Assembly: GCA_028819295.1 (NCBI GenBank)
Contig: JAPPMA010000013.1
Location: 3,056-67,055, forward strand
DNA length: 64,000 nt
Direction of reading: 5' to 3'
Origin: a bacterium
GTDB lineage: Bacteria > Actinomycetota > Acidimicrobiia > Acidimicrobiales > Bin134
The notes under the pieces were generated by a model, which saw only the letters and a list, made by a program, of their open reading frames with translations, did not search any database and was not told the DNA's origin. Below are positions 1 to 64,000 of this stretch, piece by piece (positions within the stretch are counted from its first letter, which is position 1; each line of letters opens with the position of its first letter). A program made the translations under genes and the position numbers.

Positions 1-145
1 AGGTCAAGCGGCTTCGGGTTCTCCAAATACTTCCGCGAATTGCCGTGGATGGTCCTAACAGAACCGCAGGTCAAGCGGCTTCGGGTTCTCCAAATACTTC
101 CGCGAATTGCCGTGGATGGTCCGAACAGAACCGCAGGTCAAGCGG
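1..145. repeat. 67-bp tandem direct repeat, two full copies plus a partial third
   Basis: Positions 1-67 and 68-134 are the same 67-bp unit, beginning aggtcaagcggcttcgggtt and ending agaaccgc. They differ at one base (cctaac against ccgaac), and a third copy breaks off after 11 bases at 135-145. The array starts at the window edge, so more copies may lie outside. No convincing reading frame runs through it. It may be an intergenic minisatellite or the end of a repeat-containing gene; nothing here decides between these. Confidence 0.85.
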
Positions 146-157
146 CCGAAGCCGCAG

Positions 158-654
158 TCAGAGCTTCAGACGTTTCCGCAGGTCAGCGCCTATCCGCGCA
201 GCCTCTAAGTCGAATATGATCGCCCCGTAGACCCCTTCGACGATGTCATCGAGCGCGGGCTGAGATCGCACAAGATATTGGGCGCCGGTGGGCAGCACCC
301 CCGAGATTCCTGCATCTTGTGAGGCGGGGCTGGGGTCTCCACCGGCGCATCCGATAACGAAAGGGCAGATGCCGATAACCAGGGAAGAAGCAGCACTCTT
401 GACCCTTGCCACCATTGCCCACAAGGCTATCGCCGCATTCACCGGCTCCTTGACGCTTCGGTCAGTCACAAGGGGGGCTTGCTGCGCCAGCGTCCTGGCC
501 CCGATGACGGCCAGATGCGGGGAAGCGAGCACCCTGACGACGTTCCGAGACTCGTCGTTGTCGATGACGGGGAATTGGTCGTACCCCCCGTCTTGCGGAT
601 GGCCTCTGAGAGCGACTTATCCTCGAATGGGCGCTCCGGGCCGGGAACCAACAT
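158..654 (-). pseudogene. CBS-domain-like gene broken by a frameshift in a G6 tract
   Basis: Two overlapping minus-strand frames join into one CBS-like protein. The first, starting at 654, reads RPFEDKSLSEAIRKTGG. The second then reads YDQFPVIDNDESRNVVRVL and continues to the stop at 158. The LSEAI..., QFPVID and VVRVLAS pattern is typical of a CBS (cystathionine beta-synthase) domain. The frames change at the run of six C on the plus strand (584-589); one extra base would restore Lys-Thr-Gly-Gly-Tyr-Asp. The downstream frame also has a stretch around 330-420 resembling a lipobox signal sequence, probably by chance. The C-terminal part (GAQYLVRSQPALDD...) is not recognised. It may be a true pseudogene or a homopolymer sequencing error. 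Confidence 0.45.
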
Positions 655-886
655 CGGTAGCCGGGATCGAAGCTGTGGGCCTTCTCTGGACCCCCGAATC
701 GCCCAGCACGCCCCGTCGGCCCGGCCTCAGGAACCCCCTAAGGCGTCCAAAGCCGCCGCACACATTGCCCACCGATACCGAGCCGCTCCGGAATGCTGTG
801 GGGTCTCTTTGCGCGGTGTCGAAATCTGGCTGGACCGGGCAGTGGAGTTCGGGGTCTGGGTATGATGGACGGGCGCCTTCGACGAT

Positions 887-1291
887 GTGGGGGGAGCTGT
901 GGCCGACAAACAGCTGGAACAACTGCTCGAGGTGATGCCTGAAATCGCCGCAGTGGTGAACAGGTTCTCGTCGCCTGCCGTCCAGGCGGAAGTGTTCTGG
1001 GTCCTAGTCATTGCTGCTGGCGCCGACTTGGACTTGGTCGACTGGAAGCACCCGGCGCTGAAATGGAACGCGTCTGCGAGCTGGCTGCTGAGACCCTGGA
1101 TAGGGCTCGCCGACCTGGTCGAAGAAGAGAGGCTGTCGGAAGCGTACGGGCGTCTGAGGGAAGCCGAGTTGAGGGCCGCGGAGCCACTTTACGCGGAGGA
1201 GGCCCTAGAGGAGGCTCTCGATGCCGAAGGTCTGCGCGAGCTGGCGTCACGGGCAGCGAAGGGCGACCCCGTCAGCCTGCGCAAGTCCTGA
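887..1291 (+). CDS. hypothetical protein, 134 aa
   Basis: I do not recognise this protein. It is acidic and probably mostly helical: a hydrophobic helix in the first half (VFWVLVIAAGADLDLV) is followed by Trp-rich text and a Glu/Ala-rich helix (RLREAELRAAEPLYAEEALEEALDAEGL). The start could be GTG at 887 or GTG at 899; neither has a well-spaced ribosome site. It stops 3 nt before the next open frame, so the two are probably co-transcribed. The composition looks coding, but there is no family assignment. Confidence 0.45.
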   Translation: MGGAVADKQLEQLLEVMPEIAAVVNRFSSPAVQAEVFWVLVIAAGADLDLVDWKHPALKWNASASWLLRPWIGLADLVEEERLSEAYGRLREAELRAAEPLYAEEALEEALDAEGLRELASRAAKGDPVSLRKS

Positions 1292-1294
1292 AGG

Positions 1295-1546
1295 GTGTCC
1301 TGGCGGGTTTCTAGCAAGAACGGGTCTTTCGACGCCTGGTCTGCGGGCAAGCTGCCCGCAGAGACAACACGGATGTTGGAGGACTTAGCGGTGTTCGTCG
1401 AGGTCCCACTGAGTGTGCTGCCTGGTGTGCGGATGCTGGGAAGGGGCCCGATGGACCGATGGGGCGTCGTTGGGACGGCCGTGGTGTTCTTTCGGGTGTA
1501 TGAGCCTCAGGGCCTCATCGATCTGGCTGACATAGTGGACCTATGA
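1295..1546 (+). CDS. hypothetical protein, 83 aa
   Basis: This short unrecognised frame begins at a GTG 3 nt after the stop of the preceding hypothetical gene, suggesting one transcript. The C-terminal two thirds (LAVFVEVPLSVLPGV...VVFFRVYEPQGLIDLADIVDL) has the alternating hydrophobic pattern of a small alpha/beta fold. No signal peptide or catalytic motif is visible. It runs towards an IS3 fragment on the opposite strand, and the two frames overlap at their 3' ends (1507-1546). Confidence 0.35.
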   Translation: MSWRVSSKNGSFDAWSAGKLPAETTRMLEDLAVFVEVPLSVLPGVRMLGRGPMDRWGVVGTAVVFFRVYEPQGLIDLADIVDL

Positions 1547-1680
1547 CAGCGCGGCAACGCACATTGACGCAACCGGGGCCACCCCCGGGCAATGCGGGCC
1601 ACCGGCCGTCCGGTCTCTTTGACGATCCGAACAGCCCCATCGCGGAACTCCCGATCGAAATTTCTTCGCAGTCTGGACAT
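1507..1680 (-). pseudogene. IS3-family transposase OrfA, N-terminal fragment
   Basis: The minus strand from ATG 1680 encodes MSRLRRNFDREFRDGAVRIV followed by KETGRPVARIARG. This is the beginning of an IS3/IS911-type OrfA, the N-terminal HTH region that binds the element's inverted repeats. Similarity is lost after about 33 residues (near 1581), and the frame then runs on in unrelated sequence to a TGA at 1507. A strong ribosome site (AGGAGGAGCT) precedes the ATG. The HTH is incomplete and no OrfB is present, so this is a dead insertion-sequence remnant. Confidence 0.6.
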
Positions 1681-1728
1681 AGCTCCTCCTTATAGAGCAT
1701 GCCTCCACGAAAAGGGGGGAACCTCAGG

Positions 1729-3210
1729 TTACCGGTAGTGGCGCCGGCCTCCGGGGGGTGTGAGGTGGTTTTGGATCTGGGTGTCCAGGCTCATGGCTTG
1801 TTCGCATTGGGTGCGGTGTCTGGCTGGCGGGTCGTGGGTGCAGTAGTGCTCCACGGGTTGTATGTCCAGCACGGCGGCGCTGGCGCCTGCTTTGGCGCAG
1901 GGGTGTATCTGGGGTTCGTGGGGCTGTTTGTGGCTGCCGTAGCGGTTGTCGTTGAAGTCTGGCGGGGCTATGGGGTGGGCGATGATCCGGTCGCCGGTGG
2001 TCATGGGCCCGATGTCGCCGTTCCAAAGCGTCCAGGTGTCCTCGTCGAAGCTGGCTTGGGGATAGGGTAATTTTAGCCATATAGCGAGCGGCTGGCCGTC
2101 GGGACCGGTGTGCTTCCACGAGTCTCCCCACAGCACCGACTGCGGCGCCGAGGCCGCGGTGGGGTACAGGTATACGCACTTCATCTCCAAGTAGTAGTTC
2201 GGCGGCGCGGACTCTATCGACAGAATCCCGACCAACTTGGACAGCTCGAGTTCCATGTCGGGATGGTATGGATGCATGTCGAAAAATGGAGGCGTCATTA
2301 GTTCTGCGGCGGGGGGCGGCTCGCCGGGGCCCCAGCCAGCGGCGGGCGGCTCGACAGCGGGGGCGATGCCCTGTTGGTCCAAGAGCTCCCGCTGGTTCCA
2401 TGGCCTGGTGTCCTCGGCGCAGATGCGCTCTAGCTCTTCACCCTCATGCCATACCCACTTTGTCGGCCTGGTTGTGCAAAGCCACTCCACGGATGTCCAA
2501 AGGCCCTCAGGACTGGCGTACCCGTGGGCGGGGCAGAGGTCCCAGAAGAGATGCAGATCGCTGGGCTCCTTGCCCCCAATCGTTTCGCGTAGCGGGTTTG
2601 AGGCCACAATGACTCGATCGCCGTGGGAGATCGGGATGTCATAGCCCCATAGCGGGTTCCACAGAGTGCGGGTGCCCCCATCCAAGCGAACGTCGGGATA
2701 GATCAGCGACAAGGCCAGGCGCCGCCCCTCCCATTCCGTGATCGAGTCTTCCACGAACTCTTCTGAGAGATTGGTGAGGTAGGCGCAAGGTGGCTCTACG
2801 GACACAGTCGCATGAATCCAGCCATCTGACAGGCCCATCCGTTCGGGGAAGTCCACCCACATGCCCGCTAGCGGCGGCCGCAGCCAACTTTCATTCTCCC
2901 CAAGGCCGCCGTCATGACCCTCCGACCCCGCGGGCGGCAGTACCGGGCCTTCGCTTGGTTCGGGCTCGGCTGTCGCCGACGCGGTGTGCGACGGTTGCTC
3001 TGCAGTTGTTTTCCCCCCAGATGAGCAACCCGCAGCCGCCAATGCCAGACACACAGCTACAACTCCGCTGCGCACCGCCCTCCCACTGCGCAGCGCCGAG
3101 CGTTGTTGCGCAGGATTCCTACCGCTCGGGTGGGATTTCCGCAGCGCTTCGTGCCACTTGTTGCGGTGTTGATCTCGCCAGGTCGCGTGGGGGTCTTTTG
3201 GAGCGGTCAT
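1729..3210 (-). CDS. lipoprotein with an internally duplicated domain, coupled to a secreted protease
   Basis: This 493-aa product starts at ATG 3210, whose ATG overlaps the TGA of the protease gene (ATGA), so the two are translationally coupled. A long basic N-terminus leads to a hydrophobic stretch and a lipobox (CLALAAAGCSSGG near residue 60), indicating a membrane-anchored lipoprotein; a low-complexity T/E/P linker follows. The mature part seems to contain two copies of one domain. Each carries a TLWN... block, a GDR(V/I)I(V/A) block, and a Cys-rich end (CPAHG...SVEWLC in the first, HPCAKAG...VEHYCTHD in the second). I do not recognise the family. The operon suggests it is a partner, inhibitor or substrate-binding companion of the protease. 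Confidence 0.75.
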   Translation of the reverse strand: MTAPKDPHATWRDQHRNKWHEALRKSHPSGRNPAQQRSALRSGRAVRSGVVAVCLALAAAGCSSGGKTTAEQPSHTASATAEPEPSEGPVLPPAGSEGHDGGLGENESWLRPPLAGMWVDFPERMGLSDGWIHATVSVEPPCAYLTNLSEEFVEDSITEWEGRRLALSLIYPDVRLDGGTRTLWNPLWGYDIPISHGDRVIVASNPLRETIGGKEPSDLHLFWDLCPAHGYASPEGLWTSVEWLCTTRPTKWVWHEGEELERICAEDTRPWNQRELLDQQGIAPAVEPPAAGWGPGEPPPAAELMTPPFFDMHPYHPDMELELSKLVGILSIESAPPNYYLEMKCVYLYPTAASAPQSVLWGDSWKHTGPDGQPLAIWLKLPYPQASFDEDTWTLWNGDIGPMTTGDRIIAHPIAPPDFNDNRYGSHKQPHEPQIHPCAKAGASAAVLDIQPVEHYCTHDPPARHRTQCEQAMSLDTQIQNHLTPPGGRRHYR

Positions 3211-4490
3211 GGGGCGCTCAGGGTGACAGGCTCGGTGAGCACCTGCGCGCGTAGGAAGGCCTCGACCTCTTTGATTGCCGAGAACGTCACCCACTTGTTT
3301 CCAGATGTGCAATCGTACCTGTTGGTAGCGCCCGCCGTTATTCCGTATGCTTTTCCGCCCCGATAGAACGGTCCACCACTGTCGCCTCCACATCCCTTCA
3401 GCCGTTGCCCGTGAACTCTCACGAATACGTGTTCGCAGGGCGTGTCTACACCGTTAACGTCTCGGCAGGGTCTACCGCTCCAGTCCAGCTGATGGTCGAT
3501 GCTGATCACTTCGCCGCAGGAAGTCTTGGTTTTCTTGCCGGTATGGCACACGTAGTCGCCTTGCATTTCGGCGCGTTGCTCGGTGCCGGTGACGTCGCAA
3601 GAGGGGGTGGGGTAGCTGGCAGGGTCGCGACACAGAAAATCGTCCAGGATGTAGTGGGATCCGCTATCTGGGGCGGGGATTCGGTGGAACTGGGCGTCGG
3701 CGGTGGGGCTCAGCCAGCCATAGGCGAACGGCAACGACACACCGTTCATGGTTACCGCTGCGGTGTCTGTTGGGAGGTCACCGCCGCAGTGGCCTGCTGT
3801 GATGATGCCATAGTCGGAGCCGCCGGGGCGGGACTTCCGGGCAGTGAATCCCGAAGTGTATCCGGTTATTGCTTCGCCGCCTTGGAAGTTTGCTGCTGGT
3901 GCGATGCCGCGGCCGTCGGCGATGGTGAAGGCCACCTCGATGTGGCTTTGGAGCATTTCTGCGATAACAACTGCGCCCTGCTCGAAGCTCAGTTCAGACA
4001 CAGAGCCCAGCGGGCCGATCTCAGGAGCCAGACTTGGGTCTATGCCGACGCGGACGGCGTTGCCCGCCATGTCGGTTTCCAAGAACGTGACCACCTCGGT
4101 CACACCTGCTGCTATCCCGGCGCCCTCGAGATCGCCCGGCGGGCCGGGAGCGGCCTGCCCCTCTTCTCCGGTGTTGCCTAGCGCGCCGATGCCAGCAGCG
4201 CTCTGAGCCGCGAAGAGCTGTGCGGCGAGGTTGCGCTGTGCGGCTTGGAGTTCGGTGTAGCTGTGTTGGGCGCCGGTGCGGATCTCCACGTCGTTGTGGG
4301 CGTCGGCTGCGGCTGCCGCCTCAGCGCTGGCGGGTTCGTCGCCGGTGAGCAGCACCCAGCCCACAAAGCTGCCGCGGTGGTCGATACCCCAGCCCGCTGT
4401 CCGCATCGTCTCAATGCTGCGGATCGTCGCCAGAGTTTCCTGGATAGCGTCGATTTGCATGAGGCGGCTGTGGGCTTCCGTTTGCGTCAC
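3207..4490 (-). CDS. trypsin-like (S1) serine protease, prodomain plus catalytic domain
   Basis: The catalytic domain is complete: the His box is ITAGHCGG, the Asp is in ADAQFHR, and the Ser box is GCGGDSGGPF. Several Cys pairs suit an extracellular enzyme. It resembles the alpha-lytic-protease-type (S1E) group, with an N-terminal prodomain of about 200 residues. The frame is open from a GTG at 4490, but a signal peptide in the same frame lies just upstream, separated by a TAG at 4509-4511 and six sense codons. As read, the protein has no export signal unless the stop is read through or is an artefact. It overlaps the downstream lipoprotein start by 4 nt. Confidence 0.85.
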   Translation of the reverse strand: MTQTEAHSRLMQIDAIQETLATIRSIETMRTAGWGIDHRGSFVGWVLLTGDEPASAEAAAAADAHNDVEIRTGAQHSYTELQAAQRNLAAQLFAAQSAAGIGALGNTGEEGQAAPGPPGDLEGAGIAAGVTEVVTFLETDMAGNAVRVGIDPSLAPEIGPLGSVSELSFEQGAVVIAEMLQSHIEVAFTIADGRGIAPAANFQGGEAITGYTSGFTARKSRPGGSDYGIITAGHCGGDLPTDTAAVTMNGVSLPFAYGWLSPTADAQFHRIPAPDSGSHYILDDFLCRDPASYPTPSCDVTGTEQRAEMQGDYVCHTGKKTKTSCGEVISIDHQLDWSGRPCRDVNGVDTPCEHVFVRVHGQRLKGCGGDSGGPFYRGGKAYGITAGATNRYDCTSGNKWVTFSAIKEVEAFLRAQVLTEPVTLSAP

Positions 4491-4508
4491 CGAGTATTCC
4501 AGAGCGTA

Positions 4509-4667
4509 CTACGCCACTGCCAAGTCCACCGGCTGCGCGGCCGAGTTCGGTTCTACCTCCGTAGACTCTTCTCTGTCAGCCGCATGTACCGTGCTTGCAG
4601 CTGTCGCCCCAAAGACGAACAGTCCGATTGCGCAGAGCAGAATTGCCTGCCTCTTCTTCCACTTCAT
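4509..4667 (-). CDS. signal peptide segment of the S1 protease, ended by an in-frame TAG
   Basis: From ATG 4667 the minus strand encodes a classical Sec signal peptide: basic MKWKKRQ, a hydrophobic core, then a VHAADRE cleavage region. A short spacer follows, ending VDLAVA before a TAG (4509-4511). The start is fixed by a good ribosome site (GGAGGTG). The next codons, still in the same frame, lead straight into the protease prodomain, so this is the 5' end of the protease gene rather than an independent gene. The uninterrupted precursor would be about 486 residues. Confidence 0.7.
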   Translation of the reverse strand: MKWKKRQAILLCAIGLFVFGATAASTVHAADREESTEVEPNSAAQPVDLAVA

Positions 4668-4671
4668 CTGG

Positions 4672-4678
4672 CACCTCC
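4672..4678 (-). promoter_or_regulatory. ribosome binding site fixing the protease precursor start
   Basis: GGAGGTG on the minus strand sits 4 nt before ATG 4667. It selects the signal-peptide start, not the GTG at 4490 that opens the longer downstream frame. No comparable site precedes 4490. Confidence 0.7.
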
Positions 4679-5154
4679 AGTTCTGGGCTTCAGCCATTGA
4701 ATTGATTCTGGCTTTGAGGATATGTCGTTTGGTTAGCTTCATATGTCTTGAGATAAACGTAGGACGGGTGTGACCGGACCCCGATGCATGGAGCATGGAG
4801 CGTGGTGGATTCGGTCATAATGTAACTTGGCCTTTCGTAGCGGCTAATGGAGGCATTTAGCTGCCTTTACCCTTAACGACAAACAACGGCCCGCTTTGCG
4901 GCACGAATTTCGAAAATTTTTTTGTCATCCGGCGATTGAGGAACATGCCAGCGTCGACGCTTGCTATGGATCTAGCCGCGTCCAGCGGGCAATTGCTGAA
5001 TCGCGTGCCCTGGTACCAACAGCAAGAAGAACGTGGTTCTACTCCTCTAGAGGGAATTATGGAGGCAAGGAATTCGCGGGGGTGTTTGTTGTAGTCAGCG
5101 CTCGGTCTTGCCCACGTTTTTCTTCACCGGTGGGGCTGGTTGCCGCTGGCAGGC
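4679..5154. other. intergenic region upstream of the protease operon
   Basis: About 475 bp lie between the protease start and the stop of the RecQ-UvrD gene. The sequence is locally AT-rich around 4905-4930 (gaatttcgaaaatttttttg). I find no credible gene, strong terminator or clear promoter consensus. It presumably carries the promoter of the minus-strand protease operon. Confidence 0.5.
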
Positions 5155-8100
5155 TCAGGATGGCTCGAAGATGAGTTCGGGCACGACGACTTCCCATGTG
5201 TCGCATTTGAGTTGCTCTTGGTATTCGGGCTCTGAGTGTTGGCGGCCCCAGGTTGCGATGGCCAGGACGCTTGCGTGGGTGCAGACCATCCCCTCGGGGG
5301 GCTCGAAACTTCGGGCCAGCCTGCCTACTGCTACGTCAGATTGATCGAGCAGATCCCACCGGTCGGATCGCTGTTGAACTCGTAGTGGGTCGTTTGGGGA
5401 CAGGGCTGCGATGGCGGCATGCACACGACTGTGGGACGGCTGTCGACCGGCGAAGCTCAGATAGACGTCCTTTAGGTTGAGTTGTCGATAGCGCCGACGT
5501 AGTTCTGGTGCGGCCGGCGGGAGCTCGAAAGGCTCTCGCCATAGGGCTGTTGGACTGCCCCGCAGTTCCTTCACAAGAGGGTTTGGTTTCTGAAGTTGTC
5601 CGAGGGCGAGGGTGTGGCGGGCGCGGGTCATGGATACGTAGTACAGACGGCGCGGCGCGTCGGGATCCTCCTCTTGTCCCATGCGGCCCCAGCCGCCGTC
5701 GAGCACGATCACATGGTCGAACTCCAGGCCCTTGGCGCGGTGGGCGGTGGAGAGCAGTAGCCCGTGTTGGCGTTTGCGCGCGTCTCGGCCCCACTCGGCC
5801 AGCCATTCGATTAGCGAGTCCACCGGAATGTCGGCCTCTCCCGCCTCGTCCTCGTGGGCCTCTATTGCCTGTTGCAGGAGTTCCGTCCAGGGGGTTTGGG
5901 TTTGGCTGGTGTGCCACTGGCGCAGGTCGGCGTTTCGGATCAGTCGGGTGTCTCGGCTGCGGAGCCATTTGAGCAGGGATTGGGTTTCGCGTAGGTGCCA
6001 GATGCTGGGGAGGTCTTCGTTCGCCATTTGCACTGGTATGCCCTCGAGTTCGCAGATGCTGCGAACCGGCTCTAGGTATTTCCACTCTCTGGCGAGGACG
6101 GCGCAGTTTGACCAGTCCCAGTCGGAGGCGCGATCTTGCATTCGTTGAAGCTCGGCCATTGCTGTTTGCGCCTGGGTTATCGCATTTTGTCCGACTGGCA
6201 GGATTTGGACCTTCCCGCGGCCGACGGGGTCCCGCCCAGCCCACGAGCCGCCCGCGGCGTCTTTGGCGCGCTTCTTGTTGATGCGGATTTCGTGGTCAAT
6301 CTTCATCCGGTCTGTTGCTGGTTTGATGACCGCGTTTGAGGCCTCGATGATGTGGCGGGTTGACCGGTAGTTGTCGGTGAGGAATGCAGGTCGGGCCTGG
6401 TAGTCCTGTTCGAATCTGCGTATGTACTTCACCGAGGATCCCTTGAAGGCGTAGATGTTCTGGTCGTCGTCGCCTACCGCGAACAGGGTGAGCTTGGAGT
6501 CCTCGTCTGATTGAGTCCGCCCCGCAAGCGCGGAGATGAGGTCGTACTCCTCTTGGGCGACGTCTTGGTATTCGTCCACCAGGATCCACCGGAACCCCGC
6601 CAAGAGCCGGGTCCGGGTCTCCTCGGCCTCTTCTGGTTCCAGTCCGTCGCCGCGCAGCAATGCGGCCGCCTGTTTGAGGATTTCCTGGAATTGTTCGCTT
6701 TCTGGCCGGTCGGCGCGCTCTGCGAAGCTGGCGCCGACGAGGCGCATCGCCATCGCGTGGCAGGTGAGCACCAGCACCCTTCGCGCGTCGTCGCCTACGA
6801 GTTGGGCCAGTCGGCGGCGGATCTCGACTGCGGCATGTCGGTTGTAGGCGAGGGCGAGGATGCCACGGGGGTCTTCGCGCTTGACTCGTATCAGGTAGGC
6901 AATGCGGTGAACCAGCACCTTGGTCTTGCCCGAACCGGGCCCGGCCAACACCAGCATGTTGGCGCTCTCGCGGTTGTCAGCCACGAGGTGGCGCTGGGAG
7001 GGGTTCTTGAGGCTCTCCACGATGTCGCGCCAGGACTCCGGCGTGGTCTGCCGGCCAAGCTCCGTGCCGCGATCAGGCAGCCAGCGTTCTAGGAACTCGG
7101 TTTCTTCCAGGGTGAAGTAGTCGATGGTCAAATGCAGGGCCTCAGCCATGTTGGCGAGCCCTCGCTGTGCGTACTCGGCCATGATGTGGATTTGGCGGAC
7201 GGTCTCGTCGTAGTGGATCTGCAAGGACTCGAAGTCCGATTGCTTGTAGCCGCGCCGTTCGGGCGACAGGTGGATGGTCATTGCCGGGCGGAACACGGTG
7301 AGGCCCTTGTTGAGCCTGATGACCTCTTGTTCGTGCAGCCACACCAGAGAGCGGTCCACGAGCCTTCGGAAGTCCCTTATGTCTTGTGAGGCGAGGCTCA
7401 GGTCTCCTTCCACGGCTTTGGTCAGCTCACCCAAAGTGGTCTCCGCCAAGACGTCGGTGCCGCGTTTGCCCTCTGGGACGCATGACAACAGGTGATCGAG
7501 CAGGCGGGCAGCGCCGGCTCGCCGGCGCTGGGCGATCCTTGCGATTGAATGCCACTCGCGCTTCAGCGTTACCCGGACGCTGTCAGCATCGTGTTTTCTC
7601 ACTGTGATGCTGCCGCCGCCAATGCCCTCGCCGCGGCCGTCTCCGGCGATCCCCTGGAGAAGACGGACTATGTACTCGGGCCGGACATGGTCGTGGCCAG
7701 CGTCTTTGATGCGCTGGCTGGCTATGCGCAGGTTCAATGGCGCTTCGTCGCCGATTCCCATGTCCGGGGCCATCTCCTGCATGAGGTTCAACAGCTCCTC
7801 TTCCGCCCCCGCCGCCTCAGCGAGCCTCCGTTTCGAGCTGTTGGCCACGCCGACGTGGACAAAGGCAGTCAGCGCGGTGTCATTGACGGCGATCCCGTAT
7901 CGCTCCAAGTCGTAGAGCGCCCCCCTCACTTGGTCGGAGCTGAGGCCGGCGGTTTCCATGAGCAAGTCGGTGGAGATGCCCTCGACAGGGTCGGCATCGA
8001 TCAGCAGCCGCACGATGGCCAACAGCCGGTCGCGAACGGCGTCGCCGATCGCTCCAACCTCGAGCTTCTCCTTCGCCTCCTCAACCGAGCTCACCCGCAA

Positions 8101-10299
8101 CGACGAAGGGAAGACCCGGACGCGGTTCTCCTCGCGGCTGAGCAACTCTGACTCCTCAAGCCAGGCCAGTGCCGTCCGCCCCCGCGTGTCGTCGGTGGCA
8201 GAATCCCGTCTGAAGTCGTTGTCCTCGTCCTTGACCAGGATCTCCCCGATGGTGGCTTCGACCTCATCGCTCTTTTTGCGCCTGCTCAACCGGCGCAGGG
8301 CCTTCAGAACCCCGTGAATCTCGCGCCGGGTGAGCCGGGACCGAGCCGACATGCCGAATTGCCGCTCCACGTCGTCTTTTGTGTAGAGCAGCACGCAGTG
8401 TGCTTGTTGCTGGTCCCTTCCCGCCCGGCCCGCTTCTTGCAGGTAGTTCTCCAGCGAAGATGGAATGTCGGCATGTATCACCAGCCGCACATCGGGCTTG
8501 TCGATGCCCATTCCGAATGCGTTGGTGGCCGCAATCGCCCTCAGCTCACCGTCGATGAAGCTGCGCTGGATGGTCTTCTTCTCTTCTGGCTGCAACCCGG
8601 CGTGGAAGCGATCGGCGGAAAATCCGTGTTCCCTGAGGAAGTTCGCCACCTCCTCGGTCCGCCGTCGAGTGGCGCAGTACACGATCGCGCCGTCATCTCG
8701 CTCCGGGGGCAGGTGCTCGGCCAAGAACGTGTGGATGTCGTGGTCCTTCATGGCGGTTGTTGTCTCCGCCACCACAAACTCGAGATTGGTGCGCCGGCTG
8801 CCACCGTCGAACACCTGCATCTCGACGCCGAGTCTTTCGGCGAAGTACTCGACTATCTCCTCTTTGACCCCTGGCTTGGCCGTCGCCGTCAAACACAGCA
8901 CCGGGGGGACAGCACCGCCTTCGGCCTGTTCGCAGATGTAGCGCCCCACATAGCGATAGTCGGGGCGGAAGTCGTGGCCCCACTTCGAAAGGCAGTGCGC
9001 CTCGTCCAGCACCCAGGCACCGATCTCGCGCTGGTCCAAAGTGCGCCGAAACGAAACGCTGCGAAGCTGCTCCGGAGAGATCAACACGATGGCAGCATCT
9101 CCGAGCCTCAGTCTCTCCAGCGCCTCGGTGCGCTCAGGCATCGACAACAAGCTGTTGATGGTGATACAGGAAGTGATGCCGCTGGCCTCAAGCCCTGTGA
9201 CCTGATCGGCCATCAAGGCCACCAGCGGCGAGATGACCACGGTCACCGCCCCGGTCTTCTCATATCGCGACAGCGCCGGTATCTGGTAGCACAGCGACTT
9301 GCCCGTGCCCGTCGGCAAGATCCCCAAAACGTGATCGCCTCCCATCGCCGCCTCGACGATGGCCTGCTGCAACGGACGCCCGTCTTCACCGGCCGGCTCC
9401 GGTCTGAAATCGTCGAAGCCGAACAAGCGCTTCAGCTCTCGGCGAGCATTGTGGCGCTCCTGGCACCAAGGGCAGCCATGGTCGCCGCACCGGCGGTCAC
9501 GCAGGCGCCGCACCAGCTTTCCGGCATCGGGAAACTGGTGCCGCACCCAGGGCGGCATGACCGAATTGCCCCCCGACACCCACAACCACGCCAACGCGTA
9601 GGCAAGCGACCAGCCATGCTCGCCAGCGGAATCGACGGCCTGGCGGGCATGAGTACGACAGCACACACCGCCAACACGAGAGAGAATCGCCTCGCGGGCC
9701 TCGCCGTCAGACGGTCTCGGCGAACCTCGCACACTCCGGAAGGCCAAATCAAAACCAGAGCCGTGCTGAACCCCCGTCAGCCAGTGCCAGGCAACAAGCA
9801 AGTCTGAGGGCGCCTCCACCAGACTCTTCTGCTGGTCGGCGAAGACCTCCAAGGCGATCCGGGCGTCTTGCTCCGGGTCGTTCCTGCGCCCGGTGATCAG
9901 CTGGCCCTCCTGATAGTGCTTGACGAGATGGTGATACGGGTTCCGGGGAAAGGCCAGAGGATTCAGCCACAGCGTGTCCACCACCGGCAACTGAAGCAAC
10001 CGCAAATCAGGATTGACCGCCTGCAAATGGCGCATATCGAACTCAATGAAATTGTGACCCACAACGAAATCCGAGCCATCGGCAAGAGCATCTAAGTCGG
10101 CCAATGCCTGATGAAAGCGACGACCCCTCGACGGGTAGGCGAAAGACTCGCCGGTGTCGAAGCGCACTCCAGCGAAGGAGTGAATGCGCCCCGTCTTTGG
10201 CGATACTTCAAGGTCAACCGAAACGCAGCGAGACAATCCCGCCAATAGACGCTGGGCTCCTATGTCTACTTCTGGAGCTGCTTCCGGCACGGTGCGCAT
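5155..10299 (-). CDS. giant exonuclease-RecQ-UvrD fusion helicase (1714 aa)
   Basis: Three enzyme modules are fused. Residues about 20-160 resemble a DEDD 3'-5' exonuclease, with acidic positions in SVDLEVS, GHNFIEFD and PEQDARIA. A Cys-rich CGDHGCPWC knot follows at about 271-279. Then comes a full RecQ helicase: LPTGTGKS Walker A at about 328-335, VLDEAHCLSKWGHDFRPDY, and AATNAFGMGIDKPDV with QEAGRAGRD. The C-terminal third is a UvrD/Rep helicase: AGPGSGKT, LVDEYQDV, VGDDDQNIY, STAHRAKGLEFDHV, YVSMTRAR. Exonuclease plus RecQ recalls WRN; adding UvrD gives one polypeptide with two 3'-5' motor cores. All key motifs look intact. It lies on the island and follows an 84-aa frame by 27 nt. A DNA repair or phage-defence role is inferred. 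Confidence 0.9.
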   Translation of the reverse strand: MRTVPEAAPEVDIGAQRLLAGLSRCVSVDLEVSPKTGRIHSFAGVRFDTGESFAYPSRGRRFHQALADLDALADGSDFVVGHNFIEFDMRHLQAVNPDLRLLQLPVVDTLWLNPLAFPRNPYHHLVKHYQEGQLITGRRNDPEQDARIALEVFADQQKSLVEAPSDLLVAWHWLTGVQHGSGFDLAFRSVRGSPRPSDGEAREAILSRVGGVCCRTHARQAVDSAGEHGWSLAYALAWLWVSGGNSVMPPWVRHQFPDAGKLVRRLRDRRCGDHGCPWCQERHNARRELKRLFGFDDFRPEPAGEDGRPLQQAIVEAAMGGDHVLGILPTGTGKSLCYQIPALSRYEKTGAVTVVISPLVALMADQVTGLEASGITSCITINSLLSMPERTEALERLRLGDAAIVLISPEQLRSVSFRRTLDQREIGAWVLDEAHCLSKWGHDFRPDYRYVGRYICEQAEGGAVPPVLCLTATAKPGVKEEIVEYFAERLGVEMQVFDGGSRRTNLEFVVAETTTAMKDHDIHTFLAEHLPPERDDGAIVYCATRRRTEEVANFLREHGFSADRFHAGLQPEEKKTIQRSFIDGELRAIAATNAFGMGIDKPDVRLVIHADIPSSLENYLQEAGRAGRDQQQAHCVLLYTKDDVERQFGMSARSRLTRREIHGVLKALRRLSRRKKSDEVEATIGEILVKDEDNDFRRDSATDDTRGRTALAWLEESELLSREENRVRVFPSSLRVSSVEEAKEKLEVGAIGDAVRDRLLAIVRLLIDADPVEGISTDLLMETAGLSSDQVRGALYDLERYGIAVNDTALTAFVHVGVANSSKRRLAEAAGAEEELLNLMQEMAPDMGIGDEAPLNLRIASQRIKDAGHDHVRPEYIVRLLQGIAGDGRGEGIGGGSITVRKHDADSVRVTLKREWHSIARIAQRRRAGAARLLDHLLSCVPEGKRGTDVLAETTLGELTKAVEGDLSLASQDIRDFRRLVDRSLVWLHEQEVIRLNKGLTVFRPAMTIHLSPERRGYKQSDFESLQIHYDETVRQIHIMAEYAQRGLANMAEALHLTIDYFTLEETEFLERWLPDRGTELGRQTTPESWRDIVESLKNPSQRHLVADNRESANMLVLAGPGSGKTKVLVHRIAYLIRVKREDPRGILALAYNRHAAVEIRRRLAQLVGDDARRVLVLTCHAMAMRLVGASFAERADRPESEQFQEILKQAAALLRGDGLEPEEAEETRTRLLAGFRWILVDEYQDVAQEEYDLISALAGRTQSDEDSKLTLFAVGDDDQNIYAFKGSSVKYIRRFEQDYQARPAFLTDNYRSTRHIIEASNAVIKPATDRMKIDHEIRINKKRAKDAAGGSWAGRDPVGRGKVQILPVGQNAITQAQTAMAELQRMQDRASDWDWSNCAVLAREWKYLEPVRSICELEGIPVQMANEDLPSIWHLRETQSLLKWLRSRDTRLIRNADLRQWHTSQTQTPWTELLQQAIEAHEDEAGEADIPVDSLIEWLAEWGRDARKRQHGLLLSTAHRAKGLEFDHVIVLDGGWGRMGQEEDPDAPRRLYYVSMTRARHTLALGQLQKPNPLVKELRGSPTALWREPFELPPAAPELRRRYRQLNLKDVYLSFAGRQPSHSRVHAAIAALSPNDPLRVQQRSDRWDLLDQSDVAVGRLARSFEPPEGMVCTHASVLAIATWGRQHSEPEYQEQLKCDTWEVVVPELIFEPS

Positions 10300-10326
10300 G
10301 CTAGATGCTCTGCCAAAAAGGGGAAG

Positions 10327-10581
10327 TCAGAGTCGACGGCCAGGAGACCGCCACCCTCTATTGGCTGGGCCTATTTGGGGTTTGGTCACATCGAGGACTA
10401 TGACGGATATCTTGCTGGCCTGCTCGGGAGTCAGATCGCCTTCCAGTAACTCTCTCAACTCGTCAGGGGTAGCGGGATGATTGCCGTCTGACCTTCGCCT
10501 GATCTTGTCGCCGCCCGTCCACAGGACGGGGTAGATGCCGCGACCGGAGGTTGCGGCGTAGACCGCACACCTGATTCGCAC
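10327..10581 (-). CDS. small protein (84 aa) upstream of the RecQ-UvrD fusion, possibly truncated
   Basis: The minus frame from GTG 10581 reads RIRCAVYAATSGRG..., then GNHPATPDELRELLEGDLTP and EQASKISVIVLDVTKPQIGP. It looks like a real globular domain, with amphipathic helices around DELRELLEG and a hydrophobic strand SVIVLDV. The frame stays open upstream, but that sequence lies opposite an IS3 orfA (from 10617), so the original N-terminus may have been lost to the insertion. It ends 27 nt before the helicase start on the same strand, indicating an operon. I cannot assign a family. Confidence 0.5.
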   Translation of the reverse strand: MRIRCAVYAATSGRGIYPVLWTGGDKIRRRSDGNHPATPDELRELLEGDLTPEQASKISVIVLDVTKPQIGPANRGWRSPGRRL

Positions 10582-10616
10582 TGGGTTTCGCGCTGGCTTC
10601 AAGGATTGGAGCGAGT

Positions 10617-11030
10617 ATGGGATCCGTGGGTTCAGGGGCGGGGCCGGTGGCGGCGTCTCGGCGGTATTCGGCTGGGCAGAAGCGGCATGCGGTTCGGATG
10701 GTGTTCGCTTTGCGCGAGGAGTTGGGCGGTTCGGCTGGGACGGTCGCCAGGGTGGCCTGTCAGTTGGGCTGCGGGGTGGGGTCGTTGCGCCGCTGGGCGG
10801 CTCAGGCCGAGGTCGGCGCCGGCGCCGGGGCGGGCGTGACCGCCTCGGGGAGCGCGGTGCTGAGGAGGCTGCGCCAAAAGAGCCGGGAGCTTCGACGGGC
10901 GAACGGGATATTGCGGCGGGCCGCGGTTTTTTTCGGGGCGGAGCCCGGCCGCCGGCAGCCAGTTCACCAGCATCCGCTGAAATCTGCGGCCATTTTCTGC
11001 CGGCAAGACATTTTGGAATGGCGCCTATGA
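10617..11030 (+). mobile_element. IS3-family OrfA, truncated; no OrfB
   Basis: The frame from ATG 10617 encodes RRYSAGQKRHAVRMVFALRE, then a GTVARVACQLGCGVGSLRRW HTH and a leucine-zipper-like segment ending RANGILRRAAVFFGAE. This is the usual layout of an IS3-group OrfA (transposase DNA-binding subunit). Similarity stops just after FFGAEPGRRQ (about residue 112), and the rest of the frame is unrelated. The DDE subunit OrfB is absent, so the element is immobile. I could not define terminal inverted repeats. It lies between the 84-aa gene and the AlpA regulator. Confidence 0.7.
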
Positions 11031-11163
11031 GCGCGGCGGCCGAGCATCGGTGATGCACAGGGCCACTTTCTCCTTGAGCTGCCTGCGCGCGTGCAGGCGG
11101 CATTCATTGCCGCATTGCCCATACCGAAATCCCTTGAGGGAAGGCGGAGGGTCGAAGAAATGC

Positions 11164-11385
11164 TCAGGAGCTTGCCAGATCACTGGTGGCGCGGGGCCTG
11201 GTGGCGAGCCATTCGTCAATCTCTGACGCATACCAACGCACAGCGCGTCTGCCGACCCGGATCGGTTCGGGGAACAGCCCATCGCGCATGTACCTGTAGA
11301 TCGAGCTCGTGGATAGTCGACAACGCGATTCGACCTGTCTACGGGTCAATAGGATGGCGGCTGGGTCTCTAAAACTGCTGGTCAT
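11164..11385 (-). CDS. AlpA-family phage/island regulator (excisionase-like HTH)
   Basis: This 73-aa protein has a MerR-like winged HTH typical of AlpA/Xis factors: LLTRRQVESRCRLSTSSIYR, then YMRDGLFPEPIRVGRRAVRWY and SEIDEWLATR. Such proteins activate or direct excision of P4-like integrative elements and are usually neighbours of the integrase. Here a truncated integrase lies about 240 bp away on the same strand, next to ssrA, supporting an island origin. The HTH looks complete. Confidence 0.8.
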   Translation of the reverse strand: MTSSFRDPAAILLTRRQVESRCRLSTSSIYRYMRDGLFPEPIRVGRRAVRWYASEIDEWLATRPRATSDLASS

Positions 11386-11621
11386 ACCCGTATCGTGCCC
11401 AGATAAATCGGGAAAGTGGCACGAGTCTCTTTGAACTTTTTGAAGTCGAATTGTCAGGATTGCCCGATCGTTCCTCGACGTTCTCTTGCTCGTTCCAGGC
11501 AGAGGCTCTGTTGAGTCGCGACCGAGCCAACTATGCGGGCCCTTCCTCTAGGTCTCCCACTTTGCGGAGGTTGTAGCCGCGGTTGCGGGGGTCCCGTTAC
11601 CCGAGGGGTGCAGCGTTCGCT

Positions 11622-12125
11622 TCAGCCGTTACGCTGCTCCACGAATTCGGCCCATTGTGCCATCAGGTTTCGACGCCGGTCTAGAAGGCTGCTTCTGATG
11701 TATGCCTGCTCAACGTCGTTCCCCAGGGTGTGGGCCAAGGAGGCTTCTGCGACCGCCCAGGGCGTGTCCGTTTGCTCTAGAGCCCAAGTCCTGAAGCTTG
11801 AGCGGAAGCCGTGAACAGTAGCCCGTTCCGCTAGACCGGTGTCGCGAAGCACCTTCGTCAGTATCATGTCCGAGAGCGGACTGCCAGGCTTGAGCGGAGA
11901 TGGGAAAACCAGTCCGGAGCCATCGGCGAGCCGTTTAGCTCGAACGAGGACCCTCAATGCTGCGTCGGTTAGCGGGACGCGGTGTTCCAAGCCGCTCTTC
12001 ATGCGTGATTCGGGTAAACGCCACTCTTTCTCATCGAGGTCAATCTCGGCCCAAGTTGCGCCTCGGGCCTCGCCGCTTCTCGCCGCTGTCAGGATCAAGA
12101 ATCGGAAGCAGTACTTCACGGCCAA
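11622..12125 (-). pseudogene. P4-type tyrosine recombinase, N-terminally truncated at ssrA
   Basis: Only the catalytic half is present. It has the Arg box LTAARSGEARGATW, the HGFRSSFR box, ASLAHTLGN, and the Tyr region EQAYIRSSLLDRRRNLMAQW, so all catalytic positions can be seen. Coding similarity continues upstream of the TTG at 12125 (FPKALTVIEESQ...) and stops where the frame enters the 3' end of ssrA at about 12169. The arm-binding and core-binding domains are gone. Such integrases insert islands at the 3' end of tRNA or tmRNA genes; this one appears to have been cut by a recombination or deletion at the attachment site. It is unlikely to be active. Confidence 0.8.
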
Positions 12126-12168
12126 TGAGGCCTGAGATTCCTCGATGACGGTCAGTGCCTTGGGGAAG

Positions 12169-12553
12169 TGGAGCTGGGGGGAATCGAACCCCCGTCCGCT
12201 GGGCGGTGTCTGACTGTGATACGACCATTCCCGGTTTGCGGCGTCGATGGCAGCGGCACCGCCGGGTCGGACGGCCCCGCTAGGGGGCCTGCCACCGGGA
12301 CTGTTCCCCGGAGTCAGCGGTCTTTCCCGCCGTCAGTGGTCTGTCCCTACCGTCTCCAACGCTTCTGTTGCCGGGCTGCGATGGACTGGCCCCGCGTGCC
12401 GTTGCCGGTCGCGATGACTCTCTACACCTGACGGATCAGGCTGCGAGAGGGACACTGTCAGTGTCGGTTATTTGTTTGCCCCGTTTTGCGAGTCTGAGCA
12501 ACTCGGGTCGCACAGCGCAGCCCCCGGTCCCAACGTCGAAACCGATCAGCCCC
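12169..12553 (-). ncRNA. ssrA: transfer-messenger RNA (tmRNA)
   Basis: The 5' end GGGGCTGATCGGTTTCGAC (from 12553) pairs over 7 bp, with one G-U, with the 3' end CAGCTCC (to 12170); a discriminator A at 12169 follows and CCA is not encoded. The T-arm GGGGGTTCGATTCCCCC lies just before the 3' end. The mRNA-like frame starts at GCA (12489) and reads AKRGKQITDTDSVPLAA followed by TGA (12436-12438). It encodes the degradation tag added to stalled nascent chains by trans-translation with SmpB, whose gene is about 2 kb away. Length is about 385 nt. An integrase remnant abuts the 3' end, a classic island insertion point. Confidence 0.95.
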
Positions 12554-12721
12554 GTATGCACTTGTTGTCAAGGTGCGGTCCCATGATACCGGCCCGATGA
12601 GAAAGCGAACCGGTGAATTTGGCAGCCTGATTCGCCTCGGTGCGGGTTCCGACGCCGACAAGAGGCCTGATTCAGCGGAGATTATGGGCTAGATTTCTCG
12701 CCAATGACCGGGTAGGGCGAG

Positions 12722-13654
12722 GTGCTCGGATCAGAGGAGGCTCAGCTGCGGATTGGTTTCGTCGGGTTGGGGACAATGGGCGGTCCCATGTGTCGGCGGT
12801 TGGTGGCCGCGGGCTATCGGGTGACGGTGTACGACCTCAGCGAAGATGCGCTGCATCTCGCGGCCGAGGCTGGCGCGGTGGCCGGGGAGTCGGCTCGCCA
12901 GTGCGCGCAAAACGCCGACTTCTTCTTGACGTCGTTGCCGGCACCCCACAATGTTGATGCGGTAATGGCCGGGCCCGAAGGGGCATTGGCAGCAATGAAG
13001 TCTGATTCGGTATGGGTGGATCTCACCACCAACCGCCGGGAAGTGGTGCTGGAGTTGGCCGCGGCCGCCCCGGAGGGGGTGGCGGTGGTTGATGCACCGG
13101 TGACCGGGGCGGTGGATGGTGCTCGCCGGGGGGAGCTCACCCTGTTCGCCGGGGGCGATCCTGAACCGGTGGCGGAAGCCCGAGAGATTCTGAGCCATCT
13201 CGGCACGGTGCTGGAATGCGGACCGCTGGGCACCGGCAATGTGGTGAAGCTGGTGACCAACCAGCTCTGGTTCGTAGCCGCCGCTGCGCTGGGGGAGGGG
13301 CTAGCAGTGGGGGTGGCCAACGGTGTGGAGCTGCGAACCCTGTGGGAGGCAATCTGCAACAGCGTTGGCGACAGCTTCGCAGCCCGCCATGACGCCCCCA
13401 GCATCTTCGCCGGCCACTACGACCCGTCTTTCTCGCTCGAACTGTGCCTCAAGGACTTGGGCTTGATCGCTGAGCTTGAGGCCAGCGTGGGCACCGACCT
13501 GCCAATGACGGCGGCAGCCCATAGTGCCTTCAATCGGGCCGCGCACCTCTACGGCAGCGAGGCGGCCGAGCTTTGCGTTGCCCGCCGCATTGCCGACGAC
13601 GCTGGAGTCTGTTTGCAGCTCGACGGCGACTGGACACCCCACTGGGAGGCGTGA
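12722..13654 (+). CDS. NAD(P)-dependent beta-hydroxyacid dehydrogenase (3-hydroxyisobutyrate dehydrogenase family)
   Basis: The N-terminus carries a Rossmann dinucleotide fold (RIGFVGLGTMGGPMCRRL). The family substrate site (VDAPVTGAVDGARRGELTLF) and the catalytic-lysine helix (GTGNVVKLVTNQLW) follow. At 310 aa it matches the 6-phosphogluconate / 3-hydroxyisobutyrate / tartronate-semialdehyde reductase family, which oxidises beta-hydroxyacids in the cytosol. The substrate cannot be told. The GTG at 12722 gives eight residues ahead of the usual MRIGFVG start; an AGGAGG lies 5 nt before a CTG at about 12746 that would give the canonical N-terminus. The stop overlaps the next gene by 1 nt (TGATG). 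Confidence 0.85.
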   Translation: MLGSEEAQLRIGFVGLGTMGGPMCRRLVAAGYRVTVYDLSEDALHLAAEAGAVAGESARQCAQNADFFLTSLPAPHNVDAVMAGPEGALAAMKSDSVWVDLTTNRREVVLELAAAAPEGVAVVDAPVTGAVDGARRGELTLFAGGDPEPVAEAREILSHLGTVLECGPLGTGNVVKLVTNQLWFVAAAALGEGLAVGVANGVELRTLWEAICNSVGDSFAARHDAPSIFAGHYDPSFSLELCLKDLGLIAELEASVGTDLPMTAAAHSAFNRAAHLYGSEAAELCVARRIADDAGVCLQLDGDWTPHWEA

Positions 13655-14526
13655 TGAAGCCGACCTCGCCCTTCAAATTGGCCTACTTGGTCGATCTGGG
13701 GGCCTTCCCGATCGATGATCCGACCTCGGTGTCGTATATCGAAGCGGTGGATGGTGCTCGGGCCGGCTTGCGGGCCGAGGGTTGCGCGGTGCTCAGCGGC
13801 TTCGTGAGGGCTGAGGCAGTGGATCTGCTCAACGATGAGGTGCTCGAGCGCAAGCACGCCACCCACTACTCGACCCAGGTGATCAACCCGTACTTTCACA
13901 CCGCCGCCAATCCCGATTACCCGGCCGAGCACCCGGTGAACACCTTCATCGAGCGCACAAGCGGCTTCATACCCGGAGATGCCTGGGACCGGGGCTGCGC
14001 CACCGACACGCTGTTCCAGTCTCCGGAGATGGCTCGCTTCCTGGCCGACTGTCTGGAAGTCCCCGATCTGTATTGCTACGACGATCCGCTGGCTCGGCTG
14101 GTGACCAACGTTTGCGACCCGGGCCAACAGCTCACCTGGCACTTCGACACCAACGAGTTCACCATTACGGTGCTAGTACAGCCTGCCGACGAGGGCGGTG
14201 TGTTCGAGTATGCGCCCGGCATCCGATCGGCTGCTGACGAGGGGTTCGACGCCATTGCCGACGTGCTGGCCGGGGGGAGAGAAGGGGTGAGGACCCTCGA
14301 TCTTCGCCCCGGCGACTTGCAGATATTCATGGGCCGCTTCTCGATGCACCGGGTGACCAGGGTTGGGGAGACATCTCGGCCCCGCCACACCACGATCTTG
14401 GCCTACACCCCTGAACCCGGGGTGATCGGGCGTGTCGAGCGCACCCGCCAGCTTTTCGGACGCGTCCTGCCCGCCCACGAGCACGCTGAACAAGAGCGAA
14501 TTCGCTCTGACGCCCTGTTGGATTGA
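13654..14526 (+). CDS. 2-oxoglutarate/Fe(II) oxygenase related to the BesD/HalD group, HxD type
   Basis: This 290-aa product starts at ATG 13654, overlapping the dehydrogenase stop, with GGGAGG 4 nt upstream. The iron facial triad is visible as WHFDTNEFTITVLVQPADEG (His-x-Asp) and the distal His in FSMHRVTRV, with RPRHTTILAYTPEPG providing the 2OG-binding Arg. The layout resembles the BesD/HalD family of amino-acid oxygenases. Halogenases of that group replace the Asp by Gly; here Asp is kept, so hydroxylation is expected. Coupling to a dehydrogenase suggests a hydroxylate-then-oxidise pair. It ends 3 nt from the convergent smpB stop. Confidence 0.75.
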   Translation: MKPTSPFKLAYLVDLGAFPIDDPTSVSYIEAVDGARAGLRAEGCAVLSGFVRAEAVDLLNDEVLERKHATHYSTQVINPYFHTAANPDYPAEHPVNTFIERTSGFIPGDAWDRGCATDTLFQSPEMARFLADCLEVPDLYCYDDPLARLVTNVCDPGQQLTWHFDTNEFTITVLVQPADEGGVFEYAPGIRSAADEGFDAIADVLAGGREGVRTLDLRPGDLQIFMGRFSMHRVTRVGETSRPRHTTILAYTPEPGVIGRVERTRQLFGRVLPAHEHAEQERIRSDALLD

Positions 14527-14529
14527 TGG

Positions 14530-15027
14530 TCAAGGTTTCGCCGCTCGGCCCATCTCGTTGCGGGCCTCGCGGCGGGCGTCTTGTTCGGCGATGGCTTGGC
14601 GCTTGTCGGCGCGGCGGCGGCCACGGGCTATGCCGATCAGCACCTTGGCCCGACCCTGCTTGAAGTAGAGCGACAGGGGCACCACGGTGAGGCGGTCTTG
14701 TTCGAGGCGGGCTTTGACGCGGTTCAGCTCGCCCCGGTGCAAGAGCAGTTTCTTGGGCCGGTCGGGATCGTGGCCAGTGGCCCCGCCGGCGTGGGAGTAG
14801 GGGGCGATGTGCAGCGACTGGAGCCACAGCTCGCCGTCTGCCATGCGGGCGTACGACTCGGCGAGTGTCACGTTGGACTCCCGCAGCGACTTCACCTCCG
14901 AGCCCACCAGCACCAGGCCGGCCTCGTACTCGTCGAGGATCTCGAAATCCCGCCGGGCGCGCCGATTGGTGGCCACCACCTTGGGGTGCCCCCGCTCGCT
15001 GCTCGATCCCGGTTTCGACCCGGCCAT
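14530..15027 (-). CDS. smpB: SsrA-binding protein SmpB
   Basis: The 165-aa protein has the family core: VVATNRRARRDFEILDEYEA, GLVLVGSEVKSLRE, SYARMADGELWLQSLHIAPY, and the basic C-terminal tail that enters the decoding centre (ARGRRRADKRQAI...). SmpB binds tmRNA and places it in stalled ribosomes for trans-translation. ATG 15027 is chosen because the core needs only a short MAGSKPGSS leader; frames further upstream give no homology. The partner RNA gene ssrA is in the same window. Confidence 0.95.
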   Translation of the reverse strand: MAGSKPGSSSERGHPKVVATNRRARRDFEILDEYEAGLVLVGSEVKSLRESNVTLAESYARMADGELWLQSLHIAPYSHAGGATGHDPDRPKKLLLHRGELNRVKARLEQDRLTVVPLSLYFKQGRAKVLIGIARGRRRADKRQAIAEQDARREARNEMGRAAKP

Positions 15028-15089
15028 GGGCTCACGGTACCGGGACCGCCGGGGATTGGCGGCGGCAATTGGGGGATAGTGTGGGCGCA

Positions 15090-16028
15090 ATGGCCGACCA
15101 AGAGGACACACCGGCACCCGAGACTGTCGGCGGCCTTGGCGTCGAAAACCCGGGGGAGGGCTTCCGGTCTGGGTTCGTGACCCTGCTGGGACGGCCCAAC
15201 TCGGGCAAGTCCACCCTGGTGAACGCCATCGTGGGCACCAAAGTGGCCATCGTGTCCGACAAGTCCCAAACCACCCGCCACGCGGTGCGCGGTGTGCTGC
15301 ACCGCGACGATGTGCAAGTGGTGTTCGTGGACACCCCGGGCATCCACAAGCCCCGCACCGCGCTGGGGGAGCGGCTGAACGCCACCGCGTCCGACGCGGC
15401 CGACGATGTGGACGTGGTGTGCCTGTGCATCGACGCCACTCGGCCGCTGGGCCGGGGCGACCGGTTCATCGCCGAGCGGCTCAGCCCCGACTCCATCGTG
15501 GTGGTGACCAAGACCGATGCCGCCTCCCGGTCGAAAGTGGTGGCCCAGCTTGCCGCGGCCGGCGATCTGGGGTTCGCCGAGTACTTCCCCACCTCGGCAC
15601 GCACCGGCAAAGGGGTGGACGCCTTGGTGGAGCGGCTGTGCGAGCTCATGCCCTCCGGCCCGCCGCTGTATCCGCCCGACATGGTGCGCGACATGCCCGA
15701 GGCACGCTGGGTGGCCGAGCTGGTGCGAGAGCAGCTTCTGGCCGTGACCCGCGAGGAGCTGCCCCACTCCATCACCGTGGCGGTTACCGAGTGGGAGTGG
15801 CCCCGCATCAAGGTGGAGATATTGGTGGAGCGGGAGTCGCAGAAGCCCATGGTGATCGGCAAGCGGGGCTCGGTGCTCAAGCAGGTGGGCACCGCGGCCC
15901 GGGCCCAGCTTCCCAAGGGGGTGTTCTTGGAGCTGCGGGTGGGAGTGGAGAAGAACTGGCAGCGCCGCCCTGAGATGCTCGACCGATTCGGCTACGGACC
16001 TGGGTCTGTGGCCAGCCCCGATCTGTAG
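15090..16028 (+). CDS. era: GTPase Era, 16S rRNA maturation
   Basis: All G motifs are present: G1 GRPNSGKST (residues 34-42), switch TTRHAVRG, G3 DTPGIH, G4 TKTD and G5 TSARTGKGV. A C-terminal KH domain follows (VIGKRGSVLKQVGTAARAQL). At 312 aa it is a full-length Era, the assembly factor that binds the 3' end of 16S rRNA and monitors 30S maturation. The first 27 residues are extra and acidic. It is divergent from smpB, with 62 nt between the starts, and ends 15 nt from the convergent dinG-like stop. Confidence 0.95.
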   Translation: MADQEDTPAPETVGGLGVENPGEGFRSGFVTLLGRPNSGKSTLVNAIVGTKVAIVSDKSQTTRHAVRGVLHRDDVQVVFVDTPGIHKPRTALGERLNATASDAADDVDVVCLCIDATRPLGRGDRFIAERLSPDSIVVVTKTDAASRSKVVAQLAAAGDLGFAEYFPTSARTGKGVDALVERLCELMPSGPPLYPPDMVRDMPEARWVAELVREQLLAVTREELPHSITVAVTEWEWPRIKVEILVERESQKPMVIGKRGSVLKQVGTAARAQLPKGVFLELRVGVEKNWQRRPEMLDRFGYGPGSVASPDL

Positions 16029-16043
16029 ACCCTGGCCAGTAGG

Positions 16044-17927
16044 TCAAACCCCGTCCCGAATTGACCGCAGCAGGGTCACAGCCCGGTCTCGCTCGGGGGT
16101 GCGGGGGAAATCGGGCAGGGCGCGCACCAGCTCCCAGCGGTACCCGGCGGTGGCCATCCGGGAGTCGAGCACCGCCACCACGCCCCGGTCGTCGCCCCGG
16201 CGGATGAGCCTCCCTGCGCCCTGAGCCAATCGGGTGGCGGCCCGAGGCAGGTCCACCAAGCGGAAGGCGTCGCTGCCGTAGCGCTCCCGTCGGGCCTCCA
16301 GCAGTGGGTCGTCGGGCCGGGGGAACGGCAGCCGGTCGATGGTGACCAGCGACAGCGACTCGCCGGGAACGTCCACGCCCTGCCACATGCTCATGGTGGC
16401 GAACAGGCAGCTCTCGGTCTCGGCGGCGAAGCGCCGCAGCAGCTCCGGCTTGGGCAGGTCGCGCTGGGTGTAGATCTCGAAGTCGATCTGGGCTCGCAGC
16501 ACCTCGGCGGCCCGGTCCATGGCCCGGTAGCTGGTGAACAGGGCCAGAGTACGTCCCCCGGCGGCCTCGATCAGCGCAGCCAGTTCTTCGTGTAGGGCCG
16601 GCTCGTAGCCGGGGCTGCGGGGGTCGGGCAGGTGCTTGGCGCAATAGAGCAGCCCGTTGGCCTCGTAGTCGAACGGGCTGCCCACGTCGAGGGCATCGTG
16701 GTGGTCGGGGTCGAGCCCCAGCACCTCGCCCAAGTTCATGGGAATGGTGGCGCTGGTCAGCACCGCGGTGGTGTGGTCCCACAGGTGCTCGGTCAACAGG
16801 TCGCCAAGCTGTATGGGGGCGATTCGCCACGCGGGGGCCGATTCGGCGCCCGACACCCAGGCCACCTCGGCAGGCGCGATCTCCACCGCCCGAGCCAGGT
16901 CTTCGGCCAAGGCCCCAGCGGCCAGCATGGCTCGCAGCTTGCGGGGGCCGATGTCGCCGGGTGCGTCGTCGGGCACTGCCCGCAGCTCGGCAGTGGCCTG
17001 GTCCACCCGGCCCCGGGCCAGCACCGCCACATCTTGGAGCTCGGAGGGCAAGGGGACGGGCAGCGGTTTGTCCCGGAACGGCGCCAGGGCTTCGCGCAGG
17101 CGCACCCCGGCATCCTCCAGATCGCCCGCCGCGGCCGACTCGGCCACCACAGCTCGGATGCTGCGGGCCAACTCGTCGAACCGGCCCCCGGTGAGCGACA
17201 GCCCCGCGGTGTCGGAAACGATGTCCTCCAGGCCGTGGGCCTCGTCGATGACCACCGTGTCGTGTTCGGGCAGCAGCGGCCTGTCGCTGAACAGGTGAAG
17301 GCAGTAGAGGTGGGTGTTCACCACCGCGATGTCGGCGGCATCGGCCCGATGGCGGGCCTTCTCGGCGAAGCAAACCTCTCCTGAGGGACAGCGCTGGGCG
17401 CCGGGACACTCCCGGCCCGACACGCTGAGCGCATTCCAAGCCGCCGCCGAGGGCTCGAATTCGAGTTCGGCCCGGTCGCCGGTGTCGGTTCGACGGGCCC
17501 ATGCCGCCAGCCGGTTGATTTCCGCCCGGGTGCCGTCGGCGATGTCCAGGCTCAGCTGATCGTTGTCGAGGTGCTCTTCCAGCCGCTGGACGCACAGGTA
17601 GTTGGACCGGCCCTTGAGCACGGCGAAGCGCACCGGCCGCCCCAGGGCTTCGGCCAGCTGGGGGAGGTCTTTGCCGACGAGCTGGTCTTGGAGGGTCTTG
17701 GTGGCGGTGGTCACCACCGAGGGGCCCTCGCCCAGCACCAGCGGTACCAGGTAGGCCAGCGATTTGCCGGTTCCGGTGCCGGCGGCCACCACCAGATGCC
17801 GCCCCGACTCCATGGCCTCGGCCACGGCGTGGCACATGTCCCGCTGCCCTGGTCGCCGCTCGCCACCACCGTCCAGCGCGGCGACGGCCGCTTCCAGAGC
17901 CTCGTCGACCGCGGTTGTTTCCGCCAT
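16044..17927 (-). CDS. dinG: DinG/XPD-like iron-sulfur ATP-dependent helicase
   Basis: The 627-aa protein shows a superfamily 2 XPD-like helicase: AAGTGTGKSLAYL Walker A near residue 50, the VVIDEAHGLED box, and SYRAMDRAAEVL plus RLAQGAGRLIRRGDDRG in the C-terminal motor. Four cysteines between motifs I and II (NYLCV, ECPGAQRCPSGEVCF) can hold a 4Fe-4S cluster. Such 5'-3' helicases unwind R-loops, D-loops and G-quadruplexes during repair. The start at ATG 17927 precedes the first motif by a normal distance. It is divergent from uppS, with about 100 bp between the starts. Confidence 0.88.
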   Translation of the reverse strand: MAETTAVDEALEAAVAALDGGGERRPGQRDMCHAVAEAMESGRHLVVAAGTGTGKSLAYLVPLVLGEGPSVVTTATKTLQDQLVGKDLPQLAEALGRPVRFAVLKGRSNYLCVQRLEEHLDNDQLSLDIADGTRAEINRLAAWARRTDTGDRAELEFEPSAAAWNALSVSGRECPGAQRCPSGEVCFAEKARHRADAADIAVVNTHLYCLHLFSDRPLLPEHDTVVIDEAHGLEDIVSDTAGLSLTGGRFDELARSIRAVVAESAAAGDLEDAGVRLREALAPFRDKPLPVPLPSELQDVAVLARGRVDQATAELRAVPDDAPGDIGPRKLRAMLAAGALAEDLARAVEIAPAEVAWVSGAESAPAWRIAPIQLGDLLTEHLWDHTTAVLTSATIPMNLGEVLGLDPDHHDALDVGSPFDYEANGLLYCAKHLPDPRSPGYEPALHEELAALIEAAGGRTLALFTSYRAMDRAAEVLRAQIDFEIYTQRDLPKPELLRRFAAETESCLFATMSMWQGVDVPGESLSLVTIDRLPFPRPDDPLLEARRERYGSDAFRLVDLPRAATRLAQGAGRLIRRGDDRGVVAVLDSRMATAGYRWELVRALPDFPRTPERDRAVTLLRSIRDGV

Positions 17928-18029
17928 CACCCCGACGCTACTCCCGTCCAGTCGTGCCGATGGGAAGAAACGAAAGGGCAGGCACTCTTCCGCGCAGAAT
18001 CGGGACCCGCTGGGGAGTACCGTGCAGGT

Positions 18030-18752
18030 GTGGGCCTGTCCGACCACTGCCTCGACCGGGATCGCATCCCCCGCCATGTGGGATGCGTGATGGACGGCAA
18101 CGGACGCTGGGCCGAGCAGCGGGGCATGGCCCGCACCGAGGGCCACGAGCAGGGCGAGCACGCCCTGTTCGACGTGATAGAGGGCGCGCTGGAGCTGGGC
18201 ATCGAATGGCTCACCGTGTATGCCTTCTCCACCGAGAACTGGAATCGGCCCGAAGACGAAGTGCGCTTTCTGCTGAACTTCAACCGCATCATCCTGCGGC
18301 GGCGCTGCCACGAGCTCAACGAGATGGGCGTGCGGATCCGCTTTGTGGGCCGCCGCGACTGGCGGGTGCCCAAGGGCCTTATCAAGGAGATGGACGAGGC
18401 CATAGAGCTCACTCAGAGCAACGATGCGATGACGCTGGCGGTGGCCTTCAACTACGGAGGCCGAGCCGAGATCGTGGACGCGGTGAAGCGCATCGCCGCC
18501 CAGCGGATTCCGTCTCGCCTGATCAACGAGCGCACCATTGCCCGCCACCTGTACGACCAGGAGATGCCCGAGCCCGACCTCATCATCCGCACCTCTGGGG
18601 AGTACCGCATATCCAATTTCCTGCTGTGGGAGCTGGCCTACTCCGAGCTGGTGTTCAGCAACGTGCTGTGGCCCGACTTCACCCGCCACGACCTGTTCGC
18701 CGCCATCGCCGAATATCAGCACCGCCATCGCCGCTTCGGCCGAGTGGGATAA
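18030..18752 (+). CDS. uppS: isoprenyl diphosphate synthase (undecaprenyl diphosphate synthase family)
   Basis: The conserved start block RIPRHVGCVMDGNGRWAEQRG contains the catalytic Asp and the Asn/Gly/Arg/Trp diphosphate-binding loop. TVYAFSTENWNRP, AFNYGGRAEIVDA and the C-terminal LIIRTSGEYRISNFLLWELAYSEL follow. At 240 aa it is a normal cis-prenyltransferase making the lipid carrier for peptidoglycan synthesis; actinobacteria often have more than one, so the exact chain length is open. The GTG at 18030 is preceded by ggggag at a long distance; an ATG further in would remove the essential N-terminal block. Confidence 0.92.
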   Translation: MGLSDHCLDRDRIPRHVGCVMDGNGRWAEQRGMARTEGHEQGEHALFDVIEGALELGIEWLTVYAFSTENWNRPEDEVRFLLNFNRIILRRRCHELNEMGVRIRFVGRRDWRVPKGLIKEMDEAIELTQSNDAMTLAVAFNYGGRAEIVDAVKRIAAQRIPSRLINERTIARHLYDQEMPEPDLIIRTSGEYRISNFLLWELAYSELVFSNVLWPDFTRHDLFAAIAEYQHRHRRFGRVG

Positions 18753-18795
18753 CCATGGTCCCCTGGCAGGAGCAGGGAATGGGAGGCTTGTTGCG

Positions 18796-19509
18796 GTGAG
18801 CCTCTACCGGGACCAGGGAATTGTGCTTCGCACCTACAAGCTGGGCGAGGCCGACCGCATCGTGGTGTTCTGCACCCGGGGCCATGGCAAGGTGCGGGCG
18901 GTGGCCAAAGGAGTTCGCAAAACCCGCAGCCGGTTCGGGGGGCGCTTGGAACCCACCAGCCATGTGCAGCTCCAGCTCCACCGGGGGCGAAGCGAGCTGG
19001 ATGTGGTGACCCAGGTCGAGTCGGTGGACCAGTTCCGGGAGGTGCGGGAAGACCTGGGTCGCCTCGGCAAGGCCATGGCCATGCTGGAGGCGGTCGACCG
19101 AGTGGGCGTGGACCGGGAGTCAGACGGCGCGCTGTATCGGATGTTGCTGGGCGGACTCCGGGCGCTGGATGCGGGCGACTCGCCGCTGGTGGTGCCCGCC
19201 TTCTACCTCAAGCTCCTGGTCCACGATGGAGTCGGTCCCGAGGTGGAGGCGTGCGCTTCCTGCGGAGCCTCCGATGACTTGGCAGCCTTCGACTACGGCA
19301 GCGGCGGCGCGCTGTGCCGCAGATGCCGCCGAGGAACCCCCCTATCGCCTGATGCCCTGGATCTGATGCGCATGGTGCTCGGCGGCAGCCTCAGCGCCGC
19401 ACTGGCCCTGCCCCCCTCGCCCGCCACCAGCGAAGTCGAGCACCTGGCCACCGCGGCAATGGAGCACCACCTAGAACGCCGCCTCCGCGCCGCTGGTGCG
19501 TACAGCTGA
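18796..19509 (+). CDS. recO: DNA repair protein RecO
   Basis: The 237-aa protein has the N-terminal OB fold (RDQGIVLRTYKLGEADRIVV, KGVRKTRSRFGGRLEP), a helical middle, and a zinc finger CASCGASDDLAAF...ALCRRC with both CxxC pairs intact. RecO anneals SSB-coated DNA and loads RecA with RecR in gap repair. The GTG start has GGGAGG 9 nt upstream. It follows uppS by 43 nt in the same direction, so the two are probably co-transcribed. Confidence 0.92.
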   Translation: MSLYRDQGIVLRTYKLGEADRIVVFCTRGHGKVRAVAKGVRKTRSRFGGRLEPTSHVQLQLHRGRSELDVVTQVESVDQFREVREDLGRLGKAMAMLEAVDRVGVDRESDGALYRMLLGGLRALDAGDSPLVVPAFYLKLLVHDGVGPEVEACASCGASDDLAAFDYGSGGALCRRCRRGTPLSPDALDLMRMVLGGSLSAALALPPSPATSEVEHLATAAMEHHLERRLRAAGAYS

Positions 19510-19526
19510 GAAGAAAATAATATTAG

Positions 19527-19553
19527 TTGAAAATGCTGGATACTAACTATTGT
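19527..19553 (+). promoter_or_regulatory. putative hicAB promoter
   Basis: TTGAAA (19527-19532) and TATTGT (19548-19553) stand 15 nt apart in an AT-rich stretch unlike the flanks. The GTG of hicA follows 7 nt after the -10, leaving no room for a ribosome site. An alternative -10, TGTACT (19551-19556), gives an 18-nt spacer. Confidence 0.4.
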
Positions 19554-19560
19554 ACTGCCC

Positions 19561-19845
19561 GTGTCGCTCCCGGTCTCATGGTTTCCGGCTCTCAAGCCCG
19601 ACCAAGTGCTTCGGCTGCTTCGCAAAATCGGATACCAGAAGGTTCGCCAGAGAGGCTCACATGTCCTCTTGAGAGCCGAGGGCAGACAAACGATCCTCGT
19701 CTCGATGCACAAGGGCAGGACGATGAAACCGAAGCACTTGCGGGCAATGCTGGTTGATAGGGTTGGGTTGGCTGACCAAGAGATCAAGGCATTACTCGGG
19801 CTTTCTCGTGGGAGGACAGGAAATGGCCAAGGTCGTAATCACTAA
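19561..19845 (+). CDS. hicA: HicA-family mRNA interferase toxin
   Basis: The core is the small double-stranded-RNA-binding-like fold of HicA: KPDQVLRLLRKIGYQKVRQRGSHVLL, then TILVSMHKGRTMKPKHLRAML. It keeps the catalytic His in GSHVLL. HicA toxins cleave mRNA and are neutralised by HicB. The GTG at 19561 has no Shine-Dalgarno sequence but lies just behind a promoter-like TTGAAA...TATTGT, so translation may be leaderless. The 3' end overlaps hicB by 23 nt. Confidence 0.8.
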   Translation: MSLPVSWFPALKPDQVLRLLRKIGYQKVRQRGSHVLLRAEGRQTILVSMHKGRTMKPKHLRAMLVDRVGLADQEIKALLGLSRGRTGNGQGRNH

Positions 19846-20014
19846 AGACGACGACGGCAGCGGAGACTGGCTGGCCGAGGGCGACATTGGCGAATCCGCC
19901 TACTACGCCAACGCTGCCACCCTCAGCGAGCTAGAGGCCATGATCCAGGAAGCCGGAGAATTGGTAGGCGTCGACCCAGAGGTGGTAATCGCTCCAGAGG
20001 GCGCCACGGCCTGA
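19823..20014 (+). CDS. hicB: short HicB-like antitoxin
   Basis: The 63-aa product starts at ATG 19823, behind a good GGAGG site and inside the hicA 3' end. Its sequence ([29 protein letters not shown]) has the strand-strand-helix order of the degenerate RNase H fold of HicB, but it lacks the usual C-terminal HTH or ribbon-helix-helix DNA-binding domain. Identity as HicB rests mainly on its position beside hicA. It is expected to bind and mask HicA; without a DNA-binding part, autoregulation is doubtful. Confidence 0.7.
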
Positions 20015-20087
20015 TCCAGTTCCGATCCCATCTCAAGCCCGGTTTTCGGTGTCAGGCCTATCGGTGGGGGGCGGTAGCCTGCGGGCT

Positions 20088-21425
20088 GTGAGCGGTAGCG
20101 ACGTCGAACGGGTGGCGGGCGACGATCTGATGGACAGGGTGGTGAACCTCTGCAAGCGGCGGGGGTTCGTGTACCAGTCGGCGGAGATCTACGGTGGATT
20201 CCGCAGCGCCTACGACTACGGCCCGCTGGGCGTGCTGCTGCTGCGCAACGTGAAGGATGCCTGGTGGCGGACCATGGTGCAGCTTCGCACCGACGTGGTC
20301 GGCCTGGATGCCTCCATCCTGTCGCCCCCCCAGGTGTGGGAGGCGTCGGGGCACCTGACCAACTTCACCGACCCCCTGGTGGACTGTCGCAACTGCGGGG
20401 CGCGCCACCGCGAGGATCAGCTGGAAGACCCAGACACGTGTCCGAGTTGTGGCGCAAAGGGACAGCTCACCGAGGCCCGGGAGTTCAATCTGATGTTCCA
20501 AACCCAGGCTGGCCCGGTGGCCGGGGCTGGCGCCGACGTGTACCTGCGGCCCGAGACCGCCCAGGGCATGTTCATCAACTTCGCCAACGTGCTGAACACC
20601 GTGCGCACCAAGCCGCCATTCGGCATCGCCCAGATCGGCAAGTCGTTCCGCAACGAGATCACACCGGGCAACTTCATCTTCCGCACCCGGGAGTTCGAGC
20701 AGATGGAGATGGAGTTCTTCGTGCCCCCCGACGAGGCCGCCAAGTGGTTCGAGTACTGGTGCGGGGCCCGGATGGACTGGTACACCGAGTTGGGCATCCC
20801 CGCCGACAGGCTGCGGCTGCGGCCCCACGAAGCCGACGAGCTGAGCCACTACTCGGCTGGCACCGCCGATGTGGAGTACCTGTTCCCCTGGGGGTGGGGC
20901 GAGCTGGAGGGCATCGCCAACCGCACCGACTACGACCTCGCCCAGCACGCCCAGCACTCCGGCGTCGATCTGGACTACTACGACCAGCAGGCCGACGAGC
21001 GCTACCGCCCCCATGTGATCGAGCCGGCCGCCGGGGCCACCCGCACGATGATGGCGTTTCTGCTGGCCTCCTACGACACCGAGGAGGTGCGGGGGGAGAC
21101 CCGCACGGTGCTGCGGCTCCACCCCCGGCTGGCCCCCTACAAGGCGGCGGTGCTACCCCTGTCGAAAAAGCCCGAGCTCCAAGCAGTTTCCGAGGAGGTG
21201 CTGGGCCTGCTCCAGCCCCGCTGGATGACCGACTACGACGTGACCCAGTCGATCGGCCGCCGCTACCGCCGCCAAGACGAGATAGGCACGCCGTACTGCG
21301 TGACCGTGGACTTCGACACTCTGGACGATCGGGCGGTGACCGTGCGCGACCGGGACACCATGGACCAAGACCGGGTGCCCATAGACGGCCTGGCTGAGCA
21401 CTTGGCCGCCAAGCTCGAATTGTGA
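20088..21425 (+). CDS. glyS: glycyl-tRNA synthetase (dimeric, eukaryote-like type)
   Basis: The class II synthetase motifs are present: [53 protein letters not shown], and an anticodon-binding domain at the end ([10 protein letters not shown]...[16 protein letters not shown]). A Cys-pair insert (DCRNCGARH...CPSCGAKG) is typical of the actinobacterial form. The enzyme charges tRNA-Gly. From GTG 20088 it is 445 aa; an in-frame GTG at 20049 and ATG at 20130 are other possible starts, none with a clear ribosome site. Confidence 0.95.
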
Positions 21426-21493
21426 GGCTGGGGCGGTGACAAACCAGGAGCGGCCCGCGGCGACCGGCTCTTGATGGGACGGAGGCAGCGGCA

Positions 21494-23038
21494 GTGACCA
21501 GCCCGATCGTGGCCGCGGTGCAGGCGGTTGAGCGCGGTGGAATGGATCGGGCCGAGGCGGTGCGGGGAGTCTGCTGCGACGATGTCGAAGATCTGCTTCA
21601 CGCCACGTTGACCGGCGGTTCGTCGACGCCGGTGGTGGCCCGCGGGGTGGCCGCCTCCCCGGGAGCGGCGTCGGGAAGGGTGTGCCTGACGGTGGACGCG
21701 GTGCTCGATGCCGACGACCTGGGCGTGCCCGCGGTGTTTATTCGGCCGTTCACCACGCCCGCCGACGAGGTGGCCATGTCGGCGGCGGCGGGCATTCTCA
21801 CCGCCAAGGGGGGCATGGCCAGCCATGCCGCAGTGATCGCCCGGGGTTGGGGGATTCCCGCGGTGGTGGGGGTGGAGACGCTGGCGGTGGATGAGACGGC
21901 CGGGGTGGTCCGGCTAAACGAGGTGGAGCTGCGCGACGGCGACTTCATCACCGTGGACGGGTCGGCGGGCACGGTCATGCTGGGCGCCGCCGAGCTAAGC
22001 AAAGCAGAGGTGCCCGACGAGCTGTTCACGCTGCTGGACTGGGCCGACGAAATGCGGGACGGGCGGGCGGCGGTGCTGGCCAACGCCGACGACGCCGCCT
22101 CCGCCCGGCTGGCCCGGCAGTTCGGTGCGACCGGGGTGGGACTGTGCCGCACCGAGCACATGTTCTTGGGGGAGCGGCTGCCGCTCATCCAGCGGGCCAT
22201 CACCGAGGGCGGAAAGGCGGCCTTGGATGCGCTGGTCGAAGTCCAGGTGGGCGATCTTGTCGGGCTATTGGAAGTGATGGACGGCTTGCCGGTGACCGTC
22301 CGCCTGCTCGACCCGCCCCTGCACGAGTTCCTGCCCGACCATCCTGAGTTGGCCGAGGAGAATCCCATGCTCGGAGTGCGGGGCGCCCGGCTGGGGGTTC
22401 TGCGCCCCGAGTTGTACCGATCCCAGGCTGCTGCGGTGGCCGAGGCCACCGCCCGCCGGTTGTCTGCGGGGGGCGACCCGCAGACGCAGATCATGGTGCC
22501 GTTGGTGGTAGGCGGACCGGAGCTGGCCCATGTGCGGGATGCGGTGACCGACGAACTGGCTGGATTCGCCTCCCGACTGGGAGGCCGAACCATCCCGGTG
22601 GGGGCGATGATCGAGACGCCCCGCTCGGCGCTGGTTGCGGCCGAGGTCGCAGGGTGGGCCGACTTCTTGTCGGTGGGCACCAACGACCTTACCCAGATGA
22701 CCTTCGGATTCAGCCGGGACGACATCGAGGCCAAGATCATGCGCCCCTATGTGGAGAGCGGATTGCTGGCGGCCAACCCGTTCGAAACCCTGGACGAATC
22801 GGGGGTGGGCCGCCTCGTGGCCGATGCGATGGCCGCGGCCCGAGCCGCCCGGCCGGGCATCGAGATCGGGGTTTGCGGCGAGCACGGAGGCGATCCGGCA
22901 TCCATCGCGTTCTTCGCCGATGCCGGGGTGGAATATGTGTCTTGCTCCCCGCACCGGGTTCCCGTGGCGCGCTTGGCGGCTGCCCAAGCTGTCGCTGCCC
23001 AAGCTGTCGCTGCCCAAGCTGTCATCGGTTCGGCGTAG
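21494..23038 (+). CDS. PEP-utilising enzyme resembling the C-terminal two thirds of pyruvate phosphate dikinase
   Basis: The protein has the swivelling phosphohistidine domain (ILTAKGGMASHAAVIARGWG, His in SHAAV) and the PEP-binding TIM barrel (GLCRTEHMF, GVRGARLGV, SVGTNDLTQMTFGFSRDD, GVCGEHGGDP with the catalytic Cys). The N-terminal ATP-grasp domain of PPDK is missing and is not encoded nearby. At 514 aa it cannot perform the full ATP-dependent reaction alone; it may act with a separate partner or be a PTS enzyme I-like phosphotransferase. The C-terminus carries a repeated AAQAV motif from a 15-bp DNA repeat. The GTG start has GGAGG 9 nt upstream. Confidence 0.85.
   Translation: MTSPIVAAVQAVERGGMDRAEAVRGVCCDDVEDLLHATLTGGSSTPVVARGVAASPGAASGRVCLTVDAVLDADDLGVPAVFIRPFTTPADEVAMSAAAGILTAKGGMASHAAVIARGWGIPAVVGVETLAVDETAGVVRLNEVELRDGDFITVDGSAGTVMLGAAELSKAEVPDELFTLLDWADEMRDGRAAVLANADDAASARLARQFGATGVGLCRTEHMFLGERLPLIQRAITEGGKAALDALVEVQVGDLVGLLEVMDGLPVTVRLLDPPLHEFLPDHPELAEENPMLGVRGARLGVLRPELYRSQAAAVAEATARRLSAGGDPQTQIMVPLVVGGPELAHVRDAVTDELAGFASRLGGRTIPVGAMIETPRSALVAAEVAGWADFLSVGTNDLTQMTFGFSRDDIEAKIMRPYVESGLLAANPFETLDESGVGRLVADAMAAARAARPGIEIGVCGEHGGDPASIAFFADAGVEYVSCSPHRVPVARLAAAQAVAAQAVAAQAVIGSA
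22979..23023 (+). repeat. three perfect 15-bp tandem copies inside the PPDK-like gene
   Basis: The unit gctgcccaagctgtc occurs three times without change and encodes repeated AAQAV just before the stop. Its length is a multiple of three, so copy number can vary without shifting the frame. Confidence 0.95.
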
Positions 23039-23047
23039 TCTCACACC

Positions 23048-24916
23048 GTGGGCATCCACGACGAAGACGTGGCCCGGGTGAGAGAGGCGACGGACATAGT
23101 CGCGGTCATAAGCGAGTACGTGCAGCTCAAGCGGGTGGGGCGCCGCTGGCAGGGGCTGTGCCCGTTCCATGCCGAGAAGACCCCGTCGTTCTCGGTGAAC
23201 GCCGAGATGGGCGTGTACCACTGCTTCGGCTGCAAGGCCAGCGGAGATGCCATCACCTTCCTCCGGGAAGTGGAGCACGCCGACTTCGTCGAGGTGGTGG
23301 AGCGGCTGGCCGCCCGGTCGGGGATCGCCCTGCGCTACACCTCGCCCGGTGAGGGGGTCGACCGCCAAAAGCGAGGCAAGCTCATCGAGGCCCTGGAGCA
23401 GGCGGTGGAGTGGTATCACCAGCGGCTGTTGACCGCGCCCGACGCCGGGCAAGCCCGGGGCTACCTCCGCCACCGGGGCTACGACGGCGACGTGGTGCGC
23501 CAGTACAAGCTGGGCTGGGCCCCCGACGACTGGGACATGCTGGCAGCCGACCTCGGGGTGGGCGCCGACAAGGGAATGTCCGCCCAGGTGTTCTCCGACG
23601 CCGGCCTGGGGTTTCGCAACAAAGGCGGGCGAATCCAGGACAGCTTCCGGGCTCGGCTGCTGTTCCCGATATTCGATGCCGGCGGCAAGCCGGTGGGCTT
23701 CGGCGGGCGGGTGCTGCCCGGCGGAGAGGGGCCCAAGTACAAGAACTCGGTGGACAACGCCGTCTACCGCAAGTCCCGGATTCTGTACGGCCTCAATTGG
23801 GCCAAACAGGATATCGTGAATGCGGGCGAGGTGATCGTGTGCGAGGGCTACACCGACGTGATCGGCTTCGCCCAGGCCGGCATCTCCCGGGCGGTGGCCA
23901 CCTGCGGAACGGCCCTGACCGAAGAGCATGTGCGGGTGCTGCGCCGCTACGCCCCCCGCATTGTGCTGGCCTTCGATGCCGACTCCGCCGGCCAGACCGC
24001 AGCCGAGCGCTTCTCCCAGTGGGAACACGCCTTCGAGCTGGAGGTGGCGGTGGCCGACCTGCCTCCCGGGGCCGACCCCGGCGACCTGGCCCAGAGCGAT
24101 CCTGAGCGGCTCGTGGCCGCGGTTTCCCAAGCAGTGGATTTCATGGACTTCCGCATCAACCGGGTGCTGGGCGATGCCGATCTGTCGACGGTCAAAGGCC
24201 AGGTTCGGGCGGGGGAGCGGGCCGCCCGGCTCGTGGCCGAGCACCCCAACCCGGAGATCCGCGACAAGTACCTGGTGGCGGTGGCCGATCGCTGTTCAGT
24301 TAGCGCCGATCACTTGCGGGGGGTGGTGGCCGATGTCCGCCGCCGCGGTCGCCGTCGCGCCTCTGGCCCGCCGGCCGATGAGGCGCCCCACCCGGCCGAC
24401 GCCGGCCATGAGCCCAGCGGGGACCACTCGGCATTTGGGCCCAGCGGGGACCACAGTCCCTCCGTCAGCCCTGCGCCCAACAACGTGGAGCGCCAGGTGT
24501 TGTGGCTGGCCGCCAATGAGCCTGGTGCGGTTTGGCCCGAGATCGTTCCCGAGATGTTCCACCACCCGCTTTACCGGGGCGTGTTCGAGGCCCTGTTGGA
24601 GTACCCCGACATGGACACGCTGCTAGCCGAAGCGGATGGGGAGGTGACCGCACTCATGCGGGAACTGGTGGTGGAAGAAGACGATGGGCTGGGGCCAAGC
24701 CCCCCCCGCCAAGAGGTGGTGATGGCCATACTGCTCTACGAGTCGGCCCAGCGGGAGCTGGCCTATCTGGAGCGCCAGGCCCGGGCCGGCACGGCCGACG
24801 ACGACCTGCTCCGGCGGGTCGCCAGCCTGAAGAAGGCGATGGACCAACTCCGGGAATCGGAGTGGGAGCCCGAACAGGCCCGCGCCCTGCTAGAGCTGCT
24901 GCGGACCGGGGTGTAG
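23048..24916 (+). CDS. dnaG: DNA primase DnaG
   Basis: The 622-aa protein has the N-terminal CHC2 zinc finger (CPFHAEKTPSFSVN, then YHCFGCKASGD). The RNA-polymerase core includes the Toprim motifs VIVCEGYTDVIGF and LAFDADSAGQTAAE and the basic FGGRVLPGGEGPKYKNS. The C-terminal DnaB-interacting region follows a low-complexity linker with a repeated PSGDHS. It makes the RNA primers of replication. The GTG start lies 9 nt after the PPDK-like stop. It ends 5 nt from the convergent nrdB stop. Confidence 0.95.
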   Translation: MGIHDEDVARVREATDIVAVISEYVQLKRVGRRWQGLCPFHAEKTPSFSVNAEMGVYHCFGCKASGDAITFLREVEHADFVEVVERLAARSGIALRYTSPGEGVDRQKRGKLIEALEQAVEWYHQRLLTAPDAGQARGYLRHRGYDGDVVRQYKLGWAPDDWDMLAADLGVGADKGMSAQVFSDAGLGFRNKGGRIQDSFRARLLFPIFDAGGKPVGFGGRVLPGGEGPKYKNSVDNAVYRKSRILYGLNWAKQDIVNAGEVIVCEGYTDVIGFAQAGISRAVATCGTALTEEHVRVLRRYAPRIVLAFDADSAGQTAAERFSQWEHAFELEVAVADLPPGADPGDLAQSDPERLVAAVSQAVDFMDFRINRVLGDADLSTVKGQVRAGERAARLVAEHPNPEIRDKYLVAVADRCSVSADHLRGVVADVRRRGRRRASGPPADEAPHPADAGHEPSGDHSAFGPSGDHSPSVSPAPNNVERQVLWLAANEPGAVWPEIVPEMFHHPLYRGVFEALLEYPDMDTLLAEADGEVTALMRELVVEEDDGLGPSPPRQEVVMAILLYESAQRELAYLERQARAGTADDDLLRRVASLKKAMDQLRESEWEPEQARALLELLRTGV

Positions 24917-24921
24917 GTGGC

Positions 24922-26019
24922 TTAGAAGTCCTCGTCGAAGGCCACGTCGCCCTGCACGCCCACTTGGTAGGAGGCCACGGTTCGCTCGAAGAAGTTGGTC
25001 AGCTCCTGCACGTCTTGGAGCTCCATGAACGAGAACGGGTTCTTGGCCCCGAACTGCTTGGGCAACCCGAGCTGGGTGAGGCGCTGGTCGGCCACGAACT
25101 CCAGGTAGCGGCGGGTGTCGGCCACCGACATGCCGGGCACGCCCTGGCCCAGCAGATCCTCGGCGAACTGGTGCTCGCAGTCCACCGCATCGCAGATCAT
25201 GGTGGTGACCTGCTCGCTGAGCTCGGCGTCGAACAATTCGGGCTCCTCGGCCCGCACGGTGTCCACCACCTCGAGGGCGAAGTTCATGTGGCAGCTCTCG
25301 TCGCGGAACACCCAATTGGTGCCGGCGGCCAGCCCGTTCAACAGGCCCTTGGAGCGCAGGAAGTACACGTAGGCGAACGCCGCGAAGAAGAACAGCCCCT
25401 CGATGCAGGTGGCGAAGCAGATCAGGTTCAACAGGAACTGACGGCGCTGCCCGGGGGTGCGGCACTGGTCGATGTCGTCCATCGAGTTCATCCACCGGAA
25501 GCAGAACTCGGCCTTCTGGCGGATGGAGGGGATGTTGTCGATGGCGGCGAAAGCGGCCTCCCGCTCGGCGAGGTCGGGGATGTAGTTGTCGAGCAGCGTC
25601 AGATAGAACTGGACGTGCAACGCCTCCTCGTAGAGCTGTCGGGACAGGTACATCCGGGCCTCGGGGGCGTTGACGTGGCGATAGAGGTTCAGCACCAGGT
25701 TGTTGGCCACGATGGAGTCGCCGGTGGCGAAGAACGCCACCAGCCGGTTCACCAGGTGCTTCTCCGCCGGCAGCAGGGTGCGCTCCAAGTCCACGAGATC
25801 GTCGGAGAAGTCGATCTCGTCCACCGTCCAGGTGTTCTTGATGGCGTCGCGGTACATGTCGTAGAACTGTGGGTAGCGCATGGGGCGAAGGGTCAGCTTG
25901 AAGCCGGGATCGAGGATGCGCCCTTGGGCTGGTGTGGCCGCAGGCGCCGGAGGCCTCGGTTCTGGTGCTGGGCTGAGGCCTCGATCTTTTTCGAGGAAGG
26001 GGGTTTCTGCCAGGGCCAT
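24922..26019 (-). CDS. nrdB: ribonucleotide reductase small (beta) subunit
   Basis: The 365-aa protein carries the di-iron ligands of class I RNR: the EEALHVQFY helix with Glu, His and a Tyr four residues after the His, and DESCHMNFA further on. The Tyr at the radical position suggests a tyrosyl-radical enzyme rather than the Phe-type class Ic. It supplies the radical used by NrdA to make deoxyribonucleotides. The ATG overlaps the nrdA stop by 1 nt (TAATG). Confidence 0.93.
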   Translation of the reverse strand: MALAETPFLEKDRGLSPAPEPRPPAPAATPAQGRILDPGFKLTLRPMRYPQFYDMYRDAIKNTWTVDEIDFSDDLVDLERTLLPAEKHLVNRLVAFFATGDSIVANNLVLNLYRHVNAPEARMYLSRQLYEEALHVQFYLTLLDNYIPDLAEREAAFAAIDNIPSIRQKAEFCFRWMNSMDDIDQCRTPGQRRQFLLNLICFATCIEGLFFFAAFAYVYFLRSKGLLNGLAAGTNWVFRDESCHMNFALEVVDTVRAEEPELFDAELSEQVTTMICDAVDCEHQFAEDLLGQGVPGMSVADTRRYLEFVADQRLTQLGLPKQFGAKNPFSFMELQDVQELTNFFERTVASYQVGVQGDVAFDEDF

Positions 26020-28433
26020 TATTCGCAGGCCTCACACGTCTCGGGGTTTTCCAGGGAGCAGGCCACCGCCTCGGCGTCGGGCACCGGGGCGGCAGCGGGG
26101 GAGGGGGTGCTGGCGGTGGTCTGGTTGATCCGGGTGGCCGGCCGGGATCTCAGGTAGTAGGTGGTTTTCAGCCCCGCCTTCCAGGCGTGGAGGTACATGG
26201 AGCTGAGCTTGCCGATGGTGGGCGACTCCATGAACAGGTTCAGCGACTGGGACTGGTCGATGAACGCACCCCGGTCGGCGGCCATGTCGATGAGGGAGCG
26301 CTGGGGGAGCTCCCAGGCGGTGCGGTACACCGCCTTGAGGTTGTCGGGGATGCGCTCAATGTCGGCCACCGAGCCCTCGGAGCGCTTCACGTCGGCGATC
26401 ATCTGCTCGTCCCACAGGCCTAGCTCCTGGAGGTCGCCCACCAGGTGGCGGTTTATCTGCAAGAACTCCCCGGAGAGGGTCTCCCGCTTGAACAGGTTGG
26501 ACACCTGGGGCTCGATGCACTCGTAGCACCCGGCGATGGAGGCGATGGTGGCCGTGGGGGCGATGGCGATGAGCAGGGAGTTGCGCAGGCCGTGCTCGGC
26601 GATGCGGTCGCGCAGCGTCTGCCACCGGGCCGGGTCGGAGCACTCCTTGCCCCACAGGTCGAACTGGAGCCGGCCGCTGGCCGCCCTGGTCTCGGAGAAC
26701 GCGGGATGGGGGCCGTGCTTCTCGGCCAACTCGGTGGAGGCCCACAGTGCGTTGAAGTAGATCTCCTCGGAGATGCGGGACGACAGCCGACGGGCCTCGT
26801 CGCCGTCGAACGGCAGGTCGAGGTGGAAGAACACGTCTTGGAGGCCCATCAACCCCAGCCCCACCGGGCGCCACTTGGCGTTGGAGTCGGCGGCCTCGGG
26901 GGTGGGGTAGAAGTTGATGTCGATCACCCGGTCCAAGAAGGGCACCACCGAGCGCACCACCTCGCCGAGGCGATCGAAGTCCATCTCGGCAGTGTCGGCA
27001 TCGACGAACGCCCCCAGGTTGACCGAGCCCAGGTTGCACACCGCGGTCTCCTCGGCACTGGTCACCTCGATGATCTCGGTACACAGGTTGGACAGGTGTA
27101 CGGTGCGCCCCTCGTGGCCGGTTTGGTTGCAGCGCAGGTTGGAGGCGTCTTTGAAGGTCATCCAGCCGTTGCCGGTCTGGGCCAGGCACCGCATCATGCG
27201 GCTGTAGAGCTGGCGGGCGGGGAGCTGGTATTCGTACAGCTTCTCGCGCTCGGCCTCCTCGTAGGCCTCGCGGAACTCGTCGCCATACAAGTCGGTGAAG
27301 TGGGGCACCTTCTTGGGGTCGAACAGCGACCACTGCCAATCCTTCTCCACCCGCTCCATGAACAGGTCGGGAACCCAGTTGGCCAGGTTGAGGTTGTGGG
27401 CCCGCCGGTTGTGGTCGCCGGTGTTCTCCTTGAGCTCCAAGAACTCCTCGATGTCGGCGTGCCAAGTCTCCAGGTACACGCAGGCCGCGCCCTTGCGCTT
27501 GCCGCCCTGGTTGACGGCGGCCACCGAGCTGTCCAAGGTTTTGAGCCACGGCACGATGCCGTTGGACAGGCCGTTGGTGCCCCGGATGAGCGACCCCTTG
27601 GAGCGGATGCGGTGCCAGGCCACGCCGATGCCGCCGGCGAACTTTGACAGCCGGGCGATGTCGGTGTAGCGCTGGTAGATGCCCTCGAGGCTGTCGTCGG
27701 GGGAGTCGAGCAGGTAGCACGACGACATCTGGGGGTGGGCGGTGCCGGAGTTGAACAGCGTGGGGCTCGACGGCAGGTAGGCCAGCGAGCTCATCAGGTC
27801 GTAGAAGGCGACGGCCTCATCGGCATCGGCCGAGAGGCCGCAGGCCACCCGCAAGAAGAAGTACTGGGGGGTTTCGATCACTTGGCGGGTGTCGGGGTGG
27901 CGCAGCAGATAGCGGTCGTACACCGTGCGCAGGCCGAAGAACTCGAAGTTCCGGTCGCGCAGAGAGCTGATGGAGGCGTTGAGGGCGGGGGCGTGCCTTT
28001 CGGCGAAGTCGGCCGTCTCGTCGCTGATGAGGCCCAGGCGGTGGCCGGTTTTGACCGACTCGGTGAACCAGGGGATGTTCTGGTTGCGGACCTCTTTGTC
28101 GATGCAGGTGGACAGCAGCCGGGCGGCCAGCTTGGAGTAGTTGGGCTCGGTGACGATCAGCCCGGCCGCGGTGCGGATGGACAGCTCGTCGAGCTCCCGG
28201 GTGGTGGCCCCGTCGGCCAAAGCGGAGATGGTGCGGGTGGCGACCCGCATCGGGTCGACCCCAACCAGCCCCTCACCGCAGCGGGCCACTGCGTTGACGA
28301 TCTTGTTGACATCGACAGGCTCGAGGTCGCCGTTGCGCTTGCGCACCCGCATCCCGGTGGCGCTGGCGCCATCCTGGTCGGCATCGGCACCATTTGTGCT
28401 TACTGCTGCCAGTGGCTCCTGTATGAGTGTCAT
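26019..28433 (-). CDS. nrdA: ribonucleotide reductase large (alpha) subunit
   Basis: The 804-aa protein starts with one ATP-cone regulatory domain (VRKRNGDLEPVDVNKIVNAV). The catalytic barrel follows, with SSCYLLDSPDDS, NLCTEI, the CNLGSVNLGAF finger-loop region and PTATIASIAGCYECIEP. A CEACE tail probably shuttles electrons from thioredoxin. It reduces ribonucleoside diphosphates. The ATG has GGGGGAG upstream, and a sigma70-like promoter with an embedded palindrome lies about 50-80 nt before it. Confidence 0.95.
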   Translation of the reverse strand: MTLIQEPLAAVSTNGADADQDGASATGMRVRKRNGDLEPVDVNKIVNAVARCGEGLVGVDPMRVATRTISALADGATTRELDELSIRTAAGLIVTEPNYSKLAARLLSTCIDKEVRNQNIPWFTESVKTGHRLGLISDETADFAERHAPALNASISSLRDRNFEFFGLRTVYDRYLLRHPDTRQVIETPQYFFLRVACGLSADADEAVAFYDLMSSLAYLPSSPTLFNSGTAHPQMSSCYLLDSPDDSLEGIYQRYTDIARLSKFAGGIGVAWHRIRSKGSLIRGTNGLSNGIVPWLKTLDSSVAAVNQGGKRKGAACVYLETWHADIEEFLELKENTGDHNRRAHNLNLANWVPDLFMERVEKDWQWSLFDPKKVPHFTDLYGDEFREAYEEAEREKLYEYQLPARQLYSRMMRCLAQTGNGWMTFKDASNLRCNQTGHEGRTVHLSNLCTEIIEVTSAEETAVCNLGSVNLGAFVDADTAEMDFDRLGEVVRSVVPFLDRVIDINFYPTPEAADSNAKWRPVGLGLMGLQDVFFHLDLPFDGDEARRLSSRISEEIYFNALWASTELAEKHGPHPAFSETRAASGRLQFDLWGKECSDPARWQTLRDRIAEHGLRNSLLIAIAPTATIASIAGCYECIEPQVSNLFKRETLSGEFLQINRHLVGDLQELGLWDEQMIADVKRSEGSVADIERIPDNLKAVYRTAWELPQRSLIDMAADRGAFIDQSQSLNLFMESPTIGKLSSMYLHAWKAGLKTTYYLRSRPATRINQTTASTPSPAAAPVPDAEAVACSLENPETCEACE

Positions 28434-28484
28434 CGGTCTCCCCCTGAGAACGAGGCTGTTCTGCGGTCAGCGCCAAGTTCTCAA

Positions 28485-28513
28485 AGTGTAATTACACAGG
28501 GCAAATTACGCAA
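28485..28513 (-). promoter_or_regulatory. nrdAB promoter with a perfect palindrome over the -10
   Basis: On the minus strand TTGCGT (28508-28513) and TACACT (28485-28490) are spaced by 17 nt. The 12-bp perfect palindrome gtgtaattacac (28486-28497) covers the -10. A related half, caaattac, lies between the palindrome and the -35. The palindrome has gtgt...acac polarity, the reverse of the NrdR box (acac...gtgt), so NrdR cannot be claimed. Confidence 0.55.
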
Positions 28514-28591
28514 TAGTCACTGCGGCTTAGGTCTGTGACCAGCAACTTTAGAATGGGGCAGAGAAAAATCAGGTGTGTGGGCGCGCGCGGG

Positions 28592-29632
28592 CTAGGCCTC
28601 TCGAACGGTCAATTCGGTGGCTTTGAGGGCGGCCCAGCACTTCGATCCGGCGCTCAGGCCGAGCTCGTTGGCAGCCTGGGATGTGACCCACGCATGGCAG
28701 GGCGCCGGGGCCCCCAACAGCACCCTTACCCGGCCTCCTTCGGGCTGTACATGGGCCACCTGCGCCTCCCAGGTATTGCGCGCGCTGGTGTGGGGCTGCG
28801 TGGCCGACAAGGTGATGGCCGCGGGGGAGAAGGTGACCAGCACCGGCCCGGTCATGGGTGTGGCCGTGATGAGAGCGAGCCCGCAGTCGAGGGCCACGCG
28901 GGTGCCGGTGGCATGGCCGGCGAGGAGGTTGATGTCCAAGAGCCCGGCGATCCACGGGGTTTGGGGATCGGCCGCCACTTCCTCGGGGGCGCCGGCCTGC
29001 ACAATCCGTCCCTGCTCCATGACCAGAAGCTGGTCGGCCATGATCCGGGCCTCCACCGGATCATGGGTGATGAGAACTCGAGTGGCGGAAATGTCGGCCA
29101 GCAGGTGGCGCATGTCGGTGCGGGTCTTGGCGTCGAGAGAAGCGAGGGACTCGTCCAGCAGGAGCACTTGGGCCTGGCAGGCTGCGGCCCTGGCCAAGCC
29201 CACCCGCTGGGCCTGGCCCCCGGAAAGCTGGGCGGGGCGCAGATGGGCCAAGTCGGCCAGCCCCACCTTGTGCAGCCACGCCTCAGCTTGCCGGCGGGCC
29301 GGTCGGGTGGCCAGGCCCGCGCACCGGATGCCAAAGGCCACGTTGTCCACCACGCTGAGGTGGGGAAACAGCAGGTTGTGCTGGCTGTGCAGGGCGATGG
29401 GCCGGCGGTCGGGGGGCACCCGGATGCCTTGGGCGGGATCGTCGACCACCTGGCCGGCCAACAAGACTCGGCCCTGTCGCACTGGAATCAAACCGGCGAG
29501 CGCATGGACGAGGGTTGTCTTGCCCGCGCCGTTTGGTCCGACGATGGCGGTGCAGGTTCCCGCCGGGGCGTCGAAGGTGGCTTGGATGGAGAAGTCGCCG
29601 TCAACGGAACCGATTTCGGCTTGCACACTCAC
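28592..29632 (-). CDS. modC: molybdate ABC transporter ATPase
   Basis: The 346-aa protein has Walker A GPNGAGKTT, signature LSGGQAQRVGLARA, Walker B LLLDES and switch His ITHDPVEAR. A C-terminal TOBE-like region (TWEAQVAHVQPEGGRVRVLL...) is typical of ModC and binds the anion. It powers molybdate uptake with ModB and ModA. The start overlaps the modB stop by 4 nt. The D-loop reads LASLDAK, a normal variant. Confidence 0.9.
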   Translation of the reverse strand: MSVQAEIGSVDGDFSIQATFDAPAGTCTAIVGPNGAGKTTLVHALAGLIPVRQGRVLLAGQVVDDPAQGIRVPPDRRPIALHSQHNLLFPHLSVVDNVAFGIRCAGLATRPARRQAEAWLHKVGLADLAHLRPAQLSGGQAQRVGLARAAACQAQVLLLDESLASLDAKTRTDMRHLLADISATRVLITHDPVEARIMADQLLVMEQGRIVQAGAPEEVAADPQTPWIAGLLDINLLAGHATGTRVALDCGLALITATPMTGPVLVTFSPAAITLSATQPHTSARNTWEAQVAHVQPEGGRVRVLLGAPAPCHAWVTSQAANELGLSAGSKCWAALKATELTVREA

Positions 29633-30483
29633 GGCGGGGATGCCTCAGCCGAGGTTGGCGATCGGGGGGTGCGGGGGGCGGTCCAGCGGTGGCGCAGGCC
29701 GATGAGGATGAGCAGCGACACTCCGATGAGCAGCACCGACATGGCGATGGCCGCCTCGGGCTGGCCGGCCTCGTTGGCCTGGGCGATGGCCAGCGGCAGC
29801 GTGCGGGTGCGGCCCGGGTGGTTGCCTGCGAAGGTGATGGTGGCCCCGAACTCGCCCAGGGCCCGGGCCCACGACAGGGTGGCCCCCGCGGCCAGCGACG
29901 GGGCCAGCAGAGGCAGGGTGATCCGGCGCAGCACGGTCCAGCGCCCGGCGCCCAGCGTGGAGGCGGCCGACTCCAGCCGGGGGTCGAGCTGGCGCAGCCC
30001 GGCCTCGGCGGTGATCACGAAGAACGGCATCGACACGAACGCCGCGGCGATCACTGCGCCCGCGGTGGTGCCGATGAGGGTGTCCAAGCCGAACCAGTTG
30101 TGCAGCGCCCGGCCGATGAGCCCCCGGCGGCCGAGGGCGAAGAACAGGGCGATGCCGCCCACCACCGGGGGCAGCACCATGGGCAGCAGCACGACGGCTC
30201 GCACCAGTGCCCGACCCCGGAACGACAGCCGGGCCAGCACCCAGGCCAGGGGCAGCCCGAGTGCAACCGATATCGCCGCGGCCAGAAGCGACACCACCAC
30301 CGACACCCGGAGGGCCTCCAGGGTGGCGGCTTGGCCCAGCGTGGTGCCCAGCGACGACCAGGGGGTGCGCTGCAACAGGCCCACCAGGGGCAGCGCCAAA
30401 ATGGCCACTGCGATGACGGCCATCACCACAACCGCTATCGGCGGTCGGCGATTCGGCTCTCCGGACGCGTGACGGTCGGTCAT
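29629..30483 (-). CDS. modB: molybdate ABC transporter permease
   Basis: The 284-aa integral membrane protein has about six hydrophobic segments and the ABC permease EAA loop (ARALGEFGATITFAGNHPGR), with the GEFGATI core characteristic of ModB. The N-terminus starts with basic residues followed by a Val/Ala-rich segment (AVVVMAVIAVAILALPLVGL). It overlaps modA and modC by 4 nt on each side, so the three subunits are translationally coupled. Confidence 0.9.
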   Translation of the reverse strand: MTDRHASGEPNRRPPIAVVVMAVIAVAILALPLVGLLQRTPWSSLGTTLGQAATLEALRVSVVVSLLAAAISVALGLPLAWVLARLSFRGRALVRAVVLLPMVLPPVVGGIALFFALGRRGLIGRALHNWFGLDTLIGTTAGAVIAAAFVSMPFFVITAEAGLRQLDPRLESAASTLGAGRWTVLRRITLPLLAPSLAAGATLSWARALGEFGATITFAGNHPGRTRTLPLAIAQANEAGQPEAAIAMSVLLIGVSLLILIGLRHRWTAPRTPRSPTSAEASPP

Positions 30484-31214
30484 GGGGAATCGAATCCGTG
30501 ACTCCAGAGGATGCGGTGGCCGTCGGGGCCGAGGACGAAGTCCACGAAATCGGCGGCCACGGCCCGGTCGCTGACCGCGGCCACTGGGTAGTCGTTGAAC
30601 CGATTCTGGAGGCCGAGGGGCACTGCGATCACTTTGTCGCCTCCGGCAGCCACGTCGGATGCGTATACCAACCCGGCGTCGGCCTCGCCCAACATCACCT
30701 TGGTTAGTACCGCTCGTACACTGGTCTCCTCGGTATCGGCGTCGATGTTTACCCCAGCATCGTCAAGCACGGTCTCGGCCAAAGCCCCGCAGGGGACTTC
30801 GGGAGCGCACACCGCGAGGACGAGCTCGGCGTCGGCCAGGTCTACCAGCCCGGTGACATCGCCGGGGTTGTCAGCCGGAACCACCAGGGCCAGCCGGTTG
30901 CGTGCGAACAACACCGGGGATGTCGCGGTGCGCCCAGCGTTGACCACTCGATTCATGTTGACGGTGTCGGCCGATGCGAACACATCGGCTTGGGCACCGG
31001 CAGAAATCTGGGTGGCCAGCCGGGCGCTGCCCGCGAAGCTGAGCTTTACGTCGAAGCCGGGATTGGCGGCCTCGTACTCCTCGGCCAAATCCTCGAACGC
31101 TTCCGACAGCGATGCCGCCGCGTACACGGTCACAATCGTGTCATCATCTCCGCCGCATCCCGCCGATATCCAGGCCAGAACCCCGGCGAGCAAACCGAGG
31201 CCCAGTGTGCGCAT
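30480..31214 (-). CDS. modA: molybdate-binding lipoprotein
   Basis: The 244-aa protein has a lipoprotein signal (LGLLAGVLAWISAGCGGDDD). The periplasmic-binding fold of ModA follows: VYAAASLSEAFEDLAEEYE, LSFAGSARLATQISAGAQAD, VFASADTVNM, LVYASDVAAGGDKV. It captures molybdate or tungstate outside the membrane and delivers it to ModBC. The start lies 1 nt after the valS stop, so the operon is read from valS through modABC. Confidence 0.9.
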   Translation of the reverse strand: MRTLGLGLLAGVLAWISAGCGGDDDTIVTVYAAASLSEAFEDLAEEYEAANPGFDVKLSFAGSARLATQISAGAQADVFASADTVNMNRVVNAGRTATSPVLFARNRLALVVPADNPGDVTGLVDLADAELVLAVCAPEVPCGALAETVLDDAGVNIDADTEETSVRAVLTKVMLGEADAGLVYASDVAAGGDKVIAVPLGLQNRFNDYPVAAVSDRAVAADFVDFVLGPDGHRILWSHGFDSP

Positions 31215-31215
31215 G

Positions 31216-33756
31216 TCAGGCCGCGGACTCGGTTTCCAGCTCCGCGGTCACCGACAGCTCCGGGCCCACCGCGGTGAGCAGCTCTCGGCACCGCCCGGCG
31301 TCGGCCACGTCGTCGGCCACCTGCTCCAAAACGGCCAGCCGCTCGGCGGTGTCGGTGACCGTGGCGGTGGTGACCACGGTGGCCAGGCGCACCTTGGCGT
31401 CGCTCTTGATGCGGCGGATCTCCCGCAGGGCATCGGCCGCCATTGCCGTGGCCTCGGGGTTCACATCGCCGGCCGCATCCCGCAGCCCGGCCCCGACGGG
31501 CCAGGGGGAGCGATGCACCGAGCCTTCCTGCCACCACGACCACACTTCTTCGGTCACATAGGGGAGGAACGGGGCGAACAGCTTGAGGTAGGCGGTGAGG
31601 GCCGTCTCCAGGGTGTATCGGGCCGACTCGCCCGCCGCCCCGCCCCGGCCGCCGTAGGCCCGGTTCTTCACCAGCTCCAGGTAGTCGTCGGTGAACGACC
31701 AGAACGACGTCTCGGTGCTCTCCAAGGCTCGGGCGTAGTCGCCCTTGTCGAAGGCGGCGGTGGCGTCGTCGATGAGGGCGGCCAAGTGGGAGAGCAGGGC
31801 CCGGTCGAGGGTCTCGGTGGCCTGGGCATTGGCGGCCGGCTCCTGGCCCAGCACGAACCGGCTGGCGTTGAGGATCTTCACCGCCAGGCGCCGGCCCACC
31901 TTCATCTGGCCCTCCTCGAAGGCGGTGTCGGTGCCGGGCCGACCGGACGAGGCCCAGTAGCGCAGCGCGTCGGCGCCGAAGGCCTCCAGGGTGTCCATCG
32001 GGGTGACCACGTTGCCCTTCGACTTGGACATCTTCTTGCGATCGGGGTCGAGCACCCAGCCGGAGATGGCCGCGGTGGACCACGGCAGCCCGCCGTGCTC
32101 GAAGTGGGCCCGGGTCACGGTGGCGAACAGCCAAGTGCGGATGATCTCGTGGGCCTGGGGGCGCAGGTCCATGGGGAAGGTGCGCTCGAACAGGTCGGGG
32201 TCGTCCTCCCAATAGCAGGCGATCTGGGGGCTGAGCGAGGAGGTGGCCCAGGTGTCCATCACGTCGGGGTCGGCGGCGAACCCGCCGGGCTGGCCCCGCT
32301 GTTCTTCCCGGTAGCCGGGGGGAGTGTCGGAGGAGGGGTCGATGGGGAGGCTGGCCTCATCCGCCGCGATGGGGTGGTGGTAGTCGGGCTGGCCGTCGGC
32401 GTCGAGCGGATACCAGATGGGAAAGGGCACGCCGAAGAAGCGCTGGCGGCTGATGAGCCAGTCGCCGTTCAGCCCGCCCACCCAGTTCTCATAGCGCACC
32501 CGCATGTGCTCGGGCACCCAGTTCAGCTCCCGGCCCCGCTGGATGAGGGCGTCGCGCAGGGCCTCGTCGCGCCCGCCGTTGCGGATGTACCACTGGCGGG
32601 AGGTGACGATCTCCAGGGGGCGCTGTCCCTTCTCGAAGAACTTCACCGGGTGGGTGATGGGCTGGGGCTCGCCGATCAGCTCGCCCGACTCTTCGAGGAG
32701 CTCGACCGTGCGCTGCTGGGCGCCGTGGATGGTGCGCCCGGCGATCTCGGCGTAGGGGGCGGGATCGACGCCGGAGGGGGCGTCGGCCACCAGGCGGCCG
32801 CCCCGGTCGACGACGGCCCGCACCGGCAGGTTCAACTCCCGCCACCAGGTCACGTCGGTGGTGTCGCCGAAGGTGCAGATCATGGCTGCGCCGGTGCCCT
32901 TGTCGGGGTCGGCCAGCTCATGGGCCAACATGGGCACCGCAGCCTTGAAAAGGGGGGTGGTGATGGTCTGGCCGAACAACCGCTGATAGCGCTGGTCGTC
33001 GGGGTGGGCCACCACGGCCACGCAGGCGGCCAACAGTTCCGGGCGGGTGGTGTCGATCAGCAGATCGCGGCCGTCGGGGAGGTGGAAGGCCAGGCGGTGG
33101 TAGGCGCCGGGGCGCTCCCGGTCCTCCAGCTCGGCTTGGGCCACCGCGGTGCGGAAGGTCACGTCCCACAGGCTGGGGGCCTCTTGCTGATAGGCCTCGC
33201 CCCGCGCCAGGTTGCGCAGGAAGGCCCGCTGGGAGGCTCGGCGACTGCGCCCGTCGATGGTGGCGTAGGTGAGGCTCCAGTCGATGGACAGGCCGAGGCG
33301 GCGCCAGAGCTCCTCGAAGGCCTGCTCGTCGGTGGCGGTGAGCTGCTCGCACAGCTCGACGAAGTTGCGCCGGGAGATGGGAAGCTGGTCTTTGCCGGAC
33401 TTGTCGGGAGGCTGGAAGTGTGGATCGTAGGGGAGGGAGGGGTCGCAGCGCACGCCGAAGTAGTTCTGCACCCGGCGCTCGGTGGGCAGGCCGTTGTCGT
33501 CCCAGCCCATGGGGTAGTACACCTGTTTGCCCTGCATTCTGTGGTAGCGGGCCAGGGTGTCGGTGTGGGTGTAGCTGAAGATGTGGCCCACGTGGAGGCT
33601 GCCGCTGACGGTGGGGGGCGGGGTGTCGATGGAGTAGACCTGGTCGCGGGTCGCGGTGCGGTCGAACCTGTACGTGCCGCCGGCTTCCCAGGTTTCGTCC
33701 CACTTGGCTTCTAGGCCCTCGAGCACGGGCTTCTCGGGGACGTTGCGGGGGGTCAT
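31216..33756 (-). CDS. valS: valyl-tRNA synthetase
   Basis: The 846-aa class I synthetase shows the HIGH-type box SGSLHVGHIFSYTHTD, the editing (CP1) domain with TTRPELLAACVAVVAHPDD, the KMSKS loop DRKKMSKSKGNVV and a helical anticodon domain. ValRS charges tRNA-Val and edits Thr. ATG 33756 is chosen over a frame opening 30 codons upstream because the family begins near PEKPVLEGLEAKWDETW. At 846 aa it resembles the archaeal/actinobacterial-length form without a long C-terminal coiled coil. Confidence 0.95.
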   Translation of the reverse strand: MTPRNVPEKPVLEGLEAKWDETWEAGGTYRFDRTATRDQVYSIDTPPPTVSGSLHVGHIFSYTHTDTLARYHRMQGKQVYYPMGWDDNGLPTERRVQNYFGVRCDPSLPYDPHFQPPDKSGKDQLPISRRNFVELCEQLTATDEQAFEELWRRLGLSIDWSLTYATIDGRSRRASQRAFLRNLARGEAYQQEAPSLWDVTFRTAVAQAELEDRERPGAYHRLAFHLPDGRDLLIDTTRPELLAACVAVVAHPDDQRYQRLFGQTITTPLFKAAVPMLAHELADPDKGTGAAMICTFGDTTDVTWWRELNLPVRAVVDRGGRLVADAPSGVDPAPYAEIAGRTIHGAQQRTVELLEESGELIGEPQPITHPVKFFEKGQRPLEIVTSRQWYIRNGGRDEALRDALIQRGRELNWVPEHMRVRYENWVGGLNGDWLISRQRFFGVPFPIWYPLDADGQPDYHHPIAADEASLPIDPSSDTPPGYREEQRGQPGGFAADPDVMDTWATSSLSPQIACYWEDDPDLFERTFPMDLRPQAHEIIRTWLFATVTRAHFEHGGLPWSTAAISGWVLDPDRKKMSKSKGNVVTPMDTLEAFGADALRYWASSGRPGTDTAFEEGQMKVGRRLAVKILNASRFVLGQEPAANAQATETLDRALLSHLAALIDDATAAFDKGDYARALESTETSFWSFTDDYLELVKNRAYGGRGGAAGESARYTLETALTAYLKLFAPFLPYVTEEVWSWWQEGSVHRSPWPVGAGLRDAAGDVNPEATAMAADALREIRRIKSDAKVRLATVVTTATVTDTAERLAVLEQVADDVADAGRCRELLTAVGPELSVTAELETESAA

Positions 33757-33799
33757 CGCCTGGTCATCGTACTGTTGTATTGGCGGCGGGTTGCAGTCG

Positions 33800-34771
33800 T
33801 TACGCGTGGGGGTTGTTGGCACCACCCCCTTCGTCTTGGGACTCACAAGGCGATGTGAGGTGCTGGGCGATCAGCGCGGCGACCCTCGCGTTGTTGAGCA
33901 CCAGCTCTTTGTTCGCTTCCAGGCTCTCGCCGTCGGTTGCATCGACGAGCCATTGCAGCAGGAATGGGGTGAGTTCTTTGCCGCTGATGCCCTCAGCATC
34001 GGCGGCAACGCACGCTTGGGCGATTGCCGCCTCGATGCGGTCGGCAGGGATCGCGGCGTGTTGTGGGATGGGGTTCGCGATCACGGCACCGCGGGCTGGG
34101 TCGAGGCTCCAGTGGGTGTGAAGGTAGCCGCCGACGGCTTCGGGACTGTCCAACTGGAGGTTGACCCCGTGGGGACTGTCGATGCTGTAGAAGGACGGGA
34201 GCGTCGCCGTCTGGTAGCCGACGATCGGGACACCAAGGGTCTCTAGGTACTCGGTGGTCTTGGCGACGTCGAGGATCGACTTGAAGCCTGCGGACACAAC
34301 GGCCACGGGGGTGCGGGCGAGCTCTTCGAGGTCGCCGCTGATGTCGAAGCTGTGTTGCGCGCCGCGGTGGACGCCGCCGATCCCGCCCGTGGCGAAGATC
34401 TTGATGCCGGCGAGAGCGGCGAGCCTCATCGTTGCCGCGACGGTGGTACCGCCAGTTTGACCAAGGTGGAACGACGCGGCGAGATTCTGGTTGCCGATCT
34501 TGACGAGCTCCGGGCCGGGCTGGCCGAGCCGGTCAAGCTCCTCGTCGGCGAGTCCGATGCGGGCGACGCCGTCGACGACCGCGATCGTGGCTGGGGTTGC
34601 GCCGTTGGCGCGAACGGCTGCTTCCACGCGGCGGGCGGTCTCGACGTTGTCAGGTGCGGGCATTCCGTGGGTGATGATGGTGGACTCGAGGGCGACGATC
34701 GCCTCCTGGTTGGCGGCCGCGGCGGCGACCTCGTCGCTGAGCACTATGTGGGACGTGTGCTGCAAGTTCAA
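33800..34771 (-). CDS. psuG: pseudouridine-5'-phosphate glycosidase
   Basis: The 323-aa protein matches the PsuG family: ALESTIITHGMPAPDNVETA, ATIAVVDGVARIGL, FATGGIGGVHRGAQHSFDIS with the catalytic Lys in AGFKSILD, and GYQTATLPSFYS. It splits pseudouridine 5'-phosphate to uracil and ribose 5-phosphate in modified-nucleoside salvage. The TTG at 34771 is preceded by AGGAG at 5 nt. It follows the partner kinase gene by 23 nt on the same strand. Confidence 0.93.
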   Translation of the reverse strand: MNLQHTSHIVLSDEVAAAAANQEAIVALESTIITHGMPAPDNVETARRVEAAVRANGATPATIAVVDGVARIGLADEELDRLGQPGPELVKIGNQNLAASFHLGQTGGTTVAATMRLAALAGIKIFATGGIGGVHRGAQHSFDISGDLEELARTPVAVVSAGFKSILDVAKTTEYLETLGVPIVGYQTATLPSFYSIDSPHGVNLQLDSPEAVGGYLHTHWSLDPARGAVIANPIPQHAAIPADRIEAAIAQACVAADAEGISGKELTPFLLQWLVDATDGESLEANKELVLNNARVAALIAQHLTSPCESQDEGGGANNPHA

Positions 34772-34794
34772 TTCATCTCCTGGGGGTTGCCGGC

Positions 34795-35676
34795 CTACTG
34801 GGGGCCGGGGGCGAGTTCGGTTGCGATGGCTGCGGCTTGCTCAGTGGCGAGCTCGACGAGTTCGTCGGGGCCGGTGAGGTTGCAGAATCCCCTAACGAGT
34901 GCTGCGGTGAACGCGTCACCCGCGCCGGTCGTGCTGAGCGCGCGAACCCGGGGCGCCGAGAGGAACCCGCCGCCGCCTTCTTGGTCGGCCCAGACGACGC
35001 CGTCGGGTCCGAGCGTCAAGTAGACGGCGGCGACACCAGCGTCCAGGAGCCACTGAGCGGCTCGGCGGGCTGTGTCGGTGTTGTGAATGTCGATCCCGGT
35101 GAGCGCGGTCGCCTCGGCGCGGTTTGGCTTCAGCGTGTGGACGCGATCCAGATAGGGCCGAATCCGGGGTGCCTTGGCCACCGAGGTTGTGTCGACGAAC
35201 ACGGTAGGGGAGAGGCTGGTGATCTCATCGAGGGCCTCGTCACCGAGGTTGCAGTCCACAGCCACAACCCTGGCGTGGCGCAAGAGCTCGGTGCGCGCCG
35301 CGATGGCTTTGCGGTCCACGACTGCGGTGATGGCCATATCGTTGACGGCCATGATGAGCTCGCCGTTGGCGTCAACGATCGACAGGTAGGTGGCCGTCGG
35401 GTGCTGGGAGGTCCACAGCACCGACGACAGATCAACACCGCTTGCTGATGTGCGGTTGTGGATGAGTTGGCCGTGGTCGTCCTCTCCGAGGGCGGTTACC
35501 AGGTGGGTTTGGAGTCCGGTCGCGGCGAGACTCGCGGCGATGTTGCGGCCGACGCCGCCAGCCGAGATCGCGACGGCACCAGGGTTCGATTCGTGGGGCA
35601 GGGGTGGTGTGGAGCATCGGCCCTCGATGTCGACGTTCGCTCCGCCAATGACGACAACATAGGGCTCGTCGGCCAA
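34795..35676 (-). CDS. psuK: PfkB-family pseudouridine kinase
   Basis: The kinase begins VVVIGGANVDIEGRC and has the PfkB signatures GGVGRNIAASLAATG and TTGAGDAFTAALVRG with the catalytic Asp. Together with psuG it makes the pseudouridine salvage pair: kinase first, then glycosidase. From TTG 35676 it is 293 aa. Upstream in the same frame, without any start codon, the DNA still encodes the second half of an HTH (VGITRSSVATHINNLTARGK) and a GRGYVL linker, as in HTH-PfkB fusion kinases. The first half of the HTH is missing, so the DNA-binding domain has been cut off. Confidence 0.85.
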   Translation of the reverse strand: MADEPYVVVIGGANVDIEGRCSTPPLPHESNPGAVAISAGGVGRNIAASLAATGLQTHLVTALGEDDHGQLIHNRTSASGVDLSSVLWTSQHPTATYLSIVDANGELIMAVNDMAITAVVDRKAIAARTELLRHARVVAVDCNLGDEALDEITSLSPTVFVDTTSVAKAPRIRPYLDRVHTLKPNRAEATALTGIDIHNTDTARRAAQWLLDAGVAAVYLTLGPDGVVWADQEGGGGFLSAPRVRALSTTGAGDAFTAALVRGFCNLTGPDELVELATEQAAAIATELAPGPQ

Positions 35677-35766
35677 GACGTAGCCGCGCCCCCTTGCTTT
35701 GCCTCGAGCCGTGAGGTTGTTGATGTGGGTCGCGACCGATGAGCGGGTGATGCCGACACTGTAATG
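35677..35766 (-). pseudogene. remnant of the N-terminal HTH domain of psuK
   Basis: Reading on upstream of the kinase start in frame gives VGITRSSVATHINNLTARGK and then ARGRGYVL. This is the recognition helix and wing of a MarR/Lrp-like HTH found at the N-terminus of some PfkB kinases. Further upstream the frame becomes unrelated (LPQPPANYAPHYS) without a start codon. A deletion or rearrangement between here and the neighbouring oxygenase remnant explains this. Confidence 0.55.
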
Positions 35767-35807
35767 CGGGGCATAATTGGCCGGAGGCTGAGGGAGGGCC
35801 CATAGCC

Positions 35808-36091
35808 ATGAGCATTCCGGTCGTGGACCTGAATGGCCCTCGCGACGCGGTCGTGCGCCAGATCGATGACGCTCTACTCGTCACCGCGTGGCTCTCCCTG
35901 CAACCAAGCGGGCCCGGCGCGAACACCGCTATGCGATTGCGTTCTTCCATCTACCGAACTGGCACACCGAGGTGACGCCAATCGAAACCTGCGTCAGTGC
36001 AACCAACCCGGCTAGATATGGCACTGTGGAAGCCGGGCCGCGGCTTCAGGCAAAGTTCAATTCTGCGTACGGGGGTAAGCCCCTAGCTTGA
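35808..36091 (+). pseudogene. isopenicillin-N-synthase-like oxygenase with a large internal deletion
   Basis: The ATG at 35808, with GGAGG upstream, opens MSIPVVDLNGPRDAVVRQID, the standard beginning of IPNS-like 2-oxoglutarate/iron oxygenases. After about 27 codons the frame shifts, and the other frame (35888-36091) reads RYAIAFFHLPNWHTEVTPIE and TCVSATNPARYGTVEAG, which is the end of the same family. The whole central jelly roll with the HxD...H iron site is missing. A normal member has over 300 residues; this locus could encode fewer than 100. It is non-functional. Confidence 0.7.
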
Positions 36092-36286
36092 ATTGGCGGG
36101 GTTATGGGCGTAGTGGTTGGGGTCTTGGCCGCGTATTAGGCGGATGTCGAGGCGGGGGTTGAAATTGCCGATGGTCTTGGTTTCCCCGTGCCAGATGTCG
36201 TCGCAGTGGGAGCTGGCGTAGTGGACGGCGATGGCTCGGCGCAGATCGTCGGTGCGGTTGAAGCTGGAGCCGTGGACGAGCAGGGG
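36083..36286 (-). pseudogene. 3' fragment of a phytanoyl-CoA dioxygenase gene
   Basis: The minus strand encodes LLVHGSSFNRTDDLRRAIAV, HYASSHCDDIWHGETKTIGN and the C-terminus RLIRGQDPNHYAHNP, then a TAG at 36083. It is nearly the same as the end of the intact gene at 50839-51696: I count about 16 mismatches in 177 nt. Similarity starts abruptly 10 nt after the P450 stop codon, so only the last 67 or so codons survive. It converges on the oxygenase remnant. Confidence 0.8.
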
Positions 36287-36295
36287 ATCGTCGTG

Positions 36296-37588
36296 TCAGT
36301 CCCATGCCACTTGGAGTTCGGTGGGGCCGCGGAAAGTGATGTTGGGGAAGTAGTTGAGCCTTTGGTCATCCACTAGGCGCAGCGTCGGTATCCTCTCAGC
36401 CAGCGCTTCGATGACCAGCAGGGTCTCGAATTTCGCGAACTTGGCCCCCAGGCAGTAGTGGACGCCTTTGCCGAAGGAGATGTGGCGGTTGGCGTTGGGG
36501 CGGTGGATGTCGAAGTCGTCGGGGTCGGTCCAGATGTCGCCTTGGCGGTTGGCAGACGCGAAGTTCATGAAGATGGAGGTGCCGGTGGGGACGTCGTAGC
36601 TGCCGATCTCGGTGTCTTGGGTGGTGATGCGACGCCAGGAGATCTGGCTGGAGTTGTAGCGGAGCACTTCCTCAATGGCGTTGGGGATGAGTGCCGGATC
36701 GGAGCAGACCTCGGCCCAGACATCTCTGCGGGGAAGCAGGCAAAGCAGGGAATTGCAGATCAGCGCAGTGACTGCTTCGTGGCCGGCAAACGACAAGCCG
36801 TAGACAACCGACTCCACCTCTCGATACGACATGTCGTCGGGATTTGCCTCGTGGGCGTCGATAAGCTCGGAGGCGAAGTCGTCGCCCCGACTGTCCCGTT
36901 TGGAGGCGGTGAACTCGCGGCAGTAGCGCCAGTAGGCCAGCATTTGCTCGGCGATCTCGGCCTGCTCGGCGGGTGTGGGATTTCCCCAGGAGAAGGCCTT
37001 GCGGTCGCCGCACCACTGCTTGAGCGTCTCGTCGTCGCCCTCGGGGAAGCCGATGAAGCGGAAGACCGTCTCTCCGGGCAGGGGGAAGGCGAACGCCTGA
37101 ACGAACTCAGCGGGCGGCCCAGCTTCGAGCATGGTGTCGATGAGCTCGTGGCTGCGTCGGCGGATGTAGGGCTCGAGGGTCTTGATCCGCTTGTTGGAGA
37201 ACCCCGCTCTTGTGTACACCCGGATTCGGCCGTGGTCGGGCTCGGAGCGGTTGGACATAACTGCCACTGGGTCGAAGTCCTCGGCTGAGAGGATGGCCTG
37301 GGCCTCGGGGGCGAGGGGGAAAACCGGGTCTTGCACGTTCACCGATGCGAACGTCTCGTGGTCGGTGAAGATCCGCTCGATGTCTGCCATGCGGGTCACC
37401 ACCAGATAGCCGAGGGACTCGGCGTAGAACACGCCATGCTCGTCTCGGAGCGCGGCGGCGATGGCGTAGGGCTCGGTGAGATAGTCGGTGTTGAGAGGAC
37501 TCCAGGTGGCATGGAGGGGACAGCCTGCCGGGGGCGGGGGCGCATCGGTGCGCTGCTGGTGGTAGCTGCGCTTTTCGTCGTCAGACAT
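36296..37588 (-). CDS. cytochrome P450
   Basis: The 430-aa soluble bacterial P450 has the ExxR motif in EEVLRYN, the PERF-like region DIHRPNANRHISFGKG, and the haem loop FGKGVHYCLGAKFAK with the cysteine ligand. The I-helix reads LSFAGHEAVTA: the usual acid-alcohol pair (AGxE/D-T) has Ala where Thr is expected. P450s hydroxylate aliphatic or aromatic substrates with electrons from ferredoxin; no ferredoxin gene is beside it. It sits next to the aromatic ring-cleavage cluster in the same direction as the hydratase gene, 20 nt downstream of it, which suggests but does not prove a role there. Confidence 0.9.
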   Translation of the reverse strand: MSDDEKRSYHQQRTDAPPPPAGCPLHATWSPLNTDYLTEPYAIAAALRDEHGVFYAESLGYLVVTRMADIERIFTDHETFASVNVQDPVFPLAPEAQAILSAEDFDPVAVMSNRSEPDHGRIRVYTRAGFSNKRIKTLEPYIRRRSHELIDTMLEAGPPAEFVQAFAFPLPGETVFRFIGFPEGDDETLKQWCGDRKAFSWGNPTPAEQAEIAEQMLAYWRYCREFTASKRDSRGDDFASELIDAHEANPDDMSYREVESVVYGLSFAGHEAVTALICNSLLCLLPRRDVWAEVCSDPALIPNAIEEVLRYNSSQISWRRITTQDTEIGSYDVPTGTSIFMNFASANRQGDIWTDPDDFDIHRPNANRHISFGKGVHYCLGAKFAKFETLLVIEALAERIPTLRLVDDQRLNYFPNITFRGPTELQVAWD

Positions 37589-37608
37589 AGCGAGCCCTAT
37601 GCATGCCT

Positions 37609-38427
37609 TTAGTCGAAGCCCAGCTCAAACGAGCCGAGCGGGCCGAAGTCGAAGCGGAACTCGTCGCCGGGGCGGATGTCTATGGGGCGGGTGAACGAAC
37701 CGGCCAAGATGGTCTGGCCGGCTTCAAGGACGAGGCCTTGTTCGGTGTAGCGGCGGGCCAGCCAGGCGATGCCGGCCGCGGGGTGGTCGAGCACCCCAGC
37801 AGCGATACCCGTCTCCTCGATGACACCGTTTCGGTAGCCCAATGCGCCGACCCACCGGAGGTCGATCTCCCGGGGGCCCACAGGGCTCGCCCCGCAAACG
37901 ATTCCGGCATCGGCGGCGTTGTCGGAAATGGTGTCGATCACAGTGCGAGTGCGGCCGGTTTCGGGGTCGGTGCGATAGGAGCGGGCGGCAAGGAGCTCGA
38001 CCGCCGGGCGCACGTGATCGGTGGCGTCGAGCACTTCTTCAACCGACAGGTTAGTCCCGGCGAGATCGACGGCCAGCACGAAGGCCAGCTCGATCTCCAG
38101 CTTGGGATCGCAAAAGCGAGAGGCCCGAATCGTGGAGTCGGGCAGGAAGACCATGTCCCGGGTCAAGAACCCCGAGTCGGGGGTGGTGATGTTCATAGCC
38201 GTCTGCATGGCCCGAGACGTGAGCCCAATCTTGTGGCCCACCAATTGCTCGCCCCTTTGGAGCTTTCGCAGGAGCCACGCGGCTTGCACCAGATAGGCCT
38301 CGTCAAGGTTCATGTCGGGATAGACCGAGGTGGTCTGGCGAATCTGGGTGGCGGTGGCCTCGGCTTCGTCGAGCAGCGCGGCCTCGGCCTCAATCTGCTG
38401 GGAGGTGAGTGGAGCAGAGCTAGTCAT
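37609..38427 (-). CDS. hpaH: 2-oxo-hept-4-ene-1,7-dioate hydratase-like protein (HpaH/MhpD family)
   Basis: The 272-aa protein follows the hydratase/decarboxylase family: AWLLRKLQRGEQLVGHKIGLTS, the metal-ligand segments EIELAFVLAVDL and HVRPAVELLAARSY, DNAADAGIVCGAS, and a C-terminal GDEFRFDFGPLGSFELGF. In homoprotocatechuate degradation HpaH adds water to the dienol before aldol cleavage. The start overlaps the marR stop by 4 nt (ATGA). Context supports HpaH over MhpD or the decarboxylase DmpH, but these cannot be fully separated by sequence alone. Confidence 0.82.
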   Translation of the reverse strand: MTSSAPLTSQQIEAEAALLDEAEATATQIRQTTSVYPDMNLDEAYLVQAAWLLRKLQRGEQLVGHKIGLTSRAMQTAMNITTPDSGFLTRDMVFLPDSTIRASRFCDPKLEIELAFVLAVDLAGTNLSVEEVLDATDHVRPAVELLAARSYRTDPETGRTRTVIDTISDNAADAGIVCGASPVGPREIDLRWVGALGYRNGVIEETGIAAGVLDHPAAGIAWLARRYTEQGLVLEAGQTILAGSFTRPIDIRPGDEFRFDFGPLGSFELGFD

Positions 38428-38921
38428 GAGGCAGCCTTCTCAACGTCATCCACGGTCGCTTCCAGTTGCGCCAAGTCGTGAAGCTCAACCAGCAGACGCC
38501 TGAGGCGCTCAGAGCCGAACTCGGCCTCGATGGCGTTGTACCGCCGCTCCGACTCGGGGGCGATGGTGTTGACCAACGCAGCACCCTCTGAACTGAGGGT
38601 GATGAGAGACCTGCGCTGGTCCGAGCGGTGGGGGCGACGATTGATCAGCCCGTCGTGTTCCAGCTTGGCCAAGATCCGGGACAGGCTGGGGGCCAAAAGG
38701 ATGGCCCGCTCCGCCAGCTCACTGACCTCGGTCGGCTCGGAAGCGGCGATCAAGGCGCGGAGTACTCGCCACTGCTGTTCGGTCAGGCCGTAGTCGGCCA
38801 GCATGGGTCGGAACAGGCGCATGGTGGCTTCCCGGGCCCGAAGCAGCGTGATAGGAAGCGACTCCGAGAACGCCCGCATAGGGGGCGGGGTTGGATCGGG
38901 CATCGATGAGAGGCGGTTCAT
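38424..38921 (-). CDS. hpaR: MarR-family repressor, HpaR-like
   Basis: The 165-aa winged-helix protein reads ADYGLTEQQWRVLRALIAAS, ELAERAILLAPSLSRILAKL and the wing RRPHRSDQRRSLITLSSEGA, as in HpaR-type regulators of the homoprotocatechuate pathway. These repress the catabolic genes until an aromatic ligand binds. ATG 38921 overlaps the stop of the FAH-family gene (ATGA), so the repressor is made in the same operon. Its likely operator is the palindrome at 39860-39879 between the divergent operons. Confidence 0.82.
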   Translation of the reverse strand: MNRLSSMPDPTPPPMRAFSESLPITLLRAREATMRLFRPMLADYGLTEQQWRVLRALIAASEPTEVSELAERAILLAPSLSRILAKLEHDGLINRRPHRSDQRRSLITLSSEGAALVNTIAPESERRYNAIEAEFGSERLRRLLVELHDLAQLEATVDDVEKAAS

Positions 38922-39817
38922 TGGGGAGGGGGAGAGTTGAAGGCCGCGTTGGGCGATCCGGGCGGAAATTCGTCGGCGATGGTGTTGCGCAGCGTTCCGA
39001 TCTCGGGGGCGCACACCTCGACCACATCACCGGGTTCTAGCCACACCGGCGGATCGAAACGGGCGCCGGCGCCGGTCGGGGTTCCGGTGAAGATCACATC
39101 GCCGGGGCGCAGGGTGGTAAAGGTGGACAGATAGTGGATCTGGTAGGCGATGGAGTACTTCATCGTGGCGGTTGTGTCATCTTGGCGCAATTCCCCGTTG
39201 ACCCTGGTGGTGAGGTGGAGCCATTCGAGATCTCCGATCTCGTCGATGGGCACTAGCCACGGGCCGAGCGACCCTGAAAACTCCCAGTTTTTGCCTTGGG
39301 TGACGTTGAACTTGGCATGGCGTACCCAATCTCGGATCGTGCCCTCGTTGCCCAGGCTGAGCCCGGCGATGTGATTGCGTGCCTCGGAAATGGGGATTCG
39401 CCGGCCGTCCTTGCCGATGACCACCACGATCTCCCCTTCGTAGTCGAGTTGCGGGCTTTCCGGGGGGCGGACCAGCGGACGTTGGTGTCCGGTGAAGGAG
39501 TCGGGAAACCGAACGAAGACCGACGGGTAGGCGGCATCGGTCCGGTCGGCGTACTCCGCGGCCCGCCCGCTGTAGTTCACGCCGATGCAGAAGATCTTTC
39601 CCGGCCAGGGAATGAGCCGTTCAAAGGTGATCTCCTCCGCGGGGTGGTCTCCGGTGTCACCAGCGTGGGATCGGGCCTCGTCGATCCGATCGACGGCGAT
39701 CAGCTCTTGAAGATCGGCAACGTCGGTCATCCGGCGACCAAGATCGACAACCCCTTCGGTGCCCATCACGCCAAAAGTGGCCTTGTCGTTGATCGAATAA
39801 GACAGGAGACGGGTCAT
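38918..39817 (-). CDS. hpaG: fumarylacetoacetate-hydrolase-family enzyme, probable HpaG-like isomerase/decarboxylase
   Basis: The 299-aa protein has the FAH fold: KIFCIGVNYSGRAAEYADRT, PSVFVRFPDSFTGHQRPLVRP, the metal-binding DYEGEIVVVIGKDGR, NEGTIRDWVRHAKFNVTQGK, and GDVIFTGTPTGAGARFDPPVWLEPGD. In the homoprotocatechuate route HpaG decarboxylates 5-oxo-pent-3-ene-1,2,5-tricarboxylate and isomerises the product. Other FAH members hydrolyse acylpyruvates, so the assignment rests on the neighbours. It is the first gene of the leftward hpa operon. Confidence 0.8.
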   Translation of the reverse strand: MTRLLSYSINDKATFGVMGTEGVVDLGRRMTDVADLQELIAVDRIDEARSHAGDTGDHPAEEITFERLIPWPGKIFCIGVNYSGRAAEYADRTDAAYPSVFVRFPDSFTGHQRPLVRPPESPQLDYEGEIVVVIGKDGRRIPISEARNHIAGLSLGNEGTIRDWVRHAKFNVTQGKNWEFSGSLGPWLVPIDEIGDLEWLHLTTRVNGELRQDDTTATMKYSIAYQIHYLSTFTTLRPGDVIFTGTPTGAGARFDPPVWLEPGDVVEVCAPEIGTLRNTIADEFPPGSPNAAFNSPPPQ

Positions 39818-39859
39818 CAGACTCCGTTCGAGAGAGGTGATCGGCCGGCAACGGCCGAG

Positions 39860-39879
39860 ATGGTGAACATGTTAATCAT
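39860..39879. promoter_or_regulatory. palindromic operator in the divergent hpa promoter region
   Basis: ATGGTGAACATGTTAATCAT is a 20-bp imperfect palindrome: the core AACATGTT (39866-39873) is perfect and the outer ATG...CAT also match. It lies midway between the divergent starts at 39817 and 39928, the expected place for an HpaR/MarR operator. No other equally good palindrome is seen in this 110-bp gap. Confidence 0.6.
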
Positions 39880-39927
39880 CTGGTTAGGATTGGGACAATC
39901 CCTGATGTCGGCCCTGGAGAACCGTTC

Positions 39928-40314
39928 TTGCCCCACATCACTGTCGAGCATTCTGAGAATTTGGCCGAGCACCACGACATCGACGCGTTGGTTGCCGCGA
40001 TACACACCGCCGCGCTCGATCATGGGCTTCCAGAGTTGGCTGCCCTGCGGACCCGAGCGGTGTCGCGTCGGCATTACCGAATCGCTTCTGGTGATCCTCT
40101 ATTCGGGTTTGTGGCCATTGACTGTCGGATCGCGCCGGGGCGCGACGCGGCAGCCAAACACTCTTTCCTCGAGCAGGTGCTCGACGCGGCGGAGGCCCAG
40201 CTGGAATCCGAGGGCAGTTCCTTACATATCGCCTGGTCGATGGAGATCACCGAGGTCAACCCTGAGTTCCGGATAAACCGCAACCGGGTCCGAGACGCCC
40301 TAGGGCAAAGCTGA
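39928..40314 (+). CDS. hpaF: 5-carboxymethyl-2-hydroxymuconate delta-isomerase
   Basis: The 128-aa protein starts with the tautomerase catalytic Pro (MPHITVEHSENLAEHHDIDA) and continues LRTRAVSRRHYRIASGDPLFGFVAI, the CHMI family pattern. HpaF isomerises 5-carboxymethyl-2-hydroxymuconate in homoprotocatechuate breakdown. The start is TTG at 39928, needed to place Pro at position 2. The TGA overlaps the hpaE ATG by 1 nt. Length and motif agree with the trimeric isomerase of E. coli. Confidence 0.88.
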   Translation: MPHITVEHSENLAEHHDIDALVAAIHTAALDHGLPELAALRTRAVSRRHYRIASGDPLFGFVAIDCRIAPGRDAAAKHSFLEQVLDAAEAQLESEGSSLHIAWSMEITEVNPEFRINRNRVRDALGQS

Positions 40315-41843
40315 TGGCCGCTGCTACCCACACGCTTGAAGAGAACCTCAAGGCGGCTAACCAGCACTTGGCCCGCTTCGCCTATGCGCCGCTGCCCCAC
40401 CTAATCGGGGCCGACACTCCGCTCTCGGACTCGGGCGAGACCTTCGCCAACGCCTCTCCGATCGACGGCGAGCACCTCGCCGACGTGGCTTCGGGAAACG
40501 CCGCCGACATTGACGCCGCGGCTCGGGCCGCCGACGAGGCCTTTGGCGCATGGAGCGCAACCCCGGGCGCCGAGCGCAAACAGATCCTCCATCGAATTGC
40601 CGACTTGGTCGTCGAGCGGGCCCACCAGATCGCGGTGACCGAGTGTGTGGACACCGGGCAGGCCATCCGGTTCATGTCCTCAGCGGCGCTACGTGGCGCA
40701 GAGAACTTCCGATTCTTTGCCGATCAGGCCCCTGGCGCGGCCGACGGGAAGTCGCTGCCGTCGGCTGATCACGTCAACTACACCACCCGTCATCCCATCG
40801 GGCCGGTCGGTGTGATCACTCCCTGGAACACCCCCTTTATGCTCTCGACTTGGAAGATCGCCCCCGCGCTGGCCGCCGGCTGCACCGTGGTGCACAAGCC
40901 CGCTGAGTGGAGCCCGCTCACCGCGCAGCTGCTGGCTGAGGCCGCACTCGAAGCCGGGCTGCCCCCGGGCGTCCTAAACGTCGTCCACGGGCTGGGGGAG
41001 ACCGCGGGCAAGAGCCTCACCGAGCACCCGGCCATCAAGGCCATCGCCTTTGTGGGCGAATCGGCCACCGGCTCGCTCATCCAGGCTCAGGGGGCGCCCA
41101 CCCTCAAGCGGGTGCATTTCGAGCTGGGGGGCAAGAACCCGGTGATCGTTTTCGACGACGCCGAGATGGAGCGGGCCCTGGACGCGGTGATCTTCATGAT
41201 CTACAGCCTCAACGGAGAGCGCTGTACGAGCTCGTCGCGGGTGTTGATCCAAGAGTCGATCTACGACCAGTTCACCTCTCGAATCGCCGACAAGATGGCC
41301 ACGGTGCCTGTGGGTCATCCGCTCGATCCGAGTTCGGTGATCGGCCCCCTCATCCATCCCCGCCATCTCGACAAAGTGTGCAGCTATGCAGACATAGCCG
41401 CTGCTGAGGGAGCCGATGTCGTCCAGGGTCGTGGCTGGCCCGACGCCCCGCCCGAGGGCAACTGGGTGGCGCCAATGCTGTTCACCGGTGCCAGCTCTGA
41501 CATGCGCATCGCCCAAGAGGAGATCTTCGGCCCGGTGCTCACCGCCATTCCGTTCTCCGACGAGGCCGATGCGGTGAAGATTGCCAACGACGTTCCCTAC
41601 GGGCTGGCCGCCTACTTGTGGACTGGGGATGTCGGCCGAGCCCATCGAGTGGCCAGGGCGCTGGATGCGGGCATGATCTGGGTGAACTCGCAGAACGTCC
41701 GCCATCTCCCCACCCCGTTCGGGGGGACCAAGGCTTCGGGGATCGGCCGCGACGGCGGCGACTGGAGTTTCGACTTCTACATGGAGACCAAGAACATCAG
41801 TATCGCCCTCGACACCCACAGCATCCCCAAGCTGGGAGGCTGA
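40314..41843 (+). CDS. hpaE: 5-carboxymethyl-2-hydroxymuconate semialdehyde dehydrogenase
   Basis: The 509-aa aldehyde dehydrogenase has GVITPWNTPFMLSTWKIAPAL, the NAD site VGESATGSLIQ, the catalytic Glu in HFELGGKNPVIVF, the catalytic Cys in NGERCTSSSR, and EEIFGPVLTAIPF. The middle of the HPA operon points to HpaE, which oxidises the ring-cleavage semialdehyde with NAD. It overlaps both neighbours by 1 nt (TGATG on each side). Other substrates cannot be excluded from sequence alone. Confidence 0.88.
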   Translation: MAAATHTLEENLKAANQHLARFAYAPLPHLIGADTPLSDSGETFANASPIDGEHLADVASGNAADIDAAARAADEAFGAWSATPGAERKQILHRIADLVVERAHQIAVTECVDTGQAIRFMSSAALRGAENFRFFADQAPGAADGKSLPSADHVNYTTRHPIGPVGVITPWNTPFMLSTWKIAPALAAGCTVVHKPAEWSPLTAQLLAEAALEAGLPPGVLNVVHGLGETAGKSLTEHPAIKAIAFVGESATGSLIQAQGAPTLKRVHFELGGKNPVIVFDDAEMERALDAVIFMIYSLNGERCTSSSRVLIQESIYDQFTSRIADKMATVPVGHPLDPSSVIGPLIHPRHLDKVCSYADIAAAEGADVVQGRGWPDAPPEGNWVAPMLFTGASSDMRIAQEEIFGPVLTAIPFSDEADAVKIANDVPYGLAAYLWTGDVGRAHRVARALDAGMIWVNSQNVRHLPTPFGGTKASGIGRDGGDWSFDFYMETKNISIALDTHSIPKLGG

Positions 41844-42169
41844 TGGATATGGGTCTCTACTACGTGCAGAAGTTCCTCTACGAGCTCAACCGCGACGAAG
41901 GAATTCAGCAGCAATACCACGCTGATCGGCGCGGCGTGCTCACCGGGTATGAGCTGACCGATGAGGAGATCGAGGCCCTGGTGGAGCCCGACATCGGGCT
42001 GTTGTTCCACCTTGGAGTAAACGGCCAGATCCTGATGCACTTCGCAGCACTGCATCAGATCGAGTGGGCCGACTACCTCCAGCGCATGAGAGACGGCATC
42101 GCCAAGCACGGCCCGGTACGCGAGGGGGTATACGCCATGACCGGCTACAAGGGAGTGGGAGAGGCCTGA
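41843..42169 (+). CDS. LigA-like small subunit of an extradiol dioxygenase
   Basis: The 108-aa protein matches the alpha subunit of protocatechuate 4,5-dioxygenase-type enzymes: YVQKFLYELNRD, LTDEEIEALVEPDIGLLFHLGVNGQILM, EWADYLQRMRDG. In LigAB the small subunit covers the active site of the LigB subunit encoded next. The starts overlap (TGATG) at both ends, with GGGAGGC before the ATG. E. coli HpaD works without such a subunit, so its presence here suggests a LigAB-type architecture for the pathway's ring-cleavage enzyme. Confidence 0.82.
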   Translation: MDMGLYYVQKFLYELNRDEGIQQQYHADRRGVLTGYELTDEEIEALVEPDIGLLFHLGVNGQILMHFAALHQIEWADYLQRMRDGIAKHGPVREGVYAMTGYKGVGEA

Positions 42170-43017
42170 TGGCGCTCGTCTACGCAGGAGTTTGCAGCCA
42201 TGCCCCGGGCATCACCGGACGGGCCGACCAGGCCAACACCGAAGTACGCGACTGTTTCTACGCCGCCTTTCGCCGGATGCGAGAAGACATCGAGGCCAGC
42301 GGCGCCGAAGCGCTGATCGTGATCGCCGCCGAGCATTTCGCCAATTTCTTCATGGACAACATGCCCAGCTTCGCCATCGGCATGGCCGACTTCTACGACG
42401 GACCCATCGAGGACGCCGCATGGCTGGGCATCGACAAATTCCGCGCCCCCGGCAACCGCGACCTATCACAGCGGATCATCACCGAGGTGATGCAGACCTC
42501 CGATGTCGCCTACGCCGAAGAGTGGAAGTTCGACCACGGCATCGCCGTCCCCCTCCACTTTCTGACCCCCCGATTCGATATGCCCATCGTCCCGGCCAAC
42601 ATCAACTGCCAGGGCCCGCCGCTCACCCCCCTGCACCGGGCCTGGGCCTTCGGGGAGTCGCTACGCCGAGCCGCCGACGCCGTTCCCGAAAAAATCGCCA
42701 TCGTGGGCACCGGGGGCATATCCCACTGGCCCGCCACCCCCGACTCCGGCAAGATCAACGAGGCCTGGGACCGCGACTTCCTCGACCGATGGTGTCGAAA
42801 CGACCGGGACGCACTGCTCTCTTACGATGACTTGACCGTATACGCCAACGCCGGCCAAGGCGGGTTCGAGATCAGAACCTTCATCTGCATCAGCGCAGCA
42901 GCCGCAGGAGCCCCCGGCACAGTCCACTTCTGCGAACCCATCCCCATCTTCGCCGTCAGCTGCACCATCGCCAGCTACAACCTATGGGGCAACGATCCGA
43001 TGCCCAAAACGCCCTGA
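42169..43017 (+). CDS. hpaD: LigB-family class III extradiol dioxygenase, probable homoprotocatechuate 2,3-dioxygenase
   Basis: The 282-aa catalytic subunit shows the LigB iron ligands: His in VCSHAPGITG, His in VIAAEHFANFF and Glu in GQGGFEIRTF. The second-sphere His in FDHGIAVPLHFL and GTGGISHWPATP are also present. The length equals HpaD (about 283 aa), the homoprotocatechuate 2,3-dioxygenase of the same superfamily. With the isomerase and dehydrogenase genes beside it, cleavage of 3,4-dihydroxyphenylacetate is the best guess; protocatechuate or gallate are alternatives. It ends 8 nt from the convergent aldoxime dehydratase stop. Confidence 0.83.
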   Translation: MALVYAGVCSHAPGITGRADQANTEVRDCFYAAFRRMREDIEASGAEALIVIAAEHFANFFMDNMPSFAIGMADFYDGPIEDAAWLGIDKFRAPGNRDLSQRIITEVMQTSDVAYAEEWKFDHGIAVPLHFLTPRFDMPIVPANINCQGPPLTPLHRAWAFGESLRRAADAVPEKIAIVGTGGISHWPATPDSGKINEAWDRDFLDRWCRNDRDALLSYDDLTVYANAGQGGFEIRTFICISAAAAGAPGTVHFCEPIPIFAVSCTIASYNLWGNDPMPKTP

Positions 43018-43025
43018 GGGGCAGC

Positions 43026-43925
43026 TCACAAGTCGGCCAAAGGGGACCGATTGGTGCCGCCGAGGGTGATGCTGCCCATCGGCAGCACAGAGACTTCATG
43101 CCAGAGGCGGAGCTGTATCTGCCCTCCGAGCTCGCCGACCATCGCTAAGAACGAGTCGAAAATGGCCAGGTGGGTTGGGTGGGAGCGGGACCAAGCTTCC
43201 AGCGACGCCAAGTCTCGGAACCAGCCGACAAAGCTCGTGGACTCCAAGTCCTCCCCGTCGAGGGTCTGCTCCCGCAGAAAGCGGCTGGATATGCAGCCGG
43301 TGTCGGGGTTTCGAGCGAGGAACTCGATCCCCGCTTCCAAGTTGGGGACTACCTGCTCGAAGTAAAGGGCTCGCTCATCTTTGCCGCAGTGATGCCAGAC
43401 CTGCCCTGATCGGATAAGGCACAGGTTGGTGGGTGCCGCCGCACGGGGTTCAGAGGACAGATCTGAATCGGCGCTTGCCGGTATCCGGTCTCGAGCGGCC
43501 CCCCAATACTCGTGAACGTCAGTGTGCTCGGCTGGGCTGAGGTTGCGTACTCCCGGGGTGACTTGGTCGGTGGAGTGAAGCGTCTCCCAGCGATCTGAGG
43601 GAATGAACGCTGCTTCTTCAAGCACTCCTGGTAATGCCATGACGGTCTTCACATCAGGGCGATCTCGCCATAGCCCGTAGGCGGCAGGGTCGTCCCAGTA
43701 GCCGAGAAAAACAGCAACCGGATCGTCATCGTTGACCACCCTGGCCCGCTCCAAGTGGGCAGGAGTGCTTTCGCCCGAAGTCAATGCGGTCAAAAGCCAG
43801 TGGTCAGCTGAGGTCTCGCGGGGATTTCTTGCGAAGAGCATGGAATGGACGGTTGCCTCGGGAAGCCCAACGGCGGTCCATGCAGGAGCCTGTGGTGTGT
43901 GCCCTTCAGGTCTGTTGGCGGTCAT
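43026..43925 (-). CDS. oxd: haem-containing aldoxime dehydratase
   Basis: The 299-aa protein resembles the phenylacetaldoxime dehydratase (Oxd) family: VFLGYWDDPAAYGLW, IPSDRWETLHSTD, ERALYFEQVVPNLEAGIEFL, DTGCISSRFLREQ, SFVGWFRDLASLEAWSRSHPTHLAIFDSFL, and LRLWHEVSVLPMGS. Aldoxime dehydratases use a ferrous haem to turn aldoximes into nitriles. The expected size is about 350 aa, so this copy is somewhat short at the N-terminus. The ATG overlaps the livF stop (ATGA), placing it last in an operon that begins with a nitrilase: product and consumer of the nitrile are encoded together. Confidence 0.85.
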   Translation of the reverse strand: MTANRPEGHTPQAPAWTAVGLPEATVHSMLFARNPRETSADHWLLTALTSGESTPAHLERARVVNDDDPVAVFLGYWDDPAAYGLWRDRPDVKTVMALPGVLEEAAFIPSDRWETLHSTDQVTPGVRNLSPAEHTDVHEYWGAARDRIPASADSDLSSEPRAAAPTNLCLIRSGQVWHHCGKDERALYFEQVVPNLEAGIEFLARNPDTGCISSRFLREQTLDGEDLESTSFVGWFRDLASLEAWSRSHPTHLAIFDSFLAMVGELGGQIQLRLWHEVSVLPMGSITLGGTNRSPLADL

Positions 43926-44689
43926 GGATTCTCCTTGCATTCATCATTGGAGCCGTTTGCCCGGGGAGGGTTCTCGTCCGTCTCGCCGAGATAGGCCGCT
44001 TGAAGTCGGTCAGGCTGGCGGCGCACTTCTGAGGCCCTGCCCTGGAGCGCCACCGATCCCCGAGCGAGGACGGTGGCGTGTTGGCCCAAGGCCAGTGCTC
44101 GGTCGGCGAACTGCTCTACGAGCAGCACCCCTATTCCGTCAGCAGCCATGTCGGCCACTGCGGCCAGCATCCGGTCGACGATGGCGGGCGCTAAGCCCAA
44201 TGAGAGTTCGTCGATCAGCAGCACTCGGGGTTGCTGCAATAGCGCCCGCCCCAGTACGACCATTTGCTGCTCGCCTCCCGACAGGCTTGCCGCTTTGACT
44301 GTGGCGCGGCTCCGAAGCTCGGGAAACAGCTCGAATGCCTGATCCGGCCGATGCGCAGCGACGAGGAGATTCTCTTCTACGGTGAGGTTGGGGAATACCG
44401 TCCGGCCCTGCTGCACATAGGACATTCCGAGTGCCACTCGCCGCCGCCGAGAGAACCTGGTGATATCGATCCCGCCCATGAGCACCCGGCCTTTGCTGGT
44501 GGGGATGACGCCGCTGATGCCGTCCAACAGGGTGGACTTTCCCACTCCGTTCGCGCCCAATAACACCGTCACCTCTCCCGCTTTCACCGTTAAGTCCACT
44601 CCCCGGACAACCGGCTGGCCCAGACGGTTGACCTGCAATTCCTCGAGGCTCAGCGCCGCTCCCGGGGCTGGGGCTGCTGGCCGGGTCAC
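43922..44689 (-). CDS. livF: branched-chain-type ABC transporter ATPase (LivF-like)
   Basis: The 255-aa protein has Walker A LGANGVGKSTLL, YVQQGRTVFPNLTVEENLL (the LivF Q-loop region), signature SLSGGEQQMVVLGRAL, Walker B VLLIDELSLGLAP and the switch region VLLVEQFADRAL. It starts at a GTG whose TGA overlap (GTGA) couples it to the fused permease-ATPase gene. It provides the second ATPase of a HAAT-family importer whose substrate, by context, is an aldoxime, nitrile or related amide. Confidence 0.88.
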   Translation of the reverse strand: MTRPAAPAPGAALSLEELQVNRLGQPVVRGVDLTVKAGEVTVLLGANGVGKSTLLDGISGVIPTSKGRVLMGGIDITRFSRRRRVALGMSYVQQGRTVFPNLTVEENLLVAAHRPDQAFELFPELRSRATVKAASLSGGEQQMVVLGRALLQQPRVLLIDELSLGLAPAIVDRMLAAVADMAADGIGVLLVEQFADRALALGQHATVLARGSVALQGRASEVRRQPDRLQAAYLGETDENPPRANGSNDECKENP

Positions 44690-46419
44690 GATGCCCGTCC
44701 CAGATAGGCGGCCACCACGTCGGGGTTGGACAGAACTTCCGAAGGGGTGCCGGCCGCTATGACCCGGCCGAAGTCCAACACGATTGCGGTGTCGCACAGC
44801 GAGGCCACAACGTCCAAGTCGTGCTCGATCAACAGCACTGCGGTCCCCAGTGTGGTCGGAACCTCGGCGAGGGCATCGACGAATCGCTCCCTTTCGTGTC
44901 CGGCCAGCCCGGCGACTGGCTCGTCCAAGAGTACGGCTTTCGGCCGGGAGATGATCGCTCCGCACACCTCCAAGATCCTCCGGGAACCCACATCCAAAGC
45001 GGCGACCGGAGTAGTGGCGGGCGGAAGGGAGAACCACGAGACCGCCTCTTCGACCGGCAGTCCGGACCCGGAACCGGCGAGGTCCAGATAGCCGCCCACA
45101 GTCAGGTCGCGGGGGGTGAGGCCCTGCTGGAAGGTTCGCCGCATGCCCATCCGGGCTCGCTTGCGCGGGGGCAGCGAGGAAATGTCCATCCCGTCGAGGA
45201 TCACCCGCCCCTGGCTGCTGGCAAGAAAGCCGCTCACGATATCGACCAAAGTTGACTTGCCGGCGCCGTTCGGGCCGATCACGCCGACGAACCGCCCCTC
45301 AGTCACCGTCAAGCTGACATCGTCGAGGGCTTGGACCGCGCCATATGACACAGCAATGTTCTGGATGTCGAGCATTGGGCCGTCCCCGCGAAGTCGCGAC
45401 AGCCGGCACGCCGGGAGGGGGCTGGCGGCCGTGCTGTGGTCGGGTGTTTCGCGGGGACGGCCCAGCCGGCTGATAAGGGCTCGCAGTGCGGCAGACAGGC
45501 CGCCCTCGCCCTGGCTCAGCGCCAACACGCCTCCGACGGCGAAAATCATGGGGGCGATGTCTTGGGGAAGCCCGAGATCGCTAAGGAAGTTGGGAATCAG
45601 GCGGCCGAACAGCCCGGCAAGCAACGCACCCTCGAAGTGGCCGGCGCCGAACATGAGTGCCGACGTCAATATGGTCATGGACTCGATCGGCTGGAAGCTG
45701 GCTGCGCTCACGATCCCGTGAAGCGCAACCAGCAGGGCGCCTCCGAGCCCGGCAATGGCCGCGCTCACTGCGAATGCGGACAGCTTCGTCCTGACCACGC
45801 TGCGGCCCATGGCCGCGGTGGCCCGCTCGCTGCGCCTCACCGAGAACCACCACCGCCCGGTACGGGAGCGGCGCAGCGCGACCACTGCCAAGCCGACAAA
45901 CCCGAGTGCCGCCGCGCAGAACAAGAAGAAGCCGGGTTCGCTGCTGGCGAAACCCGGGGGGCGCACCCGGTTTCCCTCGATGAGGCCGGGGAAGCCGTCG
46001 GCGAATACGACCCGGGCCACTGCTGCGCTGAACACCAGGGTGAACACGGCCAAGTTGAGTCCGCGGAGGCGCAAGGCGGGGACGCCCACCAATATCCCTA
46101 CGGCGAACGGGACAAGGGCGGCGAAGGGAAGCATGGCCAGATAGGGAAGCGATGTCTTCAGATTCAGCCATCCGACTGTCCATGCGCCCATTCCCGCGAA
46201 CGACATTTGGCACAACGACAACAGCCCGGCATTGTCGTAGATCACCCCGACGCTCACCGCTACCACTGCTGTGATGAGCGCGCTGGTGAGCAAGAACAGC
46301 CAGAACGGATTTGCCGACCCTGCTATTGCAATGGCAGCCGCGACATACAAGGCGGAAGCGGCGAGGTCGGTGCGCCGGATCCGAAAAGGCGCAGACCAGG
46401 CGAAGTCAGCGCGCCGCAT
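44686..46419 (-). CDS. fused LivM permease and LivG ATPase
   Basis: Residues about 1-330 are a LivM-type permease with eight or more hydrophobic segments and the GLLSLCQMSFAGMGAW and RGLNLAVFTLVFS motifs. Residues about 345-577 are a LivG-type ATPase: GPNGAGKSTLV, MGMRRTFQQG, the VLLDEPVAGLAGHERER Walker B and D-loop, and IEHDLDVVASL. Such LivM-LivG fusions are known in actinobacteria. The ABC signature is degenerate (LDVGSRRILEVCGAI in place of LSGGQ), as is frequent in LivG (LSYGQ). It overlaps livH by 14 nt and livF by 4 nt. Confidence 0.87.
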   Translation of the reverse strand: MRRADFAWSAPFRIRRTDLAASALYVAAAIAIAGSANPFWLFLLTSALITAVVAVSVGVIYDNAGLLSLCQMSFAGMGAWTVGWLNLKTSLPYLAMLPFAALVPFAVGILVGVPALRLRGLNLAVFTLVFSAAVARVVFADGFPGLIEGNRVRPPGFASSEPGFFLFCAAALGFVGLAVVALRRSRTGRWWFSVRRSERATAAMGRSVVRTKLSAFAVSAAIAGLGGALLVALHGIVSAASFQPIESMTILTSALMFGAGHFEGALLAGLFGRLIPNFLSDLGLPQDIAPMIFAVGGVLALSQGEGGLSAALRALISRLGRPRETPDHSTAASPLPACRLSRLRGDGPMLDIQNIAVSYGAVQALDDVSLTVTEGRFVGVIGPNGAGKSTLVDIVSGFLASSQGRVILDGMDISSLPPRKRARMGMRRTFQQGLTPRDLTVGGYLDLAGSGSGLPVEEAVSWFSLPPATTPVAALDVGSRRILEVCGAIISRPKAVLLDEPVAGLAGHERERFVDALAEVPTTLGTAVLLIEHDLDVVASLCDTAIVLDFGRVIAAGTPSEVLSNPDVVAAYLGRAS

Positions 46420-47263
46420 CCCACACCTCGTGGCGCTGAGTCCACAACAACACGACCAGCGCGATCAGAAACGGGACTGCTCCCCGGTATTCGGCCCAAG
46501 TCGACCGATAAGAAGACACCGCCTCGACCACTCCGACCAATACGCCGCCTACCAGCGCCAAAGACAGGCTTCGGAACGCCCCAATCAAGGCGGCGGCCAT
46601 GGCCGGGAAGATGAGAAAGCCCAAGCTGGAGAAACTCCCCGGCAAGTTAGAGGCCACCACGATCATTCCCACTGCTGACACCAAGCCGGTGAACCCCCAC
46701 ACCAGCGCTGTGCGGGCGAACAGCGGAACGCCGAGCAATTCGGCCACCACCGGCAGCTCTGAGATGGCTCTGACTTGTGTCCCCACTCGGGTGGATGACA
46801 GCACCCATCCCATCAGCAAGACGGTGGCCAGGGCTACGAGCAGCACGATCACCGTTCCCGCTGTCACGACAACCCCACCCACCGTGCGGGATGCGCTGGG
46901 GAAGATCACCGGCACGCTGCGGGGAGTGTCGCTGAAGAAGCGGAAGCCGACGGCGAACAGCCCCACGGTGACGGCGATCATGGCGCCGGTGCGGATCGCT
47001 CCGTCGGCCTCGCTGAACACCCGGGCGAACATCAGCCCGATTGCCACAGAGATCACCGCCGACAAGGCCACTCCCGCAGCTGCCGCGGGCAGGAAATCCC
47101 AACCGCGGCCGTATAAGACAGCGGCGAAGTAGGCACCGAACGCTCCAACGACGGCTTGGCTGAAGTTCACCACTCCGGCCATGCGGTGGAGCACGACGAT
47201 GCTCACCCCGAAGATCGCGTAGGCGCCGCCCGCCGCGAGCCCGGCTACCACCAAGGTGAGCAT
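46406..47263 (-). CDS. livH: branched-chain-type ABC permease (LivH-like)
   Basis: The 285-aa integral membrane protein has about eight hydrophobic segments, starting LTLVVAGLAAGGAYAIFGVSIVVLHRMAGVVNFSQAVVGAFG, the typical LivH N-terminus. GFTGLVSAVGMIVVASNLPG and FPAMAAALIGAFRSLSLALVGGVLVGVVE form the conserved cytoplasmic loop region. It pairs with the LivM half of the following gene to form the channel. It follows livK by 19 nt. Confidence 0.88.
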   Translation of the reverse strand: MLTLVVAGLAAGGAYAIFGVSIVVLHRMAGVVNFSQAVVGAFGAYFAAVLYGRGWDFLPAAAAGVALSAVISVAIGLMFARVFSEADGAIRTGAMIAVTVGLFAVGFRFFSDTPRSVPVIFPSASRTVGGVVVTAGTVIVLLVALATVLLMGWVLSSTRVGTQVRAISELPVVAELLGVPLFARTALVWGFTGLVSAVGMIVVASNLPGSFSSLGFLIFPAMAAALIGAFRSLSLALVGGVLVGVVEAVSSYRSTWAEYRGAVPFLIALVVLLWTQRHEVWDAAR

Positions 47264-47282
47264 CCGCCGCTCCCAGGAGGCC

Positions 47283-48605
47283 TTAGCCGGGGAGGATGAC
47301 CCAGTCGTCGGCCACGGTCACCCACTCACCATCTCTCAGTTCAACGAACTTGGATGCCTGGTTGGGGGCGTGGGTCTCTCCCGGGCCGAAGGTGTAGGGC
47401 GTTCCCAGCAGGGGAGTCTCGTACGGCTCCAGGGTTCGCATCGCCTCGGCAACCGACTCTCTGGTGATCTCCCCGTCGATGCCCCGCAATGCCTCGACAA
47501 AGATAGTGGCCGCGATGTAGCCCCCTTGGGCGAACGACGTGAGCGGCACCCCAGCGTCGGTCATGAGCGACCGCCAATCGTCCAAGACGGGCGAGTCCGA
47601 CCCGTAAGGCTCGAATTCCGAGTTGGCCCGCAGCCCATTTCCGGCGCTGCCGAGTTGAGAGGCGATCGAGTCGGTGTAATACGAGGTGAGGCCGATCCAG
47701 ATTATGTCGGACAGGCCCTGGGACTCGATTGCCCGTCCCACCGCCAGGGCGTGGGGCTCGACCCCGTCGATCACCACGGCGTCGCATCCGGCATCTCGGG
47801 CTTGCAGCATGAGCGGCGTGGGGTCGTCTTCCAGCGTGGCGGCTCCGACCCTCAGGGTGAGGCTCTTGCCGGTGAGCGCTTCCCACCGCTCCACTGCGGC
47901 ATCGAATGCCGGTGCCAAATCGGGTATGACGAATAGGTTGACGTTGCAGACGTCCTCGAGCCCGAGGGTCTCGGACGCGTAGTAGAGGGACACGGTGATC
48001 CCGGCATACGGCCCGGTGTTGACCGGGGAGATATTCGACGACAAGAAGCAGAGCGGGTCTACCCCCGTGCCCTGGATCGAATACACCCCCTTCTCAGCGT
48101 AAAAGGCCGAGTTGACCGCGCATTCCAGTGTGCTGGCCGAACCGACCATGGCAACCACATCGTCTTGCTCCACTAGCTTGCGACCCGCGGTAGCAGCGCC
48201 TTCGGGAGTCCCCGCGTCGTCTTCGACGACCAACTGGATTGGTCGCCCGTTGATTCCGCCGCCGGCGTTCACTCGGTCGAATACCGCCTTGGCCGCCACG
48301 GAGGCCTCCGGAAAGAGAGCGCCACCGGTAAGCGAGCTCACATTGCCCACCTTTATGGGCTCGCCGGTCGCTTCCACAGGCGCGTCAGCGGGAGCCTCTG
48401 TCGCAGTGGGTGCCTCTGTCGCCGCGGGTGTTTCAGTTGCCGCGGGTGCCTCTGTCGCCGCGGGCGTTTCAGTTGCCGCGGCCGCGGTCGGCTGGTCGGT
48501 CGCGGCCGAATCGGTGTCGTCATCGTCGTTGCCGCAGGCTGAGGCCACCAAGACAAGGGCCAGCAGCGTTGCCAGCAACATGAGCAGCTTTGAACGGTTC
48601 TTCAT
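47283..48605 (-). CDS. livK: lipoprotein substrate-binding protein of the ABC importer
   Basis: The 440-aa protein has a lipobox signal (LLATLLALVLVASACGNDDD), then a low-complexity T/E/A/P linker of near-repeats (ATETPAATEAP) that tethers the binding domain. The type I periplasmic-binding fold of Leu/Ile/Val-type receptors follows: IKVGNVSSLTGGALFPEAS, GRPIQLVVEDDAGTPEGAA, VAMVGSASTLECAVNSAFYAE, AGCDAVVIDGVEPHAL. It overlaps the nitrilase stop by 4 nt, and the nitrilase end supplies its GGGAGG site. The ligand is not predictable from sequence; context suggests an aldoxime, nitrile or amide. Confidence 0.88.
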   Translation of the reverse strand: MKNRSKLLMLLATLLALVLVASACGNDDDDTDSAATDQPTAAAATETPAATEAPAATETPAATEAPTATEAPADAPVEATGEPIKVGNVSSLTGGALFPEASVAAKAVFDRVNAGGGINGRPIQLVVEDDAGTPEGAATAGRKLVEQDDVVAMVGSASTLECAVNSAFYAEKGVYSIQGTGVDPLCFLSSNISPVNTGPYAGITVSLYYASETLGLEDVCNVNLFVIPDLAPAFDAAVERWEALTGKSLTLRVGAATLEDDPTPLMLQARDAGCDAVVIDGVEPHALAVGRAIESQGLSDIIWIGLTSYYTDSIASQLGSAGNGLRANSEFEPYGSDSPVLDDWRSLMTDAGVPLTSFAQGGYIAATIFVEALRGIDGEITRESVAEAMRTLEPYETPLLGTPYTFGPGETHAPNQASKFVELRDGEWVTVADDWVILPG

Positions 48606-49663
48606 GGGTTCCTCCCGGAGTCAGTTGAGATGGATTGGTATTGGTCTTCGCGGTCTCCGCTTTCCTGGCCAACCTGTCCAGGGCAGGGTGCGTTGTCGTT
48701 GGCGCCGATCGTCTCCACGGCGGGTTGCGGCCGCTTGTCAAGCAGCAGCCGGGTGACATCCGGGCGCGAGTAGTGGCCGCTGGGATCAGCTGCGGCCTTG
48801 GCCAACGGGATGAGCGACAGATCAATCTCGGCGTACACAATCCCCTCGGTGTGCTCATCGAGCAGATTGGAGATGACCTGGCCGTCGGGTGCGAAGACAC
48901 GGCTGCACCCCCCGCCCCCGCCCCCCAGCAATGCGGCCTGCTCGTCCGATTGGGCGAAAAGCTCCATCCCCGCAGGCCCGGTAACCGTGGTCGCCGCGAG
49001 CACGAACGTCGATCCCTCGACCGCGTAGACCTGGGTGGCTGCCATGTTGACCTCTTCGCCCAGCGCATAGGCCCCGCCTCTGTAGAGGCAAAACGAAGGC
49101 CAGGAGGCAACATGGACCTGCTCGCCCTGGCTGTACATTGCGAACTTGGTCAGCGGCTGGAGGTGTTCCCAACAGTTGAGCGCCCCGAGCCGACCGATTC
49201 CCTCAACTTCACCGACATGCAGGTGGCTGCCGTCCCCCTCGCCGAACAGCGCCCGCTCCACATGGGTGGGCTTGAGCTTGCGGCGTGCGAACAGGACGTC
49301 TCCGGTCGCGCTGAACCCGAACTGGGCCATATAGAGCGACCCGTAATCCTTCTCGCTGGCCCCGACAACCACGTTGATCTCATTGTCGGCCGCCGCTTTC
49401 GCCAGGCGGTCGAACCCAGGGCTACCGACCACGAGGGAGTTCTCGTGATACCGGGGGACAAACTGCATACCCCACGCCTGCGGGCCCAGCCACATGAAGT
49501 GGGGATACCCAGGAATCCAGATCTCCGGGAAAGCCAAGAGCTTGGCACCGCTCGCGGCAGCCTCGGAGATCAGGGCCACCGCCTTTTCGACTCCAGCGTC
49601 GGCGTCCAGCCAACAAGGCTCAGACTGCACAGCGGCGGCAACAAACGGCTCGGGTGTGGTCAT
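48602..49663 (-). CDS. nitrilase
   Basis: The 353-aa C-N hydrolase has the full nitrilase triad in family context: Glu in LLAFPEIWIPGYPHFMW, Lys in ARRKLKPTHVERALFGEGDG, Cys in GRLGALNCWEHLQPLTKF. The RxxHVER and GALNCWEHL forms are those of true nitrilases rather than amidases. It converts nitriles to carboxylic acids and ammonia. ATG 49663 has GGAGG 8 nt upstream; seven more codons are open upstream. It is the first gene of the operon that ends with aldoxime dehydratase, divergent from an AraC regulator. Confidence 0.9.
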   Translation of the reverse strand: MTTPEPFVAAAVQSEPCWLDADAGVEKAVALISEAAASGAKLLAFPEIWIPGYPHFMWLGPQAWGMQFVPRYHENSLVVGSPGFDRLAKAAADNEINVVVGASEKDYGSLYMAQFGFSATGDVLFARRKLKPTHVERALFGEGDGSHLHVGEVEGIGRLGALNCWEHLQPLTKFAMYSQGEQVHVASWPSFCLYRGGAYALGEEVNMAATQVYAVEGSTFVLAATTVTGPAGMELFAQSDEQAALLGGGGGGCSRVFAPDGQVISNLLDEHTEGIVYAEIDLSLIPLAKAAADPSGHYSRPDVTRLLLDKRPQPAVETIGANDNAPCPGQVGQESGDREDQYQSISTDSGRNP

Positions 49664-49833
49664 GGATAGTTCCTCCGACGTCAACGGCCCGCGCGGGAAA
49701 CGCAGGCAAACTCAGTGGTCCTCATCAACCTGAAAAGTAAGGCCAGGCCCACCGGGTTGCTTCCCTGCGAACGTGTAGTCTTTTGTCTCTAAGCGCACAC
49801 TCCGGCTGAAGCGGAGGGCAGGGGACGCAGAAC
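49664..49833. promoter_or_regulatory. divergent promoter region between nitrilase operon and AraC gene
   Basis: This 170-bp gap must hold the promoters of both directions. A perfect 10-bp palindrome cccgcgcggg (49688-49697) lies near the nitrilase start. I see no clear -35/-10 consensus, as expected for activator-dependent promoters. Confidence 0.45.
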
Positions 49834-50793
49834 GTGAGCATTTCGGCCAACACCGACGATGTAGCGCCACGGGAGCGATTCGACTTCTGGCATGAAGTGA
49901 TTTGCACCGCCTACGTCCGCCTGGAGTCCGAGACGCTGCCGTCGGAAAATCCATTCCACGCCGAGATTGCGATGGCGAAGATGGGCCCGCTCACGCTAAG
50001 CCGGGTTCGGTCCGAACCCCACGCTGTACAACGCTCCCCAGCGCTCATCAGCGCGGAACCCCGAGACGAAGTGCTCGTGTCCGTTCAACTTCGCGGTGAA
50101 GCTGTCGTGCAGCAGGACGAGCGCCAAGCGATCTTGCGGCCCGGCGATTTCGCAATGTACGACACCACCCGCCCCTACGACCTCATCATGAGGGAGCAAT
50201 TCGAGATGCTGGTGCTGCAATTCGACCGCCAATTTCTGACCGAACGCTGTCCCGCCCCCGAGCACCTAACTGCCATCCGGATGGCCAACGACAGCAAAGT
50301 GACCGCCCCCGTATCCTCCTTCCTGCGGTCGCTGGAGCCGATCGCCCTCGGCGAGGACAACGCAGTTTCCCGCCAACTCGCAACCAGCGCACTAGACCTC
50401 TTGGGAGTAGCGCTTGCCGACCAGTTCGGCAGCGACAATTCAAGGGCAAAGCACACACAGCATTTCCTCAGAGCGTGTACCTACATCAACGCATACGCAT
50501 CCGACCCAGACCTCACTCCCACGAAGGTCGCCTCAGCAGTGGGAATATCGGTTCGCTACCTTCACGCGATATTCAAAGAACACGGCATGACAGTCAACCG
50601 CTACCTGATCAAACGACGCCTCGCCCGATGCCACGACGACCTCTTGAGCCCCAACTTGGCAGCCCGCACAATCACCGAGATCGCCCACATGCATGGATTC
50701 AAGACTTCGGCTCATTTCTCCCGCAGCTTTTCCGAGGCATATGGCGAAACTCCCAATGAAACTAGGAAAAGGGGTCTGGGAGACAGGCGTTGA
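49834..50793 (+). CDS. AraC/XylS-family activator, likely regulator of the aldoxime-nitrile operon
   Basis: The 319-aa protein has an N-terminal AraC-binding-like sensor (RERFDFWHEVICTAYVRLES..., PGDFAMYDTTRPYDLIM). A C-terminal double HTH follows: LTPTKVASAVGISVRYLHAIFKEHGMTVNRYLIKRRLARCHDDL, then RTITEIAHMHGFKTSAHFSRSFSEAYGETPNETR. This architecture is shared with NitR-type activators of rhodococcal nitrilase genes. It is divergent from the nitrilase gene with 170 bp between starts. The GTG has GGAGGG and AGGGGA upstream. The inducer is presumably the aldoxime, nitrile or product acid. Confidence 0.87.
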   Translation: MSISANTDDVAPRERFDFWHEVICTAYVRLESETLPSENPFHAEIAMAKMGPLTLSRVRSEPHAVQRSPALISAEPRDEVLVSVQLRGEAVVQQDERQAILRPGDFAMYDTTRPYDLIMREQFEMLVLQFDRQFLTERCPAPEHLTAIRMANDSKVTAPVSSFLRSLEPIALGEDNAVSRQLATSALDLLGVALADQFGSDNSRAKHTQHFLRACTYINAYASDPDLTPTKVASAVGISVRYLHAIFKEHGMTVNRYLIKRRLARCHDDLLSPNLAARTITEIAHMHGFKTSAHFSRSFSEAYGETPNETRKRGLGDRR

Positions 50794-50838
50794 GGTAGGG
50801 ACGGCGGTGATGAATTTCTGGCTGAGCATGCAACCTGA

Positions 50839-51696
50839 CTAGTGGTTGGGGTCTTGGCCTCTTACCAGGCGGATGTCGATGCGGGGGTCGAAGTTGCCGA
50901 TGGTCTTGGTTTCACCGTGCCAGATGTCTTCGCAGTGGGAGCTGGCGTAGTGGACGGCGATGGCCCGGCGTAGGTCGTCGGTGCGGTTGTATCCCGAGCC
51001 GTGGACGAGCAGGGGATGAAAGAAGAGGGTGTCGCCGGGGTCCATCTCCAGGTGGACCCGCTGGTCGACATCGATGCCCTTGGCCCCGAAGAACAGGAAG
51101 TTCTTGTGCTCCCAATCGGGGTAGTCGTGCTCGAGGAGTTCGCCGGTGTGGGTGCCGGGTAGCACCACCAGGCAGCCGTTTTCCCGGGTGATGGTGTCGA
51201 GCGCCGTCCACACACCGACGATGCGGTCGGCGGGACGGAGGGGGAAGTAGAGCAGATCCTGGTGCAGGGGGTGGCGGCCATCGACGTCAGTGGGCTTGTT
51301 CAAGAACATGCTGTTCAAGGCGATCAGGTCGTCGCCGATGATCTCTTGCACCTCGTTGATGATCGGCTCGTAGCGGGCATAGCGGGACAGCACCGGGTCG
51401 CCGTTCACGAAGTTCACTTTGGCGATGCCGTGGGCCGCGGTGCGGGGGGTGACAAATCCCTTGGCCACCTCCACGTTGCGGGCTATCTGCATGTTGGGGG
51501 CTTGGGCAATGGTGGCGTCGGCGATGTCGGCGAAGCGCTGGTTGAGGGTGTCGATCATCTCTTCGGGCACCAGCTGGCGCCGGATGACGTAGCCGTCCCC
51601 CCAGTAGTCGGAGTCCACTGCGGGCCATATTCCCACAAGTGTCGGTCCCGGAGGCTGGCCGGCCGCCGCGCTGGTCCTAGGCCAGAGTGTTGACAT
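50839..51696 (-). CDS. phytanoyl-CoA dioxygenase family (PhyH) oxygenase
   Basis: The 285-aa protein shows the HxD motif in HPLHQDLLYFPLRPADR, a GVWTALDTITRENGCLVVLPGTH block, and the distal His/Arg in LLVHGSGYNRTDDLRRAIAVHYASS, so the 2-oxoglutarate/Fe(II) site is intact. The substrate is unknown. ATG 51696 lies inside the -35 of the divergent promoter; GTG 51636 is an alternative start at MGIWPAVDSDYW. Its 3' end is duplicated at 36083-36286. It converges with the AraC gene, 45 nt apart. Confidence 0.82.
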   Translation of the reverse strand: MSTLWPRTSAAAGQPPGPTLVGIWPAVDSDYWGDGYVIRRQLVPEEMIDTLNQRFADIADATIAQAPNMQIARNVEVAKGFVTPRTAAHGIAKVNFVNGDPVLSRYARYEPIINEVQEIIGDDLIALNSMFLNKPTDVDGRHPLHQDLLYFPLRPADRIVGVWTALDTITRENGCLVVLPGTHTGELLEHDYPDWEHKNFLFFGAKGIDVDQRVHLEMDPGDTLFFHPLLVHGSGYNRTDDLRRAIAVHYASSHCEDIWHGETKTIGNFDPRIDIRLVRGQDPNH

Positions 51697-51723
51697 AGAA
51701 CAACAGCGTTGTATATTGTCAAC
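51689..51723 (+). promoter_or_regulatory. near-consensus promoter embedded in an inverted repeat, leaderless
   Basis: TTGACA (51690-51695) and TATATT (51712-51717) are spaced by 16 nt, close to the sigma70 consensus. The two elements lie in the arms of an inverted repeat: gttgacatagaacaac (51689-51704) against gttgtatattgtcaac (51708-51723), matching at 12 of 16 positions across a 3-nt spacer. The ATG of the next gene begins at 51724, only 6 nt after the -10, so the transcript must be leaderless or nearly so. A repressor bound to the repeat would cover the whole promoter. Confidence 0.75.
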
Positions 51724-51951
51724 ATGGCGAGAAGCCGACACCCCAACAAGGAGGTGGAAGCTGTGCTCGTCGAGGCAGAGAAGGCTGGATGGACAGTTGT
51801 GGATACATCGTCAGGTCATCGTTGGGGTGTCATGCGCTGTGTGGAGGCCAGCCGGTCGGGTTGCCAGGTTTCCATCTGGTCGACACCCAGGAGCCCAGGG
51901 AACTTTGCCCGCCATCTCCGGCGGGAAGTAGGTCGGTGCGGACACAGCTAG
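51724..51951 (+). CDS. small HicA-like protein, first gene of a putative two-gene toxin-antitoxin-like module
   Basis: The 75-aa protein reads SRHPNKEVEAVLVEAEKAGW, then TSSGHRWGVMRCVEASRSGC and STPRSPGNFARHLRREVGRC. The helix-strand-strand order with a conserved GH before the strand pair recalls HicA, but with extra Cys residues. ATG 51724 is chosen because it follows the leaderless promoter; the TTG five codons earlier lies inside the -10. It precedes the HTH-containing partner by 18 nt. Function is inferred from context only. Confidence 0.65.
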   Translation: MARSRHPNKEVEAVLVEAEKAGWTVVDTSSGHRWGVMRCVEASRSGCQVSIWSTPRSPGNFARHLRREVGRCGHS

Positions 51952-51969
51952 AGAGAGTGAGGATCTGAA

Positions 51970-52506
51970 ATGCCGCTGCATGAGTTCACCATGATTGTGG
52001 AGGGTCCTGATTTGCAGGACGATGGGGTGATTGACGCTCTGTTCGAAGCAGGGTGTGACGACGCGCTCATCGGGCGAACCGATTGCACCCAATACCTCGA
52101 TTTTGGACGGGAGGCTGACACGTTCGAAGAGGCTGTCTTCTCAGCCATCGCTGATGTGGAATCTGTTGCAGGGGTCAAGGTTGTCCGACTGGCTGATATC
52201 GGGCTGCTGTCCATGTCTGATATCGCGACTCGTACTGGGCGCACTCGTGAGAGCGTGCGGCTGCTGATTGCGGGCAAGAGAGGTCCGGGTGGGTTTCCGC
52301 CGCCTGTCACCGACCCGAGACGCCGAAATCGCATGTGGTGGTCCGATGAGGTGTACCGCTGGTTCAGCGAGAGCTTGGGCGAGCAAGTTGAGCACTGGGA
52401 AAGTCATGTGATCGCAGCTGTCAATGCCGGACTGGAGTTTCGGCGCCGCTTGTTGGGAGTTGCGGCGCCTCACCAAGGTCGCTTGAAGAGTCTGGTCGGG
52501 GTTTGA
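51970..52506 (+). CDS. HTH protein, partner of the small HicA-like gene
   Basis: The 178-aa protein has an N-terminal alpha/beta part like a HicB or small ligand fold (HEFTMIVEGPDLQDDGVIDA, ...CTQYLDFGREADTFEEAVFSAIADVES). An HTH follows (LSMSDIATRTGRTRESVRLLIAGKRGPGGFPPPV), then a helical tail with RRRNRMWWSDEVYRWF. This fits an antitoxin-like regulator that could bind the inverted repeat at 51689-51723. GAGGAT before the ATG gives a normal ribosome site, unlike the leaderless first gene. Confidence 0.68.
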   Translation: MPLHEFTMIVEGPDLQDDGVIDALFEAGCDDALIGRTDCTQYLDFGREADTFEEAVFSAIADVESVAGVKVVRLADIGLLSMSDIATRTGRTRESVRLLIAGKRGPGGFPPPVTDPRRRNRMWWSDEVYRWFSESLGEQVEHWESHVIAAVNAGLEFRRRLLGVAAPHQGRLKSLVGV

Positions 52507-52557
52507 GAATCCAGGCAATGGTCTGCGGCGCGATGTAGTTGAATCAGTGGTGTGGGC

Positions 52558-53802
52558 ATGATTCGGACGCTGCGGTCAGTGGCTCGGTTCCGGCGCTTCG
52601 AGCCCAATCGGGCCAAGCGGCGGTTGAGCCGGGCGGCGTCGGTGGCCGACCTGCGGGAACTGGCCCAGCGGCGGCTCCCGGCGGGAGTGTTCGACTACAT
52701 CGACGGGGCGGCTGAGGACGAGCTGACCATGGAGCGCAACGCCGCCGCCTTCGACCAGTGGGAGTTCGTGCCCCGAGTGCTGCGGGACGTGTCGGAGCTG
52801 GACACCTCAGTGGAGCTGCTGGGCCGGCGCCATCCTTTGCCCTTCGCGCTGGCGCCCACCGGGTTCACCCGCATCGTGTGCCCCGACGGGGAGCTGGCCG
52901 TGGCCCGGGCCGCGGCTCGCAAGGGGATCGCCTACTCGCTGTCTACCCTGAGCACCCGCTCCATCGAGGAGATAAGAGAGGTGAGCGACGGCCCGCTGTG
53001 GTTCCAGCTCTACTTCTGGCGTGACCGGGGGTTGGTGGCCGAGTGGCTCCAGCGGGCGGCCGACTGCGACTACGAGGCTCTGCTGGTGGCGGTGGACACA
53101 CCGGTGTTCGGCCGCCGGGAGAGAGACGTTCGCCGGGGCTTCACCCTGCCGCCCACGCTGGGGCCCGACACAGTGCTGGACGGGTTGCGCCGACCGGGAT
53201 GGACGTGGTCGCTACTGCGGTCCGAGCCCATCACCTTCGCCAACCTGACCGGGGTGCAGGGCTACGACGGCAACTCTGCGCTGGGTTTGGCCGAGTTCGC
53301 CCACAACCAGTTCAACCAGGAGCTGTCGTGGGACGACCTCGACTGGCTGCGGGAGCGCTGGAACGGAAAGCTCGTGCTCAAGGGCGTGCAATCGGTGGCC
53401 GATGCCCAAATGGCCACTGACCAGGGCGTGGACGGAATCATCTTGTCCAACCACGGCGGCCGCCAGCTCGACGGCGCCCCGCCCATCCTGGAGTTGGTGC
53501 CCCAAGTAGCCGACGCGGTGGGCGGCGACATCGACGTCATCTGCGACGGCGGTGTGCGCCGGGGCAGCCACGTCGCCATGGCCATGGCCCTCGGCGCCGA
53601 TGCGGTGATGTTCGGCCGCCCCTACCTCTACGCCCTCGCCGCCACCGGCGAGCCCGGCGTCGGCCACCTCATCGACCAGTTCACCGAAGACCTCACCCGC
53701 ACCCTCGCCCTCCTCGGCATCCCCAAAGCCTCCGACCTCACCCCCGCCTCCGTCCGCCAGCGAGGACATTGGTGGTCGATCAAGGAGCAGCCGCAGGCAT
53801 GA
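52558..53802 (+). CDS. FMN-dependent alpha-hydroxyacid dehydrogenase/oxidase
   Basis: The 414-aa TIM-barrel flavoenzyme has VFDYIDGAAEDELTMERN, LPFALAPTGFTRIVCPDGELAVARAAA, LVLKGVQSVADAQMATDQGVDGIILSNHGGRQLDGAPP with the catalytic His, and DGGVRRGSHVAMAMALGADAVMFGRPYLYALA with the phosphate-binding Arg/Gly loop. The family oxidises lactate, mandelate or glycolate to 2-oxoacids. Mandelate-like substrates would fit the aromatic neighbourhood, but sequence does not show it. ATG 52558 is preferred over GTG 52552. The 3' end overlaps the convergent fic gene by 23 bp. Confidence 0.88.
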   Translation: MIRTLRSVARFRRFEPNRAKRRLSRAASVADLRELAQRRLPAGVFDYIDGAAEDELTMERNAAAFDQWEFVPRVLRDVSELDTSVELLGRRHPLPFALAPTGFTRIVCPDGELAVARAAARKGIAYSLSTLSTRSIEEIREVSDGPLWFQLYFWRDRGLVAEWLQRAADCDYEALLVAVDTPVFGRRERDVRRGFTLPPTLGPDTVLDGLRRPGWTWSLLRSEPITFANLTGVQGYDGNSALGLAEFAHNQFNQELSWDDLDWLRERWNGKLVLKGVQSVADAQMATDQGVDGIILSNHGGRQLDGAPPILELVPQVADAVGGDIDVICDGGVRRGSHVAMAMALGADAVMFGRPYLYALAATGEPGVGHLIDQFTEDLTRTLALLGIPKASDLTPASVRQRGHWWSIKEQPQA

Positions 53803-54946
53803 ATGTGAACATGACATCGATGTTCGCCTTCCAGCTACGGCCATCTCGCAAGATCAATCCTGCATTAGCCAGTCTGTTGAGATCCCGACTCAGTGTTCGA
53901 GGGCCGGCCTTGGCATAGAGGGCTGCTAGCGCCGGGGTGAGGACTGCCAGGTCCCCCCGGGCCACGGCCTCGTCGAACGGCATGGCAAGGACCAAGGCCC
54001 GCTGGCGGTTGCTGGCTTGGCTGGTGGGGAAGCGATCCATCGCCTCATTCACGTAATTGGTCCAAGACACGCTTAGCTGCTGTTCGCGCACGAGGCCGAT
54101 TTGCTCTCGTAGCCCGTCTACGAGCCCCTGAGCGGCGTAGGCGAGGAAGCTCTGCGTTGAGCTTGTCTGGCTGGCGGCTTGCAATTCCCGGTAGTACCGG
54201 TCGCGGGTGAGGTTGTAGTGGTTGGACAGCAGGTGTGCAGCTAACAGAGGGAGCTGCCCTGATCGGGCCAAGAGCATGAATTCCAGCAGTCGGGCTGTGC
54301 GCCCGTTGCCGTCTCCAAACGGATGTATCCAGGCAATGTAGATGTGGGCGTAGATCGCTTGGATGATGTTGAGCGCGAAGGCGGTGTCAGGATTGTCAGA
54401 GCGGAACATGTCGCTCTCCAGCCATTCGGCCAATCGGCGGGTCAGGTATGGACAGTCCTGGGCTGGTGCCCCGCGGTAGTTGCCTGCCATGACTGAGTGG
54501 TCCCTGAATCCACCTGGTACGGCGTCAGGAGCGTGCTCGGTCGTATCGAGAACCTGGAAGTTGTAGTCGCAGATGAGCTCGGCGGTGACGGGCGCGAGCG
54601 ATCTACTCGTTGCCTGCTCATCGATCTTGGTCAGGGCGTCCAACACGTTGCGCACCTCTCGTTCTTGGTATTGCCGTGATGGGGGTGCGGTGTACTCGCC
54701 GCGGTAGATGCCAGCGACCTGCTCCTCATTGAGAGTGTTGCCCTCGATGGCCGTAGTGGCGAGGGCGCCCTTGATCAGCGCGACCTCGTTAAGGTGCTGG
54801 ACTACCCCAGGCTTTAGCGGAGTGCTGGTGATCTGCTCGCAGATCGCCCTAGCCTCACCCAGGAGCATCCATGTTCGCGGTGGCAGATCATTGACATCTG
54901 AGGCGTTGAACGCGATCCACGGGTGGGACTCGGTGTAGGCCTCCAT
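53780..54946 (-). CDS. fic: Fic-domain AMPylase with N-terminal autoinhibitory helix (class II)
   Basis: The 388-aa protein has the complete Fic motif HPFGDGNGRTARLLE and an upstream inhibitory motif ATTAIEGN (T-x-x-x-E-G), which places the blocking Glu in the same chain (class II). The C-terminal part contains a winged-helix-like segment (RTLSRDLNRLANAGLILRDGRSW). Fic enzymes transfer AMP or other nucleotides to target hydroxyls. ATG 54946 or GTG 54955 may start translation. It is divergent from vapBC and carries its own control, so no antitoxin gene is needed. Confidence 0.87.
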   Translation of the reverse strand: MEAYTESHPWIAFNASDVNDLPPRTWMLLGEARAICEQITSTPLKPGVVQHLNEVALIKGALATTAIEGNTLNEEQVAGIYRGEYTAPPSRQYQEREVRNVLDALTKIDEQATSRSLAPVTAELICDYNFQVLDTTEHAPDAVPGGFRDHSVMAGNYRGAPAQDCPYLTRRLAEWLESDMFRSDNPDTAFALNIIQAIYAHIYIAWIHPFGDGNGRTARLLEFMLLARSGQLPLLAAHLLSNHYNLTRDRYYRELQAASQTSSTQSFLAYAAQGLVDGLREQIGLVREQQLSVSWTNYVNEAMDRFPTSQASNRQRALVLAMPFDEAVARGDLAVLTPALAALYAKAGPRTLSRDLNRLANAGLILRDGRSWKANIDVMFTFMPAAAP

Positions 54947-55123
54947 CGCCTGCACCGTACTAACGCACCCCTATTTTGTCCACTGAATTGTCCTCAATGT
55001 TGTCCCCACTCCTGTCCACCCGCGAGCTGACCTGTCGCTGCCTGATTCAACAAGTGGGCATCCTCGGGTTTTGACTTCGTATCACTTCTCTTTATTGGTC
55101 TGGTCTAGTCTGACTAATTCGGA

Positions 55124-55129
55124 TAGGAT
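55124..55129 (+). promoter_or_regulatory. putative -10 element of vapBC, leaderless position
   Basis: TAGGAT ends 6 nt before the vapB ATG (55136), the same spacing as in the module at 51.7 kb. No Shine-Dalgarno sequence fits between. A -35 match is weak (TGGTCT at 55101-55106). Confidence 0.35.
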
Positions 55130-55135
55130 GGCTTT

Positions 55136-55387
55136 ATGGTGATCAACGTGTACGAGGCCAAGACCCATCTGTCGAAGCTGCTCGATCGGGTAACCGAGGG
55201 GGAGGAGCTTGTGTTGGGCAAGGCCGGCAAGCCCATGGCCCGGCTGGTGCCCTACCGGGAGCGCAGGCAGCCTCGAAAGCCGGGTCGCCTGGCAGGAAAG
55301 ATCTGGATCGCCCCTGACTTTGACGAAACGCCTGAGGACATAATCGCTGCTTTCGAAGGTGATCTCAACGCCGAGGGTTGGGAGTGA
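55136..55387 (+). CDS. vapB: Phd/YefM-type antitoxin VapB
   Basis: The 83-aa protein has the Phd/YefM fold: VINVYEAKTHLSKLLDRVTEGEELVLGKAGKPMARLVPY is the DNA-binding and dimerisation half. An acidic tail (PDFDETPEDIIAAFEGDL) probably occupies the toxin active site. It overlaps the PIN toxin gene by 4 nt (GTGA). It is expected to repress its own promoter together with VapC. Confidence 0.85.
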   Translation: MVINVYEAKTHLSKLLDRVTEGEELVLGKAGKPMARLVPYRERRQPRKPGRLAGKIWIAPDFDETPEDIIAAFEGDLNAEGWE

Positions 55388-55755
55388 ATCTCCTGCTTGA
55401 CACCCACGTACTCCTGTGGTGGTCCGAAGAGCGGAGAATGTCCCCTGAGGCTTTTGCGGCAATCGCTGATCCCGACAACGTCGTGTACGTGAGCGCGGCC
55501 AGCATCTGGGAGATTAGCATTAAGCGGACGAGGGGAAAACTGAGGGTTGACGATGCCATCTTCGAGGTGAGCGCTGACGACTTCGAACCGCTCCCCATCA
55601 CCCATGCCGACGCCCGCCTTGCCGGATCCTTGCCCGATCACCACCGAGACCCGTTCGACCGGATGCTCGTGGCTCAAGCGCTGGCCCACGACCTTGTGCT
55701 CGTCACCCGAGACCCAAAGATCCAGCTCTACGAGGCTGAAATCCTCCCCGCCTGA
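55384..55755 (+). CDS. vapC: PIN-domain ribonuclease toxin VapC
   Basis: The 123-aa PIN protein has the conserved acidic set: LLLDTHVLLWW, the Glu in IWEISIKRTRGKL and the Asp in HRDPFDRMLVAQAL, then LVTRDPKI. This arrangement (MxxLLDTHxxLW, DPFDRxLxAQA) is the usual form of type II VapC that cleaves RNA, often tRNA. GTG 55384 overlaps the antitoxin stop; TTG 55378 is a less likely start. Confidence 0.88.
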   Translation: MNLLLDTHVLLWWSEERRMSPEAFAAIADPDNVVYVSAASIWEISIKRTRGKLRVDDAIFEVSADDFEPLPITHADARLAGSLPDHHRDPFDRMLVAQALAHDLVLVTRDPKIQLYEAEILPA

Positions 55756-56093
55756 TTCCGATGCCCACAGGGGAGGCGCGAAATCACTCCTGGCGGAGGC
55801 CGCAGCCATTCCGTGGTCATATTGGAAGGCTGCAAACTTCCCCCACGGCCCCAACCCTGTCCACCCAGAACTCCAAGGTCGCATATCATTGCTCGTGTAC
55901 GCTCCAGGCAGGCCTCTCGCCGTTGGCGATGCTCCTAGGAGTAGACAACTCAGGGCTGGGTGGCACCAACGGTGCCGCCCAGCCCGGCTCTCTTCAATGC
56001 AAACATCACGGTGTCTCGATCCGGTCACCGCCGATTCCCAGGGATCAACGCCCTGTTGCCGAAACCGTCACTGGTACGGGGTAGCTTGCAGGC
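55756..56093. other. intergenic region between vapC and the helicase-methyltransferase pair
   Basis: This 338-bp stretch has no credible gene. It holds one long hairpin (55953-55985) and presumably the promoter of the helicase gene in its right half; I see no clear -35/-10 consensus. Confidence 0.5.
55953..55985 (+). terminator. strong GC-rich hairpin (15-bp stem, 3-nt loop)
   Basis: gggctgggtggcacc (55953-55967) pairs with ggtgccgcccagccc (55971-55985) at all 15 positions, one of them a G-U pair, around the loop aac. Only a weak pyrimidine tract (ctctcttc) follows, so it could end vapBC transcription inefficiently, stabilise RNA ends, or insulate the downstream operon. Strand assignment is uncertain. 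Confidence 0.5.
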
Positions 56094-59000
56094 GTGAGCG
56101 ATAGGGGTGGCGGGGAGCTGTTCATCGTCGACAACAGTGTGTCGGGGTGGACGGGGCTTCGATACCTCCAGCAGTGGACCGAAATCGCCGACTCATTCGA
56201 CATCGCAACTGGGTTCTTTGAGATCGGAGCGCTGCTGGCCCTCGACGGCAAGTGGCAGCAGCTCGACAAGATCCGCATCCTCATGGGCGACGAGGTGTCG
56301 CTGAAGACCCGCAATGCCTTCGCCGAGGCGATCAAGCGCCGGATCGGGCGTCTGGACGACAGCCTCGAAGCCGAGAAGGACGACAACCCGTTCCTAGAGG
56401 GCGCCGACGCTGTGGTCGAAGCGCTGAAGGAGGGCAAGGTCGAGTGCCGGGTCTATCGGCGGGACAAGTTCCACGCCAAGGCCTACATAACCCACGCCAA
56501 GTTCGACGTGGTCGGTGCCCAGGCGCTGGTCGGCTCCAGCAACTTCACCCGGGCCGGGCTGACCGAGAACGTCGAGCTGAACATCCAAATCCAAAGCGGC
56601 CGGGAAGTCGCCCAGCTCCAAGACTGGTTCGACATCCACTGGAAACAGGCCGAAGAAGTCACCGAGGACGTGCTGCGGACCATCACCCGCCACACCGCCG
56701 AGTTCACCCCCTTCGACGTTTATGCCAAGGCCCTCCACGAGTTCTTCCGGGGCCGGGAGCTCACCGCCGGCGAGTGGGACGAGTCGCATTCGCGGATGTT
56801 CCCCCACCTCGACCAATACCAGCGGGAGGCCTACTGGTCGCTGATGAAGATCGCCCGCCAATACGGAGGGGCGTTCCTCTGCGACGGCGTGGGCCTGGGC
56901 AAGACCTTCGTGGGGCTGATGCTGGTGGAGCGCCTGGTGCTGCACGAGAACAAGCGGGTGGTGATCTTCGCTCCCAAAGCGGCCAAGGAGGGCGTGTGGG
57001 AACCCCATCTGCGCCGGTGGCTGTCGCATATCGGCGGTTTCGGCGGCGGGGCCGACTTCTCGAACCTCACCGTGTTCAGCCACACCGACCTGAGCCGCAC
57101 CGGAGACTTCCCCGAGCGATTCGAACGCATCTCTGAGCTGGCCGACGCCGTGGTCATCGACGAGGCCCACCACTTCCGCAACCCCGGTCGCCGGGGCCGC
57201 CGCCCCGAAACCCCCGATGAACCCGATGTCCGATCCCGCTACTGGCGCCTCTACGACCTGCTTGAAGGCTCGGCGCGTCCCAAGCAGGTGTTCATGCTCA
57301 CCGCCACGCCGGTCAACAACCGTTTGGCCGATTTCCGCCACATGGTCGAGCTGTTCTCCCGGCACGACGACGCCTACTTCGCTCACAGTCTGGGCGTCCA
57401 CAACCTCACCGGCCACTTCAACGTCATGGAGCGCCATCTCCAGGCGTCCCTGGGAGGCGGAGGACTCGCCCTCACCGAGGGGTATACCCCAGAGGCCCGC
57501 GATGCGCTGTCGGGCGATGAGATATTCGGGGCGCTGGTGGTGCAGCGCAGCCGCGCCTACGCCAAGGCCAGCCAGATCCAGGAGAGCGGGGAGTCATCGG
57601 CGTTTCCCGAGCGCAAACCCCCCAAGGTGGCCGACTACTCCATCCGTTCATCCTATGGGGAGGTGCTCGACCTTTTCGAGAAGGCCTTCGAGAAGAAGAA
57701 TCCGCTCTTCTCCCTGGCCATCTACTACCCGCTGGCCTACTACATCGGCCCTGACGACAGCATCGACGCCATTGAGGAGAATCGCCAGCGCCAGGTTGTC
57801 GGCCTCATTCGCACTCTGTTCCTCAAGCGGTTCGAGAGCTCGGTGTACGCCTTCGAGAAGTCGCTCGATCTGCTGTTGCGCAAGCTGCTGGCCTTCGTTG
57901 AGGTCCACAGCGAGACCGACTCGGAGAAGAAGCGCTACGACCGCTGGAAGCGCCAGCACGCCTCGGTTATCGGCTATCACCCCGAGAGCCAGCTCGGGCT
58001 GCCGTTTGCCGGCGAGGACGAGGAGGTAGACGCCGATGAGGATGTGGTGCCCCCCGAACTGCTTGATGCTGCCGCCGACAGCCGACTGTCCCGCGACGAG
58101 TACGACGTGACCGAGATGCTGAGCGAGGTCTTCCTCGACCTCGACCAGATTTCCCAGTTCCTTGATCTGACCAGTCGATTTACTGCCGCACAAGACGACA
58201 AGCTCAAGAAGCTCACGCGGTTGCTGAACAGCAAAGACCTGGCCGGCCACAAGGTGCTGGTGTTCACCGAGTTCGCCGACACCGCCCGCTACGTCGCCCG
58301 CCACCTGAGAGAAGCCGGCATCGACGGCGTGGAGCAGATAGACGGGGGATCGACGGTGAATCGGGCTGACGTCATCCGCCGGTTCGCCCCCTACTACAAC
58401 GCCAGCAGCTCGACAGAGCTGGATGCCTCCGGCGACAAGGAGATCAGAGTGCTGGTGTCCACCGATGTGCTCTCAGAGGGCCTCAACCTCCAAGACGCCG
58501 GCCGGCTCATCAACTACGACATCCACTGGAATCCAGTGCGGCTCATGCAGCGCATCGGCCGTGTCGACCGGCGCATGGACCCCGAGGTCGAAGCCCGGCT
58601 CGTTGCCGACCATCCGGAGTTGGAGGGCGAGCGCCACCATGTGCAGTTCTGGAACTTCCTGCCCCCCGACGACCTCAAGAACATGCTCAGCCTGTACGAA
58701 AAGGTCACCCGCAAGACCTTGCTGATCTCAAAGACCCTGGGAATCGAGGGACGCAAGCTGCTCACCCCCGATGACGACTATGAGGCGCTGAGGGAGTTCA
58801 ACGCCTCCTACGAGGGTGCCCGAACCGCAGTTGAGGACATGCATCTGGAGTATCAGGCTCTGATGAAGGAGCACCCCGAGTTGGCCGAGCGGCTCGACGG
58901 GTTCCCCGGTTCGGTGTTCTCCGGTCGCAAGAAGCTCAGCAAGGGTGCCCGCGGCGTGTTCTTCTGCTACAGCCTGCCCGCGCTCGATACTGTGCAGCAG

Positions 59001-59261
59001 GCTTTCACGCTGGAGGCGGGCCCCACCCGGTGGTATCTCTGGGACCTCGATCAGGGGCGTGTGTTGGGGTCGCCGGGCGAGATCATCGAGAGCTTGCGCT
59101 CCAAACCCAACACACAGCGTCGCTGCACCACCGACCGCCCCACCCTTGCCGAGGCCCGCAAGCAGGTGCTCGGCCATGTCCGCGACACCTATCTCAAGCA
59201 GGTAAACGTCCCCCTGGATGCCCCCAAGCCCAAACTGATGTGCTGGATGGAGCTCAACTGA
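56094..59261 (+). CDS. PLD-nuclease / SNF2-type helicase fusion
   Basis: The 1055-aa protein joins a phospholipase-D-like nuclease domain (about 1-210, RRDKFHAKAYITH near 125 and LVGSSNFTRAGLTENVE near 147) to a superfamily 2 SNF2-like motor. The motor has CDGVGLGKTFVGL near 262, VVIDEAHHFRN near 355, MLTATPVNN, and in the second lobe LVSTDVLSEGLNLQ, INYDIHWNPVRLMQRIGRVDR near 790-825. One visible HxK half-site implies dimerisation for nuclease activity, as in BfiI-like enzymes. The stop overlaps the methyltransferase ATG by 1 nt. The pair resembles a restriction-modification or anti-phage system with DNA translocation and cleavage. Confidence 0.9.
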   Translation: MSDRGGGELFIVDNSVSGWTGLRYLQQWTEIADSFDIATGFFEIGALLALDGKWQQLDKIRILMGDEVSLKTRNAFAEAIKRRIGRLDDSLEAEKDDNPFLEGADAVVEALKEGKVECRVYRRDKFHAKAYITHAKFDVVGAQALVGSSNFTRAGLTENVELNIQIQSGREVAQLQDWFDIHWKQAEEVTEDVLRTITRHTAEFTPFDVYAKALHEFFRGRELTAGEWDESHSRMFPHLDQYQREAYWSLMKIARQYGGAFLCDGVGLGKTFVGLMLVERLVLHENKRVVIFAPKAAKEGVWEPHLRRWLSHIGGFGGGADFSNLTVFSHTDLSRTGDFPERFERISELADAVVIDEAHHFRNPGRRGRRPETPDEPDVRSRYWRLYDLLEGSARPKQVFMLTATPVNNRLADFRHMVELFSRHDDAYFAHSLGVHNLTGHFNVMERHLQASLGGGGLALTEGYTPEARDALSGDEIFGALVVQRSRAYAKASQIQESGESSAFPERKPPKVADYSIRSSYGEVLDLFEKAFEKKNPLFSLAIYYPLAYYIGPDDSIDAIEENRQRQVVGLIRTLFLKRFESSVYAFEKSLDLLLRKLLAFVEVHSETDSEKKRYDRWKRQHASVIGYHPESQLGLPFAGEDEEVDADEDVVPPELLDAAADSRLSRDEYDVTEMLSEVFLDLDQISQFLDLTSRFTAAQDDKLKKLTRLLNSKDLAGHKVLVFTEFADTARYVARHLREAGIDGVEQIDGGSTVNRADVIRRFAPYYNASSSTELDASGDKEIRVLVSTDVLSEGLNLQDAGRLINYDIHWNPVRLMQRIGRVDRRMDPEVEARLVADHPELEGERHHVQFWNFLPPDDLKNMLSLYEKVTRKTLLISKTLGIEGRKLLTPDDDYEALREFNASYEGARTAVEDMHLEYQALMKEHPELAERLDGFPGSVFSGRKKLSKGARGVFFCYSLPALDTVQQAFTLEAGPTRWYLWDLDQGRVLGSPGEIIESLRSKPNTQRRCTTDRPTLAEARKQVLGHVRDTYLKQVNVPLDAPKPKLMCWMELN

Positions 59262-62200
59262 TGCCCACCGAGCTCCAACGCCGAATCGACGTGCTGCGGG
59301 GCATTCGCACCTTCGCCCAAGTGTCGGTGTATCTGCGCGACGAGCTGGGCTGGCCCCTCGAGGGCGCCGACTTGGAGGACGAGCGCCTCGACGACCTCAC
59401 CTACGACTGGGACCCCGCCGAGCTGGGCATCAATGCCGACAAGCTCCGCGACCTCGTGCGGCTCCAGCAGATGCGCCCGCTCACCGCCGGCCAGCCCTGG
59501 GGTGTGTTCTTGGTGCAGTTCGACGGGCCGCGGCTGCCCATCACCCAACTCCGGCGGTTGCTCCAAGCTCTGGTCACCCGCCAGCGCCGTGTCGAGAGCA
59601 GCACCCGCCCTTCGTGGGCCCTGGACGATCTGCTCTTCATCGTGTTCACCGGCAGCGACCCTGCGGTCGAGATGCACTTCGTGGCCTTCTTCGACGATGG
59701 CGACCGTCTCCCCAAAGTCCGGTCGCTGGCCTGGCGGCCATCCCAGTCTCCCCATCCGCACCTGACCAGATTGGCCGAGGAGCTGATGCCCTTGCTCATG
59801 TGGCCGACAGATACTGACGACGCCGACCAGTGGCGCCAGGCGTGGCGCGGCGCGTTCAAGCTGATGCCCGGTCAGGCCATTGGCGATGCCGCCCGGCTGG
59901 CCGACCGCATGGCCCGCACCGCCTCTGATCTCCGCGACCAGATCGAAGACGCGCTGGCCCGCGAACAGGCTCACGAGCAAACCCACCAGCAGGTCGGCCC
60001 GTTCACCACGCTGATGAACGAGGTGCGCGCCCAGCTTGTATCTGATGTGGACGCGCCCAAGTTTGCCGACATGTGCGCCCAGACTCTGGTCTACGGCACC
60101 CTCACCAGCCGGATCACCGATCCCGCGGGGTTCGGGTCGTCGCCCATCTTCTCAGCCGTCCCGCTGGCCAACCCGTTCTTGGCCGCGTTGTTCGAGCAGG
60201 TCCACGACGAGGCCGCCGCCCTCGACCTGGCCGGCAGCGGGATCAACCAGCTTGTGGCCGACCTGCGCGACACCAATGTGGAGTCGATTCTCGACCAGTT
60301 CGGCGCCACTGCCAAAGGCGGCGACCCCGTCATCCACTTCTACGAGGAGTTCCTCAAGAAGTACGACTCCAAGATGCGGGCCGACGCCGGCGCGTTCTAC
60401 ACCCCGCAGCCGGTGGTGGAGTTCATCGTGAGGGCGACAGATGAGGTCTTGAGAACCAGGTTCGACCTGCCAATGGGCGTCGCGGACCCCTCTACGTGGG
60501 ATGAGGTTGCCAAACGAGTCGGCTTCGATGTCCCAGTTGGGGTAGGCGGCGAAAAGCCGTTCGTTTCGATGCTCGATCCCGCCACCGGCACCGGCACTTT
60601 TCTGGTGGCCTGGCTCCGTCAAGCAAAGCGTTCGTTCCTGGCATCGGGCGGCGCCTCCGACCGCTGGCCGCGGCATCTGAGCGACCACGTCTTGGGTCAG
60701 ATGCACGCTTTCGAGCTGATGCTCGGCCCCTATGCCATTGCCCACCTCAAAGTGGCACTAGAACTTCGTGGCGAAGGCGTGGACGACGGCGATCCCAAGA
60801 TTCTGCTCACCGACACCCTCGACCACACCCCCCGCCAAGGCCAGCTCCAAACCATGAGCAACCCCGTGGCCGCCGAAGGCGAGCGTGCGGCTGAGCTGAA
60901 GGAATTCGAACGATTCTCGATTGTGCTCGGCAACCCGCCCTACGACCGAGAAGAACGGGAGGCCGGGGCAGTCGGCAAGCGAAAAGGAGGAGTGGTCCGC
61001 CACGGCGTGCCCGGCATCGACCCGCTGCTGAGTACGGTGACCAGGCCCATGAAGGACGCCGGACTGGGCATCCACCTCAAGAACGTCTACAACGACTACG
61101 TCTACTTCTGGTGCTGGGCCGCCTGGCAAGCCACCCGGCTGCCCGCAGGCCCCGGCGTGGTCGCCTTCATCACCGCTGCCTCGTACCTCGACGGCGTGTC
61201 CATGGGCGGCGTCCGCCACATGCTGCGTCAGGCATTCGACGAGCTATGGATCATTGACCTCGGCGGCGAGGGCCGCGGCGCCCAAAAGGAAGAGAACGTT
61301 TTCGACATCCAGACCCCGGTTGCCATCGCCGTCGGCATCCGCACCCAGACCGAGCGCTCCGGCGATTGCACCGTGTACTACCACCGCGTTGCAGGCACCA
61401 GAGAGCAGAAGCTGGCAGCGCTCAACGGCCTGTCCCTCGACGATGTGGTTGAACAGATCACCGGCACGGGCCTTGACGACTTGACTCCCCGCAGCGACGC
61501 CGCGTACTACAACTGGCCGCAGGTCACCGAGTTGTTTCCGTGGATTCACTCGGGCTGCCAGCTGAAGCGAACGTGGCCTATAGCTGAAAGCAAGTCTCTG
61601 TTGGAACGCCGATGGCGGGAGCTGGTCATGACCGTCCCTCGTGAACGCAGCAGGCTCTTCAAGGAAACCCGGGATCGCAAGATAGCAACGAAGCCTCAAC
61701 CGCTCGTGGGCACTGACGGCCGATTGCCGTCCATTGACGACCTAGATCGCGATGATGGCTGGGAAAGCATCGAGAGATACGGCTATAGAAGCTTGGATCG
61801 ACAATGGGTGATAGCGGACAGCCGCGTGGCGGACTATCCGCGCCCCGAGCTGTGGCAAGCCCGCGGGCCTCGCCAGGTCTTCCTCACTACCCTGACCTCC
61901 ACCAAGCTCGGTCGTGGCCCTGCGCTCACCGTGTCCCCCTACGTCCCCGACCTTGACCACTTCCGCGGCTCATACGGTGCCAAGAACGTGATGCCCCTCT
62001 ATCGGGACAGCAGCGGTCAAGCGCCCAATGTCACCGACGGCCTGCTCGAATCCCTGAGCCAAAAACTCGGCACCGTGGTCACCGCCGAGGACTTGCTGGC
62101 CTACGTCTATGCCCTCGGCGGCACCCCTGCCTTCAGCGAGCGCTTTGCCGATGAATTGGCCGAGGGTGCCGGCCCCGTCCACCTCCCCCTAACCACCGAT

Positions 62201-62698
62201 GCCGACCTGTTTCAGCAGGCAGTGGAATTGGGCCGCGATCTGCTCTGGTGGCATACGTGGGGCGAACGCTTCGTCCCATCCGGCCAAGCCCACCTACCTA
62301 CTGGCTCAGCACAGGAGCTCATTCCCGTTGAAGGCATGCCCGACAAGTTTGCCTACGACTCCACATCCCAGCACCTGGCCGTCGGCACGGGGGTGTTCGG
62401 TCCCGTCAGTCCCGAAGTGTGGGAGTTCGAAGTCTCCGGCCTGAAAGTCCTCCGATCCTGGCTCGGCTATCGCATGAAAACCCGAAAAGGCCGCAAGTCC
62501 AGCCCCCTCGACGACATCCGCCCCACCCAGTGGACCCAAACCGACGAACTCCTCCGCCTCCTCGCCATCCTCCACCACACCGTCCAAATCACCCCCACCG
62601 CCGCCCAACTCCTCGACGAAATCCTCGCCTCCCCCCTCATACCCGCCACCGATCTCCCCACCCCAACCCCCGCCCAACGCAAGCCCCCAAGGAGTTGA
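59261..62698 (+). CDS. large N6-adenine DNA methyltransferase with C-terminal specificity region
   Basis: The 1145-aa protein starts at ATG 59261 inside the helicase stop (TGATG). A helical N-terminal region of about 350 residues precedes the methyltransferase core: FYTPQPVVEFIVRATDEVL, motif I LDPATGTGTFLVAWL near 436, and motif IV VLGNPPYDREE near 557. The C-terminal 400 residues (PLYRDSSGQAPNVT..., KVLRSWLGYRMKTRKGRKSSPLDDI) resemble target-recognition parts of type ISP/IIG-like enzymes. It should protect host DNA and may specify the site for the coupled PLD-helicase. No PD-(D/E)xK nuclease is seen in this chain. Confidence 0.9.
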   Translation: MPTELQRRIDVLRGIRTFAQVSVYLRDELGWPLEGADLEDERLDDLTYDWDPAELGINADKLRDLVRLQQMRPLTAGQPWGVFLVQFDGPRLPITQLRRLLQALVTRQRRVESSTRPSWALDDLLFIVFTGSDPAVEMHFVAFFDDGDRLPKVRSLAWRPSQSPHPHLTRLAEELMPLLMWPTDTDDADQWRQAWRGAFKLMPGQAIGDAARLADRMARTASDLRDQIEDALAREQAHEQTHQQVGPFTTLMNEVRAQLVSDVDAPKFADMCAQTLVYGTLTSRITDPAGFGSSPIFSAVPLANPFLAALFEQVHDEAAALDLAGSGINQLVADLRDTNVESILDQFGATAKGGDPVIHFYEEFLKKYDSKMRADAGAFYTPQPVVEFIVRATDEVLRTRFDLPMGVADPSTWDEVAKRVGFDVPVGVGGEKPFVSMLDPATGTGTFLVAWLRQAKRSFLASGGASDRWPRHLSDHVLGQMHAFELMLGPYAIAHLKVALELRGEGVDDGDPKILLTDTLDHTPRQGQLQTMSNPVAAEGERAAELKEFERFSIVLGNPPYDREEREAGAVGKRKGGVVRHGVPGIDPLLSTVTRPMKDAGLGIHLKNVYNDYVYFWCWAAWQATRLPAGPGVVAFITAASYLDGVSMGGVRHMLRQAFDELWIIDLGGEGRGAQKEENVFDIQTPVAIAVGIRTQTERSGDCTVYYHRVAGTREQKLAALNGLSLDDVVEQITGTGLDDLTPRSDAAYYNWPQVTELFPWIHSGCQLKRTWPIAESKSLLERRWRELVMTVPRERSRLFKETRDRKIATKPQPLVGTDGRLPSIDDLDRDDGWESIERYGYRSLDRQWVIADSRVADYPRPELWQARGPRQVFLTTLTSTKLGRGPALTVSPYVPDLDHFRGSYGAKNVMPLYRDSSGQAPNVTDGLLESLSQKLGTVVTAEDLLAYVYALGGTPAFSERFADELAEGAGPVHLPLTTDADLFQQAVELGRDLLWWHTWGERFVPSGQAHLPTGSAQELIPVEGMPDKFAYDSTSQHLAVGTGVFGPVSPEVWEFEVSGLKVLRSWLGYRMKTRKGRKSSPLDDIRPTQWTQTDELLRLLAILHHTVQITPTAAQLLDEILASPLIPATDLPTPTPAQRKPPRS

Positions 62699-62805
62699 TC
62701 TATGCCCGTAGACAGAATGGGCTAGCGCGGCATCCGATTTCAGCATGAAAGCCCCCATGAATACGGATAAGCACGTACTTGTCGCCGATGAACAACAGTA
62801 CGGTG

Positions 62806-62970
62806 TCAGTCGGTGCTCAGGTCGGGGTGACGCTTACCCACTTCGTCGAGTACCTTCTGAAGTTCTTCGCCTTCGGTGAGGGCGTGAAGCTTGGCCCGGC
62901 TTTCTGGCGACAGGCGGGGGTCTCCTCGCTCAGGCCGGATCGATGGGGCAGCGTCGGTAGTGTCTACCAC
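62806..62970 (-). CDS. small acidic protein (54 aa), downstream companion of the DUF2442 gene
   Basis: The minus strand from GTG 62970 encodes DTTDAAPSIRPERGDPRLSP, then RAKLHALTEGEELQKVLDEV and GKRHPDLSTD. The predicted helices and charged composition look coding, and the frame stays open for some codons upstream. It lies 42 nt downstream of the DUF2442 gene on the same strand, making a three-gene cassette with the DUF4160 gene. The family is unknown; an antitoxin-like role is possible. Confidence 0.45.
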   Translation of the reverse strand: MVDTTDAAPSIRPERGDPRLSPESRAKLHALTEGEELQKVLDEVGKRHPDLSTD

Positions 62971-63012
62971 GGAGTCATGCTGCCTGCTCTCCCGGCCACC
63001 TCGGCAGATGGC

Positions 63013-63345
63013 TTAGTGCTCAGGCGTCTCGAAGGCCGTGGGTCTTGCGGAGTGCCTGGCTTCCAGCCAGCGCAGGAAGGATGCCTGGCTCTCGGTGGAT
63101 CTGCGGCCGGCGATTAGCCCTTCGACGCTGATGTCCTCATCCAGGTCGGGCCAATGGATGCCTGCGCCCCTGCCAATGAGCCTCCAGTTGCCGCGCTCTT
63201 CCGGTGTGGCATGGACCAACCGTGGAAACCAGTCGAGCGGGGCGGACAAGGTGCGCCCGTCTGACAGTTCGGCGGTCAGCGTATCGGCGGAAGCGGTGAC
63301 GCCTTCCGCCACCGGCACGCTCACCTCAAGAGTCGAAATACTCAT
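63013..63345 (-). CDS. DUF2442 domain protein
   Basis: The 110-aa protein has the DUF2442 pattern: VTASADTLTAELSDGRTLSAPLDWFPRLVHATPEERGNWRLIGRGAGIHWPDLDEDISVEGLIAG. This domain is often encoded beside DUF4160 in toxin-antitoxin-like pairs, and here the DUF4160 gene overlaps its start by 20 nt. ATG 63345 is preferred over the frame opening five codons earlier. The C-terminal tail (SQASFLRWLEARH) is helical and could bind the partner. Confidence 0.8.
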   Translation of the reverse strand: MSISTLEVSVPVAEGVTASADTLTAELSDGRTLSAPLDWFPRLVHATPEERGNWRLIGRGAGIHWPDLDEDISVEGLIAGRRSTESQASFLRWLEARHSARPTAFETPEH

Positions 63346-63562
63346 TCCATGCCTCCACAAACACGGCTTCGTTCTCCATGATTATTGCCATGATCTTCCG
63401 AATTTCCGAAGGTCTGAACCCTGCGCTGTGCTGGAGCCGTACAGGCTCCAGCCAGAACTTGGCGATCTTCCAGTCGCGTTCCACATGGACATGAGGCGGC
63501 TCCCTCTGATCGCTCGAGTAGAAGAAGAAGCGGTATGGCCCCTCCCTGCGAATCGACGGCAT
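63326..63562 (-). CDS. DUF4160 domain protein
   Basis: The 78-aa protein is a textbook DUF4160: MPSIRREGPYRFFFYSSDQR, EPPHVHVERDWKIAKFWLEP, then FRPSEIRKIMAIIMENEAVFVEAWNEYF. The PHVHV motif and aromatic FFFYSSD strand are diagnostic. It is upstream of and overlaps the DUF2442 gene, so the two are co-expressed. A toxin-antitoxin or stress role is proposed for such pairs from genome context, without firm biochemistry that I can cite. The longer open frame upstream of Met 63562 is not conserved in pattern. Confidence 0.82.
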   Translation of the reverse strand: MPSIRREGPYRFFFYSSDQREPPHVHVERDWKIAKFWLEPVRLQHSAGFRPSEIRKIMAIIMENEAVFVEAWNEYFDS

Positions 63563-63675
63563 CTTTCCGCAGATCTTAGTTTGTGCCTCGACCCGCTGCG
63601 CGCTCAGCCGGCTTGTTGATTGGCAATATCCTCTGGGTCGACGCATCGAAGCGGGTCCTTGGTCGCGGACACGGG

Positions 63676-63864
63676 TTAGCGGCACAGGTCGCCCCGACTG
63701 GAAGTGATAAGAGAGATCAGATCATCTTCTGTGCCTTCTTGGGCTACTTGACGGACTAGTGCCCGGTTATCAGAGATATTCTTCTTGGCGTACTTGACGA
63801 CGCTGCCACGGTGGTTAGGCGGCCCACAGAATGGAGCTTCGAGTCCGAACAGCCCGGTCGCCAT
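63676..63864 (-). CDS. hypothetical small protein (up to 62 aa)
   Basis: The C-terminal 40 residues (KYAKKNISDNRALVRQVAQE, GTEDDLISLITSSRGDL) look like a genuine short helical protein or the tail of a longer one. The N-terminal part is less convincing, so an internal start is possible. It lies upstream of the DUF4160 gene on the same strand, with the stop 113 nt before that start. I do not recognise it. Confidence 0.35.
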   Translation of the reverse strand: MATGLFGLEAPFCGPPNHRGSVVKYAKKNISDNRALVRQVAQEGTEDDLISLITSSRGDLCR

Positions 63865-64000
63865 ACGCGGTCTTTGGGGTGGCTGCGGGTTCCCAGTTCA
63901 CCGCGATCACGCCTCAACAAGGTTTTAGGTGGATGGGTCGAGAAGACCTACTAGGTGGGATTCTTCGCCGGGCTTGTATCCACCGTCTCAGAGGTGACTT

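Follow-up and report, generated by a model that had tools for sequence, protein, structure and literature searches.

A P4-type integrase gene that is reduced to its catalytic half, and whose reading frame meets ssrA at the 3′ end of that gene, raises the question of how the N-terminal half was lost and what became of the island to which the integrase belongs. The locus lies in a stretch of 64,000 nucleotides (the window), which is part of contig C84 of a draft genome (G000; 108 contigs, 95.14% complete). In our view, with a probability of about 0.9, a P4-type island was inserted at ssrA and a 757-bp deletion between two copies of the sequence TCCCCAAG then beheaded the integrase; the comparison behind this reading rests on mostly draft genomes, with an orthologous intact integrase in one relative, G008. 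The features next to ssrA are as follows, in window coordinates.

12168–12553, minus strand: ssrA (tmRNA), called by ARAGORN, tag DTDSVPLAA
12159–12166, minus strand: 8-bp junction TCCCCAAG, placed by the G008 alignment, the sole copy left of a direct repeat
11622–12167, minus strand: catalytic half of a P4-type tyrosine integrase (PF00589, profile positions 12–168 of 172, E = 2.8e-16)
11164–11385, minus strand: alpA, an AlpA-like regulator/excisionase with an intact frame (PF05930, E = 4.1e-16)
10617–11030, plus strand: transposase-like fragment (HTH_Tnp_1; PF01527, weak at E = 3.9e-6), a probable insertion-sequence remnant

The 3′ end of ssrA is the integration target of the island. The gene itself was left whole by integration, as indicated by ARAGORN, by an Rfam RF00023 match at 12166–12553 (76.5 bits), by the alignment with G008 and by relatives in which the site is empty. 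A frame at 11622–12332 on the minus strand starts within ssrA and reads out into the integrase. The Pfam matches bear out the original description of a P4-type integrase that retains its catalytic motifs with an AlpA factor alongside; the catalytic letters, which we take to be R (TAARSGE), HxxR (HGFR), H (LAH) and Y (QAY), are readable in the fragment. The arm-binding and middle domains are missing and the catalytic part alone is kept next to ssrA. The best matches to the fragment that bear a name come from Acidimicrobiia/Acidimicrobiales bins, with Chloroflexi bins among the next.

A search of 148 genomes, that of the window among them, found relatives of the fragment in 26, and outside the genome of the window an identity of about 90% was reached only in G008, which belongs to the same genus. 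At the same site G008 has ssrA, then CTTCCCCAAG, then a full integrase gene that starts 142 nt past the ARAGORN end of ssrA and is followed by the same alpA gene as in the window. The G008 integrase has 386 residues with the arm-binding, middle and catalytic domains all present; its catalytic half is 90% identical to the window fragment, and its PF13356 and PF22022 domains are both lost from the window protein. The alignment of the two loci runs through ssrA and CTTCCCCAAG, jumps 757 bp and resumes at the second TCCCCAAG inside the integrase gene, after which the block containing the integrase and alpA continues for 1189 bp without gaps at 93.9% identity. The two BLAST blocks share exactly 8 bp of the window, and TCCCCAAG occurs twice in G008, 757 bp apart. 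Among 200,000 random deletions in the same region, a fraction of 2.25e-4 had end homology of at least 8 bp. Because homology of this length is so rare in random deletions, a 757-bp deletion between short direct repeats is the simplest account of the beheading.

The loss of the N-terminal domains at the 3′ end of ssrA is thus traced to this deletion, and the claim that the cut is exact needs to be divided. The frame does abut ssrA, but homology to the intact integrase starts at TCCCCAAG, the first base of which (12166) is the second base beyond the ARAGORN end of ssrA, and the beheading need not be an effect of the attachment site itself. The abutment looks exact because a copy of TCCCCAAG happens to begin there. 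Selection for keeping ssrA may also have mattered, and the deletion probably arose without RecA, by slippage or end joining. The course of events would then have been the insertion of a P4-type integrative island with int and alpA at the 3′ end of an ssrA gene that stayed whole, and later a deletion that took the integrase leader with about the first 205 codons; the island is now part of a composite that fills the roughly 20.0 kb from ssrA to an HhH-GPD gene. The disabling of an ssrA island is thereby described at the level of single bases, with the likely ancestral state seen in a relative.

The coding sequence of the fragment fits this reading. Compared with G008, pN/pS is 0.56 for the integrase fragment (0.60 on a slightly shorter stretch) and 0.12 for alpA. 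Among the 24 pairs listed, other integrase C-terminal halves with pS below 0.45 give 0.10–0.35, in a comparison in which pairs have members in common and some genes have disrupted N-terminal frames; for pairs above 0.45, those listed that include the window give 0.31–0.39. The raised ratio is compatible with a pseudogene, as a signal of relaxed selection that depends on few changes; the contrast in selection between integrase and alpA is not significant (Fisher p = 0.083). Further P4-type integrase relatives with stops or missing parts are found on contigs C45, C39, C50 and C62 of the same genome.

Three other explanations of the truncated gene were weighed. The one that survives best, although we regard it as unlikely, is that the island's own or an incoming recombinase made the deletion at a pseudo-attachment site within the integrase gene. 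Tyrosine recombinases use short identical overlaps, the 8-bp repeat matches such an overlap in size and one of its copies is next to the attachment site. However, the ssrA elements of three relatives (G014, G015 and G019, described below) are bounded by a duplicated 19-bp stretch, and TCCCCAAG falls just beyond it, so that crossover probably does not usually take place there. It is less probable still that the gap is an artefact, with 757 bp skipped by the assembler or with the allele of a minor strain represented. The 108 contigs of the draft leave room for such an error, but the 55-bp overlap of the contig ends suggests a word size of 55, at which an 8-bp repeat would not be expected to collapse, and the raised pN/pS of the fragment also argues against it.

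The SSV-type suicide integrases of archaea have reading frames that run up to the attachment gene. An arrangement of this type, with attP inside the integrase gene and, across the island, the N-terminal half beside a second ssrA end, would suit a frame that meets ssrA nearly exactly at its 3′ end, but we consider it very improbable given that the orthologous G008 integrase is whole while at ssrA, that the N-terminal relatives in the same genome are at best 62, 61 and 59% identical (on C45, C76 and C39, respectively) and that a second ssrA end was not found on contig C101 or in C84:1–15500. None of these three N-terminal matches is accepted as the missing piece, each being adjoined by a catalytic half (C45 and C76) or part of one (C39), and in a search of the draft genome the N-terminal half of the window integrase was not found above 62% identity. 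The window gene resembles the SSV type in ending at ssrA and differs in that the rest has been deleted rather than relocated to the other end. Precise termination of a frame at a tRNA or tmRNA gene therefore need not imply an attP inside the integrase gene.

With the deletion between TCCCCAAG copies as the preferred reading, the extent of the island may be considered. Four of the 22 genomes of the genus (G002, G003, G013 and G018) have an empty site, with a gap of 27–85 bp from ssrA to the HhH-GPD DNA-repair gene; the ssrA match in G018 is partial, below the family cut-off and near a contig start. In nine others (G005, G007, G011, G012, G014, G015, G016, G019 and G021) the gap is 1.3 to 21.1 kb on one contig, and in eight more either gene was not found or the two are on different contigs. 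These empty sites, together with the occurrence of alpA and a whole integrase at this place in G008, uphold the proposal of a genomic island that was inserted at ssrA and later disabled. In the genome of the window the HhH-GPD gene is on another contig (C101:5341–6006). C101 and C84 overlap by 55 bp, the end of the former being identical to the start of the latter, and the join is crossed by a block of 3337 bp that is collinear with G008; from the coordinates, the gap across both contigs is 20,007 bp. The join also falls within a helicase gene (C84:313–1968, plus strand, outside the window) whose PADLOC matches are DrmD-like and SNF2-type, and relatives of it sit at ssrA in G004 and G017.

The 21-nt ssrA end, at up to three mismatches, has a single match in the 64-kb window, which is ssrA itself (mean in shuffles, 0.01); its reported absence from positions 1–12168 thus holds for the whole window. 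Since a second ssrA end was not found on C101 or C84:1–15500 even when as many as 6 of 26 positions were allowed to differ, the far attachment site was apparently lost or eroded, and with the flanking gene about 20.0 kb away on C101 this agrees with the suggestion that the other boundary is outside the window or lost. A scan of viral contigs for the exact ssrA end with its flank gave no matches. The island is most likely trapped and unable to leave, because the far ssrA repeat is missing in addition to the beheading of the integrase. In G008 a sequence that agrees with the ssrA end at 20 of 21 positions precedes the left end of the three-gene element described below and is a candidate for the far attachment site of the integrase island of that genome; no overlap was found between its island contigs, C17 and C53.

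Another copy of the ssrA end does exist in the genome, on contig C6 with one mismatch, but it was rejected as the far attachment site. This copy terminates a tRNA-like element, the same downstream sequence is present in at least G005 and the HhH-GPD flank is on C101 and not on C6. This dispersed element of about 160 nt (C6:37946–38106; loci L002 and L220, relatives L221–L230) consists of a terminator-like hairpin and, after it, a tRNA-like RNA about 75 nt long whose ends resemble those of tmRNA and which includes a conserved GA(C/T)TTGACA. The C6 copy is not called by ARAGORN, and three copies score 38.6–40 bits against the tmRNA family, for which the cut-off is 47. Long matches to the element are found in 11 of the 22 genus genomes, with several per genome in some.

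Prophages of a comparable kind are known. PMC5148205 describes CP4So, a P4-like prophage at ssrA with intA and alpA in which AlpA is the excisionase, and CP4-57 appears as the same kind of ssrA prophage with intA and alpA in PMC10107115. The window shares with them the insertion at ssrA, the P4-type integrase and AlpA, but its integrase lacks the N-terminal domains, the far attachment site was not found and the cargo is different; they reside in E. coli and Shewanella, whereas the host of the window is probably an acidimicrobial actinobacterium. In the CIME/accretion model, as outlined in PMC5704250, an element decays and others accrete in tandem at the same gene; the window island, which has no detectable far attachment site, falls outside the definition of a CIME. 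As an instance of mobile-DNA decay the island is ordinary, if documented unusually well, and a new kind of system is not needed to explain it.

The original prediction treated the locus as one genomic island. An island at ssrA is confirmed, but the sequence comparisons show it to be made up of two or more elements rather than a single unit. The other parts of the window that bear on this are listed below.

5155–10299, minus strand: c9, a protein of 1714 residues with DEAD/RecQ-like and UvrD helicase parts (PF00270, PF00271, PF00580 and PF13361)
10378–10554, minus strand: c17 remnant, the C-terminal 59 residues encoded by gene 2 of a three-gene element
3206–4632 and 1727–2738: cargo common to the window and G008 contig C53 (blastn, 80% and 88%, respectively)

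The first of the shared cargo segments contains a gene for a 427-residue protein (3207–4490, minus strand) that has no Pfam match; with its TAGHC and GDSGGP motifs it looks, we presume, like a trypsin-type protease.

Whole copies of the three-gene element are present at ssrA in three relatives, as follows.

G014, L175 1507–12392: whole three-gene element
G015, L185 896–11947: whole three-gene element
G019, L188 712–11587: whole three-gene element

Each spans 10.85–11.03 kb between copies of the 19-bp sequence CGATTCCCCCCAGCTCCAC and encodes a DUF4143/AAA ATPase (PDC-S01 in PADLOC), a large P-loop protein and a DpdF/RecQ–UvrD fusion. Compared with G014, the first and third proteins are 83–91% identical in G015 and G019, and the second is 57–59% identical. 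The second has no Pfam match, and its P-loop, GDPGSGKT, was read by eye. Window positions 5138–10559 have 84–86% DNA identity to the G014 and G015 elements and correspond to the right half of the element: c9, the best PADLOC matches of which are DpdF and GajB, is the third gene, and the c17 remnant, which is 78% identical to residues 1328–1386 of the G014 protein, is what the window keeps of the second.

Pfam identified no recombinase family in genes 1 and 2 of G014, in gene 3 of the window or in any of the three genes of G015 and G019, and none is among the best 25 PADLOC matches of each G014 protein. These three elements therefore each have two att-like repeats without a recognised recombinase. 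The motif TGTGGGAA occurs in three copies in the G008 integrase leader (both strands counted) and also at two other places on G008 C53; the right end of the element has two copies in G014 and one in each of G015 and G019. Tentatively, and with considerable doubt, we suggest that c9 and the c17 remnant could be a decayed integrase-less ssrA element moved in trans by a P4-type ssrA integrase, and thus a candidate defence satellite. If so, the beheaded integrase would strand both the integrase island and the three-gene element.

For Dehalococcoides, PMC3146451 describes tandem ssrA islands, in which decay wipes out the traces of the far end; 15 of these islands lack an integration module and are considered possible cis-mobilizable elements. 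Their cargo is reductive dehalogenases, whereas that of the window is a helicase and defence-like genes. The integration modules of the two presumably differ as well. Within the genus, ssrA is a hotspot for helicase and defence-like cargo, and the integrase-less three-gene elements are the part of this locus that most deserves attention. The pair consisting of the DUF4143 ATPase and the large P-loop protein is also found about 0.4–0.5 kb past a tRNA-Pro gene in G013 (L209) and G007 (L210).

Follow-up and report, generated by a model that had tools for sequence, protein, structure and literature searches.

A genomic island linking a putative aldoxime dehydratase-nitrilase operon, an ABC importer and a ring-cleavage gene block

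Research on aldoxime degradation has centred on plant-associated bacteria and on its value as a source of biocatalysts. A pathway from phenylacetaldoxime to phenylacetic acid, encoded by nit, oxd and an AraC-type gene, has already been published (PMC4342420, PMC8955678). Its representatives in Bacillus sp. OxB-1 and Bradyrhizobium LTSPM299 combine oxd and nit with the AraC-type regulator NitR, and their descriptions mention neither an importer nor a ring-cleavage block (PMC8955678, PMC4342420). The locus analyzed here, located in a 64,000-nucleotide stretch of DNA (hereafter, the window), has in common with these clusters a phenylacetaldoxime-dehydratase-type Oxd, a nitrilase and an AraC-family regulator, matching the aldoxime-nitrile-acid route, but differs from them in that an ABC importer of five parts, encoded by four genes, separates nit from oxd, and in that the whole moves together with homoprotocatechuate (hpa) degradation genes. 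A sequence-only reading of the window had regarded the importer-Oxd-nitrilase operon as undescribed, and we likewise found no description of it in the literature searched, nor any of an importer and ring cleavage coupled to nit-oxd, or of an aldoxime or arylacetonitrile importer.

The oxd operon and its importer

The operon and its divergent regulator comprise the following features:

43026..43940, minus strand: aldoxime dehydratase (Oxd) of 304 aa, with a second possible start (ATG) at 43925 (PF13816; motifs)
43922..44689, minus strand: LivF-type ATPase, GTG start (PF00005)
44686..46419, minus strand: LivM-LivG fusion, permease plus ATPase (PF02653, PF00005, PF12399)
46406..47263, minus strand: LivH-type permease (PF02653)
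47283..48605, minus strand: LivK-type lipoprotein-like substrate-binding protein (PF13458, 181.5 bits; residue comparison; tree)
48602..49663, minus strand: nitrilase, ATG following GGAGG (PF00795, 159.6 bits)
49773..49800, minus strand: conserved intergenic block, candidate AraC operator/promoter, aligned in six carriers
49834..50793, plus strand: AraC-family activator, FeaR-like (PF14525, PF12833; best NCBIfam model FeaR, 158.1 bits, below the cut-off of 199)

The tight spacing of the six minus-strand genes nit-livK-livH-livMG-livF-oxd and the presence of a divergent AraC gene had been recognized from the sequence alone; all of these frames are open, and the junctions overlap as described (nit/livK by 4 nt, livH/livMG by 14 nt, livMG/livF by 4 nt, and livF/oxd by 19 nt, or by 4 nt or less with the internal oxd ATG), with the exception of the 19-nt gap between livK and livH. 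Oxd, nitrilase and divergent AraC thus occur together as in the nit-oxd-NitR clusters of the aldoxime-nitrile pathway.

Oxd matches PF13816 with 194.7 bits against a cut-off of 25, and its closest solved protein is the phenylacetaldoxime dehydratase 7f2y (2e-56). The motifs RDR (150-152), LIRSGQ (S178), SHPTH (H254/H257) and LWHEV (H281) are kept; in an alignment of 12 Oxds H254, H257, R150, R152 and H281 are invariant and S178 nearly so, with H257 aligning to position 299 of 3w08. We take the roles of the proximal heme histidine and of the distal Arg, Ser and His residues to be those known from OxdRE and OxdA. The protein falls short of the model for OxdA-type aliphatic aldoxime dehydratases (NF050090, 147.3 bits against a cut-off of 600). 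The nitrilase matches bona fide nitrilases among solved structures, with values down to 5e-103, and contains the Glu-Lys-Cys triad motifs FPEIWIPG, RRKLKPTH and LNCWEH (the WEH motif), while scoring below the cut-off for Nit6803-type nitrilases (TIGR04048, 213.9 against 502.6 bits). By family and motifs the identities of both enzymes are secure, and their activities are predicted from family.

The four intervening genes encode what is expected of a HAAT-type ABC importer, namely a binding protein, two permease domains and two ATPase domains, and all five functional LivKHMGF parts of HAAT/LIV importers are present. The importer departs from such systems in the fusion of LivM with LivG and in LivK, which carries T, V and T at the LivJ positions S79, T102 and E226, so that two of the three amino-acid-anchoring positions are changed, and which scores 30 bits against the curated cut-off of 477 for the branched-chain amino-acid importer LIV-I. 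A binding protein preferring ordinary amino acids had been named as an outcome that would undermine an aldoxime uptake system; judged by these features, LivK looks unlike a typical branched-chain amino-acid binder. Its AlphaFold model, built with five sequences, was too poor to use (mean pLDDT 47.6). The LivK tree places the protein in a clade with support of 100/99. Also pointing away from a typical branched-chain amino-acid binder, relatives lie beside hpa genes in Gemmobacter and Rhizobium, one in Yoonia adjoins nitrilase and homogentisate genes, and another related operon adjoins a PaaK-like ligase gene. Some related LivK proteins, on the other hand, occur without nitrilase or Oxd, which counts against the function proposed below. 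We infer that the ligand is an aldoxime, a nitrile or a related aromatic, which sequence alone does not distinguish.

The ring-cleavage block and the extent of the island

The operon is adjoined by a second group of genes:

36296..37588, minus strand: cytochrome P450, candidate ring hydroxylase (PF00067; heme motif FGKGVHYCLG)
37609..38427, minus strand: HpaH, 2-oxo-hept-4-ene-1,7-dioate hydratase (TIGR02312, 358.2 bits, cut-off 351.5)
38424..38921, minus strand: HpaR, MarR-type regulator of homoprotocatechuate degradation with an uncertain start position (TIGR02337, 149.5 bits, cut-off 121.2)
38918..39817, minus strand: HpaG-like fumarylacetoacetate-hydrolase-fold isomerase/decarboxylase (PF01557, 225 bits; TIGR02303, 164.7 bits, below the cut-off of 276.4)
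39928..40314, plus strand: HpaF, 5-carboxymethyl-2-hydroxymuconate isomerase (PF02962, 94.7 bits)
40314..41843, plus strand: HpaE, 5-carboxymethyl-2-hydroxymuconate semialdehyde dehydrogenase (TIGR02299, 770.2 bits, cut-off 638.35; best solved match 2d4e)
41843..42169, plus strand: LigA-type small subunit of an extradiol dioxygenase (PF07746, 43.3 bits)
42169..43017, plus strand: LigB-type catalytic subunit of an extradiol ring-cleavage dioxygenase, putative HpaD substitute (PF02900, 109 bits)

With the homoprotocatechuate meta-cleavage pathway this block shares HpaE, HpaF, HpaG, HpaH and HpaR, and HpaE, HpaH and HpaR all exceed their curated equivalog cut-offs. It differs in that the island contains no HpaB/HpaC or HpaD gene, with the P450 and LigAB in their places, and in its predicted feeding by Oxd and nitrilase. 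No match to an HpaD equivalog exceeded its cut-off (HpaD_Fe, 23 against 316 bits), and the solved relatives of LigB are MhpB-, gallate- and protocatechuate-dioxygenase. HpaB (PF03241), and with it an HpaBC hydroxylase, was not found in the source genome (95% complete), which leaves the P450 as the hydroxylase candidate; its position likewise suggests a role as ring hydroxylase. A candidate HpaI-like gene, scoring below the curated cut-off, lies elsewhere in the genome. The HpcH/HpaI-family genes at C64 and C46 were rejected as HpaI because they are citE-like.

The two gene groups together fill a discrete 14.5-kb block that is missing from the same site in relatives and is therefore a genomic island:

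36111..36288, plus strand: left copy of a 178-bp imperfect direct repeat (162/178 identity between copies; single copy in empty sites)
36289..50839, no strand: genomic island, P450-hpaH-hpaR-hpaG / hpaF-hpaE-ligA-ligB / oxd-livF-livMG-livH-livK-nit / araC (empty-site alignments, collinear copy, co-occurrence)
50840..51017, plus strand: right-hand copy of the same 178-bp repeat, forming the 3' end of a PhyH-like gene

In three relatives without the island at this site (G013, G002 and G020) the repeat is single-copy and the alignments join window positions 36286-36288 directly to 50840. One of them, G013, carries a collinear copy of 36296-50753 (L016) at another genomic place. No integrase or transposase gene was detected among the open reading frames read within 36289-50839, and no tRNA was found at the insertion site. 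GC3 is lower in the island than in its flanks. Its host is a marine, probably sponge-associated actinobacterium. The convergent hpa neighbours, overlooked in the sequence-only reading, belong to the same island as the oxd operon.

Conservation of the six-gene order had been proposed as a check, and uniqueness to one genome as a counterindication. Other carriers do exist: at least six genomes, from at least two Acidimicrobiia lineages, share this order (G000, G008, G010/L009, G013/L010, L011 and L012), at 63-82% protein identity and also across a rearrangement in L012, where both modules are still linked with one of them inverted. Oxd, LivK and HpaE are present in exactly the same 4 of the 22 genomes of the genus. 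Island genes are 95-99% identical between G000 and G008 whereas RpoB is 92.8% identical, indicating that the block moves horizontally; L012 is 82% identical to the source genome in LivK and 77% in RpoB (the latter computed by tblastn). The co-occurrence and identity values led us to reject both chance adjacency and simple species-level inheritance.

Other phyla were sampled via plasmid records and one scan of genome contigs. Bradyrhizobium plasmids (NZ_CP088102, NZ_CP064687, NZ_CP064702) likewise have the genes of a LivK-type importer immediately upstream of oxd (livKHMGF-oxd, with nit in one case), but in another gene order, and neither AraC nor hpa genes were seen in the vicinity. Their LivK is 17% identical to that of the island and falls in the opposite part of the tree; judged from these comparisons, the importer-oxd linkage arose there separately and is an independent parallel.

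Proposed function and alternative explanations

The most likely function of the island, as predicted from its genes, is uptake of a (hydroxy)phenylacetaldoxime, which would then be turned into ammonia and central metabolites. Outside the membrane, LivK would bind the aldoxime or the corresponding nitrile, and LivH, LivMG and LivF would import the bound compound with ATP. By family, Oxd would dehydrate the aldoxime, and the resulting nitrile would be hydrolysed by the nitrilase to an arylacetic acid and ammonia. The P450 may then hydroxylate the ring to yield 3,4-dihydroxyphenylacetate, to be cleaved by LigAB in place of HpaD, and HpaE, HpaF, HpaG and HpaH would process the product as far as the HpaI aldolase step, possibly served by the candidate encoded elsewhere in the genome; these assignments are at family level for HpaE and HpaH and are based on related domains for HpaF and HpaG. 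We consider it fairly probable that the 14.5-kb block is a horizontally moving island for the catabolism of an arylacetaldoxime, with phenylacetaldoxime or 4-hydroxyphenylacetaldoxime as the likeliest substrate. The earlier proposal of a self-contained uptake-plus-catabolism operon is supported as regards the importer, Oxd and nitrilase, which form one conserved, co-inherited operon, but not for self-containment, as this operon is the front half of an island that also carries a homoprotocatechuate meta-cleavage block.

The import step is where alternatives bear most directly. Small neutral aldoximes are able to cross membranes, and many nit-oxd clusters, in Acidovorax, Acinetobacter and Streptomyces, have no ABC importer, both of which count against import of the aldoxime itself. 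The importer might instead carry another aromatic feeding the same pathway (for instance 4-hydroxyphenylacetate, tyrosol, tyramine or a nitrile), with the aldoxime entering by diffusion, in which case the genes would share an operon because their end product is shared. The LivK relatives found beside hpa, GMC oxidoreductase and aldehyde dehydrogenase genes without Oxd suggest that members of that branch bind an aryl-C2 alcohol or acid. The FeaR-like regulator hints at metabolism of aryl-C2 aldehydes or amines, and the Yoonia locus joins nitrilase and importer with no Oxd nearby. Yet in the clade of this island the importer sits between nit and oxd within one coupled operon, and Bradyrhizobium joined a different importer directly to oxd, so that we regard this alternative as unlikely, though worth keeping in view.

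LivK-type importers carry amino acids in Escherichia coli, an actinomycete Trp metabolism cluster has been cited as a bacterial aldoxime source (PMC4342420), and a P450 lies inside the island; these observations would fit a biosynthetic role for Oxd and nitrilase, with the P450 making the aldoxime from an imported amino acid and the acid serving as an auxin-like signal or product. We find this very improbable given the altered anchoring residues of LivK, the presence of a ring-cleavage pathway by which the acid would be broken down, and the grouping of the P450 with hpaH, hpaR and hpaG; among solved structures the P450 best matches bacterial P450s, and it is unlikely to be an aldoxime-forming enzyme. 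Scarcely any weight attaches to an ordinary branched-chain amino-acid importer placed between nit and oxd by chance and kept there through recent common descent. The family names of its parts and the many LivK-like proteins of the source genome (26 first-look candidates) would suit such an origin, which is opposed by the low LivK score and changed ligand residues, by the order kept across divergence and rearrangement, and by the Bradyrhizobium parallel.

If the catabolic reading is true, an island uniting import and ring cleavage with Oxd and nitrilase would amount to an unbroken genetic route from an aldoxime into central metabolism, LivK would offer a binding protein that can be tested for the sensing of aldoximes or nitriles, and marine symbionts would seem to encounter such compounds so frequently that they exchange the genes for feeding on them. 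More tentatively, and on balance doubtfully, the importer might be the first of its kind, a dedicated high-affinity ABC importer for aldoximes (or arylacetonitriles), and the mobile island that holds it might allow symbionts of marine invertebrates to obtain nitrogen and carbon by mineralising tyrosine-type aldoximes or nitriles that come from the host.

The FeaR-like AraC protein probably activates the importer-Oxd-nitrilase operon, and HpaR may control the ring-cleavage genes. The conserved block between nit and araC has a single match in the window (none in 100 shuffles), and an operator common to the oxd operon and the hpa block was rejected because this block occurs only once. The hpaG-hpaF gap carries a different conserved block.

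Operon architecture and conservation

The sequence-only reading had placed six genes, nit (nitrilase), livK (substrate-binding protein), livH, livMG (permease-ATPase fusion), livF and oxd (aldoxime dehydratase), on one strand with a divergent gene for an AraC protein, and these positions were confirmed in the sequence, together with the overlapping junctions (4, 14, 4 and 19 nt) and the sole gap of 19 nt between livK and livH. The best nitrilase start is the ATG at 49663, preceded by GGAGG at a site aligned in six carriers, and every part of the operon is supported by a Pfam match. Oxd is a PF13816 member (194.7 bits) whose nearest solved protein is the phenylacetaldoxime dehydratase 7f2y (2e-56), and it falls below the cut-off of the aliphatic OxdA equivalog (147 vs 600 bits). 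Its catalytic motifs are conserved in an alignment of twelve Oxds, with residue roles as established for OxdRE and OxdA. The nitrilase clusters with true nitrilases (down to 5e-103) and retains the Glu-Lys-Cys motifs.

Whether the order araC<- nit-livK-livH-livMG-livF-oxd is conserved had been left as a question, and the same order is found in genomes G008 (locus L017), G010 (to which L009 belongs) and G013 (L010/L016), as well as at loci L011 and L012. RpoB of the L012 genome is 77% identical to that of the window genome; by the same marker, G079 and G091, from other families of the same order, are about as distant. The arrangement is thus no accident of a single species. The araC<- nit-oxd cluster of Acidovorax lacks the importer present here. 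Oxd and nitrilase convert Z-phenylacetaldoxime to phenylacetic acid in OxB-1, whose cluster includes an AraC-like regulator gene (PMC4342420), and reviews of nit-oxd-NitR clusters leave a transporter unmentioned (PMC8955678; PMC11568032). No bacterial ABC importer for aldoximes or phenylacetaldoxime was found in the literature searched, of which coverage was partial.

The importer and its parallels

LivK scores only 30 of 477 bits against the curated branched-chain amino-acid binder model, and by that measure is no such binder. It carries T, V and T at LivJ positions 79, 102 and 226, the sites that in LivJ anchor the carboxylate and the amino group of the amino acid. In the tree it clusters with LivK proteins adjoining hpa (homoprotocatechuate ring-cleavage) genes in Gemmobacter and Rhizobium and nitrilase/homogentisate genes in Yoonia (support 100/99); among nearer relatives in the class, that of G182 has a PaaK-like ligase and a FAH-fold gene close by, and beside some other relatives no nitrilase was seen. 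Given these neighbours, the family looks like one of aryl-compound importers, with one branch built into the Oxd operon. The Yoonia sp. SS1-5 cluster (NZ_CP151764; locus L066, 7913-17849) comprises a related nitrilase and LivKHMGF importer with a divergent AraC, has a PNPOx-like gene between nit and livK and no Oxd seen nearby, and adjoins homogentisate dioxygenase and maleylacetoacetate isomerase genes.

Three Bradyrhizobium plasmids offer an independent parallel: livKHMGF lies immediately upstream of oxd, followed in one by a nitrilase. Their LivK, only 17% identical to the window protein, sits in the part of the tree that holds E. coli LivJ/LivK; for Oxd the identity is 28-30%. The plasmid LivK has likewise lost two of the three residues that anchor the amino acid, with I at 102 and S at 226. 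Several Gram-negative oxd clusters have a PF13557 outer-membrane-type protein as neighbour instead, and uptake genes are thus recurrent beside oxd. Nitronate monooxygenase genes near oxd-importer loci (L012 12095-13123, Acidimicrobiia; L059 944-1933 and L110 1-933, Bradyrhizobium plasmids) hint at nitro/aldoxime chemistry. In G079 (L015 6686-12243), an Oxd 57-60% identical occupies a different setting, between indolepyruvate ferredoxin oxidoreductase-like and cysteine synthase-like genes, and Pantoea sp. At-9b plasmid pPAT9B02 (L055 8956-10004) has its Oxd annotated as two adjoining pieces.

The linked hpa block and a proposed pathway

The unit extends beyond the oxd operon and takes in an hpa block. 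The ligB, ligA, hpaE and hpaF genes are convergent to oxd, and hpaG, hpaR, hpaH and a P450 gene diverge from them. HpaE (770 vs 638 bits), HpaH (358 vs 351.5) and HpaR (149.5 vs 121.2) exceed their curated cut-offs; HpaF and HpaG belong to PF02962 and PF01557. Oxd, LivK and HpaE all occur in the same four of 22 genomes of the genus and in none of the remaining 18, co-occurrences that are non-independent if the island travelled as a single block. Both halves are still linked in L012, one inverted relative to the other, with a second FeaR-like AraC gene between them. HpaB is missing from the window genome (95% complete), and an HpaI candidate elsewhere in it scores 154.9 bits, under the cut-off.

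The importer would take up an arylacetaldoxime or the matching nitrile, Oxd would act on the aldoxime and nitrilase would follow with release of ammonia, presumably under AraC regulation. The P450 may then hydroxylate the product, LigAB would cleave the ring and HpaE/F/G/H would continue, with HpaI supplied from outside the island. Of the overall picture, the sequence data establish the gene order, protein families, conservation, island ends and horizontal movement, and the ligand, regulation and the parts played by the P450 and LigAB are inferences. The nearest named relative of the window genome is Candidatus Poriferisocius, a name that suggests sponges. Sponge nitriles such as aeroplysinin-1 exist, as does nitrile hydratase, maybe microbial (PMC3766881); connecting them to the island is speculation.

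Island ends and horizontal movement

The island (36289-50839) runs from the P450 gene to araC. PfkB and an FMN-dependent dehydrogenase gene lie 16.9 kb apart in the window genome; the spacing is 1.3 kb in both G011 and G013, and G002 and G020 have spacings of 2.0 and 5.2 kb. Alignments of G013, G002 and G020 jump straight from window 36286-36288 to 50840. A 178-bp sequence at the junction is present in two copies in the window (162/178 identical) and one in relatives. G011 also lacks the island, but its match to the PhyH-like gene is far shorter. The G013 copy (L016) stands at another place and is collinear with that of the window from P450 to AraC, and in L009 the araC end adjoins a VapBC-like pair; with the window, these make at least three settings. 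Island proteins of G008 are 95-99% identical to those of the window (RpoB, 92.8%), and GC3 is 0.68-0.84 within the island vs 0.80-0.93 in five genes outside. These differing sites, identities and GC3 values establish that the island moved horizontally; the ORFs read in it showed no integrase.

Beyond the island, the window has a Fic-domain gene (53780-54955) and a putative VapBC-like toxin-antitoxin pair (55136-55755), which borders the island directly in L009. The Fic-domain gene is absent from the corresponding position in G013 and G020, whose FMN-dehydrogenase gene is directly followed by the VapBC-like region. The FMN-dependent dehydrogenase gene has one internal stop codon in G002 (L098) and in G011 (contig C73, 3128-4372). 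In L009 (4520-5234), livH is short by ~47 residues with a frame change, reflecting decay or an assembly fault.
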